From the IMG/VR virus record IMGVR_UViG_3300008448_000045, positions 1 through 64,000 of that record: a stretch of DNA of 64,000 bases. One strand, given 5' to 3'. Numbering within the stretch: position 1 is the first letter of the stretch; the number at the start of each line of letters is the position of its first letter. The stretch comes from a virus. A program made the translations under genes and the position numbers. This document shows, in pieces, positions 1-64,000 of this stretch. Below the pieces are notes generated by a model that was given only the letters and a program-made list of their open reading frames with translations, had not been told where the DNA came from and ran no database searches.

Positions 1-660
1 AGCAGCGGGATATGCGTTGCTCTTTGGCATTTGTCCGCCAACTGCACCGTAGCCACCCGAGCCTCCCATACCACCGGTTCCCTGTCTAGGATTAATATTA
101 GGTGTTATTTGTGTTGCTACTAGATGTTCAAAATTTGGTGCAAGATCTTTAATTATATATTGCTCGGGTCGTTTACCTTCGCTTTCGTTTACAATAATTT
201 TTACAATTTTGCTAGGATCAACATAACTCCATTTTTGATTTTCTGGATCACGAATAAAGAATGCATCACCATATTTGAATACATTACGTAGAATTCTAAA
301 TATCCGTGTGTCAAATTTTTGCAGCTTACACCATTGTTGTAGATATTCACCTAGTATTTTAATTTCTGTATTAGTTGCTCGATGTCTCCATTGTACACTA
401 AATGGAGTTTTACCGTCTTTTAGTTTTTGTGTGGTAAATTCTGCTAGAATATCTAGTGCAGCATTTACTTCTGGATCGCTGTCCATCACTTCGTATTGTT
501 GATATCTTTCAATACGATTTGGACTACCTGTATAAACATCAGGCAAGTAGCTTGAATAGTTTGACTTTGCAGGGCCTACTTTATTTCCAGAGTTCATTCC
601 AGATATTGGACTCAATTGAGTTCCAATTGGTGCAGGAGTAAAATATTTTTTCCAACTCAT
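1..660 (-). CDS. 20: Portal vertex protein, gp20-like (3' part outside window)
   Basis: The reading frame starts at the ATG whose complement ends at 660 and stays open to the window edge, so only the first 220 or so residues are present. It would form the dodecameric ring through which DNA is packaged and to which the tail neck attaches. The sequence has the portal-family features MDSDPEVNAALDILAEF (around residues 60-76), a conserved YGDAFFIRDPE stretch and a following VDPSKIVKI segment, as in T4-like portals. A Gly/Met-rich loop (GTGGMGGSGGYGAVGG) sits near the truncated end. It follows the tape-measure-like gene by 17 bases and is probably co-transcribed with it from the late promoter near 3155. 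Truncation is due to the window edge, not a mutation. Confidence 0.85.
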   Translation of the reverse strand, partial: MSWKKYFTPAPIGTQLSPISGMNSGNKVGPAKSNYSSYLPDVYTGSPNRIERYQQYEVMDSDPEVNAALDILAEFTTQKLKDGKTPFSVQWRHRATNTEIKILGEYLQQWCKLQKFDTRIFRILRNVFKYGDAFFIRDPENQKWSYVDPSKIVKIIVNESEGKRPEQYIIKDLAPNFEHLVATQITPNINPRQGTGGMGGSGGYGAVGGQMPKSNAYPAA

Positions 661-677
661 TTAAATTTAACCTTTTG

Positions 678-3107
678 TTATCTCACAGATATGTTTGGAT
701 CTAAACGTCTAGTTGCCCTAACCTGCCTTTCTGTTACACCAACCAATTCTGATAGTTGACCTACTACAGAAGATCCCATAGTTGTATTTAATTGATTTAA
801 TAGTTCTTTGAGTTCATCTAGAGCAACGTTGTTAATAGGATTTTCTGCTGGAGTAGCTGGCTGAACTGTAGTTGGTTCAACTCTTCTTCTAGCTTCTTCT
901 TGTCTTTGGTTTTCGTATCTAGCCTGTTGAATTTCTGTAGGAATTATCCTTACCAGATCTCTAGTTTGATTTTGTCCAATTGTAGGAATAATAGTTGTTA
1001 GGTCAGACATTCCTCTATTAAACGCATCGGCAATTGTTGGCATCACACGCTGGAACTCAACAAATGCTGTGTTAATAGTATCGTCAAAGTTAGTTTCTAC
1101 GGTAGGTTGAACTTCGAGCTTGTTTTCTTTCATTGATGCAGCTATAGACTCAACGGTTGATGATAGTTTTTCTCCTAGTGTGTCAATTGATTGTCTATCA
1201 AATGTTACAGTATTTGGTATATTTGCAGGAGATATTTTTGTTTGTATATCTTTAAACATGTCTGTAAACAAATTAATATAAGTCATATCAGATTTGTCGC
1301 CTGGTGATACTGCTGTTTCTAAAGAACTAGCAATATTACGCATAGCATCTAGACTACTTCCTGCAGAATTTCTAGCAAAATTCATTAATTGTTCGTCAGT
1401 GAACACAGTTTCTTTATCTTTAAGTTGAACAATTGGGTTTCCGACTTCTCGCAATCGTCCTGTTTCTCCTATTGTACCACCGTGACGAGGTGGTACATCG
1501 GGTGCAGATGCTCTAGCGGCCTGTTTTAATAAGTCGAGCATTGCATCGCCAAACCCTTGGGCAACCATTTTGCCCATAGTGAACGCTTCTTGTAGCACAG
1601 TACTTCCTAGATCAACACCCGATGTTTTAAGAAAGCTGGTAATTTCAGTTGTAATTTCTTTTAGTTTTCCGCTGATATCCTCTGGCTTTAATGTTCCGTC
1701 TTTTATCTTTTTCATTACATCGTCAAATTTGTCACCAAATCTGTCAGCGAACGGTTTGCCTCCTACTTCTTTGACATTTTGCAGAATATCTAAAGCCTTA
1801 GCAACTGTGTCAGTCTTGCCTAGTGCTGTGTTACCTGCATCGATCATCCTTGATAAAACTGTTTGTGCGTCTGCTAGTCTAGCTTGAGTTCTTAAAAAGA
1901 GTTCTGTTGTTTGGGCGCCTGCTATAGCTTGCCCTGAGCGATTTTGTCCTTGTGCATAGTTTTCAGCTTGAATCCTTAGATTATTAAGTGCTTCTCTCTG
2001 ATCAATGTGTCGTTTTTCAACTTCTAAAACTCTTGCTTGCTCAGCAGCAATTGCATCTCTTAAACCTTGGCTTTTAATAAACGTTTCGCCAAGAACCTCA
2101 AACGCGGCGCCTTGATTTTTTGCAATATTAGTTAAGTTAGGATCTGATTCCATTCGTTTTGCTACATTTGCTAGTGCATTTGTAACTGCATCTTGAGCTT
2201 CTTTTATCTTATCTTTGTCACCTGTTCGAGATGCTTCTTTTAGTTGAGTCATCACTGTACGCAATTCGCTACCGATATCACCGCCTAACGCTGATACTAA
2301 GTCTATTGATTTTTGTGTAAGCCTGCCACCTAAGAACATATCTCTTACAAGGTCTTCCATAGGTTTGCCAAATTGTCTAAATTGATTGGCTGCAATATCG
2401 TACTGTGCTTTTATGTTAGCGTTTCCGTTCTTTTGTTCCTGGAGTAATGTTGCCTGCAACCTTGCATCCTGTTGTCTTTCAAATACTGCATCTTGCTGTG
2501 CTTTTCTGCTTAATCCGGATATCTGTGCAACTTTATCCATTTCTGTTGCTAGGTTATAGGCTGCTTCTTGTGCTGCTTTGTTAGCTGCGCTACCTTCTGC
2601 ATACATACGTCTATTACCAGTATTGGCCAAGGCAAGCACTTCGTTATACTCTTTTACGGTAAATCCAGCTTTCATCAACTGGTCGCCAAAATTTGTACCA
2701 AATTCGTAACTTAGTTGATTAAATTTTCTAGCACTATCGCTCATAATACCGCCAAATGCGGTAAATCCTTGCGATGCTCTAGATAGTACTTGTGAATATT
2801 CCTCAACTGACAGTCTAGTAGTTCCAATACTACTACGTAATGCTACCGCATCAGAACCAAAATTTATACCAAGGTTACTGGCATTTCTCCACACATCTAT
2901 TGTGTCGCCAACAGCTTTAACCATTCCTGACACGCCAGATGTAAACAAGGTAACTACACCAGGCAGCTCAGGTAGTTTCATTCCCGTAGCTGGACCATTA
3001 GGTGTTTGCGGGCCCCCTAGATTAATTCGACTAGTAACCATAGCCGAAGCCATGGCTTTTTTCATTGAGTCTTCAAATTCTTGCGGAGTCATGGTAGGTA
3101 AAGTCAT
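678..3107 (-). CDS. Tail tape-measure-like protein
   Basis: An 809-residue protein rich in Ala, Gln, Lys and Glu, with long helical stretches and a central region of probable coiled coil (about residues 190-480). Around residues 535-580 it has a Gly-rich turn (PPRHGGTIGETG) followed by NPIVQLKDKETVFTDEQL, resembling the C-terminal 'GG..GE.G.E.V.T..Q' block of many phage tail tape-measure proteins. Such proteins fill the tail tube and set its length, then enter the host envelope on infection. If the usual rule of about 1.5 angstrom per residue holds, 809 residues would fit a tail near 120 nm. It lies beside the portal and is divergent from a gp26-family gene that carries a frameshift, which is typical company for a tape measure. 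The family call is inference; a different internal virion protein is possible. Confidence 0.55.
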   Translation of the reverse strand: MTLPTMTPQEFEDSMKKAMASAMVTSRINLGGPQTPNGPATGMKLPELPGVVTLFTSGVSGMVKAVGDTIDVWRNASNLGINFGSDAVALRSSIGTTRLSVEEYSQVLSRASQGFTAFGGIMSDSARKFNQLSYEFGTNFGDQLMKAGFTVKEYNEVLALANTGNRRMYAEGSAANKAAQEAAYNLATEMDKVAQISGLSRKAQQDAVFERQQDARLQATLLQEQKNGNANIKAQYDIAANQFRQFGKPMEDLVRDMFLGGRLTQKSIDLVSALGGDIGSELRTVMTQLKEASRTGDKDKIKEAQDAVTNALANVAKRMESDPNLTNIAKNQGAAFEVLGETFIKSQGLRDAIAAEQARVLEVEKRHIDQREALNNLRIQAENYAQGQNRSGQAIAGAQTTELFLRTQARLADAQTVLSRMIDAGNTALGKTDTVAKALDILQNVKEVGGKPFADRFGDKFDDVMKKIKDGTLKPEDISGKLKEITTEITSFLKTSGVDLGSTVLQEAFTMGKMVAQGFGDAMLDLLKQAARASAPDVPPRHGGTIGETGRLREVGNPIVQLKDKETVFTDEQLMNFARNSAGSSLDAMRNIASSLETAVSPGDKSDMTYINLFTDMFKDIQTKISPANIPNTVTFDRQSIDTLGEKLSSTVESIAASMKENKLEVQPTVETNFDDTINTAFVEFQRVMPTIADAFNRGMSDLTTIIPTIGQNQTRDLVRIIPTEIQQARYENQRQEEARRRVEPTTVQPATPAENPINNVALDELKELLNQLNTTMGSSVVGQLSELVGVTERQVRATRRLDPNISVR

Positions 3108-3132
3108 AAAAAAAATCCAGAAAATATGCGTA

Positions 3133-3140
3133 TATAAATA
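3133..3140 (+). promoter_or_regulatory. Late promoter box TATAAATA for the gp26-family gene
   Basis: Exact T4 late consensus TATAAATA, 30 bases before the ATG at 3171. It would be read by RNA polymerase carrying the gp55 encoded at 9719-10549. Similar NATAAATA boxes precede other structural genes here. Confidence 0.75.
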
Positions 3141-3151
3141 CGATTATATAA

Positions 3152-3159
3152 TATTTATC
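3152..3159 (-). promoter_or_regulatory. Late promoter box GATAAATA for tape measure and portal
   Basis: Minus-strand GATAAATA, 44 bases upstream of the ATG at 3107, back to back with the plus-strand box at 3133-3140. The 63-bp gap thus holds a divergent pair of late promoters. Confidence 0.6.
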
Positions 3160-3170
3160 CGGAGAAAATA

Positions 3171-3998
3171 ATGGCTGAAAACCCTTTAAAGAAGTTTTTT
3201 AGACAACCTAAGGTCTTTGTAACCTTGCCTAGTGGAGGCATTTTTAACAAACCCGGGAGTCTATCTGGTTCTCCTGAAAATATGCCTGTTTACGGAATGA
3301 CTGGCATGGACGAAATTATTATTAAAACTCCGGATGCATTACTCAGCGGTGAAAGCACTGTGCGAGTTGTTCAAAGCTGTTGTCCAAATATTGTTGACGG
3401 CTGGGATATTAACAATCTAGACATTGATGCAATTTTAGTTGCTATTAGGATTGCTACCTACGGTAATACTATGCCGGTTGTTCATGTTTGTTCTAACTGT
3501 AAAACTGACAATAACTACGACATTAACCTTAGCACTTATTTAGAACATTTTACACAATGTTCGTTTGACTCAGATGTAGTTGTAGGCGATCTTAAAATTA
3601 AAATTAAACCTTTAACTTATAAACAAGCAACAGAGTTTAACTTAGAAAATTTTGCTCTACAAAAACGATTAAATCAAATAGTTGAACTAACCACAGGCGA
3701 CGAGCGTACTACACTAATGACTGACATTTTTAACGAACTAGGTCTTTTACAAAATAAAATTACAGTTTCTAGTATTCAGCAAGTTGAAACACCTACCGGA
3801 GTAGTTACTGAATATAGTTTTATTAAAGAGTGGTTAGATAACTGTGACAAAACTATTTTTGATGCTATCAAAGAAACAATTAATAAAAACAGTGATGCAT
3901 GGCGTGTTCCAGATCAAAAAATTAAGTGTGATAGTTGCGGACACGAAGACGCTATTGCTGTTGAATTGGATCAAGCAAATTTTTTCGCAGGCGCCTAA
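3171..3998 (+). CDS. 26: gp26-family baseplate hub/assembly protein with zinc-binding cysteines
   Basis: A 275-residue protein of the T4 baseplate-hub family (gp26/gp51 type) usually found in T4-like phages. It has two Cys pairs, CSNC at 107-110 and CDSC at 253-256, which could bind one zinc between them. The N-terminus (RQPKVFVTLPSGG, near residue 11) matches the family's 'lPSkG' opening. A late promoter lies 30 bases upstream, and GGAG sits 8-9 bases before the ATG. Its last codons run over the slippery heptamer TTTTTTC (3980-3986), and the stop TAA at 3996-3998 lies inside a strong RNA stem. A fraction of ribosomes could therefore shift to the -1 frame and make a fusion of about 349 residues. 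In this context it may act like the frameshifting tail-assembly chaperones found beside tape measures in other phages. The exact gp number is uncertain. Confidence 0.65.
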   Translation: MAENPLKKFFRQPKVFVTLPSGGIFNKPGSLSGSPENMPVYGMTGMDEIIIKTPDALLSGESTVRVVQSCCPNIVDGWDINNLDIDAILVAIRIATYGNTMPVVHVCSNCKTDNNYDINLSTYLEHFTQCSFDSDVVVGDLKIKIKPLTYKQATEFNLENFALQKRLNQIVELTTGDERTTLMTDIFNELGLLQNKITVSSIQQVETPTGVVTEYSFIKEWLDNCDKTIFDAIKETINKNSDAWRVPDQKIKCDSCGHEDAIAVELDQANFFAGA

Positions 3999-4040
3999 CA
4001 AGACTCTCTAACGAAGAAATTGAAGAATATCTTGTTAGGC
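3980..4040 (+). promoter_or_regulatory. Programmed -1 ribosomal frameshift signal
   Basis: Three canonical parts are visible. The heptamer T TTT TTC at 3980-3986 is in the correct phase (X XXY YYZ) with the gp26-family frame. It is overlapped upstream by a second possible slip site, A AAT TTT at 3977-3983. A 6-nt spacer follows. Then comes a perfect 11-bp inverted repeat, GCCTAACAAGA (3993-4003) with TCTTGTTAGGC (4030-4040), around a 26-nt loop. The zero-frame stop is within the 5' arm. Confidence 0.85.
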
Positions 4041-4219
4041 TAGATCGAGAAGTATTAGACTTTAAAACAGACTTGTTTAGAATAAGTTGGTTTATGCGTG
4101 GTGGTGTTAATATCAACGACCTATTCCATACTTACTCTGCTGAGGATATTGAAATTTTAAGTAAAATAATTAAAGAAAATATTGAAACTACTAAAGCTAC
4201 ACAAATGAATATTCTTTAA
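3986..4219 (+). CDS. Frameshift extension ORF of the gp26-family gene
   Basis: After a -1 shift at 3986 the frame runs 77 residues to the TAA at 4217-4219. It reads RRRLTRLSNEEIEEYL, then an ISWFMRGGVNIN block, then a Lys/Glu-rich helix ending QMNIL. The ISWFMRGGV block resembles small conserved proteins next to gp26 in marine T4-like phages (from memory). The frame is closed upstream by TGA at 3962-3964. It has no ATG, GTG, TTG or CTG before the conserved region; only a rare ATT at 3965 could serve, and the first ATG lies inside the conserved block. It abuts the convergent gene ending at 4220. It is therefore most simply expressed as a C-terminal extension (272 + 77 residues). Initiation at ATT cannot be excluded. 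Confidence 0.8.
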   Translation, partial: RRRLTRLSNEEIEEYLVRLDREVLDFKTDLFRISWFMRGGVNINDLFHTYSAEDIEILSKIIKENIETTKATQMNIL

Positions 4220-5092
4220 TTATCGAGAACTTGGCCCTAGTCCATCTCCCCATTTCTTACCGGGAGTTTGACTCCAATCGTCAGCTTTAGACGATGTAGA
4301 ATCAATATCTTGTTTGGCATTAGGATCTTGACGGTCAGGTGTGCCAGAATTGTTAGATGTACTAGATCCTGAACTAGACTTGCCCATTAGCCATGTAGCT
4401 AATTTTTCAGTTGCATTGAATCCAACTCCAACACCAAATACTAGAATTCCTAAATTTTCAGTAAGTACATCTTGGCCTGCTGGGGTTAAAAAGAAAGAAT
4501 AAGCAGCCGCGGCACCCGTTGTTGTTCCAATTGCTCTTGTAATTACAGCCGCGGACTTAGCGCCTGAGGCATTTAGTAGCCACGGAAGTCTTCCTAGTAC
4601 CCAGTTTACTCCAACCTTCTGGCCAAGTTTAAGAGCAATTTTAGGTGCAATAATTCTTGTGATCATAGCACCACGTAGTTCTGTTAGTTTTTCTTGATAC
4701 TGTGCAGCTGTCATGTTGCCTTTTTTATATTCACTGTCTAGAGCCGGTTTAGCTACACCCCAATACCAAGCAACATTACCAATAATGTTAGCCCATCCCA
4801 TCCAGCTGATTAATTCTTTTGAATAGTGCCCAAGTACTTTGGCCTTAAGACTGGCAGATAATTCTTTTTCTGCTTGAGCTAGTAGTTTGTCGTCAACACG
4901 CTTTTCCAACTTGGCCCACATGGACAACTCAGGAGTAACTTTTTCAGCAGCAACTGCTAGATCAGCAGCTCCCCTTTCTGCGCCAGCCATAGCTCGTTGT
5001 GCAGGTGTTGAAGATCTTCCGGCGCCTTTTTCAAAGCCACGCATAAATGCATCAAACACGCCTTCATTAGTAATTACGTCAAGGATTTTCAT
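4220..5092 (-). CDS. Late structural or internal protein of unknown function, MKILD N-terminus
   Basis: A 290-residue protein I do not recognise. It opens MKILDVITNEG, a short hydrophobic/Glu stretch reminiscent of the N-terminal capsid-targeting tags of T4 internal proteins (MKTYQEFIAEA in T4), with a possible processing point after Glu10. Three hydrophobic segments follow: about residues 94-114 (ISWMGWANIIGNVAWYWG), 180-202 (Ala-rich) and 214-240 (GILVFGVGVGFN). The last 55 residues are Ser/Asp/Gly-rich and probably disordered. It has its own late promoter 20 bases upstream (5113-5120) and ends one base beyond the convergent frameshift ORF. The promoter supports a virion or late role. A membrane-active or DNA-injection protein would fit the hydrophobic segments, but this is speculation. 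Confidence 0.7.
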   Translation of the reverse strand: MKILDVITNEGVFDAFMRGFEKGAGRSSTPAQRAMAGAERGAADLAVAAEKVTPELSMWAKLEKRVDDKLLAQAEKELSASLKAKVLGHYSKELISWMGWANIIGNVAWYWGVAKPALDSEYKKGNMTAAQYQEKLTELRGAMITRIIAPKIALKLGQKVGVNWVLGRLPWLLNASGAKSAAVITRAIGTTTGAAAAYSFFLTPAGQDVLTENLGILVFGVGVGFNATEKLATWLMGKSSSGSSTSNNSGTPDRQDPNAKQDIDSTSSKADDWSQTPGKKWGDGLGPSSR

Positions 5093-5112
5093 TATAGTAT
5101 TCTCTTACAGAA

Positions 5113-5120
5113 TATTTATG
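5113..5120 (-). promoter_or_regulatory. Late promoter box CATAAATA
   Basis: Minus-strand CATAAATA, 20 bases upstream of the ATG at 5092. Same motif and spacing as the boxes before the plus-strand structural genes. Confidence 0.6.
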
Positions 5121-5588
5121 CTCTTTCTAGATCGTCTACGCCGATCTGTTCTTCGCTATCGCTCGAACTTATCTCTTTTCTTTAATTATGAAAGTATTAT
5201 AAACGCGAAGCGTTTAAAGATATTATCTAGATTGTGTAGTCACACTTAGCCCTTGCGGGCTAAAAAATGAACATTATCTGAGTTGAGCAGTTCACTTAGC
5301 GTTAACACTACAAGCATTTAGCTAGCTTAGGCGGTTATCCGGTACCTAATCATGTCGTCTTATACAACGGCGGGTCTGTACACATACGCTAACACGCATA
5401 CAGCCGTGGGTTTTTCACCCTCTTTTAGCCTATTTAAAATTCTTTTTAAACAGCAAAACCAGTTGTATGTAGGCATATCTGATCATCGTCCTGTAAAGGA
5501 TAGTTGCTGAGTACTCTTAACGGCGAGAGATTTCCTTACCCTGCGACATCACCAGGGATTTGAGCGCACGAATTTAGCCTGCGCTAGC
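5121..5588 (-). ncRNA. Gene-free, hairpin-rich segment; candidate structured RNA
   Basis: No credible ORF lies here. Many short perfect stems are present: 5129-5134 with 5142-5147 (AGATCG/CGATCT); 5201-5206 with 5210-5215 (AAACGC/GCGTTT); 5246-5252 with 5257-5263 (TTAGCCC/GGGCTAA); an ACGGC/GCCGT stem around 5366-5407 that encloses CTGTA/TACAG; GGGT/ACCC near 5408-5420; CCCTG/CAGGG near 5540-5558; and AGCGCA/TGCGCT near 5562-5585. In the minus sense, the 5246-5263 stem carries a GCAA (GNRA) tetraloop, which favours minus-strand transcription, in line with the GIY-YIG gene just upstream. A closing helix could pair 5321-5326 and 5330-5332 with 5583-5588 and 5577-5579. I looked for tRNA, tmRNA, RNase P and group I intron landmarks and found none convincing. 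The strand and the ncRNA call are inference. Confidence 0.45.
5321..5330. repeat. Direct repeat GCTAGCTTAG, copy 1
   Basis: The same ten bases recur at 5583-5592, where they include the stop codon of the GIY-YIG gene. The copies bracket 252 bases of hairpin-rich sequence. They could be a duplication left by insertion, or simply share the palindrome GCTAGC used in a closing helix. Confidence 0.5.
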
Positions 5589-5592
5589 TTAG
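5583..5592. repeat. Direct repeat GCTAGCTTAG, copy 2
   Basis: Second copy of the 10-bp repeat at 5321-5330. It overlaps the minus-strand stop codon at 5589-5591. Confidence 0.5.
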
Positions 5593-6032
5593 ACCGTTTG
5601 TTTTGCCTGTAGTTGTTCTTGTAGGCGTTGCCTTAGGATATTTGACCCGCCAACTCTAACATTAATAATACCGTTATAGTATTCGTCTGTTTCGAGTACA
5701 CGACGTTCAAACTGTTCTCTTGCCTCTAGATAGGACATTTCTGCCTTGGATTTGCAAAGATAAAGTATTTCTCGTTGGAAGTTTTCCGGACCTAGTTCTG
5801 TGACGTCTGCCTGTAGTCTATCACTTGATCCCCAGTAGTCGCGCCAATCGCTTTCTACTGTAGATCTACGTTTAAGTTTTTTGCCTTTGAGTGGTGGTTT
5901 CGTGCGTTTAAACTGTGCTAGTTTTTTGCCTATGTATTTTTGTCCGGTTTTTAGATTTGTGATGAGATACACAAAGCCGATACAGCCTTCGGGTATTTCT
6001 TCAACTAAACGATTTTGATAGTGCCACGTCAT
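5589..6032 (-). CDS. GIY-YIG family nuclease, Seg-like
   Basis: A 147-residue protein with the GIY-YIG core near the N-terminus: GFVYLITNLKTG (residues 19-30) followed by QKYIGKK (31-37), which gives the two beta strands with the paired Tyr residues. A basic stretch (FKRTKPPLKGKKLKRR) follows, then SDWRDYWGSS and a later Glu (YLEAREQFE, about 100-108) in the position of the catalytic Glu. Enzymes of this fold cut DNA. In T4-like phages they occur as free-standing Seg homing nucleases or as repair-type nucleases. It is the last gene of the gp55-gp47-gp46 operon and is directly followed by the hairpin-rich segment, an association that suggests a mobile origin. The small size leaves little room for a separate DNA-binding domain. 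Confidence 0.75.
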   Translation of the reverse strand: MTWHYQNRLVEEIPEGCIGFVYLITNLKTGQKYIGKKLAQFKRTKPPLKGKKLKRRSTVESDWRDYWGSSDRLQADVTELGPENFQREILYLCKSKAEMSYLEAREQFERRVLETDEYYNGIINVRVGGSNILRQRLQEQLQAKQTV

Positions 6033-6047
6033 GTAATATATACCTGA

Positions 6048-6305
6048 CTACTGAGCACCACCACCCTTCTTTTGAGCCTGTCTGCGAGCCTCTTTAGCTG
6101 CTAATTCTTTTTCTTTTTCCACTGACCAATCACGAATAACCACACGCCTACGTGAACATATTCGCCTAATTTCACTTAGGCTCTTACGGAGACGTACAGC
6201 AGATGCTTTGGTCCCCTCGTTGATCCACTGTTGGTTTAGTTCAAAATAACGCCTAAACTCAGCTAGCAGCTCAGCATGTAGTTGTTCATCTTGATTGGGT
6301 AGCAT
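6048..6305 (-). CDS. Small basic protein with GTKASA..RK motif
   Basis: An 85-residue, highly charged protein. The segment WINEGTKASAVRLRKSL (about 27-43) matches the GTKASA-R-RK-L pattern I recall in small histone-like or H1-like proteins of large phages. The C-terminus is a Lys/Arg/Gln-rich tail (KEARRQAQKKGGG). A nucleic-acid-binding role is plausible but not shown. Its ATG at 6305 lies 20 bases inside the end of the upstream nucleotidyltransferase gene, so translation is probably coupled. Confidence 0.65.
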   Translation of the reverse strand: MLPNQDEQLHAELLAEFRRYFELNQQWINEGTKASAVRLRKSLSEIRRICSRRRVVIRDWSVEKEKELAAKEARRQAQKKGGGAQ

Positions 6306-6732
6306 TTAATAATTTTTCCGCCTCTGTGTCTACAACCCGCTGTCTAAGCTCGGTAGTAGAAAATGTGTGTTGCCTTTTGTTAAAATAAAAATCTATGCCT
6401 TTGTTTAGACACTCTACCTTGCCAGTGAAGTGTCGATTTTCGTATTCCTCACCTAAAATCCTAATGTTTATAGGATATGCAAGAAATATGTCAACTAATT
6501 CTTTTTCTGTAGAGTAAGGTATTATTTCATCTACATACTTGCAGGCTTCAAGCTGCACATATCTTTCAAACATACTTTGTACAGGTTTGTTTTTAGTACT
6601 AGGGCGATCAATAGTGGGATCTGTTTGCAGTCCCACTATCAGTCGATCACAAACAGTTCGTGCTTCTTTGAGCATGATAATATGCCCTGCATGAAACAGA
6701 TCAAATGTTGAACAGGTAAATCCTATGATCAT
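6286..6732 (-). CDS. Cytidylyltransferase-like nucleotidyltransferase (TagD/RfaE type)
   Basis: A 148-residue single-domain protein. TFDLFHAGHIIML (residues 9-21) gives the HxGH nucleotide-binding signature, and FSTTELRQRV (about 123-132) matches the ISTT-x-LR motif of glycerol-3-phosphate cytidylyltransferases and related enzymes. Such enzymes join CTP or ATP to a phosphorylated small molecule to make an activated head group or sugar. The real substrate cannot be read from sequence. It overlaps the genes on both sides (4 bp upstream, 20 bp downstream), so it is firmly in the gp55-gp46 operon. Similar enzymes occur in marine T4-like phages, where the role is unclear. Confidence 0.85.
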   Translation of the reverse strand: MIIGFTCSTFDLFHAGHIIMLKEARTVCDRLIVGLQTDPTIDRPSTKNKPVQSMFERYVQLEACKYVDEIIPYSTEKELVDIFLAYPINIRILGEEYENRHFTGKVECLNKGIDFYFNKRQHTFSTTELRQRVVDTEAEKLLNATQSR

Positions 6733-6941
6733 TTTGTTTGACTCATGATAAACTCAGCGTGGTCTCCGTTGATCGGAGCACCTTGATAAACTAGATGATC
6801 GTGCATGGCCATCATAGCATTGGCAAACCAAGCTAGCATAATATCATCCTCAATATTACAATGGGGGTGAGTTTCTCTAAAGAAGTTAGTCCACGCCTGA
6901 GCATCAGGATTTGAATGTATGGTCATGTCATAGTTGTTCAT
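6729..6941 (-). CDS. Small protein of unknown function
   Basis: A 70-residue acidic protein, MNNYDMTIHSNPDAQAW onward, with an aromatic/Met-rich middle (MLAWFANAMMAMHDH). No domain is recognised. Four-base ATGA overlaps with gp46 upstream and the nucleotidyltransferase downstream make it a real, translationally coupled operon member. Confidence 0.65.
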   Translation of the reverse strand: MNNYDMTIHSNPDAQAWTNFFRETHPHCNIEDDIMLAWFANAMMAMHDHLVYQGAPINGDHAEFIMSQTK

Positions 6942-8716
6942 TCTGTAACCTCTAAATCTGTAGCATACGATGTAAAGCCGTTTTCTTTGATAACTTTCAG
7001 CACATTGTTCACGCGACCAATTAGTTCGTCTTTGTGTGAAATTAAGTAGATGTTCTTCTTGCGCTCTCGACTCATCTTCTTAAGAACACTTAGCGCACTT
7101 TCAACACCTGACGCATCTAATCCGTTGTCAATTAGTTCGTCTACAAACAATAGATTAATGTTTTGATATAGACTTTCCCAAACATCACGGAACGCCCAGG
7201 ACAAGCCTAAGATCAAGCGATTACGCTCTCCCCTACTTAGATTATCAAAGTCTAGGTCTTGACCTAGTTGTGTAATCTCAACATTAAGATCGTTTTGGAA
7301 CGTAACACTATGCGGTAAGCCCATGCGATCCAGGTAATAAGTTAGTCTATTGTTTAGATAGGCTAGATTTTGATCAATGATCTTTTTGCGTATAAAGCTG
7401 TCTTTACTGGTCAATAACTTGAGTAAGAACTCCTGATGTTCTTTAAGTGTAGACAGCTCGTTGACAGCATCCCAAGTAATTTCCTGTAGGGCAGTATTGG
7501 TTAATTCGTCAATCTGCTCTTGATAAGGGTCAGTTTCTCCGGCTCTTATAGCCAGCTGTTGTTCAAGAGTTTTGAGATTATTTTGGTGTTTTAACGCCTC
7601 TTCTACTGTGTCGTAGTAAGTGTTTGGCCTACCATTGATCTCGCCAATGCCGTCAATTTCTGTTCGGATTTTATCTAAATCCCCAGTAACCTTAGCTAGA
7701 TATTTTTTTGCTTCATCTAGGTTTCCCTGCGCTGTAGACGTCATTTCGCCGTGTTTATGGTCATGCAACTCCTGTTCACAAGCATGGCACCGCTTATTCG
7801 CTAACTTCATAAGCTCGCTGTCGTACTTCGTGACGCTTCGCTCTGCTTGCGCTATCGCGCTTTCTAACGTAGCACGTTCCTTATTCAAGGACCGCAGTCT
7901 TGCAGACTGTTCGTTGTAGATTTTTAGCGCGGCATGCGTTGCAATTTCTGCTTCAATGTCTACATTTTCAAGCTCGATAATTGCCCTAGCAATTTTTTCA
8001 AGATCAACTTCTTTTTGCTTGTTCCAAACGGTTTGTTTGGTAATTAAACTGTCGATGCTTTTTTGTATGCTTTCATTTGATCGTTTTGTTGCTTCAATTT
8101 TAGCTGTTTCTTGAGCAATATCTTCTTTGGTTTGTCTAATAAACTCTTTTAGTTTTTCTGATTTTTCACTGAGTATAGTAATACCTAATAGCTGTTCGAT
8201 AATTGCTCTTTGATCGTTTGCTTTCATAGAAAGAAACGGTTCGGTGTAAGTGTTTAACGCTACTACATGTTTAAACATATCGTGACTCATACCTAGCAAT
8301 TCGTCTAGGTCTTTTTGTGTTTCACGCATATCGCCCTGGGCGTCGTCTGTTTCTTCAGATTCTTGTTCAATATCGTTTACATAAAACTGTAGTATGTTAG
8401 GTTTACGTCCTCGCTCAATACGATAAGTTTGGCTATCTTTCTCAAACGAAAGTGTAACTAACATATTTTTATTATTAATCTTGTTGATTAAGTTATCTTT
8501 TTTAATGTTAGTTAATGCTGTACCAAATAATGCATAGCTAAGGGCATTTACAATAGTAGTTTTACCAGTACCGTTACGACTACCGCTGTCGTCGCCCCCC
8601 ATGTCTAAATTTTCTCCGAGAACAAGGGTAAGATGTGTTTTTTCAAAATCTACAGCTTGGGTTTGATTACCCACGCTCATAAAGTTTTTGACTGTAAGTT
8701 CTTTTATTTTTATCAT
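6938..8716 (-). CDS. 46: Recombination endonuclease subunit gp46 (Rad50/SbcC-like ATPase)
   Basis: A 592-residue ABC/SMC-type ATPase. Walker A is GSRNGTGKTT (about residues 45-54). Two long coiled-coil arms flank a zinc hook, RCHACEQ (CxxC, about 310-316). The ABC signature is LSRGERNRL (about 496-504) and Walker B is NLLFVDELID (about 525-534). With gp47 it forms the Mre11-Rad50-type complex that resects DNA ends for recombination-dependent replication and helps degrade host DNA. T4 gp46 is of similar size (about 560 residues). Its start overlaps the gp47 stop by 4 bp, fitting equal production of both subunits. Confidence 0.95.
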   Translation of the reverse strand: MIKIKELTVKNFMSVGNQTQAVDFEKTHLTLVLGENLDMGGDDSGSRNGTGKTTIVNALSYALFGTALTNIKKDNLINKINNKNMLVTLSFEKDSQTYRIERGRKPNILQFYVNDIEQESEETDDAQGDMRETQKDLDELLGMSHDMFKHVVALNTYTEPFLSMKANDQRAIIEQLLGITILSEKSEKLKEFIRQTKEDIAQETAKIEATKRSNESIQKSIDSLITKQTVWNKQKEVDLEKIARAIIELENVDIEAEIATHAALKIYNEQSARLRSLNKERATLESAIAQAERSVTKYDSELMKLANKRCHACEQELHDHKHGEMTSTAQGNLDEAKKYLAKVTGDLDKIRTEIDGIGEINGRPNTYYDTVEEALKHQNNLKTLEQQLAIRAGETDPYQEQIDELTNTALQEITWDAVNELSTLKEHQEFLLKLLTSKDSFIRKKIIDQNLAYLNNRLTYYLDRMGLPHSVTFQNDLNVEITQLGQDLDFDNLSRGERNRLILGLSWAFRDVWESLYQNINLLFVDELIDNGLDASGVESALSVLKKMSRERKKNIYLISHKDELIGRVNNVLKVIKENGFTSYATDLEVTE

Positions 8717-9726
8717 AGGCTGTTATAAATCGCCAGTAGCGTATTTTTATTATACGTGTCGCTTTCAATATTCACAAGCTGACTGGACACAATTTGATCA
8801 ACACTTTCAAAAGATTGGATGTCAATGTTAGTATCAATTTCAGCAGCTTTCTTTTCTGCAATTAACGTAAGCTCTCGAATCTCGTACTGAGACATAAAGT
8901 TTTCTTTGATGAAACTAGCTTCTTCGTAGGTAATATCGATATCTAAAGTTACTCGAAGATGTTGTTTTGGTAAAATAAGAGAATCAGCTTCATCAATTAA
9001 CCTACTCAGATTAACGGTGCGGAAAGTTGGTTGCCCTGGCCAGCTATGGTATTCGGGCTTACCGCCCCACTCTAAAATCATCATGCCGCGTTCGTCATCC
9101 CACGCATCTGCATAGTTGTGTGGAAATGCATTGCCAATATAAATCATATTGCTTTTTTGCTGACGCTTGTGAAAATGTCCACTAAAACCTAACTCGTAAT
9201 TTTTAAAACTATCTAAGTTAATTTCTCCATGGTCCGGCATTTGTACCATAGCGTTCATAAAGAAGTTAGGCAATTCAAAGTGTCCAAAGATGTACTTGCC
9301 ACCTTTTTTGCCCACAGTCTTCCATTCGTCTCCTACAAGCCATGGACACATAGTTACATCACCAACAGTCATTGGTTTATGTACAATAGTAATACCGGGG
9401 ATGTACTTGCCAAACTCTACAGAGTGGATATCACGCTTATCTTTATAGTAAAGATCATGATTACCAGGAAAGAAATAAAACTGATCAAAAGCCTGTCCGA
9501 GCTTCTCCAATGCTCGAAGGCTGTAGTCCATAGTAGTGATATTAAGACTATTGCGGTTGTGATGCCAGTCGCCCATAAAAATACCTGTGTCACAGCCTTC
9601 CTCCTTAGCTTTTGCAATATACCAATCTACAAAGTCTTCACAGTCTTGATTATGCACTTGACTGTTAGACTTTAGCCCAAAGTGGATGTCTGTAAAACAG
9701 GCAACCTTTTTAAACAAATTACTCAT
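8713..9726 (-). CDS. 47: Recombination endonuclease subunit gp47 (Mre11/SbcD-like nuclease)
   Basis: A 337-residue calcineurin-type metallophosphoesterase. Metal-binding motifs appear in order: FTDIHFGLK (residues 11-19), MGDWHHNRN (about 51-59), FFPGNHDLYY (about 85-94), a later FGHFELP and SGHFHKRQ (about 182-189). It is the nuclease partner of gp46 in end resection. It lies between gp55 (8-bp overlap) and gp46 (4-bp overlap) and is driven by the sigma70-type promoter at 10573-10601, so it is an early or middle gene. Length matches T4 gp47 (about 339). Confidence 0.95.
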   Translation of the reverse strand: MSNLFKKVACFTDIHFGLKSNSQVHNQDCEDFVDWYIAKAKEEGCDTGIFMGDWHHNRNSLNITTMDYSLRALEKLGQAFDQFYFFPGNHDLYYKDKRDIHSVEFGKYIPGITIVHKPMTVGDVTMCPWLVGDEWKTVGKKGGKYIFGHFELPNFFMNAMVQMPDHGEINLDSFKNYELGFSGHFHKRQQKSNMIYIGNAFPHNYADAWDDERGMMILEWGGKPEYHSWPGQPTFRTVNLSRLIDEADSLILPKQHLRVTLDIDITYEEASFIKENFMSQYEIRELTLIAEKKAAEIDTNIDIQSFESVDQIVSSQLVNIESDTYNKNTLLAIYNSL

Positions 9727-10549
9727 GTGTGTCCTCGTTGTGACGTTTTAGTGCAGCTTCGTGCTCGCCTTGCCCTGTACGTGAATAGCTTGGATTCATG
9801 CCGTTCATTTCTAAGATATCGTCTCTAATGTTTTGATTACGTTTCTCAATGTTGATAACTCTAACGAATGAATTAGTAACAGCAGCAGTAAAGTAAGCAA
9901 AAGGATTATCTGATTTACTTTCATCGAATTGTAGTCCTATTTGTGTTAGTTGAAGAATAGCTTGGCCTTTCATTTCATCATTATAGGTATAGCCTCGAAC
10001 GTTGCCCCTAGTAGCGTACCTCTCACAAAGTTTAATCATCATCCGGGCAAGTGTTGGGCTAATTTGTCCAGCATCTTTATCAAACTTTCCTTTTTCTAAG
10101 TCCCCACGCCAATGACTTTTACCAACACAAATTAGTTCGTCTTCTTCATTAAATTTCCAATGTTGGAACGGTGGAAAGTTAACTTTATCTCGTCCATCAG
10201 CCGCACTTTTTGGATTTTTTTTGCGAGTAGTGTTTACAGGTATATGATCATATGTCATAATTCTAAAAACAATATCGGTCTTTGCTATCTTTTTATAATC
10301 AACTTCGCAATCTGCTTGTTTAACTTTTTCACCGGCAGCTTTGCGTTTAGCATATTCTTCGTCGCCCATTCGTTTTGCACGATTTCTTTTGGCTTCTGCT
10401 ACAGTACGTATGTTAATTTTTTCAACATTTGGTAAAATAATGTCGTACTGATGGTATTCTGGCTTGGTAAAAATACAATATGAACTTTTGCTTCTATGTA
10501 TTTCAGCTAGCATATCCTTATTATTAAGGTAATTCGTTTTAGTTGTCAT
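9719..10549 (-). CDS. 55: Late-transcription sigma factor gp55
   Basis: A 276-residue protein of the marine T4-like gp55 type. The C-terminal half carries the conserved sigma-region-2-like stretch (YTYNDEMKGQAILQ, then FDESKSDNPFAYFTAAV and INIEKRNQNIRDDIL, about 190-255) that binds core polymerase and melts TATAAATA late promoters. It is longer than T4 gp55 (185 residues) because of an N-terminal half with basic segments (KRNRAKRMGDEEYAKRKAAG) and a W-rich patch. It is first in the operon, read from a consensus host promoter, with GGAG about 9 bases before the ATG. Late-type promoters occur across this window, including one that starts inside this gene's own -35 element. Confidence 0.92.
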   Translation of the reverse strand: MTTKTNYLNNKDMLAEIHRSKSSYCIFTKPEYHQYDIILPNVEKINIRTVAEAKRNRAKRMGDEEYAKRKAAGEKVKQADCEVDYKKIAKTDIVFRIMTYDHIPVNTTRKKNPKSAADGRDKVNFPPFQHWKFNEEDELICVGKSHWRGDLEKGKFDKDAGQISPTLARMMIKLCERYATRGNVRGYTYNDEMKGQAILQLTQIGLQFDESKSDNPFAYFTAAVTNSFVRVINIEKRNQNIRDDILEMNGMNPSYSRTGQGEHEAALKRHNEDTHE

Positions 10550-10572
10550 TAATCACATCTCCGGATAATAAT

Positions 10573-10601
10573 ATTATAATATACGCACATTAAAAAGTCA
10601 A
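10573..10601 (-). promoter_or_regulatory. sigma70-type promoter for the gp55-gp47-gp46 operon
   Basis: Minus-strand TTGACT (10596-10601), a 17-bp spacer and TATAAT (10573-10578), just upstream of gp55. It touches the plus-strand late box at 10601-10608. Confidence 0.85.
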
Positions 10602-10608
10602 ATAAATA
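10601..10608 (+). promoter_or_regulatory. Late promoter box AATAAATA for gp48
   Basis: Lies 22 bases before the ATG at 10631 and shares base 10601 with the -35 of the opposing gp55 promoter. Confidence 0.7.
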
Positions 10609-10630
10609 TATTACCAAAAGGAAAAAACAT

Positions 10631-11563
10631 ATGGCACTATTTGACAACGGCCCTGGTCTAGCAACTCAGGTTTCAGTAGCAACAAACGCTGCATCATCAA
10701 TAATGAATCTTGCTCAAGGCGCAGCTGCTTTTAAAACAGCAGCCCGGGCAGGAAATTTACAATCTCTAGTTAGCGGATCAGCTGATGTACTAAGTGCTGT
10801 TGCTATGTTTTCTAACATAGTAAATCCAAACGATTGGAGAGTTTCGTTAAGTATTCCAAATTGGATTAGCTTTATACAAAGCCCAGTGTTAAAGCCATTG
10901 AAAGATGCTGGCGCAATGGTATTTCCTTACACTCCTGAAGTTACGTTAGCTAGCAATGCAAAGTATTCCCCAATTGCTACCACGCATAATAATTATCCGT
11001 TCCAAGCCTACGAAGGAAGTAATCCCGGAACAATAACAATTACAGCACCGTTCTACGTTGAAGACCAAGAGCAAGCATTGTATTGGATAGCCGCTTTACA
11101 TTATTTCCGTAGTGTGACAAAAATGTTTGCTGGAACAGATATTAAGGCAGGTAATCCTCCGCCCATTGTTATGCTAAACGGTTACGGAAGTTATGTTTTT
11201 AAAAATATACCAGTGGCTGTTACACAATTTCAAACTACTTTGCCTAAAGATTGTGATTACATCAGTTGTAATACTGTTGGAAGTGCTTTAGGCGCCGTTG
11301 CTGGTATTTTTGAAGCAGGTGAAGATGTACTCAATGCATTTGGTCTAACAGCACCCGGCCTAGGTGGTTTAGGGTCGCTGACAGCAACTATAGGAAGTTT
11401 AGGTGTCGGGGGTTCTACATCAGCAGGCAAGGCATTTGTCCCAACTAAAAGTACTTTTACTGTTACATTGCAACCAATGTACAGTAGAACATCAGTAAGA
11501 AGATTTAGCCTTGAACGATTTGTTACTGGTGGCTATGTTTCAAACCCATTTGGATATGTATAA
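10631..11563 (+). CDS. 48: Baseplate tail-tube cap protein, gp48-like
   Basis: A 310-residue protein. It has the conserved block PYTPEVTLASNAKYSPI (about 98-114) followed by NYPFQAYEGSNPGTI, and ends with a tube-protein-like strand region (YSRTSVRRFSLERFVTGGY) before NPFGYV. In T4, gp48 caps the baseplate hub and starts tail-tube polymerisation. The N-terminus is Ala-rich and helical, and a Gly-rich insert lies near residues 240-265. Its stop codon overlaps the next gene's ATG (TAATG). The order gp48-gp53-hub-gp5-gp25-gp6 is that of marine T4-like phages. gp54 is a related alternative, but the gp53 neighbour favours gp48. Confidence 0.75.
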   Translation: MALFDNGPGLATQVSVATNAASSIMNLAQGAAAFKTAARAGNLQSLVSGSADVLSAVAMFSNIVNPNDWRVSLSIPNWISFIQSPVLKPLKDAGAMVFPYTPEVTLASNAKYSPIATTHNNYPFQAYEGSNPGTITITAPFYVEDQEQALYWIAALHYFRSVTKMFAGTDIKAGNPPPIVMLNGYGSYVFKNIPVAVTQFQTTLPKDCDYISCNTVGSALGAVAGIFEAGEDVLNAFGLTAPGLGGLGSLTATIGSLGVGGSTSAGKAFVPTKSTFTVTLQPMYSRTSVRRFSLERFVTGGYVSNPFGYV

Positions 11564-11865
11564 TGAAAGCTAATTACAATAACAGTAGTCCTTGGTATAC
11601 TACTCAGATAAGACAAGATTATCTTGACATACTAGCAATTCGTCCGGTAAGTGCTGAACCAGATGACTATCTATATACAATTGAATCTCAATACCAGTAC
11701 AGACCAGACTTGTTAGCCTACGACTTGTATCAAGATCCTGCCCTATGGTGGGTGTTTACTCAACGGAATCTCGATGTTCTCCAAGATCCAATTTTAGATT
11801 TTAAGACAGGGACACAAATTTATGTTCCAAAACCGGCAAGTTTAAAAAATATACTAGGAATATAA
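11563..11865 (+). CDS. 53: Baseplate wedge protein gp53
   Basis: A 100-residue protein with the gp53 signature YRPDLLAYDLYQDPALWW (about 47-64) and a C-terminal LysM-like strand TGTQIYVPKP. gp53 clamps neighbouring wedges into the baseplate ring. It is about half the length of T4 gp53 (196), as is usual in marine relatives. One-base TAATG overlaps on both sides imply coupled translation with gp48 and the hub gene. Confidence 0.85.
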   Translation: MKANYNNSSPWYTTQIRQDYLDILAIRPVSAEPDDYLYTIESQYQYRPDLLAYDLYQDPALWWVFTQRNLDVLQDPILDFKTGTQIYVPKPASLKNILGI

Positions 11866-14117
11866 TGTCAGAAAACGGAGCAACATCAGCATCACAAGCA
11901 GCGAATGCTGTAAATTTTGTACAAACTGGTTCAGCGGCCCTCGGCGGAATAGTTGATGCATTTACAGGTTCATTTAATGCAGCCAGCGCAGCAATTGGAA
12001 ACATATTTACTTCGTTGGGATCGGGAGTACAGCCTTCGGGCTTTACTTTGCCCTTGAATAATCCTTTGCATAGTTATGCATCTTACAGTTATGTTATTAG
12101 CCTGTATTGTTTAGACACAGAAGAGCATAATTTTCCTGATACTAGTTACATTGCTGGAAAATTTAAAACTCCAGCGATATTAAAAACAGCCAGCTCAGAT
12201 CCAAATAACAGAATAAAAACATCAGCTGGAAAATACGATTTTCATATTGACAATCTAGTTCTTAACGGTTACTATGGATTTGAAAAAGGTACAGGCCTAA
12301 CTAACACAATGAATTTTGAGTTCACGGTTATTGAACCTTATAGCATGGGCCAGTTTATGATTGCAGTCCAACAGGCTGCTTACCAAGCAGGATATAAAAA
12401 TTTCAACGGCGCTCCTTATCTGTTAGTAATTGAATTCTTTGGCATGGACCAAGCAGGCATTCCTAAAAAAGTACCTAAGACAACAAAGTATTTGCCTTTT
12501 AATTTTAATAACATGAGTATGAAAGTAAATGGTGCAGGCAGCATTTATACTTGTACTACGATTCCAACAAATGCATCGTCTACAACAGATGCTGTTAGAC
12601 TTACTAAATCAGATCATACAATAAAAGGCAAAACAGTTCAAGAACTACTCCAATCAGGCCCACATAGTCTACAAGCAGCTCTAAATAAAAAACAACAAGA
12701 ACTTAAAACAGAAGGAAAAGTTGCTGTACCTGATGAGTATGTTATTATTTTTCCTACTAGTTTAGCATCGTCGCCTGCTGCAGGAGCCGACGATCAAGCA
12801 GGTTCTGCTTTATCTTCAACCGGAAAAGTTACGGGTGCAACAGATGATGTGCCTAATTCAATAAATGATCCTCAACTATTTTCTAAATTAGGAATTAGCA
12901 GAAGTCAAATTAATAAAACTTTAGTTCAAGCAGATGGTGATTGCAATGCTATAGGCAAAGCCCCAATGGGACACGACGCCTCAAGAGCTAAACGCCCGTC
13001 GATGGCAAACGATGACCAAACTTTTAATGCAAATACAGGCACACCAGACAAAAGCCAAATTAAAACTACACCAGAACTTGTTGATTATACTTTTAGAAAT
13101 GGCAGCGATGTATTAAAAATTATTAATGAAGTTATTGTAAAAAGCGGTTACGCTCAAATTGCGCTTGATAAAGATCAAGTTGATAGCAACGGCATGCGCC
13201 CAATGTGGAGAGTGGATGTACAAACTTTTGGAATTAAAACAGAAGCAAATATGAAACAAACTGGAGATTATCCTAAGTTACACGTTTATCGAGTTGTACC
13301 TTATAGAATGCACTCTAGTAAGTTGCTTCTTCCTGGAGCCGGTGCCCCTAATACAGAAACGTTAAAGACTCAAGCGGTAAAAGTCTATAATTACATCTAC
13401 ACTGGCAACAACAGAGATATTATAAAGTTTGATTTTGAAATTGCAAATGCTTTTTATGCGTTATTTGCAGTTAGTGATATTACAATTGGTGATGAGAGAG
13501 ATAGAGAAAATAGAAATTCTGCTGGTAATGTTCCTGAAGATGTTGCTCTTAAAAATCCGCAAGGTGGCCCTAATCCGGGATTAGGATTTTTACCAAGAAT
13601 GGCTAAGTTTGTTGGTATACAGTCAACCCTTGACGCTCAAGGAGGATCAATAGGTGATACTCAAGCTACTAGAGCAATGAAACTTTTTCTTGATGCACTA
13701 AAAGCAGATACAGACATGTTAAACATTACAATGGAAATAGTTGGAGATCCTTACTATATTGCCAACAGCGGCCTAGGAAACTATTCTGCATCTCCGTCAA
13801 CAAATATTAATATTCATGCAGACGGCAGCATTAGTTACCAAAACGGTGAAGTTGATATTGTAATTTATTTTAGAAGCCCTGTTGACATAAATCAAACTAC
13901 TGGATTGTATGATTTTACAAGAAACACTAACCTATCAACTATGTTTAGTGGTCTATATAAACTAACAAGCATTACAAGTTCTTTTAAAGCAGGAAAATTT
14001 ACACAAACACTTCAAGGATACCGTCGCCCAGGACAAGAAATAACAGATTCTAAATCAAAAGATAATCTGTTATCATCACAAGTGGAAAAACAAAAACCTG
14101 CTGAAGCAGCTGGTTAA
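11865..14117 (+). CDS. Large baseplate hub protein, VrlC-like
   Basis: A 750-residue protein in the slot where marine T4-like phages carry a VrlC-like structural protein, between gp53 and gp5. An Ala/Ser-rich N-terminus is followed by a beta-rich domain (LHSYASYSYVISLYCLD, about 62-78; VIEPYSMGQFMIAVQQAA, about 158-175; YLLVIEFFGMDQ). The middle (about 270-400) is polar and low in complexity. The C-terminal part (about 410-735) has a conserved run ending FTQTLQGYRRPGQEI. No T4 gp27 homologue is otherwise visible here, so it probably takes the hub role that joins the gp5 spike to the tube. That role is inference from position. Confidence 0.6.
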   Translation: MSENGATSASQAANAVNFVQTGSAALGGIVDAFTGSFNAASAAIGNIFTSLGSGVQPSGFTLPLNNPLHSYASYSYVISLYCLDTEEHNFPDTSYIAGKFKTPAILKTASSDPNNRIKTSAGKYDFHIDNLVLNGYYGFEKGTGLTNTMNFEFTVIEPYSMGQFMIAVQQAAYQAGYKNFNGAPYLLVIEFFGMDQAGIPKKVPKTTKYLPFNFNNMSMKVNGAGSIYTCTTIPTNASSTTDAVRLTKSDHTIKGKTVQELLQSGPHSLQAALNKKQQELKTEGKVAVPDEYVIIFPTSLASSPAAGADDQAGSALSSTGKVTGATDDVPNSINDPQLFSKLGISRSQINKTLVQADGDCNAIGKAPMGHDASRAKRPSMANDDQTFNANTGTPDKSQIKTTPELVDYTFRNGSDVLKIINEVIVKSGYAQIALDKDQVDSNGMRPMWRVDVQTFGIKTEANMKQTGDYPKLHVYRVVPYRMHSSKLLLPGAGAPNTETLKTQAVKVYNYIYTGNNRDIIKFDFEIANAFYALFAVSDITIGDERDRENRNSAGNVPEDVALKNPQGGPNPGLGFLPRMAKFVGIQSTLDAQGGSIGDTQATRAMKLFLDALKADTDMLNITMEIVGDPYYIANSGLGNYSASPSTNINIHADGSISYQNGEVDIVIYFRSPVDINQTTGLYDFTRNTNLSTMFSGLYKLTSITSSFKAGKFTQTLQGYRRPGQEITDSKSKDNLLSSQVEKQKPAEAAG

Positions 14118-14128
14118 CAAGGGAAGCT

Positions 14129-15955
14129 ATGTCAGCACAAGATCAAAATACCGGCGACAAACCAATACTACCTGCGTTTCCGTGTTTAGCTAGAGTAGTT
14201 AGCTACGCAGATTCAACATTTATGGGGCGCCTTGAAGTAATGCTTCTTAGGCAAGGCCCTGGCAACACAGAATCAACTACACAAGTAGTACAAGTTGATA
14301 TGATTAGTCCATTTTGGGGTAATACCGGAAGAAAATTTGTTACGGCAGACCCAGATGATTACAATAGTACTCAAAAGTCTTACGGTATGTGGTTTATACC
14401 GCCGGACTACGGTTCTACAGTTGTAGTAATTTTCTTAAACGGTGATCCGTCGAGGGGGTATTGGCTTGGTGGCGTCCCTAGCGAGCATATGAATTTTAGT
14501 GTACCTGGACTAGCCGCAACAGAATTTGTAGTAGAACAAGACGGAGAAAAAGACAACAAAGGCAACGCACCTAGATTGCCAGTAGCCGAGTTTAACAAAG
14601 AAGTTAACAATCCAGAATTTAAAGTTGGCGATGAAACTAAAACAAAAAAACCAAAGCATCCTTTTGCTGATATACTAACAGAGCAAGGGCTAGTTCTCGA
14701 TGATATTCGAGGAATTACAACTAGTAGTGCAAGACGAGAAGCACCAAGCCAAGTATTCGGAGTATCAACACCGGGCCCAGTAGACTATAAAGACGGTGCA
14801 ACACGAGGTCCGGTAGGAAAAGAAGAAAGCGAGTATCCAAATGCATTTGTAAGTCGGCTCGGCGGCAGCACATTTGTTATGGATGACGGCGATACTACGT
14901 TTAGGAGAAGGAAAAAAGCATTTGAAGGCCCTCCAGATTATGCTGCAATTCTAAACAAAGAATTTGACGGCCTTCCAGATGTCCCTCATAACGAATTAAT
15001 TAGACTGAGAACAAGAACCGGGCATCAAATTTTATTACATAATTCGGAAGATTTAATTTATATTGGCAATGCCAGAGGTACTAGTTGGATAGAATTGTCC
15101 AGCGACGGAAAGATAGACATCTATGCAGAAGACAGCATTAGTGTACACACTAAACAAGATATTAATTTCTTAGCAGACCGAGATATTAACTTTGAAGCAA
15201 AACGAAATTTTAATATTAAAGTTGGCGAAGAGATGCATACTCATGTTATTAAAAATCAATTGTTAGTAGTAGACGGTGAGCAACAAACTAAAATTAAAGA
15301 AAATGCAAGTTTTACCTATGAAAGCGATTATTTGTCTAGTGCAATAAACTACCATGTTACTTCATCTAAAAATTATAATTTAAAAGTTGATGCAGATTTT
15401 AATCTTAAGGTAAAAGTCAACGGACAAATTGAAACTACTGGCAACTTAAATATTTTAACCACCGGTAATAATTTTATACAAGCAACTAAGAGCACAGAAA
15501 TCACGTCAGAGTTTAACAGACTTTATGCAAAAAAGATTAATCATATTAATGCTGATAGTCAAGTAAGAATTACTGCAAATAACGGCGCAGGTAAAGTGTG
15601 GATAAACTCGTCGGCAGAAGCAGAAAAGCAAACAATTGTTCCAAAAGTAGCAACAGTAGCTACAGAAATTGCCGACGAAGACGTTCCAAAGATATTAAAA
15701 ACTTTTAGCCTACCAGATGAAACTGGAGAAGAGTTGACACAAGCAATTGTAACTAGAGTTCCAACCCACGAGCCTTGGCCACATCATGAAAATTTAGATC
15801 CCTTAACTTTTAAAGCTGAAGAATTAGATAGGGACTCTAAGGGCAGGTATGAAGAAAACGACGAGTCGTTAGTTACTCCGCCTGACAGTTGGAAATCTTA
15901 CACTACAGTTTATGATACATTCAATCCTCCTCCTCCCGAGGAAGAAGAACAATAA
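14129..15955 (+). CDS. 5: Baseplate hub spike protein, gp5-like without lysozyme domain
   Basis: A 608-residue protein. The N-terminal OB-fold (about 14-125) has GRLEVMLLRQGPG and the conserved YGMWFIPPDYGSTVVVIF and RGYWLGGVP. The second half (about 300-500) is VgrG-like, with repeated polar strands (HTKQDINFLADRDINFEAKRN) that should form the trimeric beta-helix spike. A typical marine gp5 stretch, PTHEPWPHHENLDP, lies near residue 545. No T4-type lysozyme domain is visible between the two parts, so a separate muralytic enzyme would be needed. The tail is Pro/Glu-rich (PPPPEEEEQ). AGGGAAG precedes the ATG by a few bases. Confidence 0.85.
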   Translation: MSAQDQNTGDKPILPAFPCLARVVSYADSTFMGRLEVMLLRQGPGNTESTTQVVQVDMISPFWGNTGRKFVTADPDDYNSTQKSYGMWFIPPDYGSTVVVIFLNGDPSRGYWLGGVPSEHMNFSVPGLAATEFVVEQDGEKDNKGNAPRLPVAEFNKEVNNPEFKVGDETKTKKPKHPFADILTEQGLVLDDIRGITTSSARREAPSQVFGVSTPGPVDYKDGATRGPVGKEESEYPNAFVSRLGGSTFVMDDGDTTFRRRKKAFEGPPDYAAILNKEFDGLPDVPHNELIRLRTRTGHQILLHNSEDLIYIGNARGTSWIELSSDGKIDIYAEDSISVHTKQDINFLADRDINFEAKRNFNIKVGEEMHTHVIKNQLLVVDGEQQTKIKENASFTYESDYLSSAINYHVTSSKNYNLKVDADFNLKVKVNGQIETTGNLNILTTGNNFIQATKSTEITSEFNRLYAKKINHINADSQVRITANNGAGKVWINSSAEAEKQTIVPKVATVATEIADEDVPKILKTFSLPDETGEELTQAIVTRVPTHEPWPHHENLDPLTFKAEELDRDSKGRYEENDESLVTPPDSWKSYTTVYDTFNPPPPEEEEQ

Positions 15956-15966
15956 GGAGAGACAAT

Positions 15967-16413
15967 ATGTCTTCTAATGCTAATTTATACGACAAAATAA
16001 CCTTAACAGGCAAACCAAAAACTGTTTCTAATATTACACCTAAAACATATAAAGGTTTTAGCACAGTTAATACATCAACAGAGAATTTTGGATTGTTTGA
16101 TTTTGAATTAATCAAACAAGATCTTATTAATATGTTTAATATCCGCATGGGCGAGCGTCTGATGCAACCTGAGTTTGGTACTATTATATGGGACCTATTA
16201 TACGAACCTATGACAGATGAAGTTAAGTATGCAATTCAAGAAAATGTTAATACAATTATAAATTACGACCCCCGAATAAGAGCAGAGCAGGTAATTGTAA
16301 CACCGTATGAAAGCGGAATACAAATAGAATGTGTGCTATCATATTTGCCCTATAACATACAACAATCATTGCAAATTAGATTTGACCAAGAAAACGGATT
16401 GTTGATGGCATAA
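15967..16413 (+). CDS. 25: Baseplate wedge protein gp25
   Basis: A 148-residue protein with the gp25/lysozyme-like fold signature: FNIRMGERLMQPEFGT (about 59-74), IIWDLLYEPMT and a conserved YDPRIRAEQV. gp25 links the wedge to the first sheath ring and is conserved in all contractile injection systems. Length is near the T4 protein (132). RBS AAGGAGAG precedes the ATG. Confidence 0.93.
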   Translation: MSSNANLYDKITLTGKPKTVSNITPKTYKGFSTVNTSTENFGLFDFELIKQDLINMFNIRMGERLMQPEFGTIIWDLLYEPMTDEVKYAIQENVNTIINYDPRIRAEQVIVTPYESGIQIECVLSYLPYNIQQSLQIRFDQENGLLMA

Positions 16414-16434
16414 TATATGCACTTAATTGTATTC

Positions 16435-16442
16435 GATAAATA
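16435..16442 (+). promoter_or_regulatory. Late promoter box GATAAATA for gp6
   Basis: Lies in the 49-base gap after gp25, 20 bases before the gp6 ATG at 16463. Confidence 0.65.
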
Positions 16443-16462
16443 TTGATATAATAGGATAAATC

Positions 16463-19400
16463 ATGAGTGTTACCAATAGACAGAATAGATTACTAGTTAC
16501 ACAAGACTGGAAAAAAGTTTATCAATCTTTTAAAAACGCAGATTTTCAAAGCTACGATTTTGAAAATTTACGTCGTACAATGATTGATTATATTCGAACT
16601 AACTATCCTGAAGATTTCAACGACTATATTGAGTCAAGTGAATATCTTGCACTTATTGATTTAATTGCTTTTTTAGGGCAAAGTATTGCATTTAGAGTTG
16701 ATCTAAATGCTCGCGAAAACTTTTTAGAATTAGCAGAACGTCGTGACAGTGTATTACGCCTAGCACGGATGATTAGTTATAATGCTAAACGCAATATTCC
16801 AAGCCAAGGACTTTTAAAGTTTACTACAATTTCAACAACTGAGAATGTTATTGACAGCAACGGTAGAAATCTTGCTAATCAAACAGTATCTTGGAACGAC
16901 CCAAGTAATTCAAACTGGTATGATCAGTTTATTAAAATAATTAATGCCGCACTACCCGGCACTCAACAATTTGGTAATCCAGCAGATAGCGGTAATGTCT
17001 ACGGCATACCAACAGAACAATATAGATTTCAAAGTTCAAATACTAATGTTCCGATTTATGCTTTTACTAAAATTGTAGATGGACGATCTATGAATTTTGA
17101 AATTACTAGTACAGTATTTTCAAATAACGGATACATTTACGAAGAACCACCAAAACTTGGAAACAAATTATCTTTCATATATAGAGATGATGGCCGTGGA
17201 TTAGGTAGTGCCTCTAGCGGATTCTTTTTAAACTTTACAGAAGGTACTCTGAATACAGGTACTTTTACTATTAATCAACCTAGTAGTAATCAATCTGTTG
17301 ACATAGATGCACAAAATATTAATAATAACGATGTTTGGTTGTATAGTTTAGACACTATTGGTGCAGAATCAAATTTGTGGACTCAGGTATCTAACTTTAA
17401 AGGTAACAACGTAATTTATAATAGTATTAATAAAGATATAAGAAACATTTATTCCGCAATTACTAGAGCAAATGACACTATTAGTTTGCAGTTTAGCGAT
17501 GGAATATTTGGTGATTTACCTCGAGGCACTTTTAGAACTTATTATAGAACTAGCAACGGATTGCAATATACAATTAATCCAAGAGATATAAGAAATGTTT
17601 CTATTAACATAAATTATTTTTCAGCTCAAGGCCAGCAACAAACTTTAACAGTTACTCTTGCACTGTCTTCAAGTGTTTCTACTTCGTCTGTTACGGAGTC
17701 AAACGAAAGCATAAAAGCAAATGCACCTGCAAACTACTACACTCAAAGTAGAATGATTACAGGAGAAGACTATAACATTAGTCCGTTAGCTGTAAGTTCT
17801 CAAATAGCAAAAATTAAAGCCGTTAACAGATCAAGTAGCGGTGTTAGCAGATATTTTGATCTAGCAGACCCTACTGGCAAATACAGTTCTACAAAATTAT
17901 TTGCTGATGACGGAATTCTATATACTGAAAACTACAATGGTAGTTTAAGATTTAGTTACAAGAATAAAACTGATATCGAAGGCATCGTATACAATGATGT
18001 TTATGATTTATTAAGACGTCCTAATCTAAAACATTTTTATTATTCTAATAATGTAAGTTTAATTACGGCTAGTTTAAATGTTGTGTGGAACATGGTGACA
18101 CAAGATACTGGCATGTCTACCGGGTATGTTGGAAATTTAACAGATGGAATCATTTATAAAGTTGGATCATTTACTCCAACTGATTTAAAATTTTTAAAAC
18201 CAAATGCACTTGTTAAATTCAACGCTCCACCTGGTTATTATTTTGATACAAATAAATCTAACAAGCTAGTGTTAGGGTCGTCTGCTGAAAAAGGCGCCTT
18301 AACGTCTATTTGGGCAGAAGTTATTAGTGTAGTCGACGACGGAACAGCATCGGGCAAAGGTGTATTAAATTCAGGATTTGGCCCAATAACACTTAATAAG
18401 ACAGTTCCTAGTAACTCAATTATTAGTGAAGTCATTTCTCCATGGAGAATGTCTATTGAAAGTAGTGTAATTACCACTATGATTGATTTAATCTTCAATA
18501 ATAAACCGTTTGGTTTGAGATATGACTCTTCAGTCCAACAATGGAAAATTGTATTTGAAACTAATTTAAACACGGTTTCAAATTTTAGCCTAGCCAATGC
18601 TGGCGATATTACAGGTAAATCGTTAGATGCAAGTTGGATGTTGTTGTTTACAACGGACAACGAGTTTTATACTATAACCACTCGAGAGCAACAGTATATT
18701 TTTGAAAGTGAAAATCAATTAAGATTCTTCCTTGACGATCAATCAGATATCTACGACAGCACTACACGATTAGTTATTAAAGATACGTTATCAGTATTAG
18801 GAATCAATTCTCAACCAGACACAAATATGCCTTATACAGTTGATCATATTTGGGAAATAGTGTCAGAGTTTAACGGATTAGATGGATATGTTGATAATAA
18901 AAAAATCATTGTAAGTTTTGCCGATTCAGACAATAACAGCGTTGTTGATAACCCTGACTTATTCTTAAATATTGTATCACCGTTAACTAACGTTACTAAA
19001 AAATATATTTTACAAGAAAAATATACAATAGCTGAAGGCCAGGATGATTATAGATATGTTTCTAATCACGATGATAAAGTTATTATTTTAGATAGCGAAG
19101 GGTCTGTTGGATCAAAACAAAAATACGTTGCAGGCCAACACTTTTATTTTATTGATAAAAAAGTTGTAAAACAATTGAACTCAACAAAAGACGAACTTAT
19201 TCCTAGTTTAAATTATAAACTTTTTGTTGGAAGAGATAGTTTAAAGTTTCAATATAATCATTATGCAAAGTATGATTCAAGAATTGACCCAGGCGTGAGC
19301 AATTTAATTGATGTATTTGTATTAATTAAGAATTACGATATTGCATTTAGACAATGGTTACTCAAACCAACACTCTCTAAACCATTGCCCCCTAGCTCGG

Positions 19401-19930
19401 CTGAGATATTTGACTCAATTTCACCAGAGTTAAACTTAATAAAATCAATAAGCGATGAAATAATTTATCATCCGGCAAGCTACAAGATACTTTTTGGATC
19501 AATGGCCGAGTTAGAATTGCAAGCAAGTTTTAAGGTTGTTAAAAATCCTTCACAGGTCATATCAGATAGCGATATAAAGTTACAAGTTGTTACAGCCATT
19601 AACCAATTTTTTAATTTAAGCAATTGGGAATTTGGCGACACATTCTATTTTACAGAGTTAGCTACCTACGTAACTTCTACTCTAGCACCAAACATAGCAA
19701 ATTTTGTTATTGTTCCTAGAAAAGAAGGTTTAAATTTTGGTAGTCTTTTTGAAGTTAAATCTGCAAGTGATCAGTTGTTTATAAGTGGAGCAACTGTTGA
19801 CGATGTTGAAGTTGTTACAGGATTAACATCAAGTTCTATTAAAGCAATAACTAGTACACAAGCAGATGCGGTTAACATCACCCAACAAAATGTTACAAGT
19901 TCACCCTACGGAGTAATGAATGGCAGATAA
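16463..19930 (+). CDS. 6: Baseplate wedge protein gp6
   Basis: A 1,155-residue protein with the conserved gp6 opening: DWKKVYQSFKNADFQ (about 16-30), DYIRTNYPEDFNDYIE, then ARENFLELAERRDSVLRLA (about 84-102). gp6 dimers build the inner baseplate ring that opens when the tail contracts. It is much longer than T4 gp6 (660), with extra beta-rich material around residues 550-900. Its last 11 bases overlap the start of the giant gene, giving tight coupling within the wedge set. It has its own late promoter. Confidence 0.9.
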   Translation: MSVTNRQNRLLVTQDWKKVYQSFKNADFQSYDFENLRRTMIDYIRTNYPEDFNDYIESSEYLALIDLIAFLGQSIAFRVDLNARENFLELAERRDSVLRLARMISYNAKRNIPSQGLLKFTTISTTENVIDSNGRNLANQTVSWNDPSNSNWYDQFIKIINAALPGTQQFGNPADSGNVYGIPTEQYRFQSSNTNVPIYAFTKIVDGRSMNFEITSTVFSNNGYIYEEPPKLGNKLSFIYRDDGRGLGSASSGFFLNFTEGTLNTGTFTINQPSSNQSVDIDAQNINNNDVWLYSLDTIGAESNLWTQVSNFKGNNVIYNSINKDIRNIYSAITRANDTISLQFSDGIFGDLPRGTFRTYYRTSNGLQYTINPRDIRNVSININYFSAQGQQQTLTVTLALSSSVSTSSVTESNESIKANAPANYYTQSRMITGEDYNISPLAVSSQIAKIKAVNRSSSGVSRYFDLADPTGKYSSTKLFADDGILYTENYNGSLRFSYKNKTDIEGIVYNDVYDLLRRPNLKHFYYSNNVSLITASLNVVWNMVTQDTGMSTGYVGNLTDGIIYKVGSFTPTDLKFLKPNALVKFNAPPGYYFDTNKSNKLVLGSSAEKGALTSIWAEVISVVDDGTASGKGVLNSGFGPITLNKTVPSNSIISEVISPWRMSIESSVITTMIDLIFNNKPFGLRYDSSVQQWKIVFETNLNTVSNFSLANAGDITGKSLDASWMLLFTTDNEFYTITTREQQYIFESENQLRFFLDDQSDIYDSTTRLVIKDTLSVLGINSQPDTNMPYTVDHIWEIVSEFNGLDGYVDNKKIIVSFADSDNNSVVDNPDLFLNIVSPLTNVTKKYILQEKYTIAEGQDDYRYVSNHDDKVIILDSEGSVGSKQKYVAGQHFYFIDKKVVKQLNSTKDELIPSLNYKLFVGRDSLKFQYNHYAKYDSRIDPGVSNLIDVFVLIKNYDIAFRQWLLKPTLSKPLPPSSAEIFDSISPELNLIKSISDEIIYHPASYKILFGSMAELELQASFKVVKNPSQVISDSDIKLQVVTAINQFFNLSNWEFGDTFYFTELATYVTSTLAPNIANFVIVPRKEGLNFGSLFEVKSASDQLFISGATVDDVEVVTGLTSSSIKAITSTQADAVNITQQNVTSSPYGVMNGR

Positions 19931-22900
19931 AACAAATCCAAATGCAAATTTTGGAAACATAACATCGGCAGACTTTTTGCCAAAGTTTTATCAAACTACG
20001 GCAAATAAAAAGTTTTTACAGGCAACAGTAGATCAATTAATTCAACCTGGCACTGTTAAAAAAATTAATGGATACATTGGTCAAGAAAACGCCAAGGCTA
20101 CCTCCGGAGATGATATTTTTATTAAAGCTGCTAATAGTGTCCGACAGCAGTACCAGCTTGAACCGGGATTTATAGTAACTGACGAATTAGGTAATAATAA
20201 TTTTTTTAAAGATTATCAAGATTATATTAACCAACTAGGGGTGTTTGGTGGTAATACTAAAGATCATTCTAGATTAAATCAACAAGAGTTTTATTCTTGG
20301 GATCCACATATTGATTGGGATAAGTTTGTAAATTTCCAAAATTATTATTGGTTGCCGTACGGACCAGACGCTATAGAAATTTCCGGCCAACAAGAAAAAA
20401 TTGAAAGTGTTTATAAAGTAAGATTAGAATCACAGTTAAGCAATAATGCTTATATTTTTACTCCTGACGGCTTTGAGAGAAATCCTTCATTAAAACTTTA
20501 CAAAGGTCAAACTTATATTTTTGAAATTGATAGTCCTAGTAATCCTTTTGTTATTAAAACACACAGGTCTTCAGGTACATTAGACAAATATCTAAGTGAT
20601 CTTCTTGTTTATAAAACAGCAGACGAAAAAATTACAGAAGCTGTTGAAAGCGGAACTATTACATTTACTGTTCCGTTTGACTGCCCTGATATTTTATTTT
20701 ATGTTAGCACAACAGATGTGAATGTTGGCGGAGTAATCTATGTAACATCAATTGAAGAAAATACATCAATTAATGTTGAAGAAGAAGTACTAGGTAAAAA
20801 GAACTATCATCTTCCTGCCGGATTTAATCTTAGCAACGGCATGAAGGTAAGATTTGTTGGAAATGTTACACCGGAAAAATATAAAGACACTAACTGGTAT
20901 GTAGAGGGTGTAGGCAATGAGATATCTTTAATTAACGAAAAAGATTTAGATATTGTTGGCAAATATACAGATATAGAGTCTGTGTTATTTGATAGCACCC
21001 CATTTGATAGTTTACCTTTTAGCGATGCAACAACATTTGCAGGCCAAAAAGATTATATTGTTATTAATCGTGCAAGCTCTGATAGGAATCCTTGGTCAAG
21101 ATATAATAGATGGTTTCACAAAGACGTTGTTGAAACTAGTGCTAAAATAAATGGACAAAATACTGCAAACTTGGACCAAGATGCTAGAGCTGTTAGGCCT
21201 ATTATTGAATTTGAAGCAGGCTTAAAATTATTTAATTTTGGTTTAAATTCCATTTCAAATATTGACCTAATTGACACGTTTACAAAAGACGTTTTTTCAA
21301 ATATTGAAGGTCAATTGGGGTACAATATTGACGGTGTTCAAATAATTGAAGGACATAGAATTTTATTTGTTGCCGACGAAGATATTTTAGTTAACAACAA
21401 AATATATCGAGTTGAATTTTTAACCTACGAAGGCGAAAGAAGAATACACTTGCAAGAAGAAGTTTCTCCTAATATCAACGACGTATTGGTTATTGATGCT
21501 GGAGAAATAAATCAAGGGTTGGCCTATTGGTTTAATGGCACATCTTGGGATTTAGCCCAGCAAAAAAATACAGTAAATCAACCTCCTCTATTTGATGTTT
21601 TTGATAATAATTTAATTAGCTTTGGTGATGTAACAGAGTATCCAGGATCAACTTTCATTGGTACAAAAATATTTTCTTACAAAATTGGTCTAGGATCTAA
21701 TGATTTAAAATTAGGATTTCCTTTAACTTATAAAAATATTAGTAACATTGGTGATATTGTATTTGAGTTTAATCTTTCTTGGGATACATTTCAATATAAG
21801 ACAGACAGTAATCTGGTAACACAAAAAATTGATGTTGGATATTTGTATAAAAAATCTAATTACAGCCACAATTATATTAACGGTTGGCAAACTTGTAAGA
21901 CAACTACAACACAAGCAGCAATTAGAATATACAAAAATTCTAATATTACAAATAATTTTAAGTTAGACATCTTTGACAATGTTGATCAGCTAGAAGATCT
22001 CATAATTAAAGTTTACGTCAACGGAGTTAGATTAGATGGTGCTAAGTGGTCTTTAATTACAAATAATAGTTTTAAAGAAATATTGTTAAATGAAGACATT
22101 AAAACATCTGATGTATTGACAATAAAAGCATATACAGCTCAACCTGTAAACAACAATGGGTATTATGAAGTCCCAATAAATTTACAGAACAATCCATTAA
22201 ATGAACCAGTTCAACTGTTCACATTAGGTGAAGTTATTGATCATGTATCTTCGATAGAAAATAATGTTCCTTTTACTGGACCGTTAAGAGATTTAGGAAA
22301 TATTACTCAGTACGGAACACGATTTGTACAACACAGTGGGCCATTAAGTTTAGCAATTTACCATTTAACAAATGAGAAAAATAATATTGTAAAAGCAATA
22401 GAATTAGCTCGAGACGACTACGGTAAATTTAAACGACAATTTATTTTAATTGCTGACAAGTTTGGAGAAGATATTGATATACCTTCACAGGTAGATAAGA
22501 TTCTTCAAATTATGAATAAAGACAAGCCTAAAAATAGTCCTTACTATTTTAGCGACATGGTTCCTTTTATTTCTTGTGTTAGCAATGAGTATGAAGTTAT
22601 TGATTCAAGAATAAAAACATATCCATTAATTAATAATTTTAACCTAGATACTTTATCATCAAGAGCTGTATTAGTATACATTAACGGAACACAAAAACTT
22701 GCAAGAAAAGATTACACATTTAATGATCAAGGGTTTATTGTTATCACATCTTCTATTAATGTAGGAGATAAGATTAAAATTTGTGAGTATGAAAATACAA
22801 GTGGCTGTTTTATGCCACCTACTCCTACTAAATTAGGTTTGTGGCCTGCCTACGAACCAAAAATTTATCTTGATACTAGTTTAGTAACACCTAGGGTAAT

Positions 22901-25900
22901 GATACAAGGACATGACGGTAGTCAAATTTTAGCTTACGGTGACTATAGGGATGTTTTATTATTAGAGTTAGAAACAAGAATATTTAATAATATTAAAGTT
23001 ACATACGATACATCTATTTTTGACATATGGGATATTGTTCCCGGATATAATAGAAAAAATAATTATTCTTTAGAAGAATACAACAATGTTCTTGCTCCTT
23101 CTTTTTATAAGTGGAGTAGTTTAGTAAATAAAGATTTTACAAAACCTTTAAGTTTTGATAAAACTAATTCTTTAACTTTTAATTATAAAGATAACTTTTC
23201 ACTTAACGGAACTGATGTTCCAGGATACTGGAGAGGAATTTATAGATGGATGCTAGATACTGATCGTCCAAATATTGCCCCGTGGGAAATGTTAGGATTT
23301 TCAATACAGCCAACATGGTGGGAAGATGTATATGGTCCTGCTCCGTACACTAGTGACAATTTAATTCTATGGAACGATTTAGCAGACGGTATTATTAGAA
23401 AACCTAACAGTCCTGCTGTTTCAAACAAAAAGTTTCAAAGACCATTTTTAAAAACAAACATTCCTGTTAACGATCAAGGAAACATTATAAGTCCTGCCAC
23501 TTCAGGATTGGTCAACGGCGTTATTATGCCGTCAATCGTTGACAATTTTGTCTTTGGCGATGTTAGCCCAGTTGAAGCAGCATGGCGCCGTAGTAGTTAT
23601 TATTCTTTTAGTGTTATATTAGCAGCTATTTTATTACAACCAGCTAAAACATTAGGTTCTTGTTTTGACTTATCAAGAACTAAAAGGAATCTTGCAGGAC
23701 AGTTAATTTACTCAGACACTGGATTACGTATAGCACCGTCGGACCTTAAAATACCAAACGTCTACACAAGTACTGAACGAACACAAACAGCTGGCTTAAT
23801 TAATTACATAATTGATTACATCGTAAGCGATAATTTAAGTTTGTACAATGCCTACATTTACGATCTTAAAAATTTGCAGGCAAGACTTACTCACAGAATA
23901 GGCGGCTTTACTAGTAAAGAAAAATTTAATTTACTGTTAGACAGTAAAACTCCAACCAGTAAAGGAAGCGTGTTTATACCGCAAGAAGACTATTCAATTA
24001 TATTGAACAGTTCAAGTCCAATTAAAAAGTTAAGTTATAGTGGTGTTATAATTACAAAATTACCTATTGGGTTTGGCACTGGCTTTGGATTTGAAGTTAA
24101 GGGCTACAGCAAAACAACCCCATACTTTATCTATTACCCATATACACAACCTGGTAGTATAGTAAACGTTGGCGGGATATCAGAGGCATTTACAACTTGG
24201 TCAACAAATTCTCGCTATGCCGCAGGAAAGATTGTTTCTTATAATAATAATTTTTTTAGATCAAAAGTTTTACATACTACAACAGATGAATTTATCCCAA
24301 CCTTTTACGAAGTATTAGGATCCCTACCAGTTGTAGGCGGCCAAACAGCGTACATAAGAGATACATGGGATAAAACTAGTCCACAAACTATACCCTATGG
24401 TACAACATTTTATACGATTCAAGAAGTAGTTGATTTTCTATTAGGCTACGGAGAATGGCTAAAAGATCAAGGCTTTGTATTTGATGATTTTAATACGGCT
24501 ATGGAAGCAATAGCTAATTGGGAAACTAGTGCAAAAGAGTTTTTGTTTTGGACTACCCAAAATTGGTCTATAGGCAAGGATAAATGGAAAGAATGGAAAC
24601 CTAATACATTCATATCTGTGGGGTCAGTAGTTCGATATAATTCAGAGTATTACAGGGCAATTGTTGATGCTCAAGAATCGACAATTTTTGTTGAGCAAAA
24701 TTATGTTAAATTAGACTACTTAACTGACCTAGGAAGTTCAGTTATTAGTTTAAGTCCTAGTGCAAATAAAATTTCTTTCAAAGCTGAGTTGTCAATTGCA
24801 GAAGATATTAGAAATCCTTTTAATCCGTACGAAATCGTTAAGGTAGACGGAACGCCAATTTTACCAGAATTTATAAATTCTTACAGAAAAGAAAATAACA
24901 TGAGCTACTCGTCGACTAATGGCGACGGAATTTACGGTGCTTCATTTTACTTAATACAAAAAGAACAAGTAGTGGTGTTGAATAACTCTACTATGTTTAA
25001 TGATACTATCTATAGTACTTCAAGTGGTTATAGACAGCAAAGAATAAAAGCTGCAGGTTATGTAAGCACTAATTGGCAAGGGTCGTTTGACGTGCCAGGA
25101 TTTATTTTTGATCAAGCATACATACTTCCTTGGGAACCTTGGAAAGATTATGTGCTAGGAGATATTGTTAGATATAAAGAATTTTATTATACTGCCATAA
25201 CATCTTTGCCAGGAGCTGAAATATTTGATCTTGAAAGTTGGACAAAATTAGACAAAACTCCAAGCCCGGAATTGTTGCCTAATTGGAATTACAAAGCTAC
25301 ACAGTTTACTGATTTTTATAATCTAGACAGCGACAATTTTGATATTAGTCAACAAAAAGTAGCGCAACATTTAATAGGTTATCAAAAGAGACAGTACCTT
25401 GAAAATATTATTCAAGACGACGTAAGTGAGTTTAAATTTTATCAAGGAATGATAGGCGAAAAAGGCACTAATAATGCACTTAATAAATTATTTGATGTCT
25501 TAAGTGCCAGCAATAAAGAAAGTGTTGATTTTTTTGAAGAATGGGCTTTACGTGTAGGACAGTACGGTGCTAGTCAGTCTTTTGATTCTCTAGAGTTTAT
25601 TCTGGATGAAAGATTATTTAAAAACAATCCTCAAGGATTTGAACTAGTAAATGAAACTAACTCAAATACTTTTGATTTTATAATTCGCCAAACTCCGGCA
25701 GATGTCTATCTTAAACCGTTAGGGTATAATAGTAAACCTTGGAGATTATTAACAAATAATTCTTCTTATTTAAGATCTCCAGGATATGTTAGACCCGACT
25801 CTGTTAAACTGTTGTTAAGATCAATTGACGACATAGTTAATGAAGATGTGACAAGTTTTGTTGAAGGTGAGCATGTTTGGTGCGGCTTTGAAGGCGCATC

Positions 25901-28900
25901 GTGGAATGTTTACAGATACACTGAAACTAATCTACAAGTAACAAATGCTGTTTATAAGACTGATACTAAAGAATTAATAATTACTACAAAAACTAACGTT
26001 AATTTAGTTCCGGGTACTTACATTGGAATTAATCAAACTAAAAAAATTAATGGATTTTATAAAATAAATTCTGTTAATAAAGATTCTTTTACAGTCTCAG
26101 CAATAATTACACCGGCCCCTGCAAAGTTTGAAGATCAAAAAAGTATCCTTATTTTTAAGTTTGACCCTCAGCGAATATCGTCAATTGACCTAGCAGATGA
26201 AGTAACACCGGCGTATCCTAACGCTGGGGAAATAATTTGGACGGACGACGCCGGAAATGGTAAGTGGGCTTCTTGGAAGTATACACCTGTATATGACGAG
26301 AATAGAATTGCTAACATTTCTCCTGCATATAATTTGCAAGTTGGAAAACAGGTTGCTATAAATTCGGCCTCAACTATTGCAGCATCTTCTAGCTTAACTG
26401 GAACGGTGACAGTTTATGACAGGCCTAATTTACTTTCTCCTTGGATTTTAAGAGACGACATTGATCCACCTTTTATTTCTAATCAACAGTTAGGCGTGGA
26501 AACATCTAGATACGAAGGTAGCGTCCTTTCTATAACAAGTGATGCAAGATGGTTAGCAACCGGAACGCCAACAGCAAGTAGAGTTACAACAAAATATTTA
26601 GGTAACTGGAACCAATCAACATCTTATCAAGTAGATGATATTGTTTCCTTTAACAACACGTTTTGGAAAGCAATCCAAACATCGTCAGCGACCCAACCGT
26701 CTGCAACTGGGACTAAATGGGACGAGATTTATTATATTCCTGTAAATCGTTCTGGAAATAATTCGTCTTTAGTGGGACAGGGTATCATTTCCTTGTACCA
26801 AAAAGACAGTAACAACATTTTTACCTTAGTCGATAGTATTGTTAGTCCAGAGCCTAGTGCTAATGAAAACTTTGGTTCTACTATTACTTTTGGAAATAAT
26901 TGTTTGTTTGTTGGAGCTACTGGCTCAGATAACAGCAGCGGAAAGGTATATCAGTTTAACTACGAAACTATTGTAATGGCGTCGAGTCCTTATAATCCTA
27001 GCGGTAGCAACGGTACTAGATTAAAAGTATCATCTACTGTCGGTATATCAGCAGATATGCTAGTTTCTGGTATAGGTTTCAATAAAGGGCAATATGTAGT
27101 ATTAATTCTTGATTCTACAACACTTCAACTAAGCGACCCGCCAGATCAAACGCCTGACGGTATTTTAAATTTTACTGTTACTAAGTGGAAGTATGTAGGT
27201 AAAAAAACCGCAGGATCGCAAGCAAAAATTCAATTTGGCAAATCAATTGCAATTAGCAAAGATTCGTCTACTCTGTTGATTTCAGCACCAGGCACAACCA
27301 CCTTCTTGACAAACAACACAGTAGATGTTAACGGAATTGTTTTTGTTTATAAAAATATTGGAAATAATATATATGAACAATCTCAAGATCCAATTGTTGG
27401 TGCAGATGTAAAATTTGGTGAAGGATTGGCTGTTTCAGACACTGGAGAATATATAGCAATATCTTCGGTGTTGTTTGATGGTTTAAAATTAGATCAAGGA
27501 AAAGTTTTAGTTTATAAAACAACAACATCTACAACTGCGGTACATGCATCAGATCTTATTCCTGGCAGAGTATATAAAATTAATTCTGCTGGATCAACAA
27601 ACTTTATAAATGCCGGAGCATTTGAAAATAAAGTAGGCGAAACATTTACTGCTACAAATAATTTAGTAGTAGCTCAAGGAAATCTTGAAGTAGGAAAATC
27701 TTACAAAATTTCTTCAATTGGAACAACAGATTTTACTCTTATCGGAGCAGCATCAAATACACTAGGATTAGAGTTCATTGCAACATCTACTGGTACAGTA
27801 GGGTCAAGATTTTTAGTAAACGGAAAAACTTATAGAATAAAAACATTAGGAGATACTAATTGGGCTAGTGTTGGCGCAGTTTCTGCTACCTTCGAAGCAA
27901 GCATTATAAATGCAACCATGACAGTGTTTTCAGTAGCATCGGGAACACTACAGCCAGAGCAAGGTATTTCTGGAGTCGGAATCGTTGCGGGTACTTATAT
28001 TATAAATCAACTCACTGGCACACCAGGCCAAGCAGGCACATATACAGTTAGTATCAACCAGCCATCTTTAGTATCAAATACTACTGTAAAATCTTTTGCT
28101 GTTGGAATGACATTCCAAGCAACTGGCGCTAGCTCAGCCCTTGCAACCGGAACAGCCGTTCAAGGAACCGGCGTTGTTACTACAACAGGTATAGTAAATC
28201 AAATTTTATATACCCAGTATCAAGAAATTTTAAGTAAGACACCTGGGGTAGCAGAATTTTTTGGATCTAAAATATCATTCTTAAATGATTCAGAAAGCCT
28301 TGTAATTTTTAGTCCCAATGCTACAGTTAAAAACATTGTTACTTTTGATAATAATGGAACTACATTCGACGATGAGACAACGGACTTTTTATATAATAAA
28401 CCAAATACTGGTCGAGTAGATGTTTATGATAAGTATTCAGAAAAATGGATCTTTGCTGAAAGCCTTACGAATAAAACTCAAGGTTCAGGCTACGGACATG
28501 CAATAGCTGTTGGCTACAATACAGTATTAGTTGGAGCACCTTACGAGTATGATAGATTTAGTTTCTCAGGAAAAGTTTTTACATATCAAAAATTAAGAAA
28601 TTCTTATAGCTGGAAAATTTTAAATTCTGAAGGTAATAAGGTAGATTTAACTAAGATTAAACAGGCGTTTTTGTACAATAGCCGATCTAATAAAGTTATT
28701 ACACAGTTAGATGTTGTCGATGTAGTACAAGGTAAGTTACCAAAGATTGCCAACGAAGAAATCAAATATAAAACTTTTTATGATCCAGCAATTTACTCGT
28801 CTGGATTAGATAATGTTAATGTAGACGAAGGCGCCGCCTGGACTAAAGAATATGTTGGGCAACTATGGTGGGATTTAAGAACAGCTAAGTTTATTGACAG

Positions 28901-31900
28901 TTACGATAAAACTGATGTTGTATACAGAAATAGTACTTGGAATACGCTGTTTCCTGGTGCAAGCGTGGATGTATATGAATGGGTAGAAACTACACTAACA
29001 CCAGATCAGTGGAATGCTCAAGCAGACACTGATGCCGGGCTGTCAAACGGAATTAGCGGAACTTCTTTGTATAATAACACTACCTATAGCATAGTTAAAC
29101 GATACGATCGCATTTCAAAGTCTTTTAAAAATACCTATTACTATTGGGTAAAAAATAAAAAGACTATTCCAGCAAATAAATCTAGAATAATATCAGCTAT
29201 TGATGTGGCAAATTTAATTGCCAACCCTAGAGGTGCCGGCTATAAATTCTTAGCATTAACAAGTGAAAATAGTTTTAGTCTTGTTAATGTACAACCGTTA
29301 TTAGATAATAAAGATGTTATTTTAGGAATAGAATATTGGAATACAGAAAATATTGATCAGAACATTCATAGTCAATGGAAAATTATCAGTAATACTGACC
29401 GAGATGTAATTCCTAAAAACATAGAACAAAAATGGTTTGATAGTCTTTCTGGCAAAGACTTATACGGAAGGCCCGTGCCCGATCCGCTATTACCTCCAAA
29501 GTTAATGTTTGGAATTGAAAATAGACCCCGCCAGGGAATGTTTATTAATCGATTTGAAGCGTTAAAACAATTCATCGAAACTGTAAATTTAACTTTAGCA
29601 GGTTATCAATTAGTAGGACAAAAAAATCTTACTTCTTTTGATCAGTACGAACTAGAACCATCAAAAGAAACTACCGGACTATATGATGATGTTAAAGACA
29701 CAGATGCAGAGTTAAGATTTGCCAGTGTTGGCTTGTTTAAGAAACCAGTGTTAATTCCAGTTATAGAAGATGGTAAAATAACAGATGTTATCATCGAAGA
29801 AAAAGGCAATGGCTATTTAAATCCACCGTATCTTCAAATTTTTGGAACAGGACAAGATGCAAGTATTAGAACAATTATTAATAGTATAGGTCAAGTAGTC
29901 GACATTGATATTATTAATCCAGGAGAAGGCTACACTTCTAATACTATATTAAGTATTAGAAATTATTCTGTTTTAGTCCATGCCGATAGTCAAGCTCAAG
30001 GTGTATGGAGTATATATTCTTATGATTCTGATACTCTTTTATGGACTAGAGAAAGATCTCAGAGTTATGATGTAAGACGCTTCTGGAATTTTATAGATTG
30101 GTATGCATTAGGATATAATCAATTTACTTCTGTAGATTACATTGTGAATAGTTTTTCTGATTTAATTAGCCTAGATACAGCAGTTGGACAAACTGTAAAA
30201 CTTACATCGTCGTCAAGCGATAGTACATGGTTATTATTAGAAAAATATACTAATTCGGAATCAGTTGATTGGACACAAAGTTATAAAGTTATTGGAAGAG
30301 AAAAGGGCACAATACAGTTAAGTCCGGCTTTGTATAATTTTGAAAATACAGTATTTGGATACGATGGCTCTTTATATGATGGTACAGTTTTTGATAGCGC
30401 AGCATCAAAAGAATTACAAATTATGTTAGAGTCAATAAAAAATAATATTTTTATTGATGATTTAAGATCTAAATATTTAGAATTATTCTTTAATAGTATT
30501 CGATATGCATTTAGCGAACAAATTTATGTTGACTGGGCTTTTAAAACTAGTTTTGTACGAGCTCAACATAATGTTGGAGAATTAAGACAGCCAGTAACTT
30601 ACAAAAATGACAATCTAGAAAATTTTGAAGATTACATAGACGAAGTTAAGCCTTACAGAACAATTATAAGAGAATACATTAGCTCTTATGATTCAACTGA
30701 TGTTGTATCTTCTTCTGTAACAGATTTTGACTTAATACCTGCTAGCGAAGACAAACAATCACGATCAATAATAACAGAAGTTGTTAATGGTAAAATACTT
30801 GCCAAAGATAATTTAATTAATAGTTATCCTTGGAAATTTTGGCTTGATAATATAGGTTTTGTTGTAACTGAAATTAAAGTTACAAGTGGCGGATCTGAGT
30901 ATAAAACTGAGCCGACAGTTAGAATAATCAGCAACTCTGGAACGGGAGCATCAGCAAAGGCTTTTGTTGCTAACGGCCAAGTAACTAGAGTTGTTGTTGT
31001 TGAGAACGGTGCTGGATACCTAAGTGCTCCTCAAATTGTTATAGAAGGCGGCACCCGAGGCACAGTTGCTAAGGCAATCGCAGTTATAGGTGATTCTGTA
31101 GTAAGGTCTAACAAAATTCAAATTAAATTTGATAGAATAACTTATAATTATTTTCTCAATCAGTTAGAATCAGTTGACACACATACTGGAACAAATACTA
31201 AATTTCAGTTTCCGTTAACATGGGCACCCGATGTTAGAATTAATAAATCAACAGTTTCCATTAAGTTAGCAAACACAACAGAATTTAACGAAGTTCTTAG
31301 AGATACTTATAAATTATCTATCGTTACGTCTTTAGTAAACGGGTCTACACAATATAGCGGATCAATTACATTTAATTCAGCGCCACCTAAGAATTCAACA
31401 ATTAAAATTGAATATTTAAAGGATTGGTCTTTATTAAATGCAGCTGACAGGATACAGTATTATTACAATCCGTTAGACGGAATGCCGGGAAAAGATTTAG
31501 AACAGTTAATGGACGGTATTGATTACGGCGGAGTCCAAATTTTAGGATTAGGATTCGAAATTGGCCAAGGATGGGATAGTTTACCTTTCTTTAGCGATAG
31601 ATGGGATTCCTTTGATTCAGAGTATGACGATTATGTAACTACAATATCTGATATAAATGAAAATACATTTATCTTAAATTATGTTCCAAATGCAGGTACT
31701 AAATTAAATGTTTACCATGCTAAGTTAGTAGTTGATAATGTAGTATCCGATGGAGCAAATTTAAGATATCCGTATGATGCATTAGGTAGAAATCAAGTAG
31801 TAACAATTTTAACACCTACAACAAATCAAGCAATTGGCATACTTGTAAATTATGTTCCGACTGGCAGTAGCGGAACTACGTTAAAAGTTTCAAGCACAGT

Positions 31901-34900
31901 TGGAATCGAACCAAACATGACAGTAATTGGAGATGGATTCTTCTCAAGTCAGTTTGTGGTAGAGATTATTGATAATACAACCCTAAAACTTAGTAACGGT
32001 CCTAATATACAAATTGGCACTAACAGTCGCTTATATTTTACAAAAAATATTGCCGGCAGGAATATTATTCATGTACAGAGTACACACGGTGTTGAAGTAG
32101 GTGATACGGTAATAATTAATCCTTTAGTAAGTAACACAATTGCATTTGATACAGTAGTAACAAATGTCTTAGATAGTCGTAGAGTTGAAATTGATCAGAT
32201 TTTATTTAGAGATATCGCTCCTCCTTCTACCGATACTACTGATCCAATTCCGCCACTAATTTACGTAAATTTTTCTAGAACTTTAACGCCCGGAGTTGAT
32301 TATGTTCAAGGAATAACTTCTGAAATAAAATTAACAGAAGCAGCAGAAGTAGGAAGCGTAGTATCAATATCTTCATTATTAGCCCCAATTAGGATTGATG
32401 CTGAAGATTATGACGCTATTGAAGGTTCGCCCACAAATGAAAATGCTGTTATGGAAACAGTTATTTCAACTGGCGAACCAGACGCTCCTAACTCAACAAA
32501 ATATTCTGTTGAAATTCCTTCTGATTATGTGTTGTCTCAAGGCGACAAAATTATTATCCGTAAAGATACTAGTGATGGATCTATAAACCCACAAGAGGGC
32601 GATTACGATACATCCTTAGTTGGAGGTCAGTTTGCAGAATCAAGTTTAATTTCTGCACTTGGAATAGCAGCCGATGAAATTATAGTAGACGGTGATGGAT
32701 TTGTGACTACTACTAACAGTCATGCTCCTGAAGAAATAGTGCCTGGGCAGATAGTTGATGCAGTTGCAATTAAAGTATACGAAAGACCAAGTAGTGGATC
32801 TGCAACAATTAAGGTTGACAATTATCTAGCAAATGGTGATCAGAAAGAATTTGCTTTATCTCAAACACCAAACAGTCAAGAAGCTGTTATTGTAAAATTA
32901 ACTAAAAAGATAGAAGTTGATGGCGAGATAACAACAATATCTAGTATTATGAACAGGATTGAGGATTATGATGTATTGTTTAACAACCGATCAGTTAAAT
33001 TCAATGTTCCTCCTGAAGCCGGAAATACAGTTTCTTTATTCTCAATTGGGTTTAGTGGAACTGATATTTTAGATATCGATTATTTTGTTGGAGATAGTAA
33101 TAACATTGACTTTGTAACAAAAGCTTCATGGGTAGATCAGTTTGTAGCACTGGTATATATCAATGGTATTAAAGCTGATCCAAGATTCTTTAAAACTGAC
33201 GATTCTTACGAAGAACCAAACAGAATTGGTATAAGATTTGGTGTTGCGCCTGCTCAGTCAGATATTATCAATTATATTTTAGTTGCTAACTCTGAACAAA
33301 CTTTTGCTTTAACAAAAACAGAAAGACTCCAAACAGATGGATCATTGGTATACGATCTAAGTTATCAAGTTGGTGATTCTCTTCCTTACGAGTCTAATAT
33401 GATAGTTAGAGTAAATCAACAGATACTGCAAGGTCCTTCAAACTCTTATTTTACCATAGGAAGTAATAGATTAAACTATTCAATCGACCCAGCAAAGTTT
33501 CCTCCTAATTCTGTATCAATACAAAATATCGTAGTATTAGCAGATGGAAAACCTTTAATTTCAAATGTAGATTATACGATAGATTTATCAGGAATAACTG
33601 TTAAAATTAATAGGACAACCTATGCTAAGTATGTAAAGAAAGACTTGACAGTTAGCATTAAACCAGACACTGGATATGTTTATATACCAGCAACTCCTAC
33701 GGAATCTCCTAAAATATCATTTAGTGAATCATATGATGAAAGTGACATTGTTGAAGTTATTTCGTCGTATAAACATGATGTGTTAGACATTAAAAGAACA
33801 TCTATTCCTGTATCACCTAACTTGAGTCTTGAACCAGACACAGTTGAATTTTACTCTTATGTTGGTATTGCAGGCGGAATAGTACCTTTAGAAAGAGCCG
33901 TAAATAGTTCAGAATATATTTGGGTAATTAATAATGGAGAATTATTAGTTCCTGGTTCAGACTATATTTTGAATAGCGATAAAAAATCATTAAGATTATC
34001 ATCGCCTCCATCTTCAACTGACAAGGTTGACATTATCACTTACAGTTCTAACATTATTAGTACCGGTGTGTCTTATATGCAATTTAAGGATATGTTAAAT
34101 CGTGTTCATTATAAACGACTAAGTGCTAGAAAACAAACTCGTCTTGCAGCAGATTTAAAATATACAGATACTACTATCACAGTTGAAGATGCGTCTAACC
34201 TTTCAATACCTAATCCAGCAGGCAATAAACCTGGAATTATTGAAATTAGAGGAGAACGAATTGAATACTTTACAATTAACGGGACTGTACTCGGACAACT
34301 ACGAAGAGGTACACTAGGAACAAGTACTCCAAAGATACACAAACAAGATGCATTTGTTCAAGATATAAGTTCAAGTGAAACTATACCGTATAGTGATACT
34401 CTAATATCAGATAGTGTTGTAAGTTCAGGAACTAGCTCTGTTACTGTAGATTTTAGTCCCGCAGAATTTAACTCAACTTGGAATTACCAAGGAAAACCGT
34501 TAACAACAGAAGTTATAAATTCTATTAAGAATAATGTTGCAGAAGTGTTTGTAAGCGGTATGCGATTAAAGAAAAAAAATTATCTAATGTACGATAAAGA
34601 TCTAGGCCCTTACAGCCCTGCTGCAGATAGATCATATCCTGCAGAATTTACAATTAATAATCTAAACTCTCAAATTTTGTTAACTGAAAGTCCAACCTAT
34701 GGGGATACAGTAACAGTTGCAAAGAAAATAGGTGTTGATTGGGACGGAGTTACAAAAGTCACAAATACAGAGTCTAATATTTCTAGCTTCTTAAAAGCAG
34801 AACAAGGTATTTGGTATAATAGCATCGGTAAATATCCAGAAGGTCAATCTACGTTTGACAACAACACTGGAACATTTGACAACGATTCGATAACATTTGA

Positions 34901-34910
34901 TCAAGGATAA
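19920..34910 (+). CDS. Giant gp7-like baseplate/fibre protein, 4,996 residues
   Basis: This single frame fills 15 kb, almost a quarter of the window. The N-terminus (ADFLPKFYQTTANKKFLQAT, from residue 17) and FYSWDPHIDWDKFVNFQNYY (about 122-141) match the large gp7-like protein that follows gp6 in marine T4-like phages; T4 gp7 has 1,032 residues. Visible modules: FG-GAP-type propeller repeats between about 2,310 and 2,900; three 40-45-residue YKI..G.T.F...GA repeats at about 2,542-2,650; a KVSSTVGI module near 2,361 and again near 3,980; paired GxGY repeats near 3,278-3,347 and 3,651-3,727; a conserved EVKPYRTIIREYISSY near 3,573; and a QLRRGTLGT fibre motif near 4,790. It may combine wedge and host-contact functions. 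No frameshift was seen along it. The gp7 identity is inferred from position and N-terminus. Confidence 0.75.
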   Translation: MADKTNPNANFGNITSADFLPKFYQTTANKKFLQATVDQLIQPGTVKKINGYIGQENAKATSGDDIFIKAANSVRQQYQLEPGFIVTDELGNNNFFKDYQDYINQLGVFGGNTKDHSRLNQQEFYSWDPHIDWDKFVNFQNYYWLPYGPDAIEISGQQEKIESVYKVRLESQLSNNAYIFTPDGFERNPSLKLYKGQTYIFEIDSPSNPFVIKTHRSSGTLDKYLSDLLVYKTADEKITEAVESGTITFTVPFDCPDILFYVSTTDVNVGGVIYVTSIEENTSINVEEEVLGKKNYHLPAGFNLSNGMKVRFVGNVTPEKYKDTNWYVEGVGNEISLINEKDLDIVGKYTDIESVLFDSTPFDSLPFSDATTFAGQKDYIVINRASSDRNPWSRYNRWFHKDVVETSAKINGQNTANLDQDARAVRPIIEFEAGLKLFNFGLNSISNIDLIDTFTKDVFSNIEGQLGYNIDGVQIIEGHRILFVADEDILVNNKIYRVEFLTYEGERRIHLQEEVSPNINDVLVIDAGEINQGLAYWFNGTSWDLAQQKNTVNQPPLFDVFDNNLISFGDVTEYPGSTFIGTKIFSYKIGLGSNDLKLGFPLTYKNISNIGDIVFEFNLSWDTFQYKTDSNLVTQKIDVGYLYKKSNYSHNYINGWQTCKTTTTQAAIRIYKNSNITNNFKLDIFDNVDQLEDLIIKVYVNGVRLDGAKWSLITNNSFKEILLNEDIKTSDVLTIKAYTAQPVNNNGYYEVPINLQNNPLNEPVQLFTLGEVIDHVSSIENNVPFTGPLRDLGNITQYGTRFVQHSGPLSLAIYHLTNEKNNIVKAIELARDDYGKFKRQFILIADKFGEDIDIPSQVDKILQIMNKDKPKNSPYYFSDMVPFISCVSNEYEVIDSRIKTYPLINNFNLDTLSSRAVLVYINGTQKLARKDYTFNDQGFIVITSSINVGDKIKICEYENTSGCFMPPTPTKLGLWPAYEPKIYLDTSLVTPRVMIQGHDGSQILAYGDYRDVLLLELETRIFNNIKVTYDTSIFDIWDIVPGYNRKNNYSLEEYNNVLAPSFYKWSSLVNKDFTKPLSFDKTNSLTFNYKDNFSLNGTDVPGYWRGIYRWMLDTDRPNIAPWEMLGFSIQPTWWEDVYGPAPYTSDNLILWNDLADGIIRKPNSPAVSNKKFQRPFLKTNIPVNDQGNIISPATSGLVNGVIMPSIVDNFVFGDVSPVEAAWRRSSYYSFSVILAAILLQPAKTLGSCFDLSRTKRNLAGQLIYSDTGLRIAPSDLKIPNVYTSTERTQTAGLINYIIDYIVSDNLSLYNAYIYDLKNLQARLTHRIGGFTSKEKFNLLLDSKTPTSKGSVFIPQEDYSIILNSSSPIKKLSYSGVIITKLPIGFGTGFGFEVKGYSKTTPYFIYYPYTQPGSIVNVGGISEAFTTWSTNSRYAAGKIVSYNNNFFRSKVLHTTTDEFIPTFYEVLGSLPVVGGQTAYIRDTWDKTSPQTIPYGTTFYTIQEVVDFLLGYGEWLKDQGFVFDDFNTAMEAIANWETSAKEFLFWTTQNWSIGKDKWKEWKPNTFISVGSVVRYNSEYYRAIVDAQESTIFVEQNYVKLDYLTDLGSSVISLSPSANKISFKAELSIAEDIRNPFNPYEIVKVDGTPILPEFINSYRKENNMSYSSTNGDGIYGASFYLIQKEQVVVLNNSTMFNDTIYSTSSGYRQQRIKAAGYVSTNWQGSFDVPGFIFDQAYILPWEPWKDYVLGDIVRYKEFYYTAITSLPGAEIFDLESWTKLDKTPSPELLPNWNYKATQFTDFYNLDSDNFDISQQKVAQHLIGYQKRQYLENIIQDDVSEFKFYQGMIGEKGTNNALNKLFDVLSASNKESVDFFEEWALRVGQYGASQSFDSLEFILDERLFKNNPQGFELVNETNSNTFDFIIRQTPADVYLKPLGYNSKPWRLLTNNSSYLRSPGYVRPDSVKLLLRSIDDIVNEDVTSFVEGEHVWCGFEGASWNVYRYTETNLQVTNAVYKTDTKELIITTKTNVNLVPGTYIGINQTKKINGFYKINSVNKDSFTVSAIITPAPAKFEDQKSILIFKFDPQRISSIDLADEVTPAYPNAGEIIWTDDAGNGKWASWKYTPVYDENRIANISPAYNLQVGKQVAINSASTIAASSSLTGTVTVYDRPNLLSPWILRDDIDPPFISNQQLGVETSRYEGSVLSITSDARWLATGTPTASRVTTKYLGNWNQSTSYQVDDIVSFNNTFWKAIQTSSATQPSATGTKWDEIYYIPVNRSGNNSSLVGQGIISLYQKDSNNIFTLVDSIVSPEPSANENFGSTITFGNNCLFVGATGSDNSSGKVYQFNYETIVMASSPYNPSGSNGTRLKVSSTVGISADMLVSGIGFNKGQYVVLILDSTTLQLSDPPDQTPDGILNFTVTKWKYVGKKTAGSQAKIQFGKSIAISKDSSTLLISAPGTTTFLTNNTVDVNGIVFVYKNIGNNIYEQSQDPIVGADVKFGEGLAVSDTGEYIAISSVLFDGLKLDQGKVLVYKTTTSTTAVHASDLIPGRVYKINSAGSTNFINAGAFENKVGETFTATNNLVVAQGNLEVGKSYKISSIGTTDFTLIGAASNTLGLEFIATSTGTVGSRFLVNGKTYRIKTLGDTNWASVGAVSATFEASIINATMTVFSVASGTLQPEQGISGVGIVAGTYIINQLTGTPGQAGTYTVSINQPSLVSNTTVKSFAVGMTFQATGASSALATGTAVQGTGVVTTTGIVNQILYTQYQEILSKTPGVAEFFGSKISFLNDSESLVIFSPNATVKNIVTFDNNGTTFDDETTDFLYNKPNTGRVDVYDKYSEKWIFAESLTNKTQGSGYGHAIAVGYNTVLVGAPYEYDRFSFSGKVFTYQKLRNSYSWKILNSEGNKVDLTKIKQAFLYNSRSNKVITQLDVVDVVQGKLPKIANEEIKYKTFYDPAIYSSGLDNVNVDEGAAWTKEYVGQLWWDLRTAKFIDSYDKTDVVYRNSTWNTLFPGASVDVYEWVETTLTPDQWNAQADTDAGLSNGISGTSLYNNTTYSIVKRYDRISKSFKNTYYYWVKNKKTIPANKSRIISAIDVANLIANPRGAGYKFLALTSENSFSLVNVQPLLDNKDVILGIEYWNTENIDQNIHSQWKIISNTDRDVIPKNIEQKWFDSLSGKDLYGRPVPDPLLPPKLMFGIENRPRQGMFINRFEALKQFIETVNLTLAGYQLVGQKNLTSFDQYELEPSKETTGLYDDVKDTDAELRFASVGLFKKPVLIPVIEDGKITDVIIEEKGNGYLNPPYLQIFGTGQDASIRTIINSIGQVVDIDIINPGEGYTSNTILSIRNYSVLVHADSQAQGVWSIYSYDSDTLLWTRERSQSYDVRRFWNFIDWYALGYNQFTSVDYIVNSFSDLISLDTAVGQTVKLTSSSSDSTWLLLEKYTNSESVDWTQSYKVIGREKGTIQLSPALYNFENTVFGYDGSLYDGTVFDSAASKELQIMLESIKNNIFIDDLRSKYLELFFNSIRYAFSEQIYVDWAFKTSFVRAQHNVGELRQPVTYKNDNLENFEDYIDEVKPYRTIIREYISSYDSTDVVSSSVTDFDLIPASEDKQSRSIITEVVNGKILAKDNLINSYPWKFWLDNIGFVVTEIKVTSGGSEYKTEPTVRIISNSGTGASAKAFVANGQVTRVVVVENGAGYLSAPQIVIEGGTRGTVAKAIAVIGDSVVRSNKIQIKFDRITYNYFLNQLESVDTHTGTNTKFQFPLTWAPDVRINKSTVSIKLANTTEFNEVLRDTYKLSIVTSLVNGSTQYSGSITFNSAPPKNSTIKIEYLKDWSLLNAADRIQYYYNPLDGMPGKDLEQLMDGIDYGGVQILGLGFEIGQGWDSLPFFSDRWDSFDSEYDDYVTTISDINENTFILNYVPNAGTKLNVYHAKLVVDNVVSDGANLRYPYDALGRNQVVTILTPTTNQAIGILVNYVPTGSSGTTLKVSSTVGIEPNMTVIGDGFFSSQFVVEIIDNTTLKLSNGPNIQIGTNSRLYFTKNIAGRNIIHVQSTHGVEVGDTVIINPLVSNTIAFDTVVTNVLDSRRVEIDQILFRDIAPPSTDTTDPIPPLIYVNFSRTLTPGVDYVQGITSEIKLTEAAEVGSVVSISSLLAPIRIDAEDYDAIEGSPTNENAVMETVISTGEPDAPNSTKYSVEIPSDYVLSQGDKIIIRKDTSDGSINPQEGDYDTSLVGGQFAESSLISALGIAADEIIVDGDGFVTTTNSHAPEEIVPGQIVDAVAIKVYERPSSGSATIKVDNYLANGDQKEFALSQTPNSQEAVIVKLTKKIEVDGEITTISSIMNRIEDYDVLFNNRSVKFNVPPEAGNTVSLFSIGFSGTDILDIDYFVGDSNNIDFVTKASWVDQFVALVYINGIKADPRFFKTDDSYEEPNRIGIRFGVAPAQSDIINYILVANSEQTFALTKTERLQTDGSLVYDLSYQVGDSLPYESNMIVRVNQQILQGPSNSYFTIGSNRLNYSIDPAKFPPNSVSIQNIVVLADGKPLISNVDYTIDLSGITVKINRTTYAKYVKKDLTVSIKPDTGYVYIPATPTESPKISFSESYDESDIVEVISSYKHDVLDIKRTSIPVSPNLSLEPDTVEFYSYVGIAGGIVPLERAVNSSEYIWVINNGELLVPGSDYILNSDKKSLRLSSPPSSTDKVDIITYSSNIISTGVSYMQFKDMLNRVHYKRLSARKQTRLAADLKYTDTTITVEDASNLSIPNPAGNKPGIIEIRGERIEYFTINGTVLGQLRRGTLGTSTPKIHKQDAFVQDISSSETIPYSDTLISDSVVSSGTSSVTVDFSPAEFNSTWNYQGKPLTTEVINSIKNNVAEVFVSGMRLKKKNYLMYDKDLGPYSPAADRSYPAEFTINNLNSQILLTESPTYGDTVTVAKKIGVDWDGVTKVTNTESNISSFLKAEQGIWYNSIGKYPEGQSTFDNNTGTFDNDSITFDQG

Positions 34911-34914
34911 AAAA

Positions 34915-35520
34915 ATGACAAAGCAAGTTATTCAAGTAGGCAGCACAGTCAACGATGGCACGGGCGATACGTTACGGCAAGCCGGGATAAAAATAAATTC
35001 TAATTTTAGTGAGTTATATACAGCACTTGACAATGTTGGGTACACACTACCTATAGCATCTAACAATGTTCTTGGCGGGGTAAAAGTAGGTACTGGTTTA
35101 AGTATAGTCGATGGGACATTAAATGCACTAGCAAATAGCTATGTCTTACCAACATCGACTACTCAATCGCTTGGCGGCGTAAAAATTGACGGGTCTACAA
35201 TAGTTATTAATGGCGCTGGCACTATTAGCGCCATTCAGTACGCTTTGCCAACAGCAACAACTTCGATCAAAGGCGGCGTAAAAGTTGACGGAACATCAAT
35301 TACAATTGATGGCAATGGCGTTATAAGTGCTAACTTAATTGCTAGTAGCAATCAACCTTTTAAGTTGCCGTCGTTTACAACAGTACAGCGAGATGCGCTG
35401 TCTGCTCAAAATGGAGACGTAATCTATAATACTTCTGCTGGTAAATTTCAAGGTTATCAAAACGGAACATGGGTTGATTTAGCGCCTACAATTTTAGATG
35501 GTGGCGCTGCCCCCCAATAA
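34915..35520 (+). CDS. Small fibre protein with NDGTGDTLR attachment motif
   Basis: A 201-residue protein. The N-terminus VGSTVNDGTGDTLRQAG followed by INSNFSELY is a common attachment domain of baseplate and fibre proteins in marine T4-like phages. Three tandem units of about 32 residues follow (YTLPIASNNVLGGVKV, YVLPTSTTQSLGGVKI, YALPTATTSIKGGVKV), each ending in a short I.G.G.IS strand, as in trimeric fibre shafts. The C-terminus has GDVIYNTSAGKFQGYQNG. The ATG at 34915 is preceded by AAGGA about 8 bases upstream and lies 5 bases after the giant gene. A TTG at 34897 would add six residues but has no ribosome site. Confidence 0.7.
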   Translation: MTKQVIQVGSTVNDGTGDTLRQAGIKINSNFSELYTALDNVGYTLPIASNNVLGGVKVGTGLSIVDGTLNALANSYVLPTSTTQSLGGVKIDGSTIVINGAGTISAIQYALPTATTSIKGGVKVDGTSITIDGNGVISANLIASSNQPFKLPSFTTVQRDALSAQNGDVIYNTSAGKFQGYQNGTWVDLAPTILDGGAAPQ

Positions 35521-35548
35521 TTTATTAAATTAGCAGATTATAAGACTT

Positions 35549-35556
35549 GATAAATA
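35549..35556 (+). promoter_or_regulatory. Late promoter box GATAAATA
   Basis: In the 56-base gap, 20 bases before the ATG at 35577. Confidence 0.65.
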
Positions 35557-35576
35557 TAAGATAAAGAGAGATTATT

Positions 35577-36185
35577 ATGCAGAGTAAAGACGTTACTGGA
35601 GTTCATATTGAAGGGCATATTAAAATATATGACCCTATTTCGGCTGAAGTTTACATTAATAAACGAAACGCAATACACTATGAAAATATTAGTATAGCTC
35701 TAGCAAGCAGCCTAGCAAATAGTGGACAAGGATTTATTTACGAAATGGCTTTTGGTAACGGCGGCACCGCGGTTGACCCAACAGGAATAATAACATACTT
35801 AACTCCCAACAGTTCGGGGACAAATGCTAGCTTATATAATGAAACTTATTCAAAAGTAGTTGATGATCGTTCAAGTAACAACGTTGATCCTACACGAAAC
35901 TTTATTGAAACTAGGCACGTTACAGGAATGAATTACACTGATATTTTTGTAACATGTTTATTAGATTACGGCGAACCGCCTGCTCAATCAGCATTTGATA
36001 ACACAACTAATAATCAAAATGATTTTGTATTTGATGAACTTGGATTAAAAAGTTATAGCCAAATTGGAACTCCATTATTGCTTACGCATGTTATTTTTCA
36101 CCCTGTGCAAAAATCTTTAAACAGATTAATACAGATTGATTATACGGTACGTATTCAGAGTTTAACAGGTTTAATGGGGGTATAA
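35577..36185 (+). CDS. Virion structural protein, marine T4-like family
   Basis: A 202-residue protein of unknown exact role. It resembles a conserved structural protein located among baseplate and fibre genes of marine T4-like phages. Recognisable stretches are FIYEMAFGNGGTAVDP (about 53-68), NFIETRHVTGMNYTDIFVT (about 105-123), FDELGLKSYSQ and LLLTHVIFHPVQKSLNR (about 165-181). No enzyme motif is seen. Its own late promoter and its place at the head of the fibre set suggest a fibre-attachment or baseplate peripheral subunit. Confidence 0.6.
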   Translation: MQSKDVTGVHIEGHIKIYDPISAEVYINKRNAIHYENISIALASSLANSGQGFIYEMAFGNGGTAVDPTGIITYLTPNSSGTNASLYNETYSKVVDDRSSNNVDPTRNFIETRHVTGMNYTDIFVTCLLDYGEPPAQSAFDNTTNNQNDFVFDELGLKSYSQIGTPLLLTHVIFHPVQKSLNRLIQIDYTVRIQSLTGLMGV

Positions 36186-36188
36186 CAA

Positions 36189-38429
36189 ATGGCATCATAT
36201 AAAGTTACGTATACAGAAACTACAAATCCTGCTAAGCCACCAATAAATGTTAATGACCAAGAACTAAACACAAGCACAAGTCTTACTTTTCCTGGAAAAA
36301 ATTATGCAGGTTATGGTTCTATAATTGCAGAAAATTTTTTACATCTACTAGAAAATTTTGCTAGAGGAACAGCCCCAGGAACACAACCCGGCGAAGGGCA
36401 AGCTGTCCAAGGTCAGCTATGGTATGACAATACACCCGGTATAAATTTATTAAAAGTATATGATGGCACATCTTGGGTAGCTGCTGGCAATATTAAAAAA
36501 GCAACTCCTGCAGAAATAAATGCATTATCGTCTAGTAGTTTTAAAGGGGATTTGTGGGTAGATACTACTAACCAACAACTATACATCTTCTCAGGATCAA
36601 ACTGGTTGCTAGTTGGTCCTCAATTTAGTGACGGAACTAAAACAGGACCGTTAATCGAAACAATTACAGATGCAAGCAACGTTGATCATACTGTTACATC
36701 AATTTGGGCCGAAGATACTAGGGTAATGATTATCAGTAGTAGTCCTTCGTTTACGCCAAAGCAAACAATATCTGGATTTAGTAGTATCAATAAAGGGATT
36801 AATCTTAACAGCGTTGATATTTCAAATACAACATCCCCAATTAAACTTTGGGGAGTAGCACAATCTGCAGACTCATTGATTGTTAATGGAAGAAGCGTAG
36901 CGTCTGCTAATTTCATGCGTAATGATGATATTGCTACTACAGATTTTCCAATTAACATACGAGCAGCGGGCGGAGTTACTGTTGGAAGCCAGTTAAATTT
37001 TATTATTGGTGCTGAAGAAAAAAATGGAAGTTTATATGCCTCAAGTCCGGGCGGAAGTATTCAATTAAAAGTTAATAATTCTGGTACCTCTCTTATTGCA
37101 ACATATATTTCGTCTACTGGAAAAGTTGGTATTGGTACTAATAATACAAATCCTAGCGAAGTTTTAGATGTATTAGGAAATATAAAAGCAGACGGAGTCA
37201 TATACACACTTTCAGATGCTGAGTCTAACATATTAGGCACAGGTAGCATTGTAACTAACGGTGGCGTATCGGTTTTAAAAAGTGCAAATATTGGTGGAAG
37301 CATAACTGTTAATAATAAAGTTTTATTAAACAATTTAGATATCAACGGAACTCCTGTTAACGGAGCTGTTGTATTACCCCAGTATACTTCTTTACAATCT
37401 GAATCAAACAGCAAAGTCCAACTGGTAGCTCAACCGTTATATGACATTGGAACCCCAACAAGAAAATTTAGGAATATTTACGCAGAATCGTTTGTTGGAA
37501 ATTTTACAGGAACACTATCAACAGCTGAAACAATACAGGGAAGTATTTCTGGATCAGCATCTAAATTAGCTAGTGCAACAACTTTTAGAATAGGCGACAG
37601 TACAAACCCTGCAATTCCTAGAAGCGAAGTTACAAGTAATATTGTATCATTTGACGGACAAGGCGACGATCCTGTTATTTTTACAGCAACAGTAACACAA
37701 GATGTAATTGCTAATAAACCAGTAATTACTGATTCTAGTGCTACTGATATGTTTTTAGTTTATAGAGGTTCAGGAGCAACTCCGGGTTTAAAACAAATAA
37801 GCAAAGCTTCTATTTTTTATAATGTTGCTACAGTGCCAACTGGTGCAATTTTTCCATATGCAGGCACTATTCTTCCTGCAGGGTATTTGTTATGCGACGG
37901 ATCCGAAGTAACTCAAGCTGAATATCCAGAACTATTTGCAATTGTTTCATTTACATATAAAGCATCATCACAACTTAACGGATTAGGCACATTTGCTCTC
38001 CCTGATCTTCGAGGCAGATTCCCGTTAGGATTAGATAACATGGACAATAACAACCGTGTACCAAGTAGAGATAGTACTCCTGAAAATCCGGTTAACATTG
38101 ATGCAGGCGGCGGTCCTGTTGGGAGAGTAATAGATCCTACCGCATCAAATTTAGGAAATCCTGGCGGAGCTGATCGAGTTTCGTTAGAAACAAAAAATAT
38201 TCCAGACCATAGACATACTCTTAATAGCGGGGTTGCTCAATATTATGCAGCAGGCGATCCTACAACGGTAGGAGATTCAGCTAGTCAACCGGGGTACGGC
38301 TTTGGAACTAGTGTAGGATCCGGTGTACCAAATACAGGAACAGTGATTAGTTCAGAAACTTCTGTTGCTTTTAGTGTGATGAATCCATATCAAGCACTAA
38401 ATTACATTATTTTTACTGGTAAGATATAA
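36189..38429 (+). CDS. Tail fibre with collar domain (gp12-like tip)
   Basis: A 746-residue fibre. Residues 1-110 share a layout with the next two genes: NDQELNTSTSLTFPGKNYAGYG, NFLHLLENFA, GQLWYDNTPG, then LKVYDGTSW, probably a virion-attachment domain. The C-terminal part has a phage tail-collar domain: GAIFPYAGTILPAGYLLCDG (about 552-571), FALPDLRGRFPLGLD (about 601-615), IPDHRHT (about 669-675, a possible metal-binding HxH as in T4 gp12) and MNPYQALNYIIFTGK at the end. In T4, gp12 short fibres bind lipopolysaccharide irreversibly. The shaft is rich in Gly/Asn/Thr. The gene starts 3 bases after its predecessor. Confidence 0.8.
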   Translation: MASYKVTYTETTNPAKPPINVNDQELNTSTSLTFPGKNYAGYGSIIAENFLHLLENFARGTAPGTQPGEGQAVQGQLWYDNTPGINLLKVYDGTSWVAAGNIKKATPAEINALSSSSFKGDLWVDTTNQQLYIFSGSNWLLVGPQFSDGTKTGPLIETITDASNVDHTVTSIWAEDTRVMIISSSPSFTPKQTISGFSSINKGINLNSVDISNTTSPIKLWGVAQSADSLIVNGRSVASANFMRNDDIATTDFPINIRAAGGVTVGSQLNFIIGAEEKNGSLYASSPGGSIQLKVNNSGTSLIATYISSTGKVGIGTNNTNPSEVLDVLGNIKADGVIYTLSDAESNILGTGSIVTNGGVSVLKSANIGGSITVNNKVLLNNLDINGTPVNGAVVLPQYTSLQSESNSKVQLVAQPLYDIGTPTRKFRNIYAESFVGNFTGTLSTAETIQGSISGSASKLASATTFRIGDSTNPAIPRSEVTSNIVSFDGQGDDPVIFTATVTQDVIANKPVITDSSATDMFLVYRGSGATPGLKQISKASIFYNVATVPTGAIFPYAGTILPAGYLLCDGSEVTQAEYPELFAIVSFTYKASSQLNGLGTFALPDLRGRFPLGLDNMDNNNRVPSRDSTPENPVNIDAGGGPVGRVIDPTASNLGNPGGADRVSLETKNIPDHRHTLNSGVAQYYAAGDPTTVGDSASQPGYGFGTSVGSGVPNTGTVISSETSVAFSVMNPYQALNYIIFTGKI

Positions 38430-38430
38430 T

Positions 38431-40242
38431 ATGAGTTATACTATTAACAAGACCAACGGCGACTTACTAACTAATGTTGTAGATGGCGAAATCAATCAGA
38501 TAGCAAGTAGTCTTTCTTTAGTAGGAAAAAATGCTAGTTCTTACGGAGAAATAATGAATGAAAACTTCATAAGACTACTTGAAAATTTTGCAAATGGGGA
38601 TAGCCCCATTAAGCCATTAGCAGGACAGTTATGGTACGATACTAATCAAAGCCGTTTAAAGATTTATGACGGCACAAGCTGGAAAGTTTCTAGTGGTACT
38701 ATTGTAGCTAATCCTCCCCAAACATTATCTAGGGGCGAATTGTGGATTGATAGTCTTCGTCAACAACTATATTTTAATGATGGTGCTGCTACAGTTCTTG
38801 CTGGCCCAAACTATACAAAGGATCAAGGTGTATCCGGTTTTCAAACTTTAGATATAGTAGACATTAATCAGATTAATCATACAGTAGTATTTTTATATGT
38901 TGCTAAAGTATTAATTGGAATTTTTAGCCAAGATACCTTTACACCTTTAACTAAAGTTGTTGGATGGTCTGGAGACACATGGGATCCAACTAAGTCAGAT
39001 TACATACTTGGCGATCGAGTAATTTATCTAACACAAGGTAAACCTTTAGTTTATGAAGTGTATACTGTATCACAAACTAGTCCAAATATAAATGTTGTTC
39101 CAGCTGGGACACTTCCTACAAATACAGTTTATTGGAAAGAAATTAAAATTAATCCAGGATTTAATTCTAGTCAGTATAGACCAGTGTTTGATGTTTTAAC
39201 TTCCCAAGCATCTAGCTTAAGAGCTGCCGACGGAACACTACGAACAGCTGAACAGTTTTTATCTTCTACTCAGAATTCTACAGCTATTGGTAGGTTAGAA
39301 ATTCAAAATAGCACCCCGCTTATATTAGGCCCGGATTCAAATAATACGATTACTGTTAGTAATAGTTTATTTAAATTAAGTTCGGCAAGTAACAATCAAG
39401 ATTATCAGATTAGTGTTTTTGCTAACAATCAAGAAACATCAGCTCTTTTTATAAATGCTGAAACAAACCAAGTTGGAATATTTACAGGATTACCAACAGC
39501 AACTTTAGATGTTAACGGCGATGTTCGAATAAGAGGTAACATTGTTATTGAAGGTGCTACAACTTCAATTAATGCGACAAATTTATTAGTAGAAGATCTA
39601 CTTATTGAAATTGGAAAAGTATCTTCTCCAAGTAACACTACAGCTAACGGTGGCGGAATTAGCCTTGAAGGTGGCGGTGATGGAGATAAAACATTAACAT
39701 GGAACAGCACTACAGAAGCATGGACGTCTTCAGAACACATAAATTTAGGCGCCGGAAAGTCATATCATGTTGAAGGATTTTCAGTTCTTAGTAAAACAAC
39801 GTTAGGACAGACAGTAACTAATGCTCCGGGATTGACAACTATTGGTCAGTTAGATGAACTTAGAGTTGACTATTTAAGGTTAAACAACAATGCAATTTCT
39901 TACGTTAATCCAGTAGTTTCTGATGGCGACATAGTATTGCAACCTAAAGGAACTGGGTTAGTTAATGTAAGTAATGCTAGAATTACAGGAGTATCTAATC
40001 CAGTAGCTGTCGACGATGCTGTTAATTTAACAACATTAGTGTCAACAGTTAAATCTGCTCCTTTAGGACTTTCTGCTAATTTTACTGGGTTAACTGATAA
40101 TCAGATAGCTGGAAACATTGTAGCCGCTGTTTATCTTCCAGGAGAGCACGAAGAAGGCACAAAAGTAAGAGTTTGGGGTGTGGATACTAGCACATTAAAA
40201 ACTTTTGTGTTAACTAGCGGTTCTTGGACAATTGAAATATAA
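38431..40242 (+). CDS. Tail fibre protein with shared N-terminal attachment domain
   Basis: A 603-residue fibre paralogous at its N-terminus to the genes on both sides: KTNGDLLTNVVDG, LVGKNASSYGEIMNENFIRL, GQLWYDTNQSRLKIYDGTSW (residues about 7-85). The C-terminal third has the common marine-phage fibre stretch NLLVEDLLIEIGKVSSPSN then GGGISLEGG and TEAWTSSEHINL (about 388-445). The end, VRVWGVDTSTLKTFVLTSG, looks like a beta-rich tip. It has no collar domain or chaperone domain. It starts one base after the collar-domain fibre stop. Confidence 0.75.
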   Translation: MSYTINKTNGDLLTNVVDGEINQIASSLSLVGKNASSYGEIMNENFIRLLENFANGDSPIKPLAGQLWYDTNQSRLKIYDGTSWKVSSGTIVANPPQTLSRGELWIDSLRQQLYFNDGAATVLAGPNYTKDQGVSGFQTLDIVDINQINHTVVFLYVAKVLIGIFSQDTFTPLTKVVGWSGDTWDPTKSDYILGDRVIYLTQGKPLVYEVYTVSQTSPNINVVPAGTLPTNTVYWKEIKINPGFNSSQYRPVFDVLTSQASSLRAADGTLRTAEQFLSSTQNSTAIGRLEIQNSTPLILGPDSNNTITVSNSLFKLSSASNNQDYQISVFANNQETSALFINAETNQVGIFTGLPTATLDVNGDVRIRGNIVIEGATTSINATNLLVEDLLIEIGKVSSPSNTTANGGGISLEGGGDGDKTLTWNSTTEAWTSSEHINLGAGKSYHVEGFSVLSKTTLGQTVTNAPGLTTIGQLDELRVDYLRLNNNAISYVNPVVSDGDIVLQPKGTGLVNVSNARITGVSNPVAVDDAVNLTTLVSTVKSAPLGLSANFTGLTDNQIAGNIVAAVYLPGEHEEGTKVRVWGVDTSTLKTFVLTSGSWTIEI

Positions 40243-40270
40243 CTACGGGTAATTTAACTTTTTGAAATAG

Positions 40271-40278
40271 AATAAATA
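40271..40278 (+). promoter_or_regulatory. Late promoter box AATAAATA
   Basis: In the 59-base gap, 23 bases before the ATG at 40302. Confidence 0.65.
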
Positions 40279-40301
40279 CTAGGACCTAAGGAATAACGGA
40301 A

Positions 40302-41822
40302 ATGCCATATCCAATAAAGAAATATAACGGAGATTTGTTAACAACAATCCCGGACGGTACAGTAGATACAACTACTAGTCTAAAATTAATCGGTAAAAAT
40401 TACGCCGGATACGGTGAAACTCAGAACGAAAATTTTGTCTATTTGCTAGAAAATTTTGCAAGTAGCAGCGAGCCTTTGAGGAAAACTACTGGACAGATCT
40501 GGTATGATTCATCTGCAGGCGGAAAATTAAAATTCTATGACGGCGCCAAGTGGAGAACAACTGGGGGCGCTGAGATTAGTGATCTTCAACCGTCGGGCTT
40601 AACTGTTGGAGATTTTTGGTTTAATACTGAAACACAACAACTGTTTGCTTTTAACAGCCAGAATACATTCACTTTAATTGGCCCACAGGCAGCTGCAGGT
40701 GCAGCTACTACTGAGATGGTTTCTAGAACGGTTGTTGATGCAGAAAATAGTGCTACTCATGCAATTATTGAAGCAAAGGTAAACGGAACTACAGTTTTTG
40801 TAATAAGTGCAGATGGTGATTTTACTCTTAAATCGCAACAAGGTAATACCATTACCGGCTTTAACAAAATTAGACAAGGTGTTACTCTTTACGAAACTAC
40901 AAACGAATCCCAACCAGGTCAAACAACTAGTAATCATAGATTCTGGGGTACGGCATCAAATTCTGATAGATTAGGCGGCCTAGGTGTAAACAGTTTTATT
41001 AGATCAGATAATGCTATTTTTAGTAATACTGTAAATTTTGCTCATACAGGTTTTACTGTAGGACAAACTCCAATTTTAAGAATTTATAATTCTAATCAAA
41101 CTGATCCAACGATTCAAAATCAATTAAACGATAACGGTATTACCTTCCAAACTACACAAGGTGTAACTACTCTTACTCCGTTAAAATTAGTTGGATTACA
41201 TACAGTTCCTGGCAGCGACGGAGTGTCTGACATAGGAACTGCGTTAGTTAAATTTAGAAATGTATATGCAGGTAATTTTTATGGCGTAGCAGAAAAAGCT
41301 TCTACAGTTAATGTAGGAGGAACTTATTATACGGCCAGTACAGCGGTTAGCGTTGGAACTATTGTAGCAAGGACTAGCGTAGACGAGACAATAGCAGGGG
41401 GATTAGTAATCTCTTCAGGATCTGTCAAAGCAAACTACTTTGTTGGTACAGCTACAACAGCTAACTATGCTGACTTAGCAGAAAAATATCTTACTGATTC
41501 TAATTATGAAGTTGGTACAGTAGTATCTGTCGGTGGCGCTAAAGAAGTAACAGCATGTAATTACGGACAACGTGTACTCGGTGTAGTTTCTGGAAAGCCA
41601 GGACTCATGATGAACAGCGAATTAGAAGGCGGCACATTTATTGCATTAAAAGGTAGAGTACCTGTTTTTGTAACAGGCCCAGTTAATAAGGGAGATGAAC
41701 TAGTAGCAGGTCCAAACGGTACCGCAGAAGCAGCTGTTAGTGGAGCATCCCGAGTTTTTGGTATAGCCTTAGAATCAAATGCAGATGCTGGTGTCAAACT
41801 CGTTGAATGCGTTGTTCTTTAA
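40302..41822 (+). CDS. Tail fibre protein, third member of the N-terminal family
   Basis: A 506-residue fibre. The N-terminus repeats the attachment layout (KYNGDLLTTIPDG, LIGKNYAGYGETQNENFVYL, GQIWYDSSAGGKLKFYDG). The C-terminus (about 390-506) begins TANYADLAEKYLTDSNYEVG, then has VVSVGGAKEVTA, VLGVVSGKPGLMMNS and LKGRVPVFVTGPVNKGDELV. This block ends many marine-phage fibres and resembles the beta-rich C-terminal domains of cleavable fibres and peptidase-G2-like proteins. Whether it self-cleaves here is unknown. It has its own late promoter. Confidence 0.75.
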   Translation: MPYPIKKYNGDLLTTIPDGTVDTTTSLKLIGKNYAGYGETQNENFVYLLENFASSSEPLRKTTGQIWYDSSAGGKLKFYDGAKWRTTGGAEISDLQPSGLTVGDFWFNTETQQLFAFNSQNTFTLIGPQAAAGAATTEMVSRTVVDAENSATHAIIEAKVNGTTVFVISADGDFTLKSQQGNTITGFNKIRQGVTLYETTNESQPGQTTSNHRFWGTASNSDRLGGLGVNSFIRSDNAIFSNTVNFAHTGFTVGQTPILRIYNSNQTDPTIQNQLNDNGITFQTTQGVTTLTPLKLVGLHTVPGSDGVSDIGTALVKFRNVYAGNFYGVAEKASTVNVGGTYYTASTAVSVGTIVARTSVDETIAGGLVISSGSVKANYFVGTATTANYADLAEKYLTDSNYEVGTVVSVGGAKEVTACNYGQRVLGVVSGKPGLMMNSELEGGTFIALKGRVPVFVTGPVNKGDELVAGPNGTAEAAVSGASRVFGIALESNADAGVKLVECVVL

Positions 41823-41823
41823 A

Positions 41824-41831
41824 AATAAATA
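41824..41831 (+). promoter_or_regulatory. Late promoter box AATAAATA
   Basis: In the 28-base gap, 19 bases before the ATG at 41851. Confidence 0.65.
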
Positions 41832-41850
41832 TCAAACTAAAGGATGACAG

Positions 41851-44800
41851 ATGGCGGGCCAATATTCACCAATTTTAGCAACTGACTATAATATCATACA
41901 AGCAAAGGTTGACAAAGTTTTAGGTTCCGGCCTTGAAAACTTTGGATACGGCCAACCCGTTAAAAGTGGTCAAGTTTTAAGAAGAACAAACATTACTTCT
42001 AATCAATGGAATAACTTAAGAAAAGATTTAATTAAAACTCGGTTACATCAAACAAACATTGATTATGCAAACACATTAAAAGAAGCCGGCAGAGTCGATC
42101 CCGAAGATAGCAATAAAAAAATACCTATTAATGACAGTGATTTTCAAGTTTTTAGCCAAATGGCCGAAGATGTCATTAACGATAGATTTAATTTACCAGC
42201 AGGCCAAGGCACAAGAGAAGCATTAGTTCCGACTCAGCAACTATCAACAGCATGGAACGGCACTATAACTCAAGTAATAACAATTACGTTTTCAAGTGTA
42301 GAAGCAACTCGTTATTTTTTCAATAGCGGTGGAAAAATAGAATTTAGCGGAAATAGAACCGGGGGAACATCTAGTACTAAAAACACTACTTGGTCGAGCA
42401 TGTTAGGCCAAGGAGCTAACGGTATGGGCGTCATTCAATTTGGACACAACTCTACAACTTGTTCAGGTACCGGCCAACCAGCAGCCATCGGATATTATAA
42501 TCTATTAGAAACAACTACAACTGATCAATTATTGTTTACTAAAGGCCCTCCAGAAGGTCCGTATTCCACAGCTTACTATTACATTTATGGACGCTCACCT
42601 GTACCTAATCAAATAGTTTTTACTATTCAATGGCAAGATGGTCAAGAAGAAAATTCTCAAGATGAGAATGTTGATGGAACATTATCTAGTTATGTACAAG
42701 TTTTTAGAGCATCGTCGGCTACAGATAGCGAAGGCGAATACATTAGTGTAAACATTCCTAAACCGCCAGCAATTACAACAGGACTAGCCGGGGGTATTCC
42801 AACACCAGCTCCAGAAATTGTTATTGGTCCTTCACAAAATAGTATCGCTCAACCACAAGTGGGGGTGGCGTATACACTAGCGTTTGGTGCGATCAACGGT
42901 ACAAGTCCTTATACTTGGAGTTCAATTGGAACTTTACCAGCAGGCTTGACTCTTAATCCTACAACTGGAGTGTTAAGCGGAACACCAACAACAGCATTAA
43001 GTTATCTATTTTATGTAGTTGCACAAGATGCAGATGGATATACTGGATCTGCTCAATATAATTTAATCGTAGAAGCTGGTGTTAGCCCAACAATTACAGT
43101 TACTCCAGTTACTTTAAATCAAATGCAAGTTGGATCAGCATTTTCACAAGTGTTTAGTGCCACCGGCGGCACCGGTCCCTATACATGGACGACTCTTGGT
43201 AGCGTACCGTTAGGAATAACATTAGGGACAAATAATAATGGATTCCCAACATTAAGCGGTACTCCTACCGCACCTCAAGCATATAGTTTTACAGTAAGGG
43301 CCACTGATGTTAATAATTTCTTTGGAGAACAGGCTTTTATTATTACTGTAGCCGCTGCCCCAACAATAACAATCAATCCAGGGTCTCCGTTAGCGTCACA
43401 GAGTGTTGGACTAGCTACAACCCAAAGTTTTACAGCTACTGGCGGCACTTCGCCCTATACTTGGTCTAAGACAGGTACCCTACCCGCCGGCCTAACTTTA
43501 TCGTCAGCTGGTGTATTGTCAGGAACCCCAACCACAGCAGCAACATATAACTTTACAGTTATAGCAACAGACTCAAGAAGTTATACTGGCGAAAAAGCAT
43601 ATTCTCAAATTATAACAGCTGCACCAACTTTATCAGTATCTCCAACTACTTTAACTATGCAGGTGGGCGTGTATTATACACAACAATTATCGGCAATTGG
43701 TGGAACAACTCCCTACACGTTTGAGCTATCAAGCGGATCATTACCAGCAGGAATAACTTTACAAGGTAATGGTTTAAGCGGTACTCCTACTTCGACAACA
43801 GCTGCGTCATTTAATATTAGAGTTACTGATGCAAATAATTTTACTGGTGTTACTCAGTATCTTGTTTCTCCAGCCCCTGCACCGCAATTTGCAACAACAA
43901 TAACACCAGCAAGCAGTAGTACAACTGCTGGAACTTATGCCGACACTTATAGATTTAGTAAAACTGGTTCAACTACCTTTACAGTTAATTGTACTTCTGG
44001 ATCAGGGCAAGTTACCTTAACTACTCAAAGTAATTCTGAACTGACGTCAGCATACACCTATTTTGGTGCAGGTGAAAATGCATTCGGTGGTGAATTTGAT
44101 ATAGCATCTACTGGCGACATTGGACTTGCAAAAACTATAGGTGATTATTTTTATGCTAGCAATAATGCTTGGTATAAGACAGAAACTGTTGCAGGTGTTG
44201 ATCGAACAGTTTATAATAAATCTAATAATGCTTGGACACAGTTCCTTAACAATTATGCAGTATGGCCTGACTCAGGCGACGGCCCCGTTAATTCTTGGGT
44301 TGGAGTATCTTATAACGTAAATATTGCAACAGCAGGTAATTATGTATTAAGAATTAGTTCAGATAATCAATTAGAAGTATCCGTTGATGGGACACTAGCA
44401 GCTAGTATTTCAAGTTATACAACAACTTCTGATACAACAATTAGTTTAACACAAGGCTTGCACACAATTACTTGTAGAGGAAAAAATACAGGAGGTCCTG
44501 CAGGCTTTGCCGCAGCTTTGTATGCACAAGGTAATTTAAGTAGTGCAGTTTGGACAACTAGAAATACTAGTGACATTACGGTACAGGTAGTTAAGTACGG
44601 CCTTTATAGAAAACCGGATGCTCAAGGACTAAAATCTTGGTTAGACTATGCAAAGAACAATAATATAAGCGACCCCATAACTTCTCAACAATTTAAAAAT
44701 GCTTTTGCAGCAGTTTTAGACAATGGTTCTAGATCAGCGGATAGCGATTGGGCAAGAAGCACAACAGCTACAAAAACATTTGCATCTGGAACAGGTAATG

Positions 44801-44991
44801 GAGATTTTTATGACAGGCCCGTAGCTGTTAATGCTACTTGCTCACCTGCGTCCTTTAGTTTAAGTGCTGGTAATTCACAAGTAGTAACAATGAATTGGAC
44901 TGTACAAGCCGGATCTGCTGTTAATCCGTGGCAATTCACAGCAATATCAAGTGCCGGTGGAACGTACCTATTTACAATTTATAGAACATAA
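41851..44991 (+). CDS. Adhesin-like virion protein with four putative Ig repeats
   Basis: A 1,046-residue protein. The N-terminal 300 residues (DYNIIQAKVDKVLGSG, FGYGQPVKSGQ, QWNNLRKDLIKTRLHQT) are paralogous to the next gene and probably anchor it to the virion. Four He_PIG-type Ig-like repeats follow (about 325-680), each with GGT.PYTW...G.LP.GL.L...G.LSGTPT. Next comes a beta-sandwich region resembling PA14-type sugar-binding domains (NYVLRISSDNQLEVSVDG, about 831-848). A short DUF4214-like stretch follows (YGLYRKPDAQGLKSWLDY, about 915-932), then a C-terminal beta domain. Ig-like and PA14-like domains on phage surfaces usually help weak adhesion to carbohydrate. Late promoter and AAAGGA ribosome site are present. 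PA14 and DUF4214 calls are by resemblance only. Confidence 0.75.
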   Translation: MAGQYSPILATDYNIIQAKVDKVLGSGLENFGYGQPVKSGQVLRRTNITSNQWNNLRKDLIKTRLHQTNIDYANTLKEAGRVDPEDSNKKIPINDSDFQVFSQMAEDVINDRFNLPAGQGTREALVPTQQLSTAWNGTITQVITITFSSVEATRYFFNSGGKIEFSGNRTGGTSSTKNTTWSSMLGQGANGMGVIQFGHNSTTCSGTGQPAAIGYYNLLETTTTDQLLFTKGPPEGPYSTAYYYIYGRSPVPNQIVFTIQWQDGQEENSQDENVDGTLSSYVQVFRASSATDSEGEYISVNIPKPPAITTGLAGGIPTPAPEIVIGPSQNSIAQPQVGVAYTLAFGAINGTSPYTWSSIGTLPAGLTLNPTTGVLSGTPTTALSYLFYVVAQDADGYTGSAQYNLIVEAGVSPTITVTPVTLNQMQVGSAFSQVFSATGGTGPYTWTTLGSVPLGITLGTNNNGFPTLSGTPTAPQAYSFTVRATDVNNFFGEQAFIITVAAAPTITINPGSPLASQSVGLATTQSFTATGGTSPYTWSKTGTLPAGLTLSSAGVLSGTPTTAATYNFTVIATDSRSYTGEKAYSQIITAAPTLSVSPTTLTMQVGVYYTQQLSAIGGTTPYTFELSSGSLPAGITLQGNGLSGTPTSTTAASFNIRVTDANNFTGVTQYLVSPAPAPQFATTITPASSSTTAGTYADTYRFSKTGSTTFTVNCTSGSGQVTLTTQSNSELTSAYTYFGAGENAFGGEFDIASTGDIGLAKTIGDYFYASNNAWYKTETVAGVDRTVYNKSNNAWTQFLNNYAVWPDSGDGPVNSWVGVSYNVNIATAGNYVLRISSDNQLEVSVDGTLAASISSYTTTSDTTISLTQGLHTITCRGKNTGGPAGFAAALYAQGNLSSAVWTTRNTSDITVQVVKYGLYRKPDAQGLKSWLDYAKNNNISDPITSQQFKNAFAAVLDNGSRSADSDWARSTTATKTFASGTGNGDFYDRPVAVNATCSPASFSLSAGNSQVVTMNWTVQAGSAVNPWQFTAISSAGGTYLFTIYRT

Positions 44992-45000
44992 AGGTATCTT

Positions 45001-47655
45001 ATGGCAGCTGGAATAGGTAGTAAAATAGAATGGTCAGATTATCAAGCAATTCAAACATTAGCCGCTAAAGTTCTTGGAACTGGTACAGGATCATACGGCT
45101 ATGGACAAACAATATCTAGTAGTGCAACGTCTCAACAGTTTCAAAAAATTACAACACAACAGTGGTTAGATGTTAGAAGAGATATTTTAAGATGCCGTAT
45201 GCACCAAACAGGTGTTGACTATTCGGCAAGTTTAACCTCACCGACTACCGATATAAAATTACAAGAAGCTGATAGACTTGCCTACTTAAATATGGCAACC
45301 CTAGCGGAAACAAATGCTTTAGTAGTAGCATCTACTCAAGCTACTCGAGCAACTATTGTTTCCGCTGTATTTGAAGATACATGGTACACTTCAGTAGGAC
45401 TAACCTATACAGTAGAATTTCCTACGTACGATGACGGCCGGTACTTTTTTAATGCTGGCGGCCAGATTGAAATAAGTTCTAGTAGAGCCGGCGGAACTAG
45501 CCCATCCCCAAAGAATTCAACTTGGTCTACAATGCTTTCTACTATGGGTAATATAATTTTTAATTACACTTCTACTACAAAAACAGGCACAGGCGGAACA
45601 GGATCAACTATTGGATTTTATGATCTTACTACAAGCGATCAAAAAATATTTGAACAAAATGCTCCAACTGGAGGATCTTACTCTTTAAATAAATTTGTTA
45701 TTAATGCTAAAAAGAATGTTAGCGGAACACAAATAATTTTTACTATTCAATATCTTGACCTTGCTACATATACTAATACAACTGTTTTTGGGCCTGGACT
45801 AGGTCCGTACGGTCTAGACGAAGCTGTTGACGGCACACTAACTAATACAGTAAAAACTTATAGAGCTACACAGCCTACTGGTGTAGACAGTGTAGAAGTA
45901 AGCAATCCTTCAATTTTTGTTTCTAATAACTGGTCAATAATTGAAGGAGGTGACGGGTCAACTATAGCACCTAGTGTAGTTATTACTCCTGCAACACTGA
46001 CTAATCCTCAAGTTGAAATTGCATACAATCAAACATTTACAGCTACTGGTGGAACATCTCCGTATACGTGGAGTTATACAGGACAGTTGCCAGCTGGTTT
46101 ATCTTTAAGTACAGGTGGAGTATTGAGTGGTACTCCTGCAACAGCACAGGGCTACAGTTTTGCAATCACCGCCACTGACTCAACTGGATATATTGGAGTT
46201 AAAGGCTATACGGTTACTGTATCACAACCTACAATTACAGTTTCGCCAACATCATTAACTGCTCCTAAAGTAGGAACAAGTTATGGAGTGTCTTTTAGTG
46301 CTACAGGCGGAACCGGACCATATTCTTGGCAAAGTTCGGGAACACTTCCTCCAGGTCTTTCTTTAACTACTGGCGGCGTGTTAAGCGGAATTCCTACAAC
46401 GTCAGGCACATATTCATTTACTATACAAGTGTTTGACAGATTTGCTGCACCTGGCGCAAGAGCCTTTAGTGTAACAGTTGCAGCAGCATCAGTAATTACT
46501 ATATTACCTAGTACAATTTCAAATTCAGCAATGCAAAAAGGTGTTGCTTATTCTCAAACATTTACAGCCAGCGGTGGTACAGCACCGTACTTATGGACAA
46601 GCGGTGGAGCTGTTCCTTCTGGATTATCATTAACTACTGGCGGCGTGTTAAGCGGCACTCCGACAGCAGATACAACATATACATTTACAATTAAGGCTCA
46701 AGATAGTTCAGCAGGAGCATATAGCGCCACAAACAGCTATACTGTCACAGTACAAGCCCCAGTCCTTCCTCCTGTTCCAACAATTACAGTTACACCTACT
46801 ACGCCTAGTACAATGGCTGTCGATTCTGCCTACAGTAGGCAATATTCAGCAACTGGCGGCACCGCACCTTATACATTTAGCCTAGTTAACGTTTTACCAC
46901 CTGGAATAGGATTATCACCAGGCGGCCTTGTAAGCGGCACTCCTAGTTTTGATGCAGGCGGAAAAACTTATAGCTATGGAATACGGGCTACTGATCAAGG
47001 CGGCTATTCTGGAACAAGAGCTGTGTCAATTACAGTTACAGCAGCTCCTCCCCCAACTACTAATATTAGCCCAGCATCGTCTACTGAATATGTGTCCTAT
47101 GGAGATACCTTTAACACCGCTTCAAGTGGTAGTAGCGGATTCCAAGTTAACTGTACAGCAAACTATGGACTAGTTGACATGTCTGGTAGAGTTTTATCAG
47201 GACAAACTGGCGGAACCGCAACAACAAACATTGATCAATTTAGTATTAGTTCTGGTAACTCAAGAACTGTAGTATTAAATTACACACAGGCCAGGGGAAG
47301 TTTACAAAATCCTTGGAAATACTATGCTGATGCAAATACAGGCGGCACTCACGAATTAATAGTCATGCGATCAGCATCAAATATTTCAAGTCCAGCTCCG
47401 GGCAATTATAGTTTACGAGTTGGAGTTGCACAGTCTTTTCAATTTACCGGTTCCGGTGCATATTCGCCGTTTACAAATTGGGAAGTATCTCAAGGAACGT
47501 TGCCAACAGGATTAAATCTTAGCAGCAGCGGGCTTTTATCTGGGACTATTGTTGGATCAGCTGTAAACCAAACTTTTATTTTTAAAGTTAGATCTCTTGA
47601 TAGTGTTGGTGTTTATATGACTGAAGGTACATATACAGTTACCACAACAGCGTAA
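45001..47655 (+). CDS. Adhesin-like virion protein with five putative Ig repeats
   Basis: An 884-residue paralogue of the preceding gene. The shared N-terminus shows DYQAIQTLAAKVLGTGTG, YGYGQTISS and QQWLDVRRDILRCRMHQTG. Four He_PIG-type repeats lie at about 320-690 (for example GGTSPYTWSYTGQLPAGLSL, GGVLSGTPAT), and a fifth, divergent one forms the C-terminus (about 800-884: NWEVSQGTLPTGLNLSSSG). Between them is a beta domain like the C-terminal domain of the previous protein (SGNSRTVVLNYTQ, NPWKYYADANTGGTH). It follows its partner by 9 bases and is probably co-transcribed. It is the last gene before the host-type promoter at 47681, so it likely ends the late structural block. Confidence 0.75.
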   Translation: MAAGIGSKIEWSDYQAIQTLAAKVLGTGTGSYGYGQTISSSATSQQFQKITTQQWLDVRRDILRCRMHQTGVDYSASLTSPTTDIKLQEADRLAYLNMATLAETNALVVASTQATRATIVSAVFEDTWYTSVGLTYTVEFPTYDDGRYFFNAGGQIEISSSRAGGTSPSPKNSTWSTMLSTMGNIIFNYTSTTKTGTGGTGSTIGFYDLTTSDQKIFEQNAPTGGSYSLNKFVINAKKNVSGTQIIFTIQYLDLATYTNTTVFGPGLGPYGLDEAVDGTLTNTVKTYRATQPTGVDSVEVSNPSIFVSNNWSIIEGGDGSTIAPSVVITPATLTNPQVEIAYNQTFTATGGTSPYTWSYTGQLPAGLSLSTGGVLSGTPATAQGYSFAITATDSTGYIGVKGYTVTVSQPTITVSPTSLTAPKVGTSYGVSFSATGGTGPYSWQSSGTLPPGLSLTTGGVLSGIPTTSGTYSFTIQVFDRFAAPGARAFSVTVAAASVITILPSTISNSAMQKGVAYSQTFTASGGTAPYLWTSGGAVPSGLSLTTGGVLSGTPTADTTYTFTIKAQDSSAGAYSATNSYTVTVQAPVLPPVPTITVTPTTPSTMAVDSAYSRQYSATGGTAPYTFSLVNVLPPGIGLSPGGLVSGTPSFDAGGKTYSYGIRATDQGGYSGTRAVSITVTAAPPPTTNISPASSTEYVSYGDTFNTASSGSSGFQVNCTANYGLVDMSGRVLSGQTGGTATTNIDQFSISSGNSRTVVLNYTQARGSLQNPWKYYADANTGGTHELIVMRSASNISSPAPGNYSLRVGVAQSFQFTGSGAYSPFTNWEVSQGTLPTGLNLSSSGLLSGTIVGSAVNQTFIFKVRSLDSVGVYMTEGTYTVTTTA

Positions 47656-47680
47656 ATCAATATCCCCAACTATATACCTC

Positions 47681-47709
47681 TTGACAAGCTAATTATTGTA
47701 GTGTACAAT
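47681..47709 (+). promoter_or_regulatory. sigma70-type promoter of the glycosyltransferase cassette
   Basis: TTGACA (47681-47686), 17-bp spacer, TACAAT (47704-47709), 20 bases before the ATG at 47730. It is the only consensus host-type promoter noticed on the plus strand, so the cassette can be transcribed apart from the late block. Confidence 0.85.
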
Positions 47710-47729
47710 AGATTGTCTGGAGGTTTCTT

Positions 47730-48080
47730 ATGGATGAAAGAGTTGAAAAAGCATTCTCTGTTGCTAATCATATGGCAACATTATCAAATCAACGAAGAAT
47801 TATTTTAGAAGAATTTAACCAAAAACGGGTATATTATGTTAATGGCGGCACATTTAACATAACCCCGGAGTTGATCAATTTTACTAAAACAACATTAGAT
47901 TTAGGTTATACAACTGACGTTGCATTTATTGATGCAAATAATTTTCCAGTTGTTATTTCAAACGTACAAGAGTTTTTAGATAATATTGTAGGAGTATACT
48001 ACGAAGTTCTTAATGACTATAGTGCTAAGTTTGCAGAATTAAAATCAAAAAGAAAAATAAAGGATATTATTGATCTATGA
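47730..48080 (+). CDS. Conserved small phage protein, unknown function
   Basis: A 116-residue protein of a type I recall in marine T4-like phages. Conserved-looking stretches are VANHMATLSNQRRIILEEF (about 11-29), VYYVNGGTFNITPELINFTK (about 34-53) and a C-terminal Lys-rich helix (KFAELKSKRKIKDII). No catalytic motif is seen. It is the first gene after the host-type promoter, with GGAGG six bases before the ATG, and overlaps the next gene by ATGA. Confidence 0.7.
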   Translation: MDERVEKAFSVANHMATLSNQRRIILEEFNQKRVYYVNGGTFNITPELINFTKTTLDLGYTTDVAFIDANNFPVVISNVQEFLDNIVGVYYEVLNDYSAKFAELKSKRKIKDIIDL

Positions 48081-48922
48081 CAGTTGGTGCTGTATTTTTT
48101 GCTCAAAATAACGGTGCAATTGATTATGTAAAATTAGCAAATTTCGCCGCTATTAGAGTAAAAGAATTTTTAGATATACCTGTATCGATAGTTACAGACA
48201 GCCCAGATTGGCTTAATAAATCGTGCCCTAATCATCCTTTTGAAAATATCATTGTTGTTCCAGAAGAAGAAAGTTATAAAAAAGAATTTTATGACGGATC
48301 GCTAACATCAAAACCGTACAATTGGAAAAACTTGTCTAGACCAAAGATATACGAAATTACCCCGTACGAAAAAACACTAGTGCTTGATAGCGATTATATT
48401 ATAAATTCAAATATTTTAAAGATTGCTCTTGACAGAGATGTTGAGTTTCAAATATACAAGAAAAGTTTTGATCTATCTACCTGGAGAGATCCAGCACCAT
48501 TTACAAGAATTAATAGTTATAGTATACCGTTTTATTGGGCAACTGTCTTTATCTTTGAAAAATCTCCAGTTAGCGAAGCATTTTTTGATTTAGTAAACTA
48601 TATAAAGATTAATTGGGTATATTTTAGAATGTTATACAACATAGATCCTCCTATGTTTAGAAATGATTTTGCTTTTAGTATAGCTATTCATATTATGAAT
48701 GGAAAAACTAATGGGGGGTTTGCTACAGAACTCCCTGGGAAAATGACTTATTCTCTTGATCGAGATGTATTAGTAAGTATGAATCAGACAGAAATGAAAT
48801 TTTTAATTGAAAAGAAAGACCATCTTGGAGAATACATCTTAGCTAAAACTAATGGCCTTGATGTACATGTTATGAATAAATTTAGTCTTTCAAGGTGTGT
48901 TGATAGGAGCACAGGTGTCTAA
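48077..48922 (+). CDS. Glycosyltransferase-like protein A (GT-A fold, GT8-like)
   Basis: A 281-residue protein. It opens GAVFFAQNNGAIDYVKLANF, has IPVSIVTDSP (about 34-43) and TPYEKTLVLDSDYII (about 95-109). The DSD there would be the metal and nucleotide-sugar binding DxD motif of GT-A enzymes. A His (VHVMNKFSL) near the end could be the C-terminal metal ligand found in GT8 enzymes. It is a paralogue of the next gene. The acceptor is unknown; phage fibres or the host envelope are candidates. The 8-bp overlap with its paralogue suggests the two are made together. Confidence 0.7.
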   Translation: MTVGAVFFAQNNGAIDYVKLANFAAIRVKEFLDIPVSIVTDSPDWLNKSCPNHPFENIIVVPEEESYKKEFYDGSLTSKPYNWKNLSRPKIYEITPYEKTLVLDSDYIINSNILKIALDRDVEFQIYKKSFDLSTWRDPAPFTRINSYSIPFYWATVFIFEKSPVSEAFFDLVNYIKINWVYFRMLYNIDPPMFRNDFAFSIAIHIMNGKTNGGFATELPGKMTYSLDRDVLVSMNQTEMKFLIEKKDHLGEYILAKTNGLDVHVMNKFSLSRCVDRSTGV

Positions 48923-49748
48923 AGGTTTTTTAGTTTTTGCTCAAAATACCGCTGATGTTGACTATGTTAAACAGGCTTATGCATTAGCCTTGTCTATAAA
49001 ATTTAGTCAAAAACAAATTAACAATATTTCAATTGTAACTAACGAATTGTTAGATGACAAATATCGTTCTGTATTTGATCAAGTAATTCCTATTCCTTGG
49101 GTTAAGGACGGCACACGATATCAGGCCGAGAATAGATGGAAGTTATATCATGCCACGCCATATGAAGAAACTATAGTTCTTGATACTGATATGTTACTAT
49201 TAGAGGACATTAGTAGTTGGTGGGAATATTGCTCTAATCATAATTTAAAATTTTGTTCTAAAATAACTAATCATAAATTAGATCCAATTGTTGATACTAT
49301 ACATAGGAAAGCATTTGTAGTTAATAATTTAACTAGCCCTTATTATGCATTACACTATTTTAAAAAGCATCAGTCTACACACGAATTTTATAAAGTTTTA
49401 GAGTTTGTGTGCAACAATTGGGAGTGGTGCTGGACAAAGTTTGCGCCTAACGAATATCAAAATTGGTTAAGCATGGACCTTGCTGTTGCAATAGCTATAG
49501 AAATTACCGGTAGATATGATTCAGTTGATGATGTTTGTTCTCCGTTAGAGTTTGTTCACATGAAACCTAGTATCCAGCAATGGATAATGACTCCTGGGCA
49601 ATGGCAAGACGGAGTTCAAAGTTTATTAACAAAAAAAGGCGACCTTGTTGTTGGAAATATTAAACAATCAAAGTTGTTTCACTATATCGATAAAAATTTT
49701 ATTACAGCAAAGATACTTGAACGGCTTGAGGATTTAGCAAATGCCTAA
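48915..49748 (+). CDS. Glycosyltransferase-like protein B (GT-A fold, GT8-like)
   Basis: A 277-residue paralogue of the preceding protein: GFLVFAQNTADVDYVKQAYA aligns with its N-terminus, and TPYEETIVLDTDMLLLED (about 86-103) gives the DxD motif. FHYIDKNF near the C-terminus offers a late His. I choose the GTG at 48915 because AGGAG lies 6 bases upstream and the N-terminus then aligns residue for residue with the paralogue. A GTG at 48897 would add six residues with no ribosome site. It overlaps its neighbours by 8 bp on each side. Confidence 0.7.
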   Translation: MSKGFLVFAQNTADVDYVKQAYALALSIKFSQKQINNISIVTNELLDDKYRSVFDQVIPIPWVKDGTRYQAENRWKLYHATPYEETIVLDTDMLLLEDISSWWEYCSNHNLKFCSKITNHKLDPIVDTIHRKAFVVNNLTSPYYALHYFKKHQSTHEFYKVLEFVCNNWEWCWTKFAPNEYQNWLSMDLAVAIAIEITGRYDSVDDVCSPLEFVHMKPSIQQWIMTPGQWQDGVQSLLTKKGDLVVGNIKQSKLFHYIDKNFITAKILERLEDLANA

Positions 49749-50331
49749 TAAAATTAAAGAACCAACTAGATATATTCCTCAGTGTTATGTTTACTATAAC
49801 AAGAAAACAGGAGAGATACTGTCAGTTACTAATAGAAAAGACGATGCTTATGAAAATGGTATTGAAGTAAACTTTGAAGATGTCGAAAAATTTTTAACTG
49901 GCGAATGGCATTTTAGCGACTTCCAAGTTGGATACCATAAAGATTCAAATAAGACAACTATATTATCTATTACAAATGAATTTTCCGGATACTCATTTAA
50001 AAATAATATTTTTGAGTGGATATCTGCATCAAATGAATATGCTGAATGCATAGTTGAATGGAATAGTAAAGACCAAGTATGGAATTTTTTCTTAAGTAAT
50101 GATTTTAAAAGAGAATACAATACAATACTATCCCCAAAGTTAGTATTTTTTGTAACTTTAGAGAATGACCCTGATTTTTTAATAAGGACAGTTTTTATTA
50201 ATACACAAGATCTTTTAAAATTTGATTGTGTCACTGTTCCTTTTGAAAGTACTTTTGAAAAATATATAGATAAAATTTCCATAAGCTCTAAATTAGTGTT
50301 TAAAACTTATAAATTAAAGGTAGTTGAATGA
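49741..50331 (+). CDS. Unknown protein of the glycosyltransferase cassette
   Basis: A 196-residue protein I do not recognise. The N-terminal part (RYIPQCYVYYNKKTGEILSV, about 10-29) and a later PKLVFFVTLENDPDFLIRTVF stretch read as beta strands with aromatic and acidic residues. No DxD or other catalytic motif is visible. It sits between two pairs of glycosyltransferase-like genes, overlapping the upstream gene by 8 bp and the downstream one by ATGA, so it may serve the same process, for example as an acceptor or accessory subunit. Confidence 0.65.
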   Translation: MPNKIKEPTRYIPQCYVYYNKKTGEILSVTNRKDDAYENGIEVNFEDVEKFLTGEWHFSDFQVGYHKDSNKTTILSITNEFSGYSFKNNIFEWISASNEYAECIVEWNSKDQVWNFFLSNDFKREYNTILSPKLVFFVTLENDPDFLIRTVFINTQDLLKFDCVTVPFESTFEKYIDKISISSKLVFKTYKLKVVE

Positions 50332-51224
50332 ACAACATTATAAAAATTATTGATCAAGATATCGTATTTTTAAGTTACGATGAACCTAATGCAGAAAAAA
50401 ACTATGCAGATTTATGCAGCAAAGTGCCGTGGGCTAAACGAATTCATGGAGTTAAGGGAAGTGATGCCGCACACAAGGCATGTGCTGCGGTAAGTGAAAC
50501 AGAATATTTTGTTACAGTAGATGCAGATAATATAGTAGATCCAAAATTCTTTGAAGTTGAAATTAATCTAAACGGCCTTGGACTGTCAAGTGATAATGTT
50601 TTTAGTTGGTGCGGCAAGGTACATGTTAATCACCTAATGTATGGCAATGGCGGCCTTAAGCTATGGACTCGCAAGTTTGTAAATGAAATGAAAACTCATG
50701 AGAACAGCGATCCTAATGATGTTAAGGGAAAAGTCGAATTCTGTTTTGATGAGAGATATTATCAGTTTAATGAAAACTACAGTGAGAGCTTTACAAATTC
50801 TACACCATTCCAAGCATGGCGAGCAGGTTTCCGTGAAGGTGTGAAGATGTCGTTAGACCAAGGAGCAAAGATACAAGATGTGCGTAAAGTCTGGTGGCAA
50901 AATTATCAAAGATTACTTATTTGGTGTAATATTGGTGCCGATGTTTCTAACGGCTTTTGGTCAATGCTTGGTGCAAGAGAGGGGTGTTATCTAACTAATT
51001 GCACTGAGTGGGATTATGCAAATGTTAGAGATTTTGAATATCTTACAGAATATTGGAAAGAACATTGGGTTGACAAAGACGATAATTACTCAAAAGAAAA
51101 ATTTTTATTTTTTGGTAATGAGCTAAAAAACAAATGCGGTTTACCTATTTCTAATTTAGATGTAGAAGGTAGTAAGTTTTTTAAGTCAGTTTACAATAAT
51201 ACCCCAAGAATAATTAGAAGATAA
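50328..51224 (+). CDS. Glycosyltransferase-like protein C
   Basis: A 298-residue protein with a GT-A-like core: IVFLSYDEPNAEKNYADL (about 12-29), AKRIHGVKGSDAAHKA (about 37-52) and TVDADNIVDPKFF (about 64-76), whose DAD is the likely DxD motif. Further conserved points are YGNGGLKLWTRKF and TPFQAWRAGFREGVKM. It is paralogous to the C-terminal domain of the next gene. This family is common in marine T4-like phages, but its substrate is not known to me. Confidence 0.7.
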   Translation: MNNIIKIIDQDIVFLSYDEPNAEKNYADLCSKVPWAKRIHGVKGSDAAHKACAAVSETEYFVTVDADNIVDPKFFEVEINLNGLGLSSDNVFSWCGKVHVNHLMYGNGGLKLWTRKFVNEMKTHENSDPNDVKGKVEFCFDERYYQFNENYSESFTNSTPFQAWRAGFREGVKMSLDQGAKIQDVRKVWWQNYQRLLIWCNIGADVSNGFWSMLGAREGCYLTNCTEWDYANVRDFEYLTEYWKEHWVDKDDNYSKEKFLFFGNELKNKCGLPISNLDVEGSKFFKSVYNNTPRIIRR

Positions 51225-51225
51225 T

Positions 51226-52938
51226 ATGTACGATATCTTTTTTATAGGAAACAATAGCTCAGACTTTGAACAATTAAAGTTACGGTTTCCTACAACAAAA
51301 TATATTCCTGTTGACACAGACATATACGATGCGCTATGTACAGCAGCTAAACGATCTTTTACGAAAATGTTTTGGGTAGTTTGGGATAATTTATTAATTC
51401 AGAATAATTTTAATTTTGACTATAAAGTTCCTGAGTGGGATACTGGATATAATCATATTTTTCGAAATGGTGAATTCTTTGATGGAGTTTGTCTGTTCCC
51501 CAAAAAAATAAAAGTCAGTAAACGAGAAGCTGACTACAGATTCTTTACTAATAAAAAAGAAATTGATATACAAGCTAGCTTTTCAAAACCTTATCAACGA
51601 TTTAAAATTAGTAATTATGATCAGTACCTAGATGCACTTAAGACTAGTGAAACTGACATGTTTTGGTGTGTATGGCCTGAGATTGAAATTTTAGATAATA
51701 GTATATTTAAAACTGTTTTTAGTTTTCACAATACTTACGATCGACAAGAAAATCATGTATGGAAAAACTTATGTAATGAAAACTCTTCATTTATAAGTGG
51801 ATTAACACTATTTTCTAAATTTAAACCTGTCTCAAAAAGAGAAGTAAATTATAAGATGTTGATAAATCGAAAAGAATACGATTTAGCAGTATCAAGGTAT
51901 CGGTATCCAAAATATTTTATCAATACTTACGAAGAATATTTAGAGATACATCAAAAAGAACATCAACCTCTTTTTTGGTGCATATGGCCAGAGATTGAAA
52001 TTTTAGATCAAACAATTTTTGATTTATACTATGATCCGTTAGATGGAACATTTAATTATGATAGAGAAGAAAATCATGTATTTCAAAATCAAGATATTAG
52101 TGAAATAAAATATAACGGTCTAATGTTAATGTCAACTTTAAAATCTCCAGTTTCGAAAAAAGAAATAGATTTTAGATATATTATTAATAAAAAAGAGCAT
52201 CAAACTTTAACAAGCAAATTAAAATTATATGATGTAGTTTTTATCAGCTATAACGAAGCTAATGCAGATCAAAATTATCAATCTTTGCTTAATATCTGTC
52301 CTCGAGCTAAACGAGTTCATGGAGTAAAAGGTATTCATAACGCACACATTGAAGCAGCAAAATTAGTTAGTACTCCTATGTTTTGGGTTGTTGATGCTGA
52401 TGCAATTATAGAAAAAGATTTTAATTTTAATCTTTTGCTTCCACATTATGATAGAGATGTAGTCCATGTTTGGCAAAGTCAAAATCCTATAAATGATTTA
52501 GTATACGGATACGGAGGAGTTAAATTGTTGCCAACTAAGCTAACTTTAAATATGGATGTTAATAATCCTGATATGACAACTAGTATTAGTTCAAAATTTA
52601 AAGCTGTTGACGCTATATCAAATATAACAGTATTCAATACAGATCCGTTTACCACTTGGCGGTCCGCATTTCGAGAGTGTGTAAAGTTATCTTCGAGAAC
52701 TATTGCAGGACAAATTGATAAAGAAACTATTGATCGATTAAACACCTGGTGTACTAAAGGCAAAGAGAAACTTTACGGTGAATTTGCAATTTTAGGCGCA
52801 CTCGCTGGCAGACAGTACGGACATAAAAATGCCGGTAATAAACCGGCACTGATGAGAATTAATAACTATGCTTGGTTACAAGCCGAGTTTAATCGCCAGA
52901 CACAAACTCTCCAGCCATTGGAAATATTTCAGCAATAA
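51226..52938 (+). CDS. Glycosyltransferase-like protein D with three degenerate N-terminal repeats
   Basis: A 570-residue modular protein. The C-terminal domain (about 335-570) matches the preceding gene: FISYNEANADQNYQSL, AKRVHGVKGIHNAHIEA, MFWVVDADAII (about 385-395, DxD) and TTWRSAFRECVKL. The first 335 residues are three units of about 100 residues with the same framework but the acidic motif lost: MFWVVWDNLL near 48, MFWCVWPEIE near 145 and LFWCIWPEIE near 248. Each is followed by H.F.N, then a VSKREIDYR...NKKE block. They look like decayed copies of the catalytic domain that may now bind acceptor or sugar. The gene ends inside the convergent thyX gene (50-bp overlap). Confidence 0.75.
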   Translation: MYDIFFIGNNSSDFEQLKLRFPTTKYIPVDTDIYDALCTAAKRSFTKMFWVVWDNLLIQNNFNFDYKVPEWDTGYNHIFRNGEFFDGVCLFPKKIKVSKREADYRFFTNKKEIDIQASFSKPYQRFKISNYDQYLDALKTSETDMFWCVWPEIEILDNSIFKTVFSFHNTYDRQENHVWKNLCNENSSFISGLTLFSKFKPVSKREVNYKMLINRKEYDLAVSRYRYPKYFINTYEEYLEIHQKEHQPLFWCIWPEIEILDQTIFDLYYDPLDGTFNYDREENHVFQNQDISEIKYNGLMLMSTLKSPVSKKEIDFRYIINKKEHQTLTSKLKLYDVVFISYNEANADQNYQSLLNICPRAKRVHGVKGIHNAHIEAAKLVSTPMFWVVDADAIIEKDFNFNLLLPHYDRDVVHVWQSQNPINDLVYGYGGVKLLPTKLTLNMDVNNPDMTTSISSKFKAVDAISNITVFNTDPFTTWRSAFRECVKLSSRTIAGQIDKETIDRLNTWCTKGKEKLYGEFAILGALAGRQYGHKNAGNKPALMRINNYAWLQAEFNRQTQTLQPLEIFQQ

Positions 52939-53581
52939 CTTGAGCACATGCTCGAGCAACTTCCATATGCTCTTTTTGTGTACCGTTGCCAGAACGTAAT
53001 TGAATAAAGTGAATCCATGAACGTAATGTACCATTCATGTATAAACGACTTACTGTAAGACCTTCTGGTAATACAGCACGAGCTTGTTCTTTAGCGATAC
53101 CGTTATCAATAGCCCATTTATATTCTTGTTTGACTGCAAACAATACACGTTTTTGAGCACGTTCCCATTCGTAAGAAAGTTTTCTTTGAGTTTCGTCTTC
53201 TAAGTCTAATGCTACACTATTTTGTCTATTTTTAGTATCTTGAAAACGAGCTTCTCGTAATACAAACGCATCATCAAGTTCTGCTGTTGGGTCAGCATAA
53301 CGCTGGCTAAATTCTTGGAAACTAAAACTACGATGTCTAAGAATTTGACGAGCAATGTCTCTAGTAGTTGTAATTTCTAAGCAGGCACTTACCATTTCTA
53401 AAGGAGACCAGTGCTGGTGTTTGATTAAGTACCTAATTAGCTTTTCGCTTGTTTCAGTGTTAAATTGGTTGCTTGGATTACTTACTCTAGCACAAAACGC
53501 AATAAGTTCTTGTGCATCGTAAATACCTTCGTCCGCCATATCTCTACTAGCTTTAGAAGAATTAATTAATTTAACTTTCAT
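52889..53581 (-). CDS. thyX: Flavin-dependent thymidylate synthase ThyX
   Basis: A 230-residue ThyX. The signature RHRSFSFQEFSQRYAD (about 82-97) fits the RHRxxSxxxxSxR motif that binds FAD and dUMP. A C-terminal stretch (LRSWIHFIQLRSGNGTQKE, about 183-201) carries the conserved LR...HF...R. The enzyme makes dTMP from dUMP using methylene-tetrahydrofolate and NADPH, supplying thymidylate for an AT-rich phage genome. It starts directly after the stop of the upstream gene (TAA ATG) and converges with the glycosyltransferase D gene. Confidence 0.95.
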   Translation of the reverse strand: MKVKLINSSKASRDMADEGIYDAQELIAFCARVSNPSNQFNTETSEKLIRYLIKHQHWSPLEMVSACLEITTTRDIARQILRHRSFSFQEFSQRYADPTAELDDAFVLREARFQDTKNRQNSVALDLEDETQRKLSYEWERAQKRVLFAVKQEYKWAIDNGIAKEQARAVLPEGLTVSRLYMNGTLRSWIHFIQLRSGNGTQKEHMEVARACAQVIAEIFPMAGEFVSGD

Positions 53582-53902
53582 TTATAATTTTCTTTCTTTT
53601 AGAAATTTATTTGTTGTTTTTTTAACATCTTTTTTGACTCGTTCGGTGTCAAGTTTAAAATCGATATTATCAATTTTGCGTTCATATGTTTTAAAAAGCT
53701 CAGCAAGAGACCTTTCAAAAGAATCCCAACCTTCTTTTTTCGTTTTGGCTGTTACTTTAATTTCCCAAGTCTTGCCGTCTCTGAACGTAATTAGCACAGC
53801 ATGAAGATACCTAAGAGGTACTACTTTGAGTTTTATGTCCTCAAACACTTCTGGCCAACAATCAATGACATCTCTGGGAAGTGATTTCCCTGAGTCTGTC
53901 AC
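53582..53902 (-). CDS. Conserved small phage protein, unknown function
   Basis: A 106-residue Lys-rich protein. It contains VVPLRYLHAVLITFRDGKTW (about 27-46) followed by EIKVTAKTKKEGWDSFERSL and a strongly basic C-terminus (VKKDVKKTTNKFLKERK). I recall near-identical layouts in marine T4-like phages, without a known function. It overlaps the upstream gene by 4 bp and abuts thyX. Confidence 0.7.
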   Translation of the reverse strand: MTDSGKSLPRDVIDCWPEVFEDIKLKVVPLRYLHAVLITFRDGKTWEIKVTAKTKKEGWDSFERSLAELFKTYERKIDNIDFKLDTERVKKDVKKTTNKFLKERKL

Positions 53903-54525
53903 GCTACTTCTTTAGCTTTTTTCTTTGTTGGTACTAATTCTTCTGCTTTGCGACGAAGTTCTGCAGCTTGTTTACTAAGTTTGTCTGCTTCGCTTCGGAA
54001 TTGTTTAGCTTGATCTTCTGAAGTTAAATTTACAGATTCGCTAGTAGACTTAGTGTTAGTAGTCTTTGTTGTAGTAGCTGCTGTTGCGTTTTCTGGTACT
54101 TCACTAATTAGCTGTTTCTTTTTATCTTCATCGCTTGGCTGAACATGTAGTTCGTCAACAGCAATGCCTCTTTGTTCTGCTATTAGTTGATTAAGCTCTG
54201 ATAGCACTACCGCTACACCAGGAACTGGAGTCATTTCTACTGCAGTAGTTGGCACTTTAATTAACCGACCTGTTGCATGTAAGTTTGGTAACATTCGACT
54301 TCCGTCTGGAAAGAATGATCGATCTAATGCTTCGCCAAATTCGTAAGATTCCTGTGCCATAGGCCCATCGACTAAATTAATAATTGCATTATGTAATTCG
54401 TCTGGTAGGCTTTCTGTTGCAACAACTAAACAGCTATATGCATCTCCAGGTAAAGTACGAAACGCTACAAGAACTTTTTTTCCTGAAGCTATAATTCTAC
54501 CTACGTGTTTTAAATTTTGGGCCAT
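53899..54525 (-). CDS. Conserved phage protein with helical C-terminal tail, unknown function
   Basis: A 208-residue protein. The N-terminal domain (NLKHVGRIIASGKKVLVAFR, about 4-23; SFFPDGSRMLPNLHATGRLI, about 70-89) belongs to a family I recall in marine T4-like phages. The C-terminal third is Thr/Ala-rich, then a charged helix (DKLSKQAAELRRKAEEL) ending KKKAKEVA. AGGAGG within the end of the preceding gene serves as its ribosome site, so translation of the pair is coupled. Confidence 0.7.
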   Translation of the reverse strand: MAQNLKHVGRIIASGKKVLVAFRTLPGDAYSCLVVATESLPDELHNAIINLVDGPMAQESYEFGEALDRSFFPDGSRMLPNLHATGRLIKVPTTAVEMTPVPGVAVVLSELNQLIAEQRGIAVDELHVQPSDEDKKKQLISEVPENATAATTTKTTNTKSTSESVNLTSEDQAKQFRSEADKLSKQAAELRRKAEELVPTKKKAKEVA

Positions 54526-54526
54526 A

Positions 54527-54765
54527 TTAGCCTCCTGTTTTATTAGCTTCAGCTTGTTTTGACACTTGGTCTAAAAATGCTGTTAGCTTGTTATATGTTT
54601 GCCCCACGGCCATCATTTCATTTGGTTTAAAAGCACCTCTTGAACTAGCAATATCAATAATCACTTTCATAGCTTGAAGGTCACTAATGCTTAAATCGTT
54701 AGATTCTGCTGCGGGCTGCTGTTGTTCTGTGCCCGCTGGGGCCTGCTTTTCTGTTTGTTCAGACA
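54527..54765 (-). CDS. Conserved small phage protein, unknown function
   Basis: A 79-residue protein: a Gln/Ala/Pro-rich N-terminus, then LSISDLQAMKVIIDIASSRG (about 26-45) and YNKLTAFLDQVSKQAE, predicted helical. Family members occur in marine T4-like phages with no known role. I start it at the ATG at 54765, which has AAAGGAGAGACT just upstream. An in-frame ATG at 54859 lies inside the upstream gene and lacks a ribosome site. Confidence 0.7.
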
Positions 54766-54797
54766 TAGTCTCTCCTTTGAATAAACTGCTATTATAA

Positions 54798-55085
54798 TTA
54801 TCTCGTTTGTAAATACGGGCAAGCAATCGTGAAGAAACTGAGTTCCTTCTCACTTTCAAACCCTATATTAATTACGTAGACAAACGAGTTAGAATTATCT
54901 AATTCTAATCCTTGGCCAATATAATACCTATTGTTTAGATTATTTTTAATCCAGGAATTAACATTCTTAACTAAACTTGGCGTATATCTATCTATAGAAA
55001 TGTATTTAAAGTGCGGAGCAGCATAATTAACCCTCCGCACTTCAAAATAATTTAATGAATTTGGTTTTCCGTTCTTTAAAGCCAT
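54798..55085 (-). CDS. Small protein of unknown function
   Basis: A 95-residue protein starting MALKNGKPNSLNYFEVRR, with several Tyr/Asn-rich strands (NNLNNRYYIGQGLELDNSNS). No motif is recognised. Its ATG overlaps the stop of the VWA gene by one base, so it is co-expressed with it and might be an accessory of that system. Confidence 0.65.
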   Translation of the reverse strand: MALKNGKPNSLNYFEVRRVNYAAPHFKYISIDRYTPSLVKNVNSWIKNNLNNRYYIGQGLELDNSNSFVYVINIGFESEKELSFFTIACPYLQTR

Positions 55086-56272
55086 TACGCTGACTCTTTA
55101 ATTTTTTCGTAGTAAGCGTACTCGCCAAATGGAGGAACAACGGTATTATTTCCATGAATAATGAATACAGTATCACAATAGTTTTCATCACCCCAGCTAC
55201 CCCAAGGGTAACCATCAGTAAACATGATAAACTTCTTAGGTTGGATATTATTTTCCTTCATGTAATCCCAGTTAGCATCAAACTCGGTTCCACCCCCGCC
55301 GATAACTTCATAGTCGTCAAACTCGTCGGAATTGTATCCATTAAAGTCTGCTTCGTTATATACCCTAGTATCAAAACACCAAAGTTTCATATTAAAGTCT
55401 TTAAACTCTTGCATAATACCTTTGATTTCGCTAATGAAATCTTTAGCTTGCTCGTCTCCAATTGAACCTGACATGTCAATTCCTACACAGATGTCAATAG
55501 TAGTATCAAAATTTTGACCAGGCAAGACAGCGTTCATATGCCAACCTTTACGATTAGGCCGCATAAAAGTATAGTCATTTCGAATAGTACTTTGAATTTG
55601 CTGACGAAGAATTTCGCGCCAATTCATTTTAGGTTCGGTTAAATCTTTAATCATTCGAGCTACACTTGCCGGTACATTTCCTGCACCAGCGGCTTGCGCA
55701 GCTTGAATAACAGCCTCACGCATCTCGTCTCGAATTTGTTTAAGTTCTTCTTTGCTATATGAAGGCTTGTTACTTTTATTATCGCTATTACCCCAATCAA
55801 CGTGTTCGTCTAGAAGTTGGCCTAATGCAGCAAGTTCTTCCTCATCCATTTTGTCATAGATTTCGTCATACACTTGTTCAGCGCCCCAGCCGTAATACTT
55901 AGGGTCGTGAAAGATTTTAATGTCGGGGAGATTGTGGTCACCGATTCTATCTCGGACTAATTGTCCGTTAACACAATAATCGGCTGCAACATTCCAAATT
56001 TGACGATGCCTGCCTTCGTTTCTTCCCATATGGTCAAATACAGCATGGAGAATTTCGTGTGCAATAACAAATTCTACCTGCTTGGTAGTAAGAGGCTCAA
56101 AAAACTTACGGTTGTAAAAAATATGACGACCGTCAGTAGCAGCTGTTGGCAACCAATCGTCTGCTTCTTTAATTTGAAGTCTAGTAGCAAGATTACCAAA
56201 AAACGGATGGCGAAGCAATAAGCCAACCCTTGCAACAATAATTTTATCTACGACTGGATCTGAATGTCCCAT
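55085..56272 (-). CDS. VWA-like protein with HExxH metallopeptidase-like N-terminus (DUF2201 type)
   Basis: A 395-residue protein. The N-terminal region carries AHEILHAVFDHMGRN (about 71-85), an HExxH zinc motif, followed by WNVAADYCVNGQL. The C-terminal region is a von Willebrand A-type domain: GIDMSGSIGDEQ (about 264-275) supplies the DxSxS MIDAS motif, with GGGGTEFDANW (about 327-337) and FTDGYPWG (about 352-359) as later MIDAS loops. This layout matches the DUF2201 family, which is usually paired with a MoxR AAA ATPase; here that ATPase is the gene directly upstream. Together they may insert metal into, mature or remodel a target protein. The target is unknown. It has its own consensus promoter. 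Confidence 0.8.
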   Translation of the reverse strand: MGHSDPVVDKIIVARVGLLLRHPFFGNLATRLQIKEADDWLPTAATDGRHIFYNRKFFEPLTTKQVEFVIAHEILHAVFDHMGRNEGRHRQIWNVAADYCVNGQLVRDRIGDHNLPDIKIFHDPKYYGWGAEQVYDEIYDKMDEEELAALGQLLDEHVDWGNSDNKSNKPSYSKEELKQIRDEMREAVIQAAQAAGAGNVPASVARMIKDLTEPKMNWREILRQQIQSTIRNDYTFMRPNRKGWHMNAVLPGQNFDTTIDICVGIDMSGSIGDEQAKDFISEIKGIMQEFKDFNMKLWCFDTRVYNEADFNGYNSDEFDDYEVIGGGGTEFDANWDYMKENNIQPKKFIMFTDGYPWGSWGDENYCDTVFIIHGNNTVVPPFGEYAYYEKIKESA

Positions 56273-56300
56273 AGCATTTCCTTGTTTTTACAATGTATAT

Positions 56301-56329
56301 ATTGTAACAGGACCCGTAGGTCCTGTCAA
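56301..56329 (-). promoter_or_regulatory. sigma70-type promoter with palindromic spacer, for the VWA gene
   Basis: Minus-strand TTGACA (56324-56329), 17-bp spacer, TACAAT (56301-56306), 29 bases before the ATG at 56272. The spacer lies within a perfect inverted repeat (56307-56326). Confidence 0.85.
56307..56326. repeat. 8-bp inverted repeat inside the promoter, possible operator or hairpin
   Basis: ACAGGACC (56307-56314), 4-base loop, GGTCCTGT (56319-56326). In minus-strand RNA the loop is C(UACG)G, a very stable tetraloop. There is no U-tract, so it is a poor terminator. It may be a repressor site or a processing hairpin in read-through RNA. Confidence 0.7.
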
Positions 56330-56345
56330 TTGGTTTAGCACCAAA

Positions 56346-57437
56346 TTATTGCTTTTCAGTAGCGGCGGCAATGTACTTGCCAAACTTAGAATGGAACTCG
56401 TCAAAGCACTTAATCTCGTCCGGATCTAACGGCAACTTGTAAGTACTTAGGGCAAGTTTAGTGCCCATAATGACAAGCTCAGTTTCAAAATTATCCATCA
56501 TAAACTGGAAGAAGTTGTTAACTTGATCATTCCAATCTTTAGCCTTTTTGTCGCAACTATCTTTAAGCTCGTAACACAGGCTAACAGTCAAAGAGTACAT
56601 GGCACTAATTTCTTTAGTATCCATCTTCTTAACTTTGCCTTGAAGAATATCGCTAGGATTAGGCATCTTACTAGCTATCTTACGATGAGCCATAAATTTG
56701 ATAGCAAGCCCTTCACCAATAGCACCAGAGGTTAGGTCGGTTAGTGTATCAGCATCAGTATCGTCATCAATGAGCAATTCGCTAACAAATGACCAAGAAC
56801 GTGGAGTAGCAAATGCACGTGAGCTAGACTTGGGATCAAAGTCATACAAGTCTTTCTTAGCGAAGCTCAAAAATCCAACTACATCTTTATGGATCTTGTT
56901 CTCAGTAGCCCATTCAAACCAGTCATCCCAATCAACTGACAGTTCCAAGTGAACAAAACGGTTAGCCAACGGAGCAGGCATACGATATGTAACACCCTTG
57001 TCAGTTTCACGGTTACCGGCCGCAACAATCGCAACATTATCTGGCAATTCATAAGTGCCAACACGACGATTAAGAACAAGTTGATAAGCCGCAGCCTGTA
57101 CGCTAGGCGCCGCCGAGTTCATTTCGTCAAGGAACAAAACAATATGCTTATGCTTAGATGCAAAATCTTTGCTTGGCAATTCTGAAGGGGGTGCCCAACG
57201 CATAGTGCCGTCGTTTGAATCAAAATATGGAATACCTTTAATATCTGTAGGTTCCCACAAGCTCAACCGAACGTCAATAACGTGAGCATCTAGCTCAACA
57301 CCGAGTTGCTTGATAATATCGGATTTACCAATACCTGGGGGGCCCCACATAAAAATAGGACGCTTGTTTTTAAACGCCTTGCGTAGAGACTTTTTAGCGG
57401 CCTTGGGCCCAACGGTGCGGCTAATAACTTCGCTCAT
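56346..57437 (-). CDS. MoxR-like AAA+ ATPase
   Basis: A 363-residue AAA+ protein. Walker A is WGPPGIGKSD (31-40), Walker B is VLFLDEMNSA (about 100-109) and a sensor-1-like AAGNRETDKG lies about 147-156. RMPAPLANRFVHLELS gives the arginine-finger and MoxR-type region. MoxR proteins act as chaperones with a VWA partner, here the next gene downstream, separated by 73 bases with its own promoter. The same pair occurs in several T4-like marine phages. AAAGGA lies before the ATG, and a consensus promoter lies upstream. Confidence 0.88.
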   Translation of the reverse strand: MSEVISRTVGPKAAKKSLRKAFKNKRPIFMWGPPGIGKSDIIKQLGVELDAHVIDVRLSLWEPTDIKGIPYFDSNDGTMRWAPPSELPSKDFASKHKHIVLFLDEMNSAAPSVQAAAYQLVLNRRVGTYELPDNVAIVAAGNRETDKGVTYRMPAPLANRFVHLELSVDWDDWFEWATENKIHKDVVGFLSFAKKDLYDFDPKSSSRAFATPRSWSFVSELLIDDDTDADTLTDLTSGAIGEGLAIKFMAHRKIASKMPNPSDILQGKVKKMDTKEISAMYSLTVSLCYELKDSCDKKAKDWNDQVNNFFQFMMDNFETELVIMGTKLALSTYKLPLDPDEIKCFDEFHSKFGKYIAAATEKQ

Positions 57438-57487
57438 TTGATTTCCTTTAAAAAGTAAGGGGGGTTGAAATAACTTGCTATGTGCTT

Positions 57488-57516
57488 ATTATAAGCGAAG
57501 AAGTCTTAAAAGTCAA
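57488..57516 (-). promoter_or_regulatory. sigma70-type promoter for the moxR-like gene
   Basis: Minus-strand TTGACT (57511-57516), 17-bp spacer, TATAAT (57488-57493), 50 bases before the ATG at 57437 and just after the upstream gene's stop at 57525. Confidence 0.85.
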
Positions 57517-57524
57517 CTAGAATT

Positions 57525-57920
57525 TTAACGATCTAGCTCTTTTTGGCGTTCGTTCATTGCTTTAACTAGTCCAAATTTTCTAATATCGTCCGAGAACAAG
57601 TAAAGCTCAAAACTTTTACGTTCAGAAAATACAGTAATACTTTGGTTTGTTAAATAATATGGACAGTCTATATATCTTTCCAAAAAGATAATAGTTTGCG
57701 GACTTAAATCAATTGGCTCGGTAAACGGAACTTCATACATTCTAATGTTAAGCTCGTTGGTTAAAAACTCAAAACCATCTTCACTAAGTCTAAACGCATT
57801 CTTTTTGTTTACTCTATTGCTTTGCCACCATTTATGAGAGTACAGTTGTACATTGGCATCGTCAACACTCTTCCCCCATTCTTTTAAAAAAATTTTAGTT
57901 AGAGCATCTCGATTTATCAT
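57525..57920 (-). CDS. Conserved phage protein, unknown function
   Basis: A 131-residue protein of a family I recall in marine T4-like phages. It has a helical N-terminus, then KWWQSNRVNKKNAFRLSEDG (about 30-49), GFEFLTNELNIRMYEVPF and YIDCPYYLTNQSITVFSERK (about 83-102), where a Cys lies in a conserved beta region. It abuts the gene upstream (one base between stop and start). Confidence 0.7.
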   Translation of the reverse strand: MINRDALTKIFLKEWGKSVDDANVQLYSHKWWQSNRVNKKNAFRLSEDGFEFLTNELNIRMYEVPFTEPIDLSPQTIIFLERYIDCPYYLTNQSITVFSERKSFELYLFSDDIRKFGLVKAMNERQKELDR

Positions 57921-57921
57921 A

Positions 57922-58206
57922 TTAAGGTATGATAGTTCCAGTGGTTAATTTTACTACTTGAAAATCTTTGCAGCCAAATGTAAGGTTTAATTTTTTTGCT
58001 AAATTATGTGCGTGGCCTGGATTTGAAAAACTTACTTTTTTATATTTAGGTCCGGGGTAACTTGTCAAACTATTAGAACTTTTTAAGTTAAAAGGTTCGC
58101 CTTTATAGAAAACAGCCCAAATTGCATCAGCCTCTAAAATTTGTTCACTTTTATAGGTCTTTTTATCAATATGTTCTAATAGTATCTTAGGCTTTGGTCT
58201 ACTCAT
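57922..58206 (-). CDS. Conserved small phage protein, unknown function
   Basis: A 94-residue protein opening MSRPKPKILLEHIDKKTY, with EADAIWAVFYKGEPFNL and YPGPKYKKVSFSNPGHAHNL (about 54-73), a layout I recall from marine T4-like phages. I prefer the ATG at 58206 since relatives begin MSRPKP. An in-frame ATG at 58248, directly after the upstream stop codon, would add 14 residues and might be used by coupling. Confidence 0.65.
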   Translation of the reverse strand: MSRPKPKILLEHIDKKTYKSEQILEADAIWAVFYKGEPFNLKSSNSLTSYPGPKYKKVSFSNPGHAHNLAKKLNLTFGCKDFQVVKLTTGTIIP

Positions 58207-58248
58207 ATATACATAATCTCTTTGATTAACTACGTATATATTTAGCAT

Positions 58249-58497
58249 TTATTTGTTGGTTTCGAAACCACCACCGTCCATAGAAACAGATATAGTTTCT
58301 GTATTTGACGTTTGTTTTAATTGATTAAACATGGTTTCGTAGTCTTTATTAGACTTTTCTAACATTTCTAATAAAGCCAAGTTTAATAGCCGTGCTTGAA
58401 CAATTGGAATTCTTACTTCTTTAGATTGACTCAATTCTGCTGATCTTAATAACTGAGCAAATTGTGATAAAGGTAAAGTATTAATTTGATTTTGCAT
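58249..58497 (-). CDS. Small helical phage protein, unknown function
   Basis: An 82-residue protein, mostly helical (QFAQLLRSAELSQSKEV, ARLLNLALLEMLEKSNKDY), with a Gly-rich end (MDGGGFETNK). It overlaps the upstream gene by 17 bp. No function can be read. Confidence 0.65.
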   Translation of the reverse strand: MQNQINTLPLSQFAQLLRSAELSQSKEVRIPIVQARLLNLALLEMLEKSNKDYETMFNQLKQTSNTETISVSMDGGGFETNK

Positions 58498-58960
58498 TTG
58501 ATAGAATTGCCTTCATCTCAATTTCATTTTTAAAAGGTCCTTTAAACGGATACCGTTCAATAGTAATTGCTTTTGGGCAAAAACTTTTAACCCAACCTTT
58601 GTTAAATTTTATAATGTAATACCCTGCACAGTATAAACTTTTGCTAGCATTAGATTTAGTAAACAGCGGAAGTTTTCTTCTAACATCATACATAGAGTTA
58701 TAGGGTTTACAAACAGTTGGATACCCATGACACTCCTTTGGTTCAAGAGTTGTAACTTTAACTTTATCATTGGATAAAAAGAACCCGTTGCCAAACTGTT
58801 TTACAAGATCATCTTTTTTATTAAACATGACTTCGCCAGTAGTACTACTCAACACAAATTTATTATTTTCTTTTTTGTGTAAGGTGGCAACTTTTTCTCC
58901 GTCTTGTTCAATGATCCAAAACTTTCCTTCAACGATTGGTTTTGCATAAATTTCTGTCAT
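58481..58960 (-). CDS. Conserved phage protein, unknown function
   Basis: A 159-residue protein. The first half is beta-rich (EGKFWIIEQDGEKVATLHKK, about 11-30). The second half contains HGYPTVCKPYNSMYDVRRKL (about 78-97), LPLFTKSNASKSLYCAGYY and FNKGWVKSFCPKAITIERYP (about 119-138). These three Cys-containing, aromatic stretches recall a conserved marine T4-like family without assigned role. It starts with a 4-bp overlap on the preceding gene. Confidence 0.65.
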   Translation of the reverse strand: MTEIYAKPIVEGKFWIIEQDGEKVATLHKKENNKFVLSSTTGEVMFNKKDDLVKQFGNGFFLSNDKVKVTTLEPKECHGYPTVCKPYNSMYDVRRKLPLFTKSNASKSLYCAGYYIIKFNKGWVKSFCPKAITIERYPFKGPFKNEIEMKAILSNAKSN

Positions 58961-59454
58961 TGTGTTTCTCCTTTGTTAGGAAATGGCCATGCATTGCTAG
59001 GTTTTGGTCTAGTTTTAAGTTTAACATTTTCTTCGATAACTGTACCGTCGTCTTCACATAGATTGACTTGATATGGAGCAATGATATGTACAGCAGAATC
59101 TTCTTCCATCCAATCATGATCAGCATCATACACCCAACTTGCACCACCTTCATAGTATGAGTTTTTAATGTCTTCTTGTTCTTCTTCGTCGATATCATCA
59201 CTAAACTCAAACTCAATATTAATGCTATCGTCAAACTCACAACCCCAACCTGCATCTTGTCTAGTATACGCTACAGGATCACCTTCCCAAGGCAGATTAC
59301 AATCTAAATCTGCTTCAATAAAACCTTGTCCCCATCGATAGGTTTCGTCAATATTAAACCAGCTAATAGAACCATCTGCATTATTACGGTACATTTCTAC
59401 ATGCCATACAATGCTTTTCTTTTCAAGCGGTTTGATGAGATATACTTTAGACAT
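58957..59454 (-). CDS. Acidic conserved phage protein, unknown function
   Basis: A 165-residue protein, very rich in Asp/Glu (EFSDDIDEEEQEDI, about 85-98) and Trp (ISWFNIDETYRWGQGFIE, GASWVYDADHDWMEEDS). Its last third has the pattern W..D....W..EDSA....PY.V...DDGT, which resembles the end of the protein at 59599-60093, so the two may be distant paralogues. I start at the ATG at 59454, preceded by AAAGGAT; an upstream in-frame codon at 59499 would overlap the whole small gene before it. Confidence 0.7.
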   Translation of the reverse strand: MSKVYLIKPLEKKSIVWHVEMYRNNADGSISWFNIDETYRWGQGFIEADLDCNLPWEGDPVAYTRQDAGWGCEFDDSINIEFEFSDDIDEEEQEDIKNSYYEGGASWVYDADHDWMEEDSAVHIIAPYQVNLCEDDGTVIEENVKLKTRPKPSNAWPFPNKGETQ

Positions 59455-59599
59455 CGTCGTATCCTTTCCCAAATCCAATATAAACAGTAAAGAATCCAAT
59501 TAACAAATTAATCGATACTTCGTGCGGAAATCTATCAAAATATACTGCTAATCCAAGTCCTTTAGTAGTACTGATGCTAAAACGTGGCCCGCTTCCCAT
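59447..59599 (-). CDS. Small 50-residue protein with a hydrophobic segment
   Basis: A short frame starting MGSGPRFSISTTKGLGLAVY and ending IGFGKGYDDV. Residues about 30-44 (INLLIGFFTVYIGFG) could span or sit on a membrane. Its ATG overlaps the upstream stop (TAATG), and its end overlaps the next start by 8 bp, filling what would otherwise be a gap, both typical of a real gene here. The ending GFGKGYD recalls small proteins in marine T4-like phages. No function is known to me. Confidence 0.65.
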   Translation of the reverse strand: MGSGPRFSISTTKGLGLAVYFDRFPHEVSINLLIGFFTVYIGFGKGYDDV

Positions 59600-60093
59600 T
59601 ATTCTTCCTTAAATTCTATGCATTTTCCGTCTTCGTCGGCAATAACAATTTTAACTTGATTACCATTTTCGTCTTCAATAAGAATAGGACCCCAGCACCA
59701 TGCTTCGCTTTCGTCTAATATCCAACCTTCTTGATCCTCTAGAACTTCGTAAGCACTTTCTTCTGCAATGAGATCTTCTAATCGTTGAATTTCGTCGTCG
59801 TCCATTTCTTCAGGCCAGTCATAATCTTCCCAACAGCCGTCATTCATTCCTTCAAGTTCAGAACTTTCAATGTTAGGGCCTGATAGATTGTACATATTGA
59901 CACTATCTTTTCGACCATCTCCGCCCGGTACAAACTCGAACTCAAACTCTGGAGGATTATCATCAGATGTTTCAACATAAAAACTAGCCCAGCGGAAACC
60001 AGTTTTACGTCGAATAGTCATTCCATCTTTAGTATAAAGTTCGTGTTCTTCGCATGATTTTTTATAATAAGTAGAAATTTTCCAGTTAGCCAT
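59599..60093 (-). CDS. Acidic conserved phage protein, unknown function
   Basis: A 164-residue protein starting MANWKISTYYKKSCEEHELY, then RRKTGFRWASFYVET and a long acidic part (WPEEMDDDEIQRLEDLIAEE, about 96-115) before EGWILDESEAWCWGP and IEDENGNQVKIVIADEDGK. The end resembles the protein at 58957-59454. The ATG at 60093 has AAGGAAT six bases upstream; an earlier in-frame ATG at 60171 would overlap the preceding gene. The strong negative charge could suit a DNA mimic or protein inhibitor, but that is only a guess. Confidence 0.7.
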   Translation of the reverse strand: MANWKISTYYKKSCEEHELYTKDGMTIRRKTGFRWASFYVETSDDNPPEFEFEFVPGGDGRKDSVNMYNLSGPNIESSELEGMNDGCWEDYDWPEEMDDDEIQRLEDLIAEESAYEVLEDQEGWILDESEAWCWGPILIEDENGNQVKIVIADEDGKCIEFKEE

Positions 60094-60104
60094 ATTAATA
60101 TTCC

Positions 60105-60296
60105 TTAGTTGTCTAAGTCCATAGAATTCCATTCTTTGATCAGCGCAATTAATTCTTCTTCTGTATTGCACATAATCTTAGCGGTTTTCCAATCTTCTTT
60201 TTTGTCTCTGCCACCTATCTCAACCATCCAACCGTTATCATATCGATAGAGACTGATGTTCTCATTTACTTTTGTTAGTTTAGTTAATTTTGCCAT
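60105..60296 (-). CDS. Conserved small phage protein, unknown function
   Basis: A 63-residue protein starting MAKLTKLTKVNENISLYRYD, then NGWMVEIGGRDKKEDWKTAK and EELIALIKEWNSMDLD, a layout I recall from marine T4-like phages. The ATG at 60296 follows AAGGAG AATAAT. An earlier in-frame ATG at 60356 lies inside the RNase H gene and is unlikely. Confidence 0.7.
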   Translation of the reverse strand: MAKLTKLTKVNENISLYRYDNGWMVEIGGRDKKEDWKTAKIMCNTEEELIALIKEWNSMDLDN

Positions 60297-60297
60297 A

Positions 60298-61281
60298 TTA
60301 TTCTCCTTGGTATTTGGCTTGGAATGGTTCTGCATATTGCTGAACATTGTCTGCAACCTTTTTCATATCCCATGCATTACAGAACTTTAATAAACGAATA
60401 CCAACTTGTGTTACATCCTTAGGAACACAGTCGACTTTAATAGTTTTACTAATAAGTTCTTTAATGTTTTCTGGTTGATATTTTAGGTCAATTAATCGAC
60501 GATTGCGTTCGTAGTCATCTAAGACGCGATGCTCTGCACCTTCGTGGTCAACCCATCTCTGCAGCATGAGATTATTCCACGAATAGCCTTTGCTTTTACG
60601 ATCTTCGAACGCTTCAGTAAGACCCACTTTGTTTTTTGTGCCTTTAACACGCACACCCGGATACGCCGAGAAGACATTATCACTGGTATCACCACGCATA
60701 CACTTCTCAAACAATAACCATTCTGGGTGAACTTCTTTTGGTTCTTTTGTTTTTTTATCAACAACACGTTTACCCTTTGCATCAAAAATACCTTCGTGTG
60801 TAATATGATGTTCTTGTACACCATTATACTGGCTAACATTTGGAGCAATTAATTGATAAAAGTCGCTGTCAGTTGAAATGATTACGTGATTGTCATCGGT
60901 ATGACTTTGTATAAATCCAGCAATTAAATCATCTGCTTCTAGTTGTGGATGATGTAAAACTGTACAGTTAGTTTTTTCAATGATAAAGTTTTTAAATTCA
61001 TCAAATGCTTCCCAGAACAATTTATCTTCTTCTTGTTCTTTAACAGTCATAGCTGCACGAGTTTCGCTGCGATTACGTTTATAAGGCTCGTAAAAGTCCT
61101 TACGCCACGAACGACCTTCGAGGCAGAACACTACATGTTTCCCCTCAAAGTCATTCCATGCTTTTTTAATACTATTAAAGGTAATATGAAAAGCCATTCC
61201 TAGCTTAATATCACTAGATCCTTGAACAACATGTCTAGCACGAAAAAAAGTATTGGCTGTATCAACCAAAATATATGTCAT
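60298..61281 (-). CDS. rnh: RNase H / 5'-3' exonuclease, T4 Rnh-like (FEN family)
   Basis: A 327-residue FEN-type nuclease. MTYILVDTANTFFRARH (1-17) carries the first catalytic Asp; PQLEADDLIAGF (about 112-123) and IISTDSDFYQL (about 134-144) carry the acidic metal-binding clusters; MRGDTSDNVFSAYPGV (about 197-212) provides the later Asp residues and the start of the helix-hairpin-helix. The enzyme removes RNA primers and flaps from lagging-strand fragments. T4 Rnh has 305 residues. It overlaps the oxygenase-like gene by 4 bp. Confidence 0.92.
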   Translation of the reverse strand: MTYILVDTANTFFRARHVVQGSSDIKLGMAFHITFNSIKKAWNDFEGKHVVFCLEGRSWRKDFYEPYKRNRSETRAAMTVKEQEEDKLFWEAFDEFKNFIIEKTNCTVLHHPQLEADDLIAGFIQSHTDDNHVIISTDSDFYQLIAPNVSQYNGVQEHHITHEGIFDAKGKRVVDKKTKEPKEVHPEWLLFEKCMRGDTSDNVFSAYPGVRVKGTKNKVGLTEAFEDRKSKGYSWNNLMLQRWVDHEGAEHRVLDDYERNRRLIDLKYQPENIKELISKTIKVDCVPKDVTQVGIRLLKFCNAWDMKKVADNVQQYAEPFQAKYQGE

Positions 61282-61856
61282 ATGTAATATTCCATGTCTG
61301 CAGCAAAAACAAATCTGTAATCATCTGAGTCTATGATTCCAGGCCTATGCCATATTTTACTAGGATATATGACCCAAGTCAACTCCTTTGGTTTTAAGTA
61401 AAAAATATCTTTTTTGGTTGGCCAATCCATACAAAATTCTGTGCCAGCTGTATCTTGATTAGTAATTGACTTAGGAATATCCGCATACCAAACACCGCTA
61501 ATTGAATTAGTTGTTCCGTTATTGTTACTCAAATGGTGTGTGTGCCAAAGGTCGTCTCTATCCTCAACTTCGTTTTGACTGGTCATAAAACACCAAGCCA
61601 TCATGTTTTTAATTTTAACTTCACCGCCTAAAAATTGAAAAACAGAATAAATGAAACTTTGTCTCATTTTTAAAAAAACTGCTTCGTTGCGAGCAAACAA
61701 GTTTTCTTGTGTTTGAAACTTTGGACTATTTTTAAAATAATTGCCAGAGTCAATAATTTGTTTAACTACAGAAGTTAATTGATTCATATCTTCTTGTTTA
61801 ATTAAAGAAGACCAGTCGTATAAATCAATATATTCATTCTTATCAACAACTACCAT
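61278..61856 (-). CDS. 2OG-Fe(II) oxygenase-like protein (double-stranded beta-helix)
   Basis: A 192-residue protein resembling phage 2-oxoglutarate/Fe(II) oxygenases. DLWHTHHLSN (about 102-111) is the likely first metal site, SISGVWYAD precedes a core strand, and LTWVIYPSKIWHRPGI (about 158-173) supplies the distal His and following loop. The final RFVFAADMEY is the last strand, with Arg as a possible 2OG contact. The usual HxD is replaced by HxH/HTHH, so iron binding may differ or the protein may be a cupin-like relative. The substrate is unknown. Its stop overlaps the RNase H start by 4 bp. Confidence 0.6.
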   Translation of the reverse strand: MVVVDKNEYIDLYDWSSLIKQEDMNQLTSVVKQIIDSGNYFKNSPKFQTQENLFARNEAVFLKMRQSFIYSVFQFLGGEVKIKNMMAWCFMTSQNEVEDRDDLWHTHHLSNNNGTTNSISGVWYADIPKSITNQDTAGTEFCMDWPTKKDIFYLKPKELTWVIYPSKIWHRPGIIDSDDYRFVFAADMEYYI

Positions 61857-62284
61857 TAGCTAGCCTCTGATTTATCTTTAGTTATTTTGTTTATATTAAT
61901 GAATCCTGCTCCACGACTAGCATCCATACCTTCGTCGGTTAGCATATTTCTAACAATGTCTCGAAACCATCGATCTACAATTTCTTCTTCAGGATCTCCA
62001 TCAAACCCGTACCCAGCTTTTTTTAAATCTAAAATAAAGTGTGCATTCCAATCAAGCTCAAAAAAACCGTTACGAGGATTATCCTTATTAACTTTAGTGT
62101 CTAATACTGAAACCCACGGTTCTCCTTTTTTAGTAGCACGTTCTTTTGGAGTTAGTTTTGCAAGCTCTTCTTTTTCTTGTGCTAGAACTGTTTCTGCTAT
62201 TGCCTTATCTCTAGCGTCTTGAAGATTTTGTTTTTCTAATTCTATTTTATCAATGCCAAACAACTTTCTAATTATTTTTTTCAT
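61856..62284 (-). CDS. Conserved phage protein, unknown function
   Basis: A 142-residue protein. A charged helical N-terminus (LEKQNLQDARDKAIAETV; EKEELAKLTPKERATKKG) is followed by a compact domain: EPWVSVLDTKVNKDNPRNGF (about 55-74), FELDWNAHFILDLKKAGY (about 74-91) and EEIVDRWFRDIVRNML. I recall this domain from marine T4-like phages. Start at the ATG at 62284, which overlaps the queE stop by one base (TAATG). A GTG at 62296 would add four residues. Confidence 0.7.
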   Translation of the reverse strand: MKKIIRKLFGIDKIELEKQNLQDARDKAIAETVLAQEKEELAKLTPKERATKKGEPWVSVLDTKVNKDNPRNGFFELDWNAHFILDLKKAGYGFDGDPEEEIVDRWFRDIVRNMLTDEGMDASRGAGFININKITKDKSEAS

Positions 62285-63150
62285 TAAGTACCCCACTCAT
62301 TTTTAAATAATGGCACTTGCAAGCGGTCACTATAACGTAAACCTGCATTCATTGCCATAATAGCCACTGCTCGATTGTTTAATGCGTAGACACTTTCTAC
62401 TCCGCCGACTGGCATAAGATAAACATGTCCAGCAAATCCAGCCGCACGATATTCTTCAGTTGCACGTTTAGCATCTTCGAAGTCTTGCTCTGTGGCAATA
62501 ACAAATTTTAGATATGCTGTACCAACTTGTTCATATTCGCAAACAACTTCTGGAAGTATTGCTTCTTCCCATTTCTCACCACTACACGGAAGTTTGGCAC
62601 TAACACTAAATGTTAATGCATTATATCCTCTTGATTCAATACCCCAATTGAGTAAGTATTCTTTAAATTCCGGAGTAAGTTTTTGAGTACCGTTTGTTTC
62701 AAATGTAATTTCTTTTAATCCTGCCATTTTAGGATGATCTAGCAAATCTGGATAAGCACGTTGCCAACCTAGTAAAGGTTCTCCGCCAGTGATGACTAGA
62801 TGTTCATCTTTCCATTCGTGGAAAGGAATAATTTCCATAATGCGATCTACAATAGCATCACTAGTAAGCATTGGACTTAGTTCTTTAAAGCTAGGATGCC
62901 AGCTAGCATAACTATCGCAACCTGTACTAACTAATGGAAGGTCTTCATATTTTTTAAATGGAGGCTCATCGTGAATGTCTTGCAATAGTGCAAGATTGTT
63001 TGCCTCTTCGCTTAGTTCACCTCTAGGCATACCAAAGCCGGCACATTTAAAATTACAACCGAATGTACGTAAGAAAACGGACGGTACACCCATGTAACGT
63101 CCTTCGCCTTGTACGCTATAAAATAATTCTGCAATTTTTAATTTACTCAT
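62284..63150 (-). CDS. queE: Radical SAM 7-carboxy-7-deazaguanine synthase, QueE
   Basis: A 288-residue QueE. FYSVQGEGRYMGVPSVFLR (about 10-28) is the family N-terminus, GCNFKC (31-36) the start of the radical SAM motif, ITGGEPLLGW (about 119-128) the SAM-binding GGE, and TFETNGT (about 149-155) a later motif. QueE turns CPH4 into 7-carboxy-7-deazaguanine, the precursor of queuosine and of 7-deazaguanine DNA modifications that block host nucleases. After Cys36 the next CxxC cysteine is missing; Cys78 (STGCDSYASW), beyond an insert, probably supplies the third cluster ligand. No other pathway gene (queC, queD, folE, dpdA) lies in the window. Confidence 0.9.
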   Translation of the reverse strand: MSKLKIAELFYSVQGEGRYMGVPSVFLRTFGCNFKCAGFGMPRGELSEEANNLALLQDIHDEPPFKKYEDLPLVSTGCDSYASWHPSFKELSPMLTSDAIVDRIMEIIPFHEWKDEHLVITGGEPLLGWQRAYPDLLDHPKMAGLKEITFETNGTQKLTPEFKEYLLNWGIESRGYNALTFSVSAKLPCSGEKWEEAILPEVVCEYEQVGTAYLKFVIATEQDFEDAKRATEEYRAAGFAGHVYLMPVGGVESVYALNNRAVAIMAMNAGLRYSDRLQVPLFKNEWGT

Positions 63151-63373
63151 TTTCGTTTCTTTCTAAAAACATCGATACTTGATCTTCTGCATCAACATAG
63201 CTCTCCGCCCATACTGTAAACGTAGCAATACCATTCTTTGCACTTATATCAAACGGAACAACTCCGTTGGGTAACCAATTTTCTCCAACCTCTCTTTTAA
63301 TTTCAAATTTTTGCAAAGCGGTGGTTTTCATTCTATATATTAGTTCATCGGCAAGTTGCTTTGCGGTTGTCAT
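63143..63373 (-). CDS. Conserved small phage protein, unknown function
   Basis: A 76-residue protein starting MTTAKQLADELIYRMKTTAL, with VPFDISAKNGIATFTVWAES and VDAEDQVSMFLERNE. It reads as one alpha/beta unit. It overlaps queE by 8 bp and the MazG-like gene by 4 bp, so it is translated with them. No function is recognised. Confidence 0.65.
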   Translation of the reverse strand: MTTAKQLADELIYRMKTTALQKFEIKREVGENWLPNGVVPFDISAKNGIATFTVWAESYVDAEDQVSMFLERNENE

Positions 63374-63648
63374 ATGATTTCCTTTTCATAAATCTTTGAC
63401 CATATTTTAAGCTTCTCTGATTTTTTTTGGCTTGCTTCTAATAGCTCTTGTTGGCTAAAAACTCCATGGTCGACTAACAGTTGTATCATTAACATAACAT
63501 CACCGGCTTCTTGAGTCAAGTGTGCTCTCTGAGTACCGCCGTCTTTATAACTATTGTCTAAACCGAATCTACGAATTTTACTAGCAGATACAATTAATTC
63601 TCCACATTCTTCTTGCAGGATATCTAAGATTTCTTGTATCTTGTTCAT
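63370..63648 (-). CDS. MazG-like nucleotide pyrophosphohydrolase
   Basis: A 92-residue all-alpha protein with the MazG/dUTPase-like metal motifs: LQEECGELIVSASKI (about 11-25; ExxE) and LTQEAGDVMLMIQLL (about 44-58; ExxD). Enzymes of this fold hydrolyse NTPs or dNTPs to monophosphates, or ppGpp-like signals in proposals for cyanophages. I start at the ATG at 63648, 7 bases after AGGAG and overlapping the upstream stop by ATGA; a TTG two codons earlier is less likely. Confidence 0.8.
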   Translation of the reverse strand: MNKIQEILDILQEECGELIVSASKIRRFGLDNSYKDGGTQRAHLTQEAGDVMLMIQLLVDHGVFSQQELLEASQKKSEKLKIWSKIYEKEII

Positions 63649-64000
63649 ACACAATCTCCTTGCTCTGCTAATTTAGATACTTCTTTATTGCTAGCTTTTA
63701 CTTTTTTTTGCTTTCTAAATTCTGCTACATCATTAACAGCAGAGCGTAATGCTTGGGAATAATTAAGAGCTTGTTGTTCATTCATTATAGTACTAACTTC
63801 AGTTTCGATATAACCCTTAGTAAGCAACTTCCAAATTATTTGCCAACGATTTAACCCCCACCAAAGAGATTTCTGTTGTGTGTATATAGTTACAGTAACT
63901 CCAGCATCTTCAGCTTCTATCCACACATTTTGCATATGGTCAGTACTTGTACATTCACACATAATTGAATAGTGTTTGGCATCGCCGTAATCTCTGTGTA
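63645..64000 (-). CDS. Conserved phage protein, 5' end outside window
   Basis: The frame is open to the window edge. An ATG at 63962 exists, but the codons before it read HRDYGDAKHYSI and look coding, so the start is probably outside. The visible part has IMCECTSTDHMQNVWIEAED, VTIYTQQKSLWWGLNRWQII and a C-terminal Lys-rich helix. The paired Cys (CEC) with nearby His could bind metal. No function is known. It ends with an ATGA overlap on the MazG-like gene. Confidence 0.6.
   Translation of the reverse strand, partial: HRDYGDAKHYSIMCECTSTDHMQNVWIEAEDAGVTVTIYTQQKSLWWGLNRWQIIWKLLTKGYIETEVSTIMNEQQALNYSQALRSAVNDVAEFRKQKKVKASNKEVSKLAEQGDCV

Follow-up and report, generated by a model that had tools for sequence, protein, structure and literature searches.

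Protein P, encoded in the 64,000-nucleotide window that we analysed (positions 1 to 64,000 of IMGVR_UViG_3300008448_000045, a 76.8-kb virus fragment), carries a GT-A glycosyltransferase (GT) domain at its C terminus, preceded by three units that are homologues of its own GT-A core, duplicated serially, and that have lost the catalytic motif; this homology is well supported. Among the relatives of P, 0-8, 10-12, 14 or 16 such units stand before one catalytic domain. In our preferred reading, to which we give about an even chance, P is a GT-A enzyme whose expandable array of non-catalytic GT-A cores serves to bind the acceptor or hold it in position, the acceptor probably being a fibre protein of the virion.

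The first-pass annotation of this DNA proposed that the framework MFWVV-DADAI of the C-terminal domain recurs, in altered form, in three N-terminal units of about 100 residues, and all three variants were found in the ORF where it had placed them (Table 1). Unit 1 comprises ~118 residues and units 2 and 3 ~107 each (range of all three 106-118 aa). Each motif is followed, as had also been noticed, by an H.F.N element (HIFRN, HVWKN and HVFQN; pattern HxFxN or HVWKN) and by a block resembling VSKREIDYR (VSKREADYR, VSKREVNYK and VSKKEIDFR). The C-terminal domain, which had been described as intact, has its DxD, the conserved loop and the C-terminal helices in place. At its 3' end, P overlaps by 50 bases (52889-52938) with a convergent ORF (52889-53581) that is thyX-like by its own sequence.

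Table 1. Positions in the window of protein P, its parts and the genes of the surrounding block
Feature	Position	Strand	Remarks
Putative fibre protein with He_PIG (Ig-like) repeats	41851..44991	+	Candidate acceptor; PF05345, E 7e-38
Putative fibre protein with He_PIG (Ig-like) repeats	45001..47655	+	Candidate acceptor; PF05345, E 8e-42
116-aa small protein	47730..48080	+	Directly after the fibre genes in most relatives
gtA, transferase-like	48077..48922	+	Paralogue of gtB (about 22% identical); invariant D-x-D
gtB, putative GT-A-like transferase	48897..49748	+	Invariant D-x-D, alignment positions D96/D98
196-aa protein between the GTs	49741..50331	+	Position kept in closer relatives
Q, stand-alone GT-A paralogue, 298 aa	50328..51224	+	36% identity with the P catalytic domain; lies immediately upstream of P
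P, 570-aa GT-A glycosyltransferase	51226..52938	+	ORF with ATG start; three N-terminal non-catalytic GT-A-core units
Unit 1, residues 1-118	51226..51579	+	Complete GT-A N-terminal core including beta1-alpha1
Unit 1 motif MFWVVWDNLL, residues 48-57	51367..51396		W in place of the first Asp of DxD
Unit 2, residues 119-226	51580..51903	+	GT-A core without beta1-alpha1
Unit 2 motif MFWCVWPEIE, residues 145-154	51658..51687		
Unit 3, residues 227-332	51904..52221	+	GT-A core without beta1-alpha1, like unit 2
Unit 3 motif LFWCIWPEIE, residues 249-258	51970..51999		
C-terminal GT-A domain, residues 333-562	52222..52911	+	D-A-D, SxNPxNxLxYGxGGxK loop, C-terminal helices (DPF.TWRSAFRE)
D-A-D, residues 390-392	52393..52401		Within the motif MFWVVDADAI, residues 385-394

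An HMM built from the three units matched the C-terminal GT domain of P itself (28.8 bits, domain i-E 1.3e-7) as well as stand-alone or single-domain GT homologues (i-E down to 4e-11), and when it was run against the ORFs of 146 loci, every one of the matches listed was a family member. A profile-profile comparison aligned 142 units with 73 GT domains over 64 columns, with a probability of 98.9% and an E value of 1.8e-17. The HMM and profile-profile statistics rule out a chance likeness of the FW motifs. In unit-free relatives, a 34-residue segment from the DxD strand onward reaches 68% identity with first units. Sequence profiles, fold prediction and a phylogeny of units across many phages all bear out the earlier proposal that the GT-A core was duplicated serially and that its copies lost the catalytic motif.

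An AlphaFold2 model of P, built on a 22-sequence alignment, gave a pLDDT of 89.4 and a pTM of 0.72 for the whole protein; the corresponding values for the three-unit array without the GT domain were 91.1 and 0.81. In the model, the strand and helix order of unit 1 (E3-7 H11-20 E25-27 H33-43 E48-53 E56-58 E76-81 E89-92 H99-104 E110-120) repeats in the catalytic domain (E336-341 H347-357 E362-365 H370-380 E385-390 E393-395 E413-419 E432-436 H437-441 H450-454 E458-468), with beta1-alpha1 missing from units 2 and 3. Five C-terminal helices (474-561) occur only in the catalytic domain, the units stopping after the long last strand. By predicted secondary-structure order, the VSKRE...KKE block of the units is the counterpart of MTTSIS...ISNIT in the GT domain, so that each unit amounts to a GT-A core lacking the C-terminal helices.

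When the whole of P was searched with Foldseek, the best PDB matches were the GT2-type GT-A enzymes K4CP (the top match), WrtF, GalNAc-Ts and the PBCV-1 capsid GT, with heparosan synthase and LH3 also among the matches. The C-terminal domain is predicted to adopt the GT-A alpha/beta core fold, GT2-like by fold only, and it presumably transfers a sugar from a nucleotide donor. The first-pass annotation had staked its reading on the units resembling the GT-A core, and the array modelled alone does match GT-A enzymes first, but weakly (best E about 1e-2); its match to 2p6w has a probability of 0.99 and an rmsd of 4.2 over 125 columns. The three units are likewise predicted to have the GT-A core fold, in addition to their profile homology to the GT domain.

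Motif residues were counted by alignment column in ~130 relatives, which supplied 462 non-terminal units and 132 terminal domains. D-x-D is retained in 132/132 terminal catalytic domains, and its first Asp is absent in 459 of the 462 units, where the column holds W (244), P (98), S (59), T (25), Y (16) or others, with Asp in 3. The third DxD position is D, N or E in 421 of the 462. The units of P carry W-D-N, W-P-E and W-P-E where the GT domain has D-x-D; the acidic DxD is gone in all three, as had been reported, with the refinement that the loss is chiefly at the first Asp. The units also lack the SxNPxNxLxYGxGGxK columns (NPxN/YGxGG loop) of the family's enzyme domain. Near-invariant residues specific to the units are E206 (460 of 462), H177 (454), G192 (451) and K216 (440), followed by R or K at 210 (434) and E217 (399). 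The dN/dS ratios were 0-0.18 across all three units versus 0.03-0.14 for the GT domain, rough values because several pairs have high dS. The term 'decayed' used for these copies in the first-pass annotation therefore does not fit: purifying selection much like that on the catalytic domain, together with the conservation of residues of their own, indicates that the units are constrained pseudo-enzyme modules rather than decaying copies.

Unit number differs between otherwise very similar loci. L023 (8 units) and L191 (6 units) have flanking DNA that is 96-97% identical (~96.5%) and near-identical GT domains, and the GT domains of L192 (5 units) and L194 (4 units) are 98% identical. Parsimony on the GT tree required 44 copy-number changes versus about 86 with shuffled labels, which suggests that copy number is heritable but labile. 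The first-pass annotation had left it to a phylogeny to tell whether the units arose once or repeatedly, and the answer is divided: first units cluster together in the unit tree and so the first unit appears to have a single origin, whereas inner units were gained and lost many times, with repeated lineage-specific expansion (for example, units 3, 5, 7, 9, 11 and 13 of L035 group together). The 14-unit P homologue of L035 (2571-7442) is built of strictly alternating W-type and P-type units with a dimer period of ~197 aa, suggesting that the recent duplication unit is the pair. In L040 (5001-6731), unit 2 is a recent full-length copy of unit 1 including beta1-alpha1, an independent duplication. 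In L139 (4430-6698), the P homologue occupies two overlapping ORFs that are out of frame with each other (4 units in the first, 1 unit plus the GT domain in the second), possibly reflecting a frameshift, a sequencing error or a real two-gene form; this is the only split ORF seen.

Copy number is unlikely to be an assembly artefact because identical counts recur across separate contigs, protein lengths of 764 aa and 1624 aa being found in eight and three contigs, respectively. An in-frame deletion of 183 bases within the repeats distinguishes the contigs of L015 and L024, which are ~99% identical; its junction shows a 6-base overlap. Individual counts could be assembly errors, especially where they depend on this deletion in L015. 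On the rooted GT tree, phage unit-free forms are nested in unit-bearing clades (clade supports 0.96 and 0.98) and thus look derived, through at least two losses. This nesting led us to reject a unit-free ancestral state; as deep support is low and the early branch L148 has no units, the original state may have been unit-free after all. L148, a contig from a Bdellovibrionales MAG, carries a unit-free P-type GT with homologues of the fibre, 116-aa, gtA and gtB genes on the opposite strand, and is possibly a phage contig binned into the MAG or a prophage.

The phage, from fresh water, is large and myovirus-like, and P closes its tail-fibre region at the 3' end. Upstream of the block are genes of the T4 gp9/10-like, collar and He_PIG Ig-repeat types, and the gp5-like hub is nearest to that of PA5oct-group jumbo phages (about 36% identity). 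Most relatives with flanking sequence keep the order fibre - 116-aa - gtA - gtB - (196-aa) - Q - P at any unit number, and Q neighbours P in most of them; in L035 and L207, which have long arrays, P comes before Q. Three phages with zero units (L115, L128 and L143) still have the GT in the same block, suggesting that the array is dispensable for the core reaction. How many units P carries did not correlate with how long the neighbouring fibre gene is (rho -0.16, p 0.27, n=50), the length used being that of the closest long ORF on the upstream side of the 116-aa gene rather than total Ig repeats, and we rejected the array as a simple ruler for the adjacent fibre. Elsewhere in the window, a 4996-aa ORF (19920-34910, + strand) between a large baseplate-like ORF and the gp9/10-like gene is unusually long for a baseplate or fibre protein. 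The same phage also encodes a putative 2OG-Fe(II) oxygenase (61278-61856, - strand; PF13759 just under the cut-off), and the sole Rfam match in the window is a Polynucleobacter-1 RNA (5448-5589, - strand; RF01718, 92 bits).

Relatives of P numbered 66 in one IMG/VR search and at least 80 loci in another, and about 130 were analysed; the family occurs in uncultured freshwater and other aquatic phages. In bacterial genome collections, partly in MAGs, the catalytic domain has diverged homologues. The 50,697 records of cultured phages in INPHARED contained no detectable homologue of P, Q, gtB, a unit-free GT or the 14-unit array. Sequence searches of Pfam, PHROG, NCBIfam and the PDB gave nothing at cut-off for P, and assignment to a known family was rejected on finding only sub-threshold matches to DUF6492, Glycos_transf_2 and Inhibitor_I24; PF00535 (Glycos_transf_2) scored 13.0 bits versus a gathering cut-off of 23.3, the best family member reaching an E value of 0.019. 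Neither the family libraries nor the open-access literature searched yielded an account of dead GT-A cores, derived from the catalytic half of the same enzyme, standing in a tandem array that can expand.

We propose that P grew at its N terminus when its own N-terminal alpha/beta core was duplicated in tandem and in frame, that the first Asp of DxD, the NPxN/YGxGG loop and the C-terminal helices disappeared from the copies, and that these dead cores would have been kept by selection as non-catalytic modules. Units would then have been multiplied and deleted, presumably by unequal recombination, giving 0-16 units before one intact enzyme. Their most likely role would be to bind the acceptor or hold it in position, or to hold neighbouring transferases; sugars would be added by the C-terminal domain together with Q, gtA and gtB, the likeliest acceptors being the Ig-repeat fibre proteins encoded just upstream. 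An array of binding modules, as the first-pass annotation had suggested, is plausible and has a precedent in the LH3 accessory domain; acceptor binding by the array is inferred, and the acceptor itself is presumably a virion fibre.

The main rival explanation is that the array forms a rigid GT-A-like stack with no ligand of its own, acting as a structural spacer or oligomerisation scaffold that keeps the catalytic domain some distance away or links it with Q, gtA and gtB. The high pTM of the three-unit array (0.81) points to units packed in a defined way relative to one another, inter-unit salt bridges could form between the unit-specific residues that are conserved most, which are charged (E, K, R), and copy number is only loosely constrained, as it would be for a spacer. 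A pure spacer would, however, have no obvious need for the H and G that are kept in >97% of units after the former DxD, although these could be structural, and we regard this explanation as a serious one that is nonetheless somewhat unlikely. The preferred reading also places the acceptor in the virion; the block could instead modify a host surface polysaccharide (receptor masking, superinfection exclusion) or the phage DNA, the units binding that polymer. Phage glycosyltransferases of all three kinds are known (PMC12619734), and the closest solved structures include the polysaccharide polymerases K4CP and heparosan synthase. Such a target is made unlikely by the position of the block directly behind virion fibre genes in most relatives with flanking sequence, and non-exhaustive annotation of this fragment revealed neither a membrane-bound glycolipid enzyme nor a gene for DNA-base hypermodification next to it.

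That the units are functionless relics on the way to loss would agree with the lost catalytic motif and with the two or more apparent losses among unit-free phages. It is contradicted by the low dN/dS in all three units and by unit-specific residues that are near-invariant across the family; moreover, arrays stay open over as many as 16 units, L139 being the one exception, and we give the relic explanation practically no chance.

If P does combine an enzyme with an acceptor-binding array, it is tempting to speculate that this array of variable length, made of pseudo-enzyme modules copied from the enzyme's own catalytic core, governs how the enzyme contacts a repetitive acceptor on the virion. 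Gain and loss of units would then tune virion glycosylation in much the way that adhesins are tuned by variable repeat domains, an extension that we consider rather doubtful. The family offers a natural dose series of 0-16 pseudo-enzyme units in closely related genes, so that the role of the non-catalytic copies is directly testable by unit swaps or trimming. The conserved four-transferase block behind the fibre genes is a candidate virion-glycosylation system that is missing from phage and Pfam family libraries.

Several known systems resemble P in part. K4CP (E. coli K4 chondroitin polymerase) and Pasteurella heparosan synthase have GT2-type GT-A domains in tandem in one chain. In these enzymes both GT-A domains are catalytically active, whereas in P only the last domain keeps DxD and the units are without C-terminal helices. 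The PBCV-1 GT domain (2p6w, 2p72, 2p73), described as involved in major capsid protein glycosylation, is a compact viral GT-A and the best single-unit-sized match to the array alone, but it is a single catalytic domain from another virus type and has no unit array. Among the viral fold matches is a phage enzyme, the mycobacteriophage Che8 glycosyltransferase (Q855A2), which has low sequence identity (9%) and at 391 aa is too short to accommodate a long unit array; glycans are present on virion proteins of mycobacteriophages, according to work cited in PMC12619734. Two uncharacterised proteins of uncultured Caudovirales phages, A0A6J5LK21 (804 aa) and A0A6J5L5L5 (1076 aa), matched over >600 columns (E about 1e-34, 20-22% identity) and are clear family members by fold; both are longer than P, suggesting more units. 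Moraphages, for which four core transferase orthogroups are reported and whose predicted hosts are Bacteroidota, were considered as a possible match and not adopted (PMC12619734).

LH3 (PLOD3) has a dead GT-A domain and an active one in the same chain, as P appears to have by motif and predicted fold. Its AC domain is GT-A-like, has lost catalysis and has been proposed to aid recognition of the substrate, collagen (PMC6082870). In contrast to P, LH3 has a single accessory domain, placed C-terminal to the active GT and without tandem expansion, as well as a 2OG-Fe(II) dioxygenase (LH) domain, whereas the P chain ends after the GT helices with no such Pfam match; sequence similarity between P and LH3 was not detectable. 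Single dead GT-A domains beside active ones are thus already known from LH3, and the catalytic part of P appears to be an ordinary GT-A fold; the novelty lies in the tandem, expandable array of dead cores.
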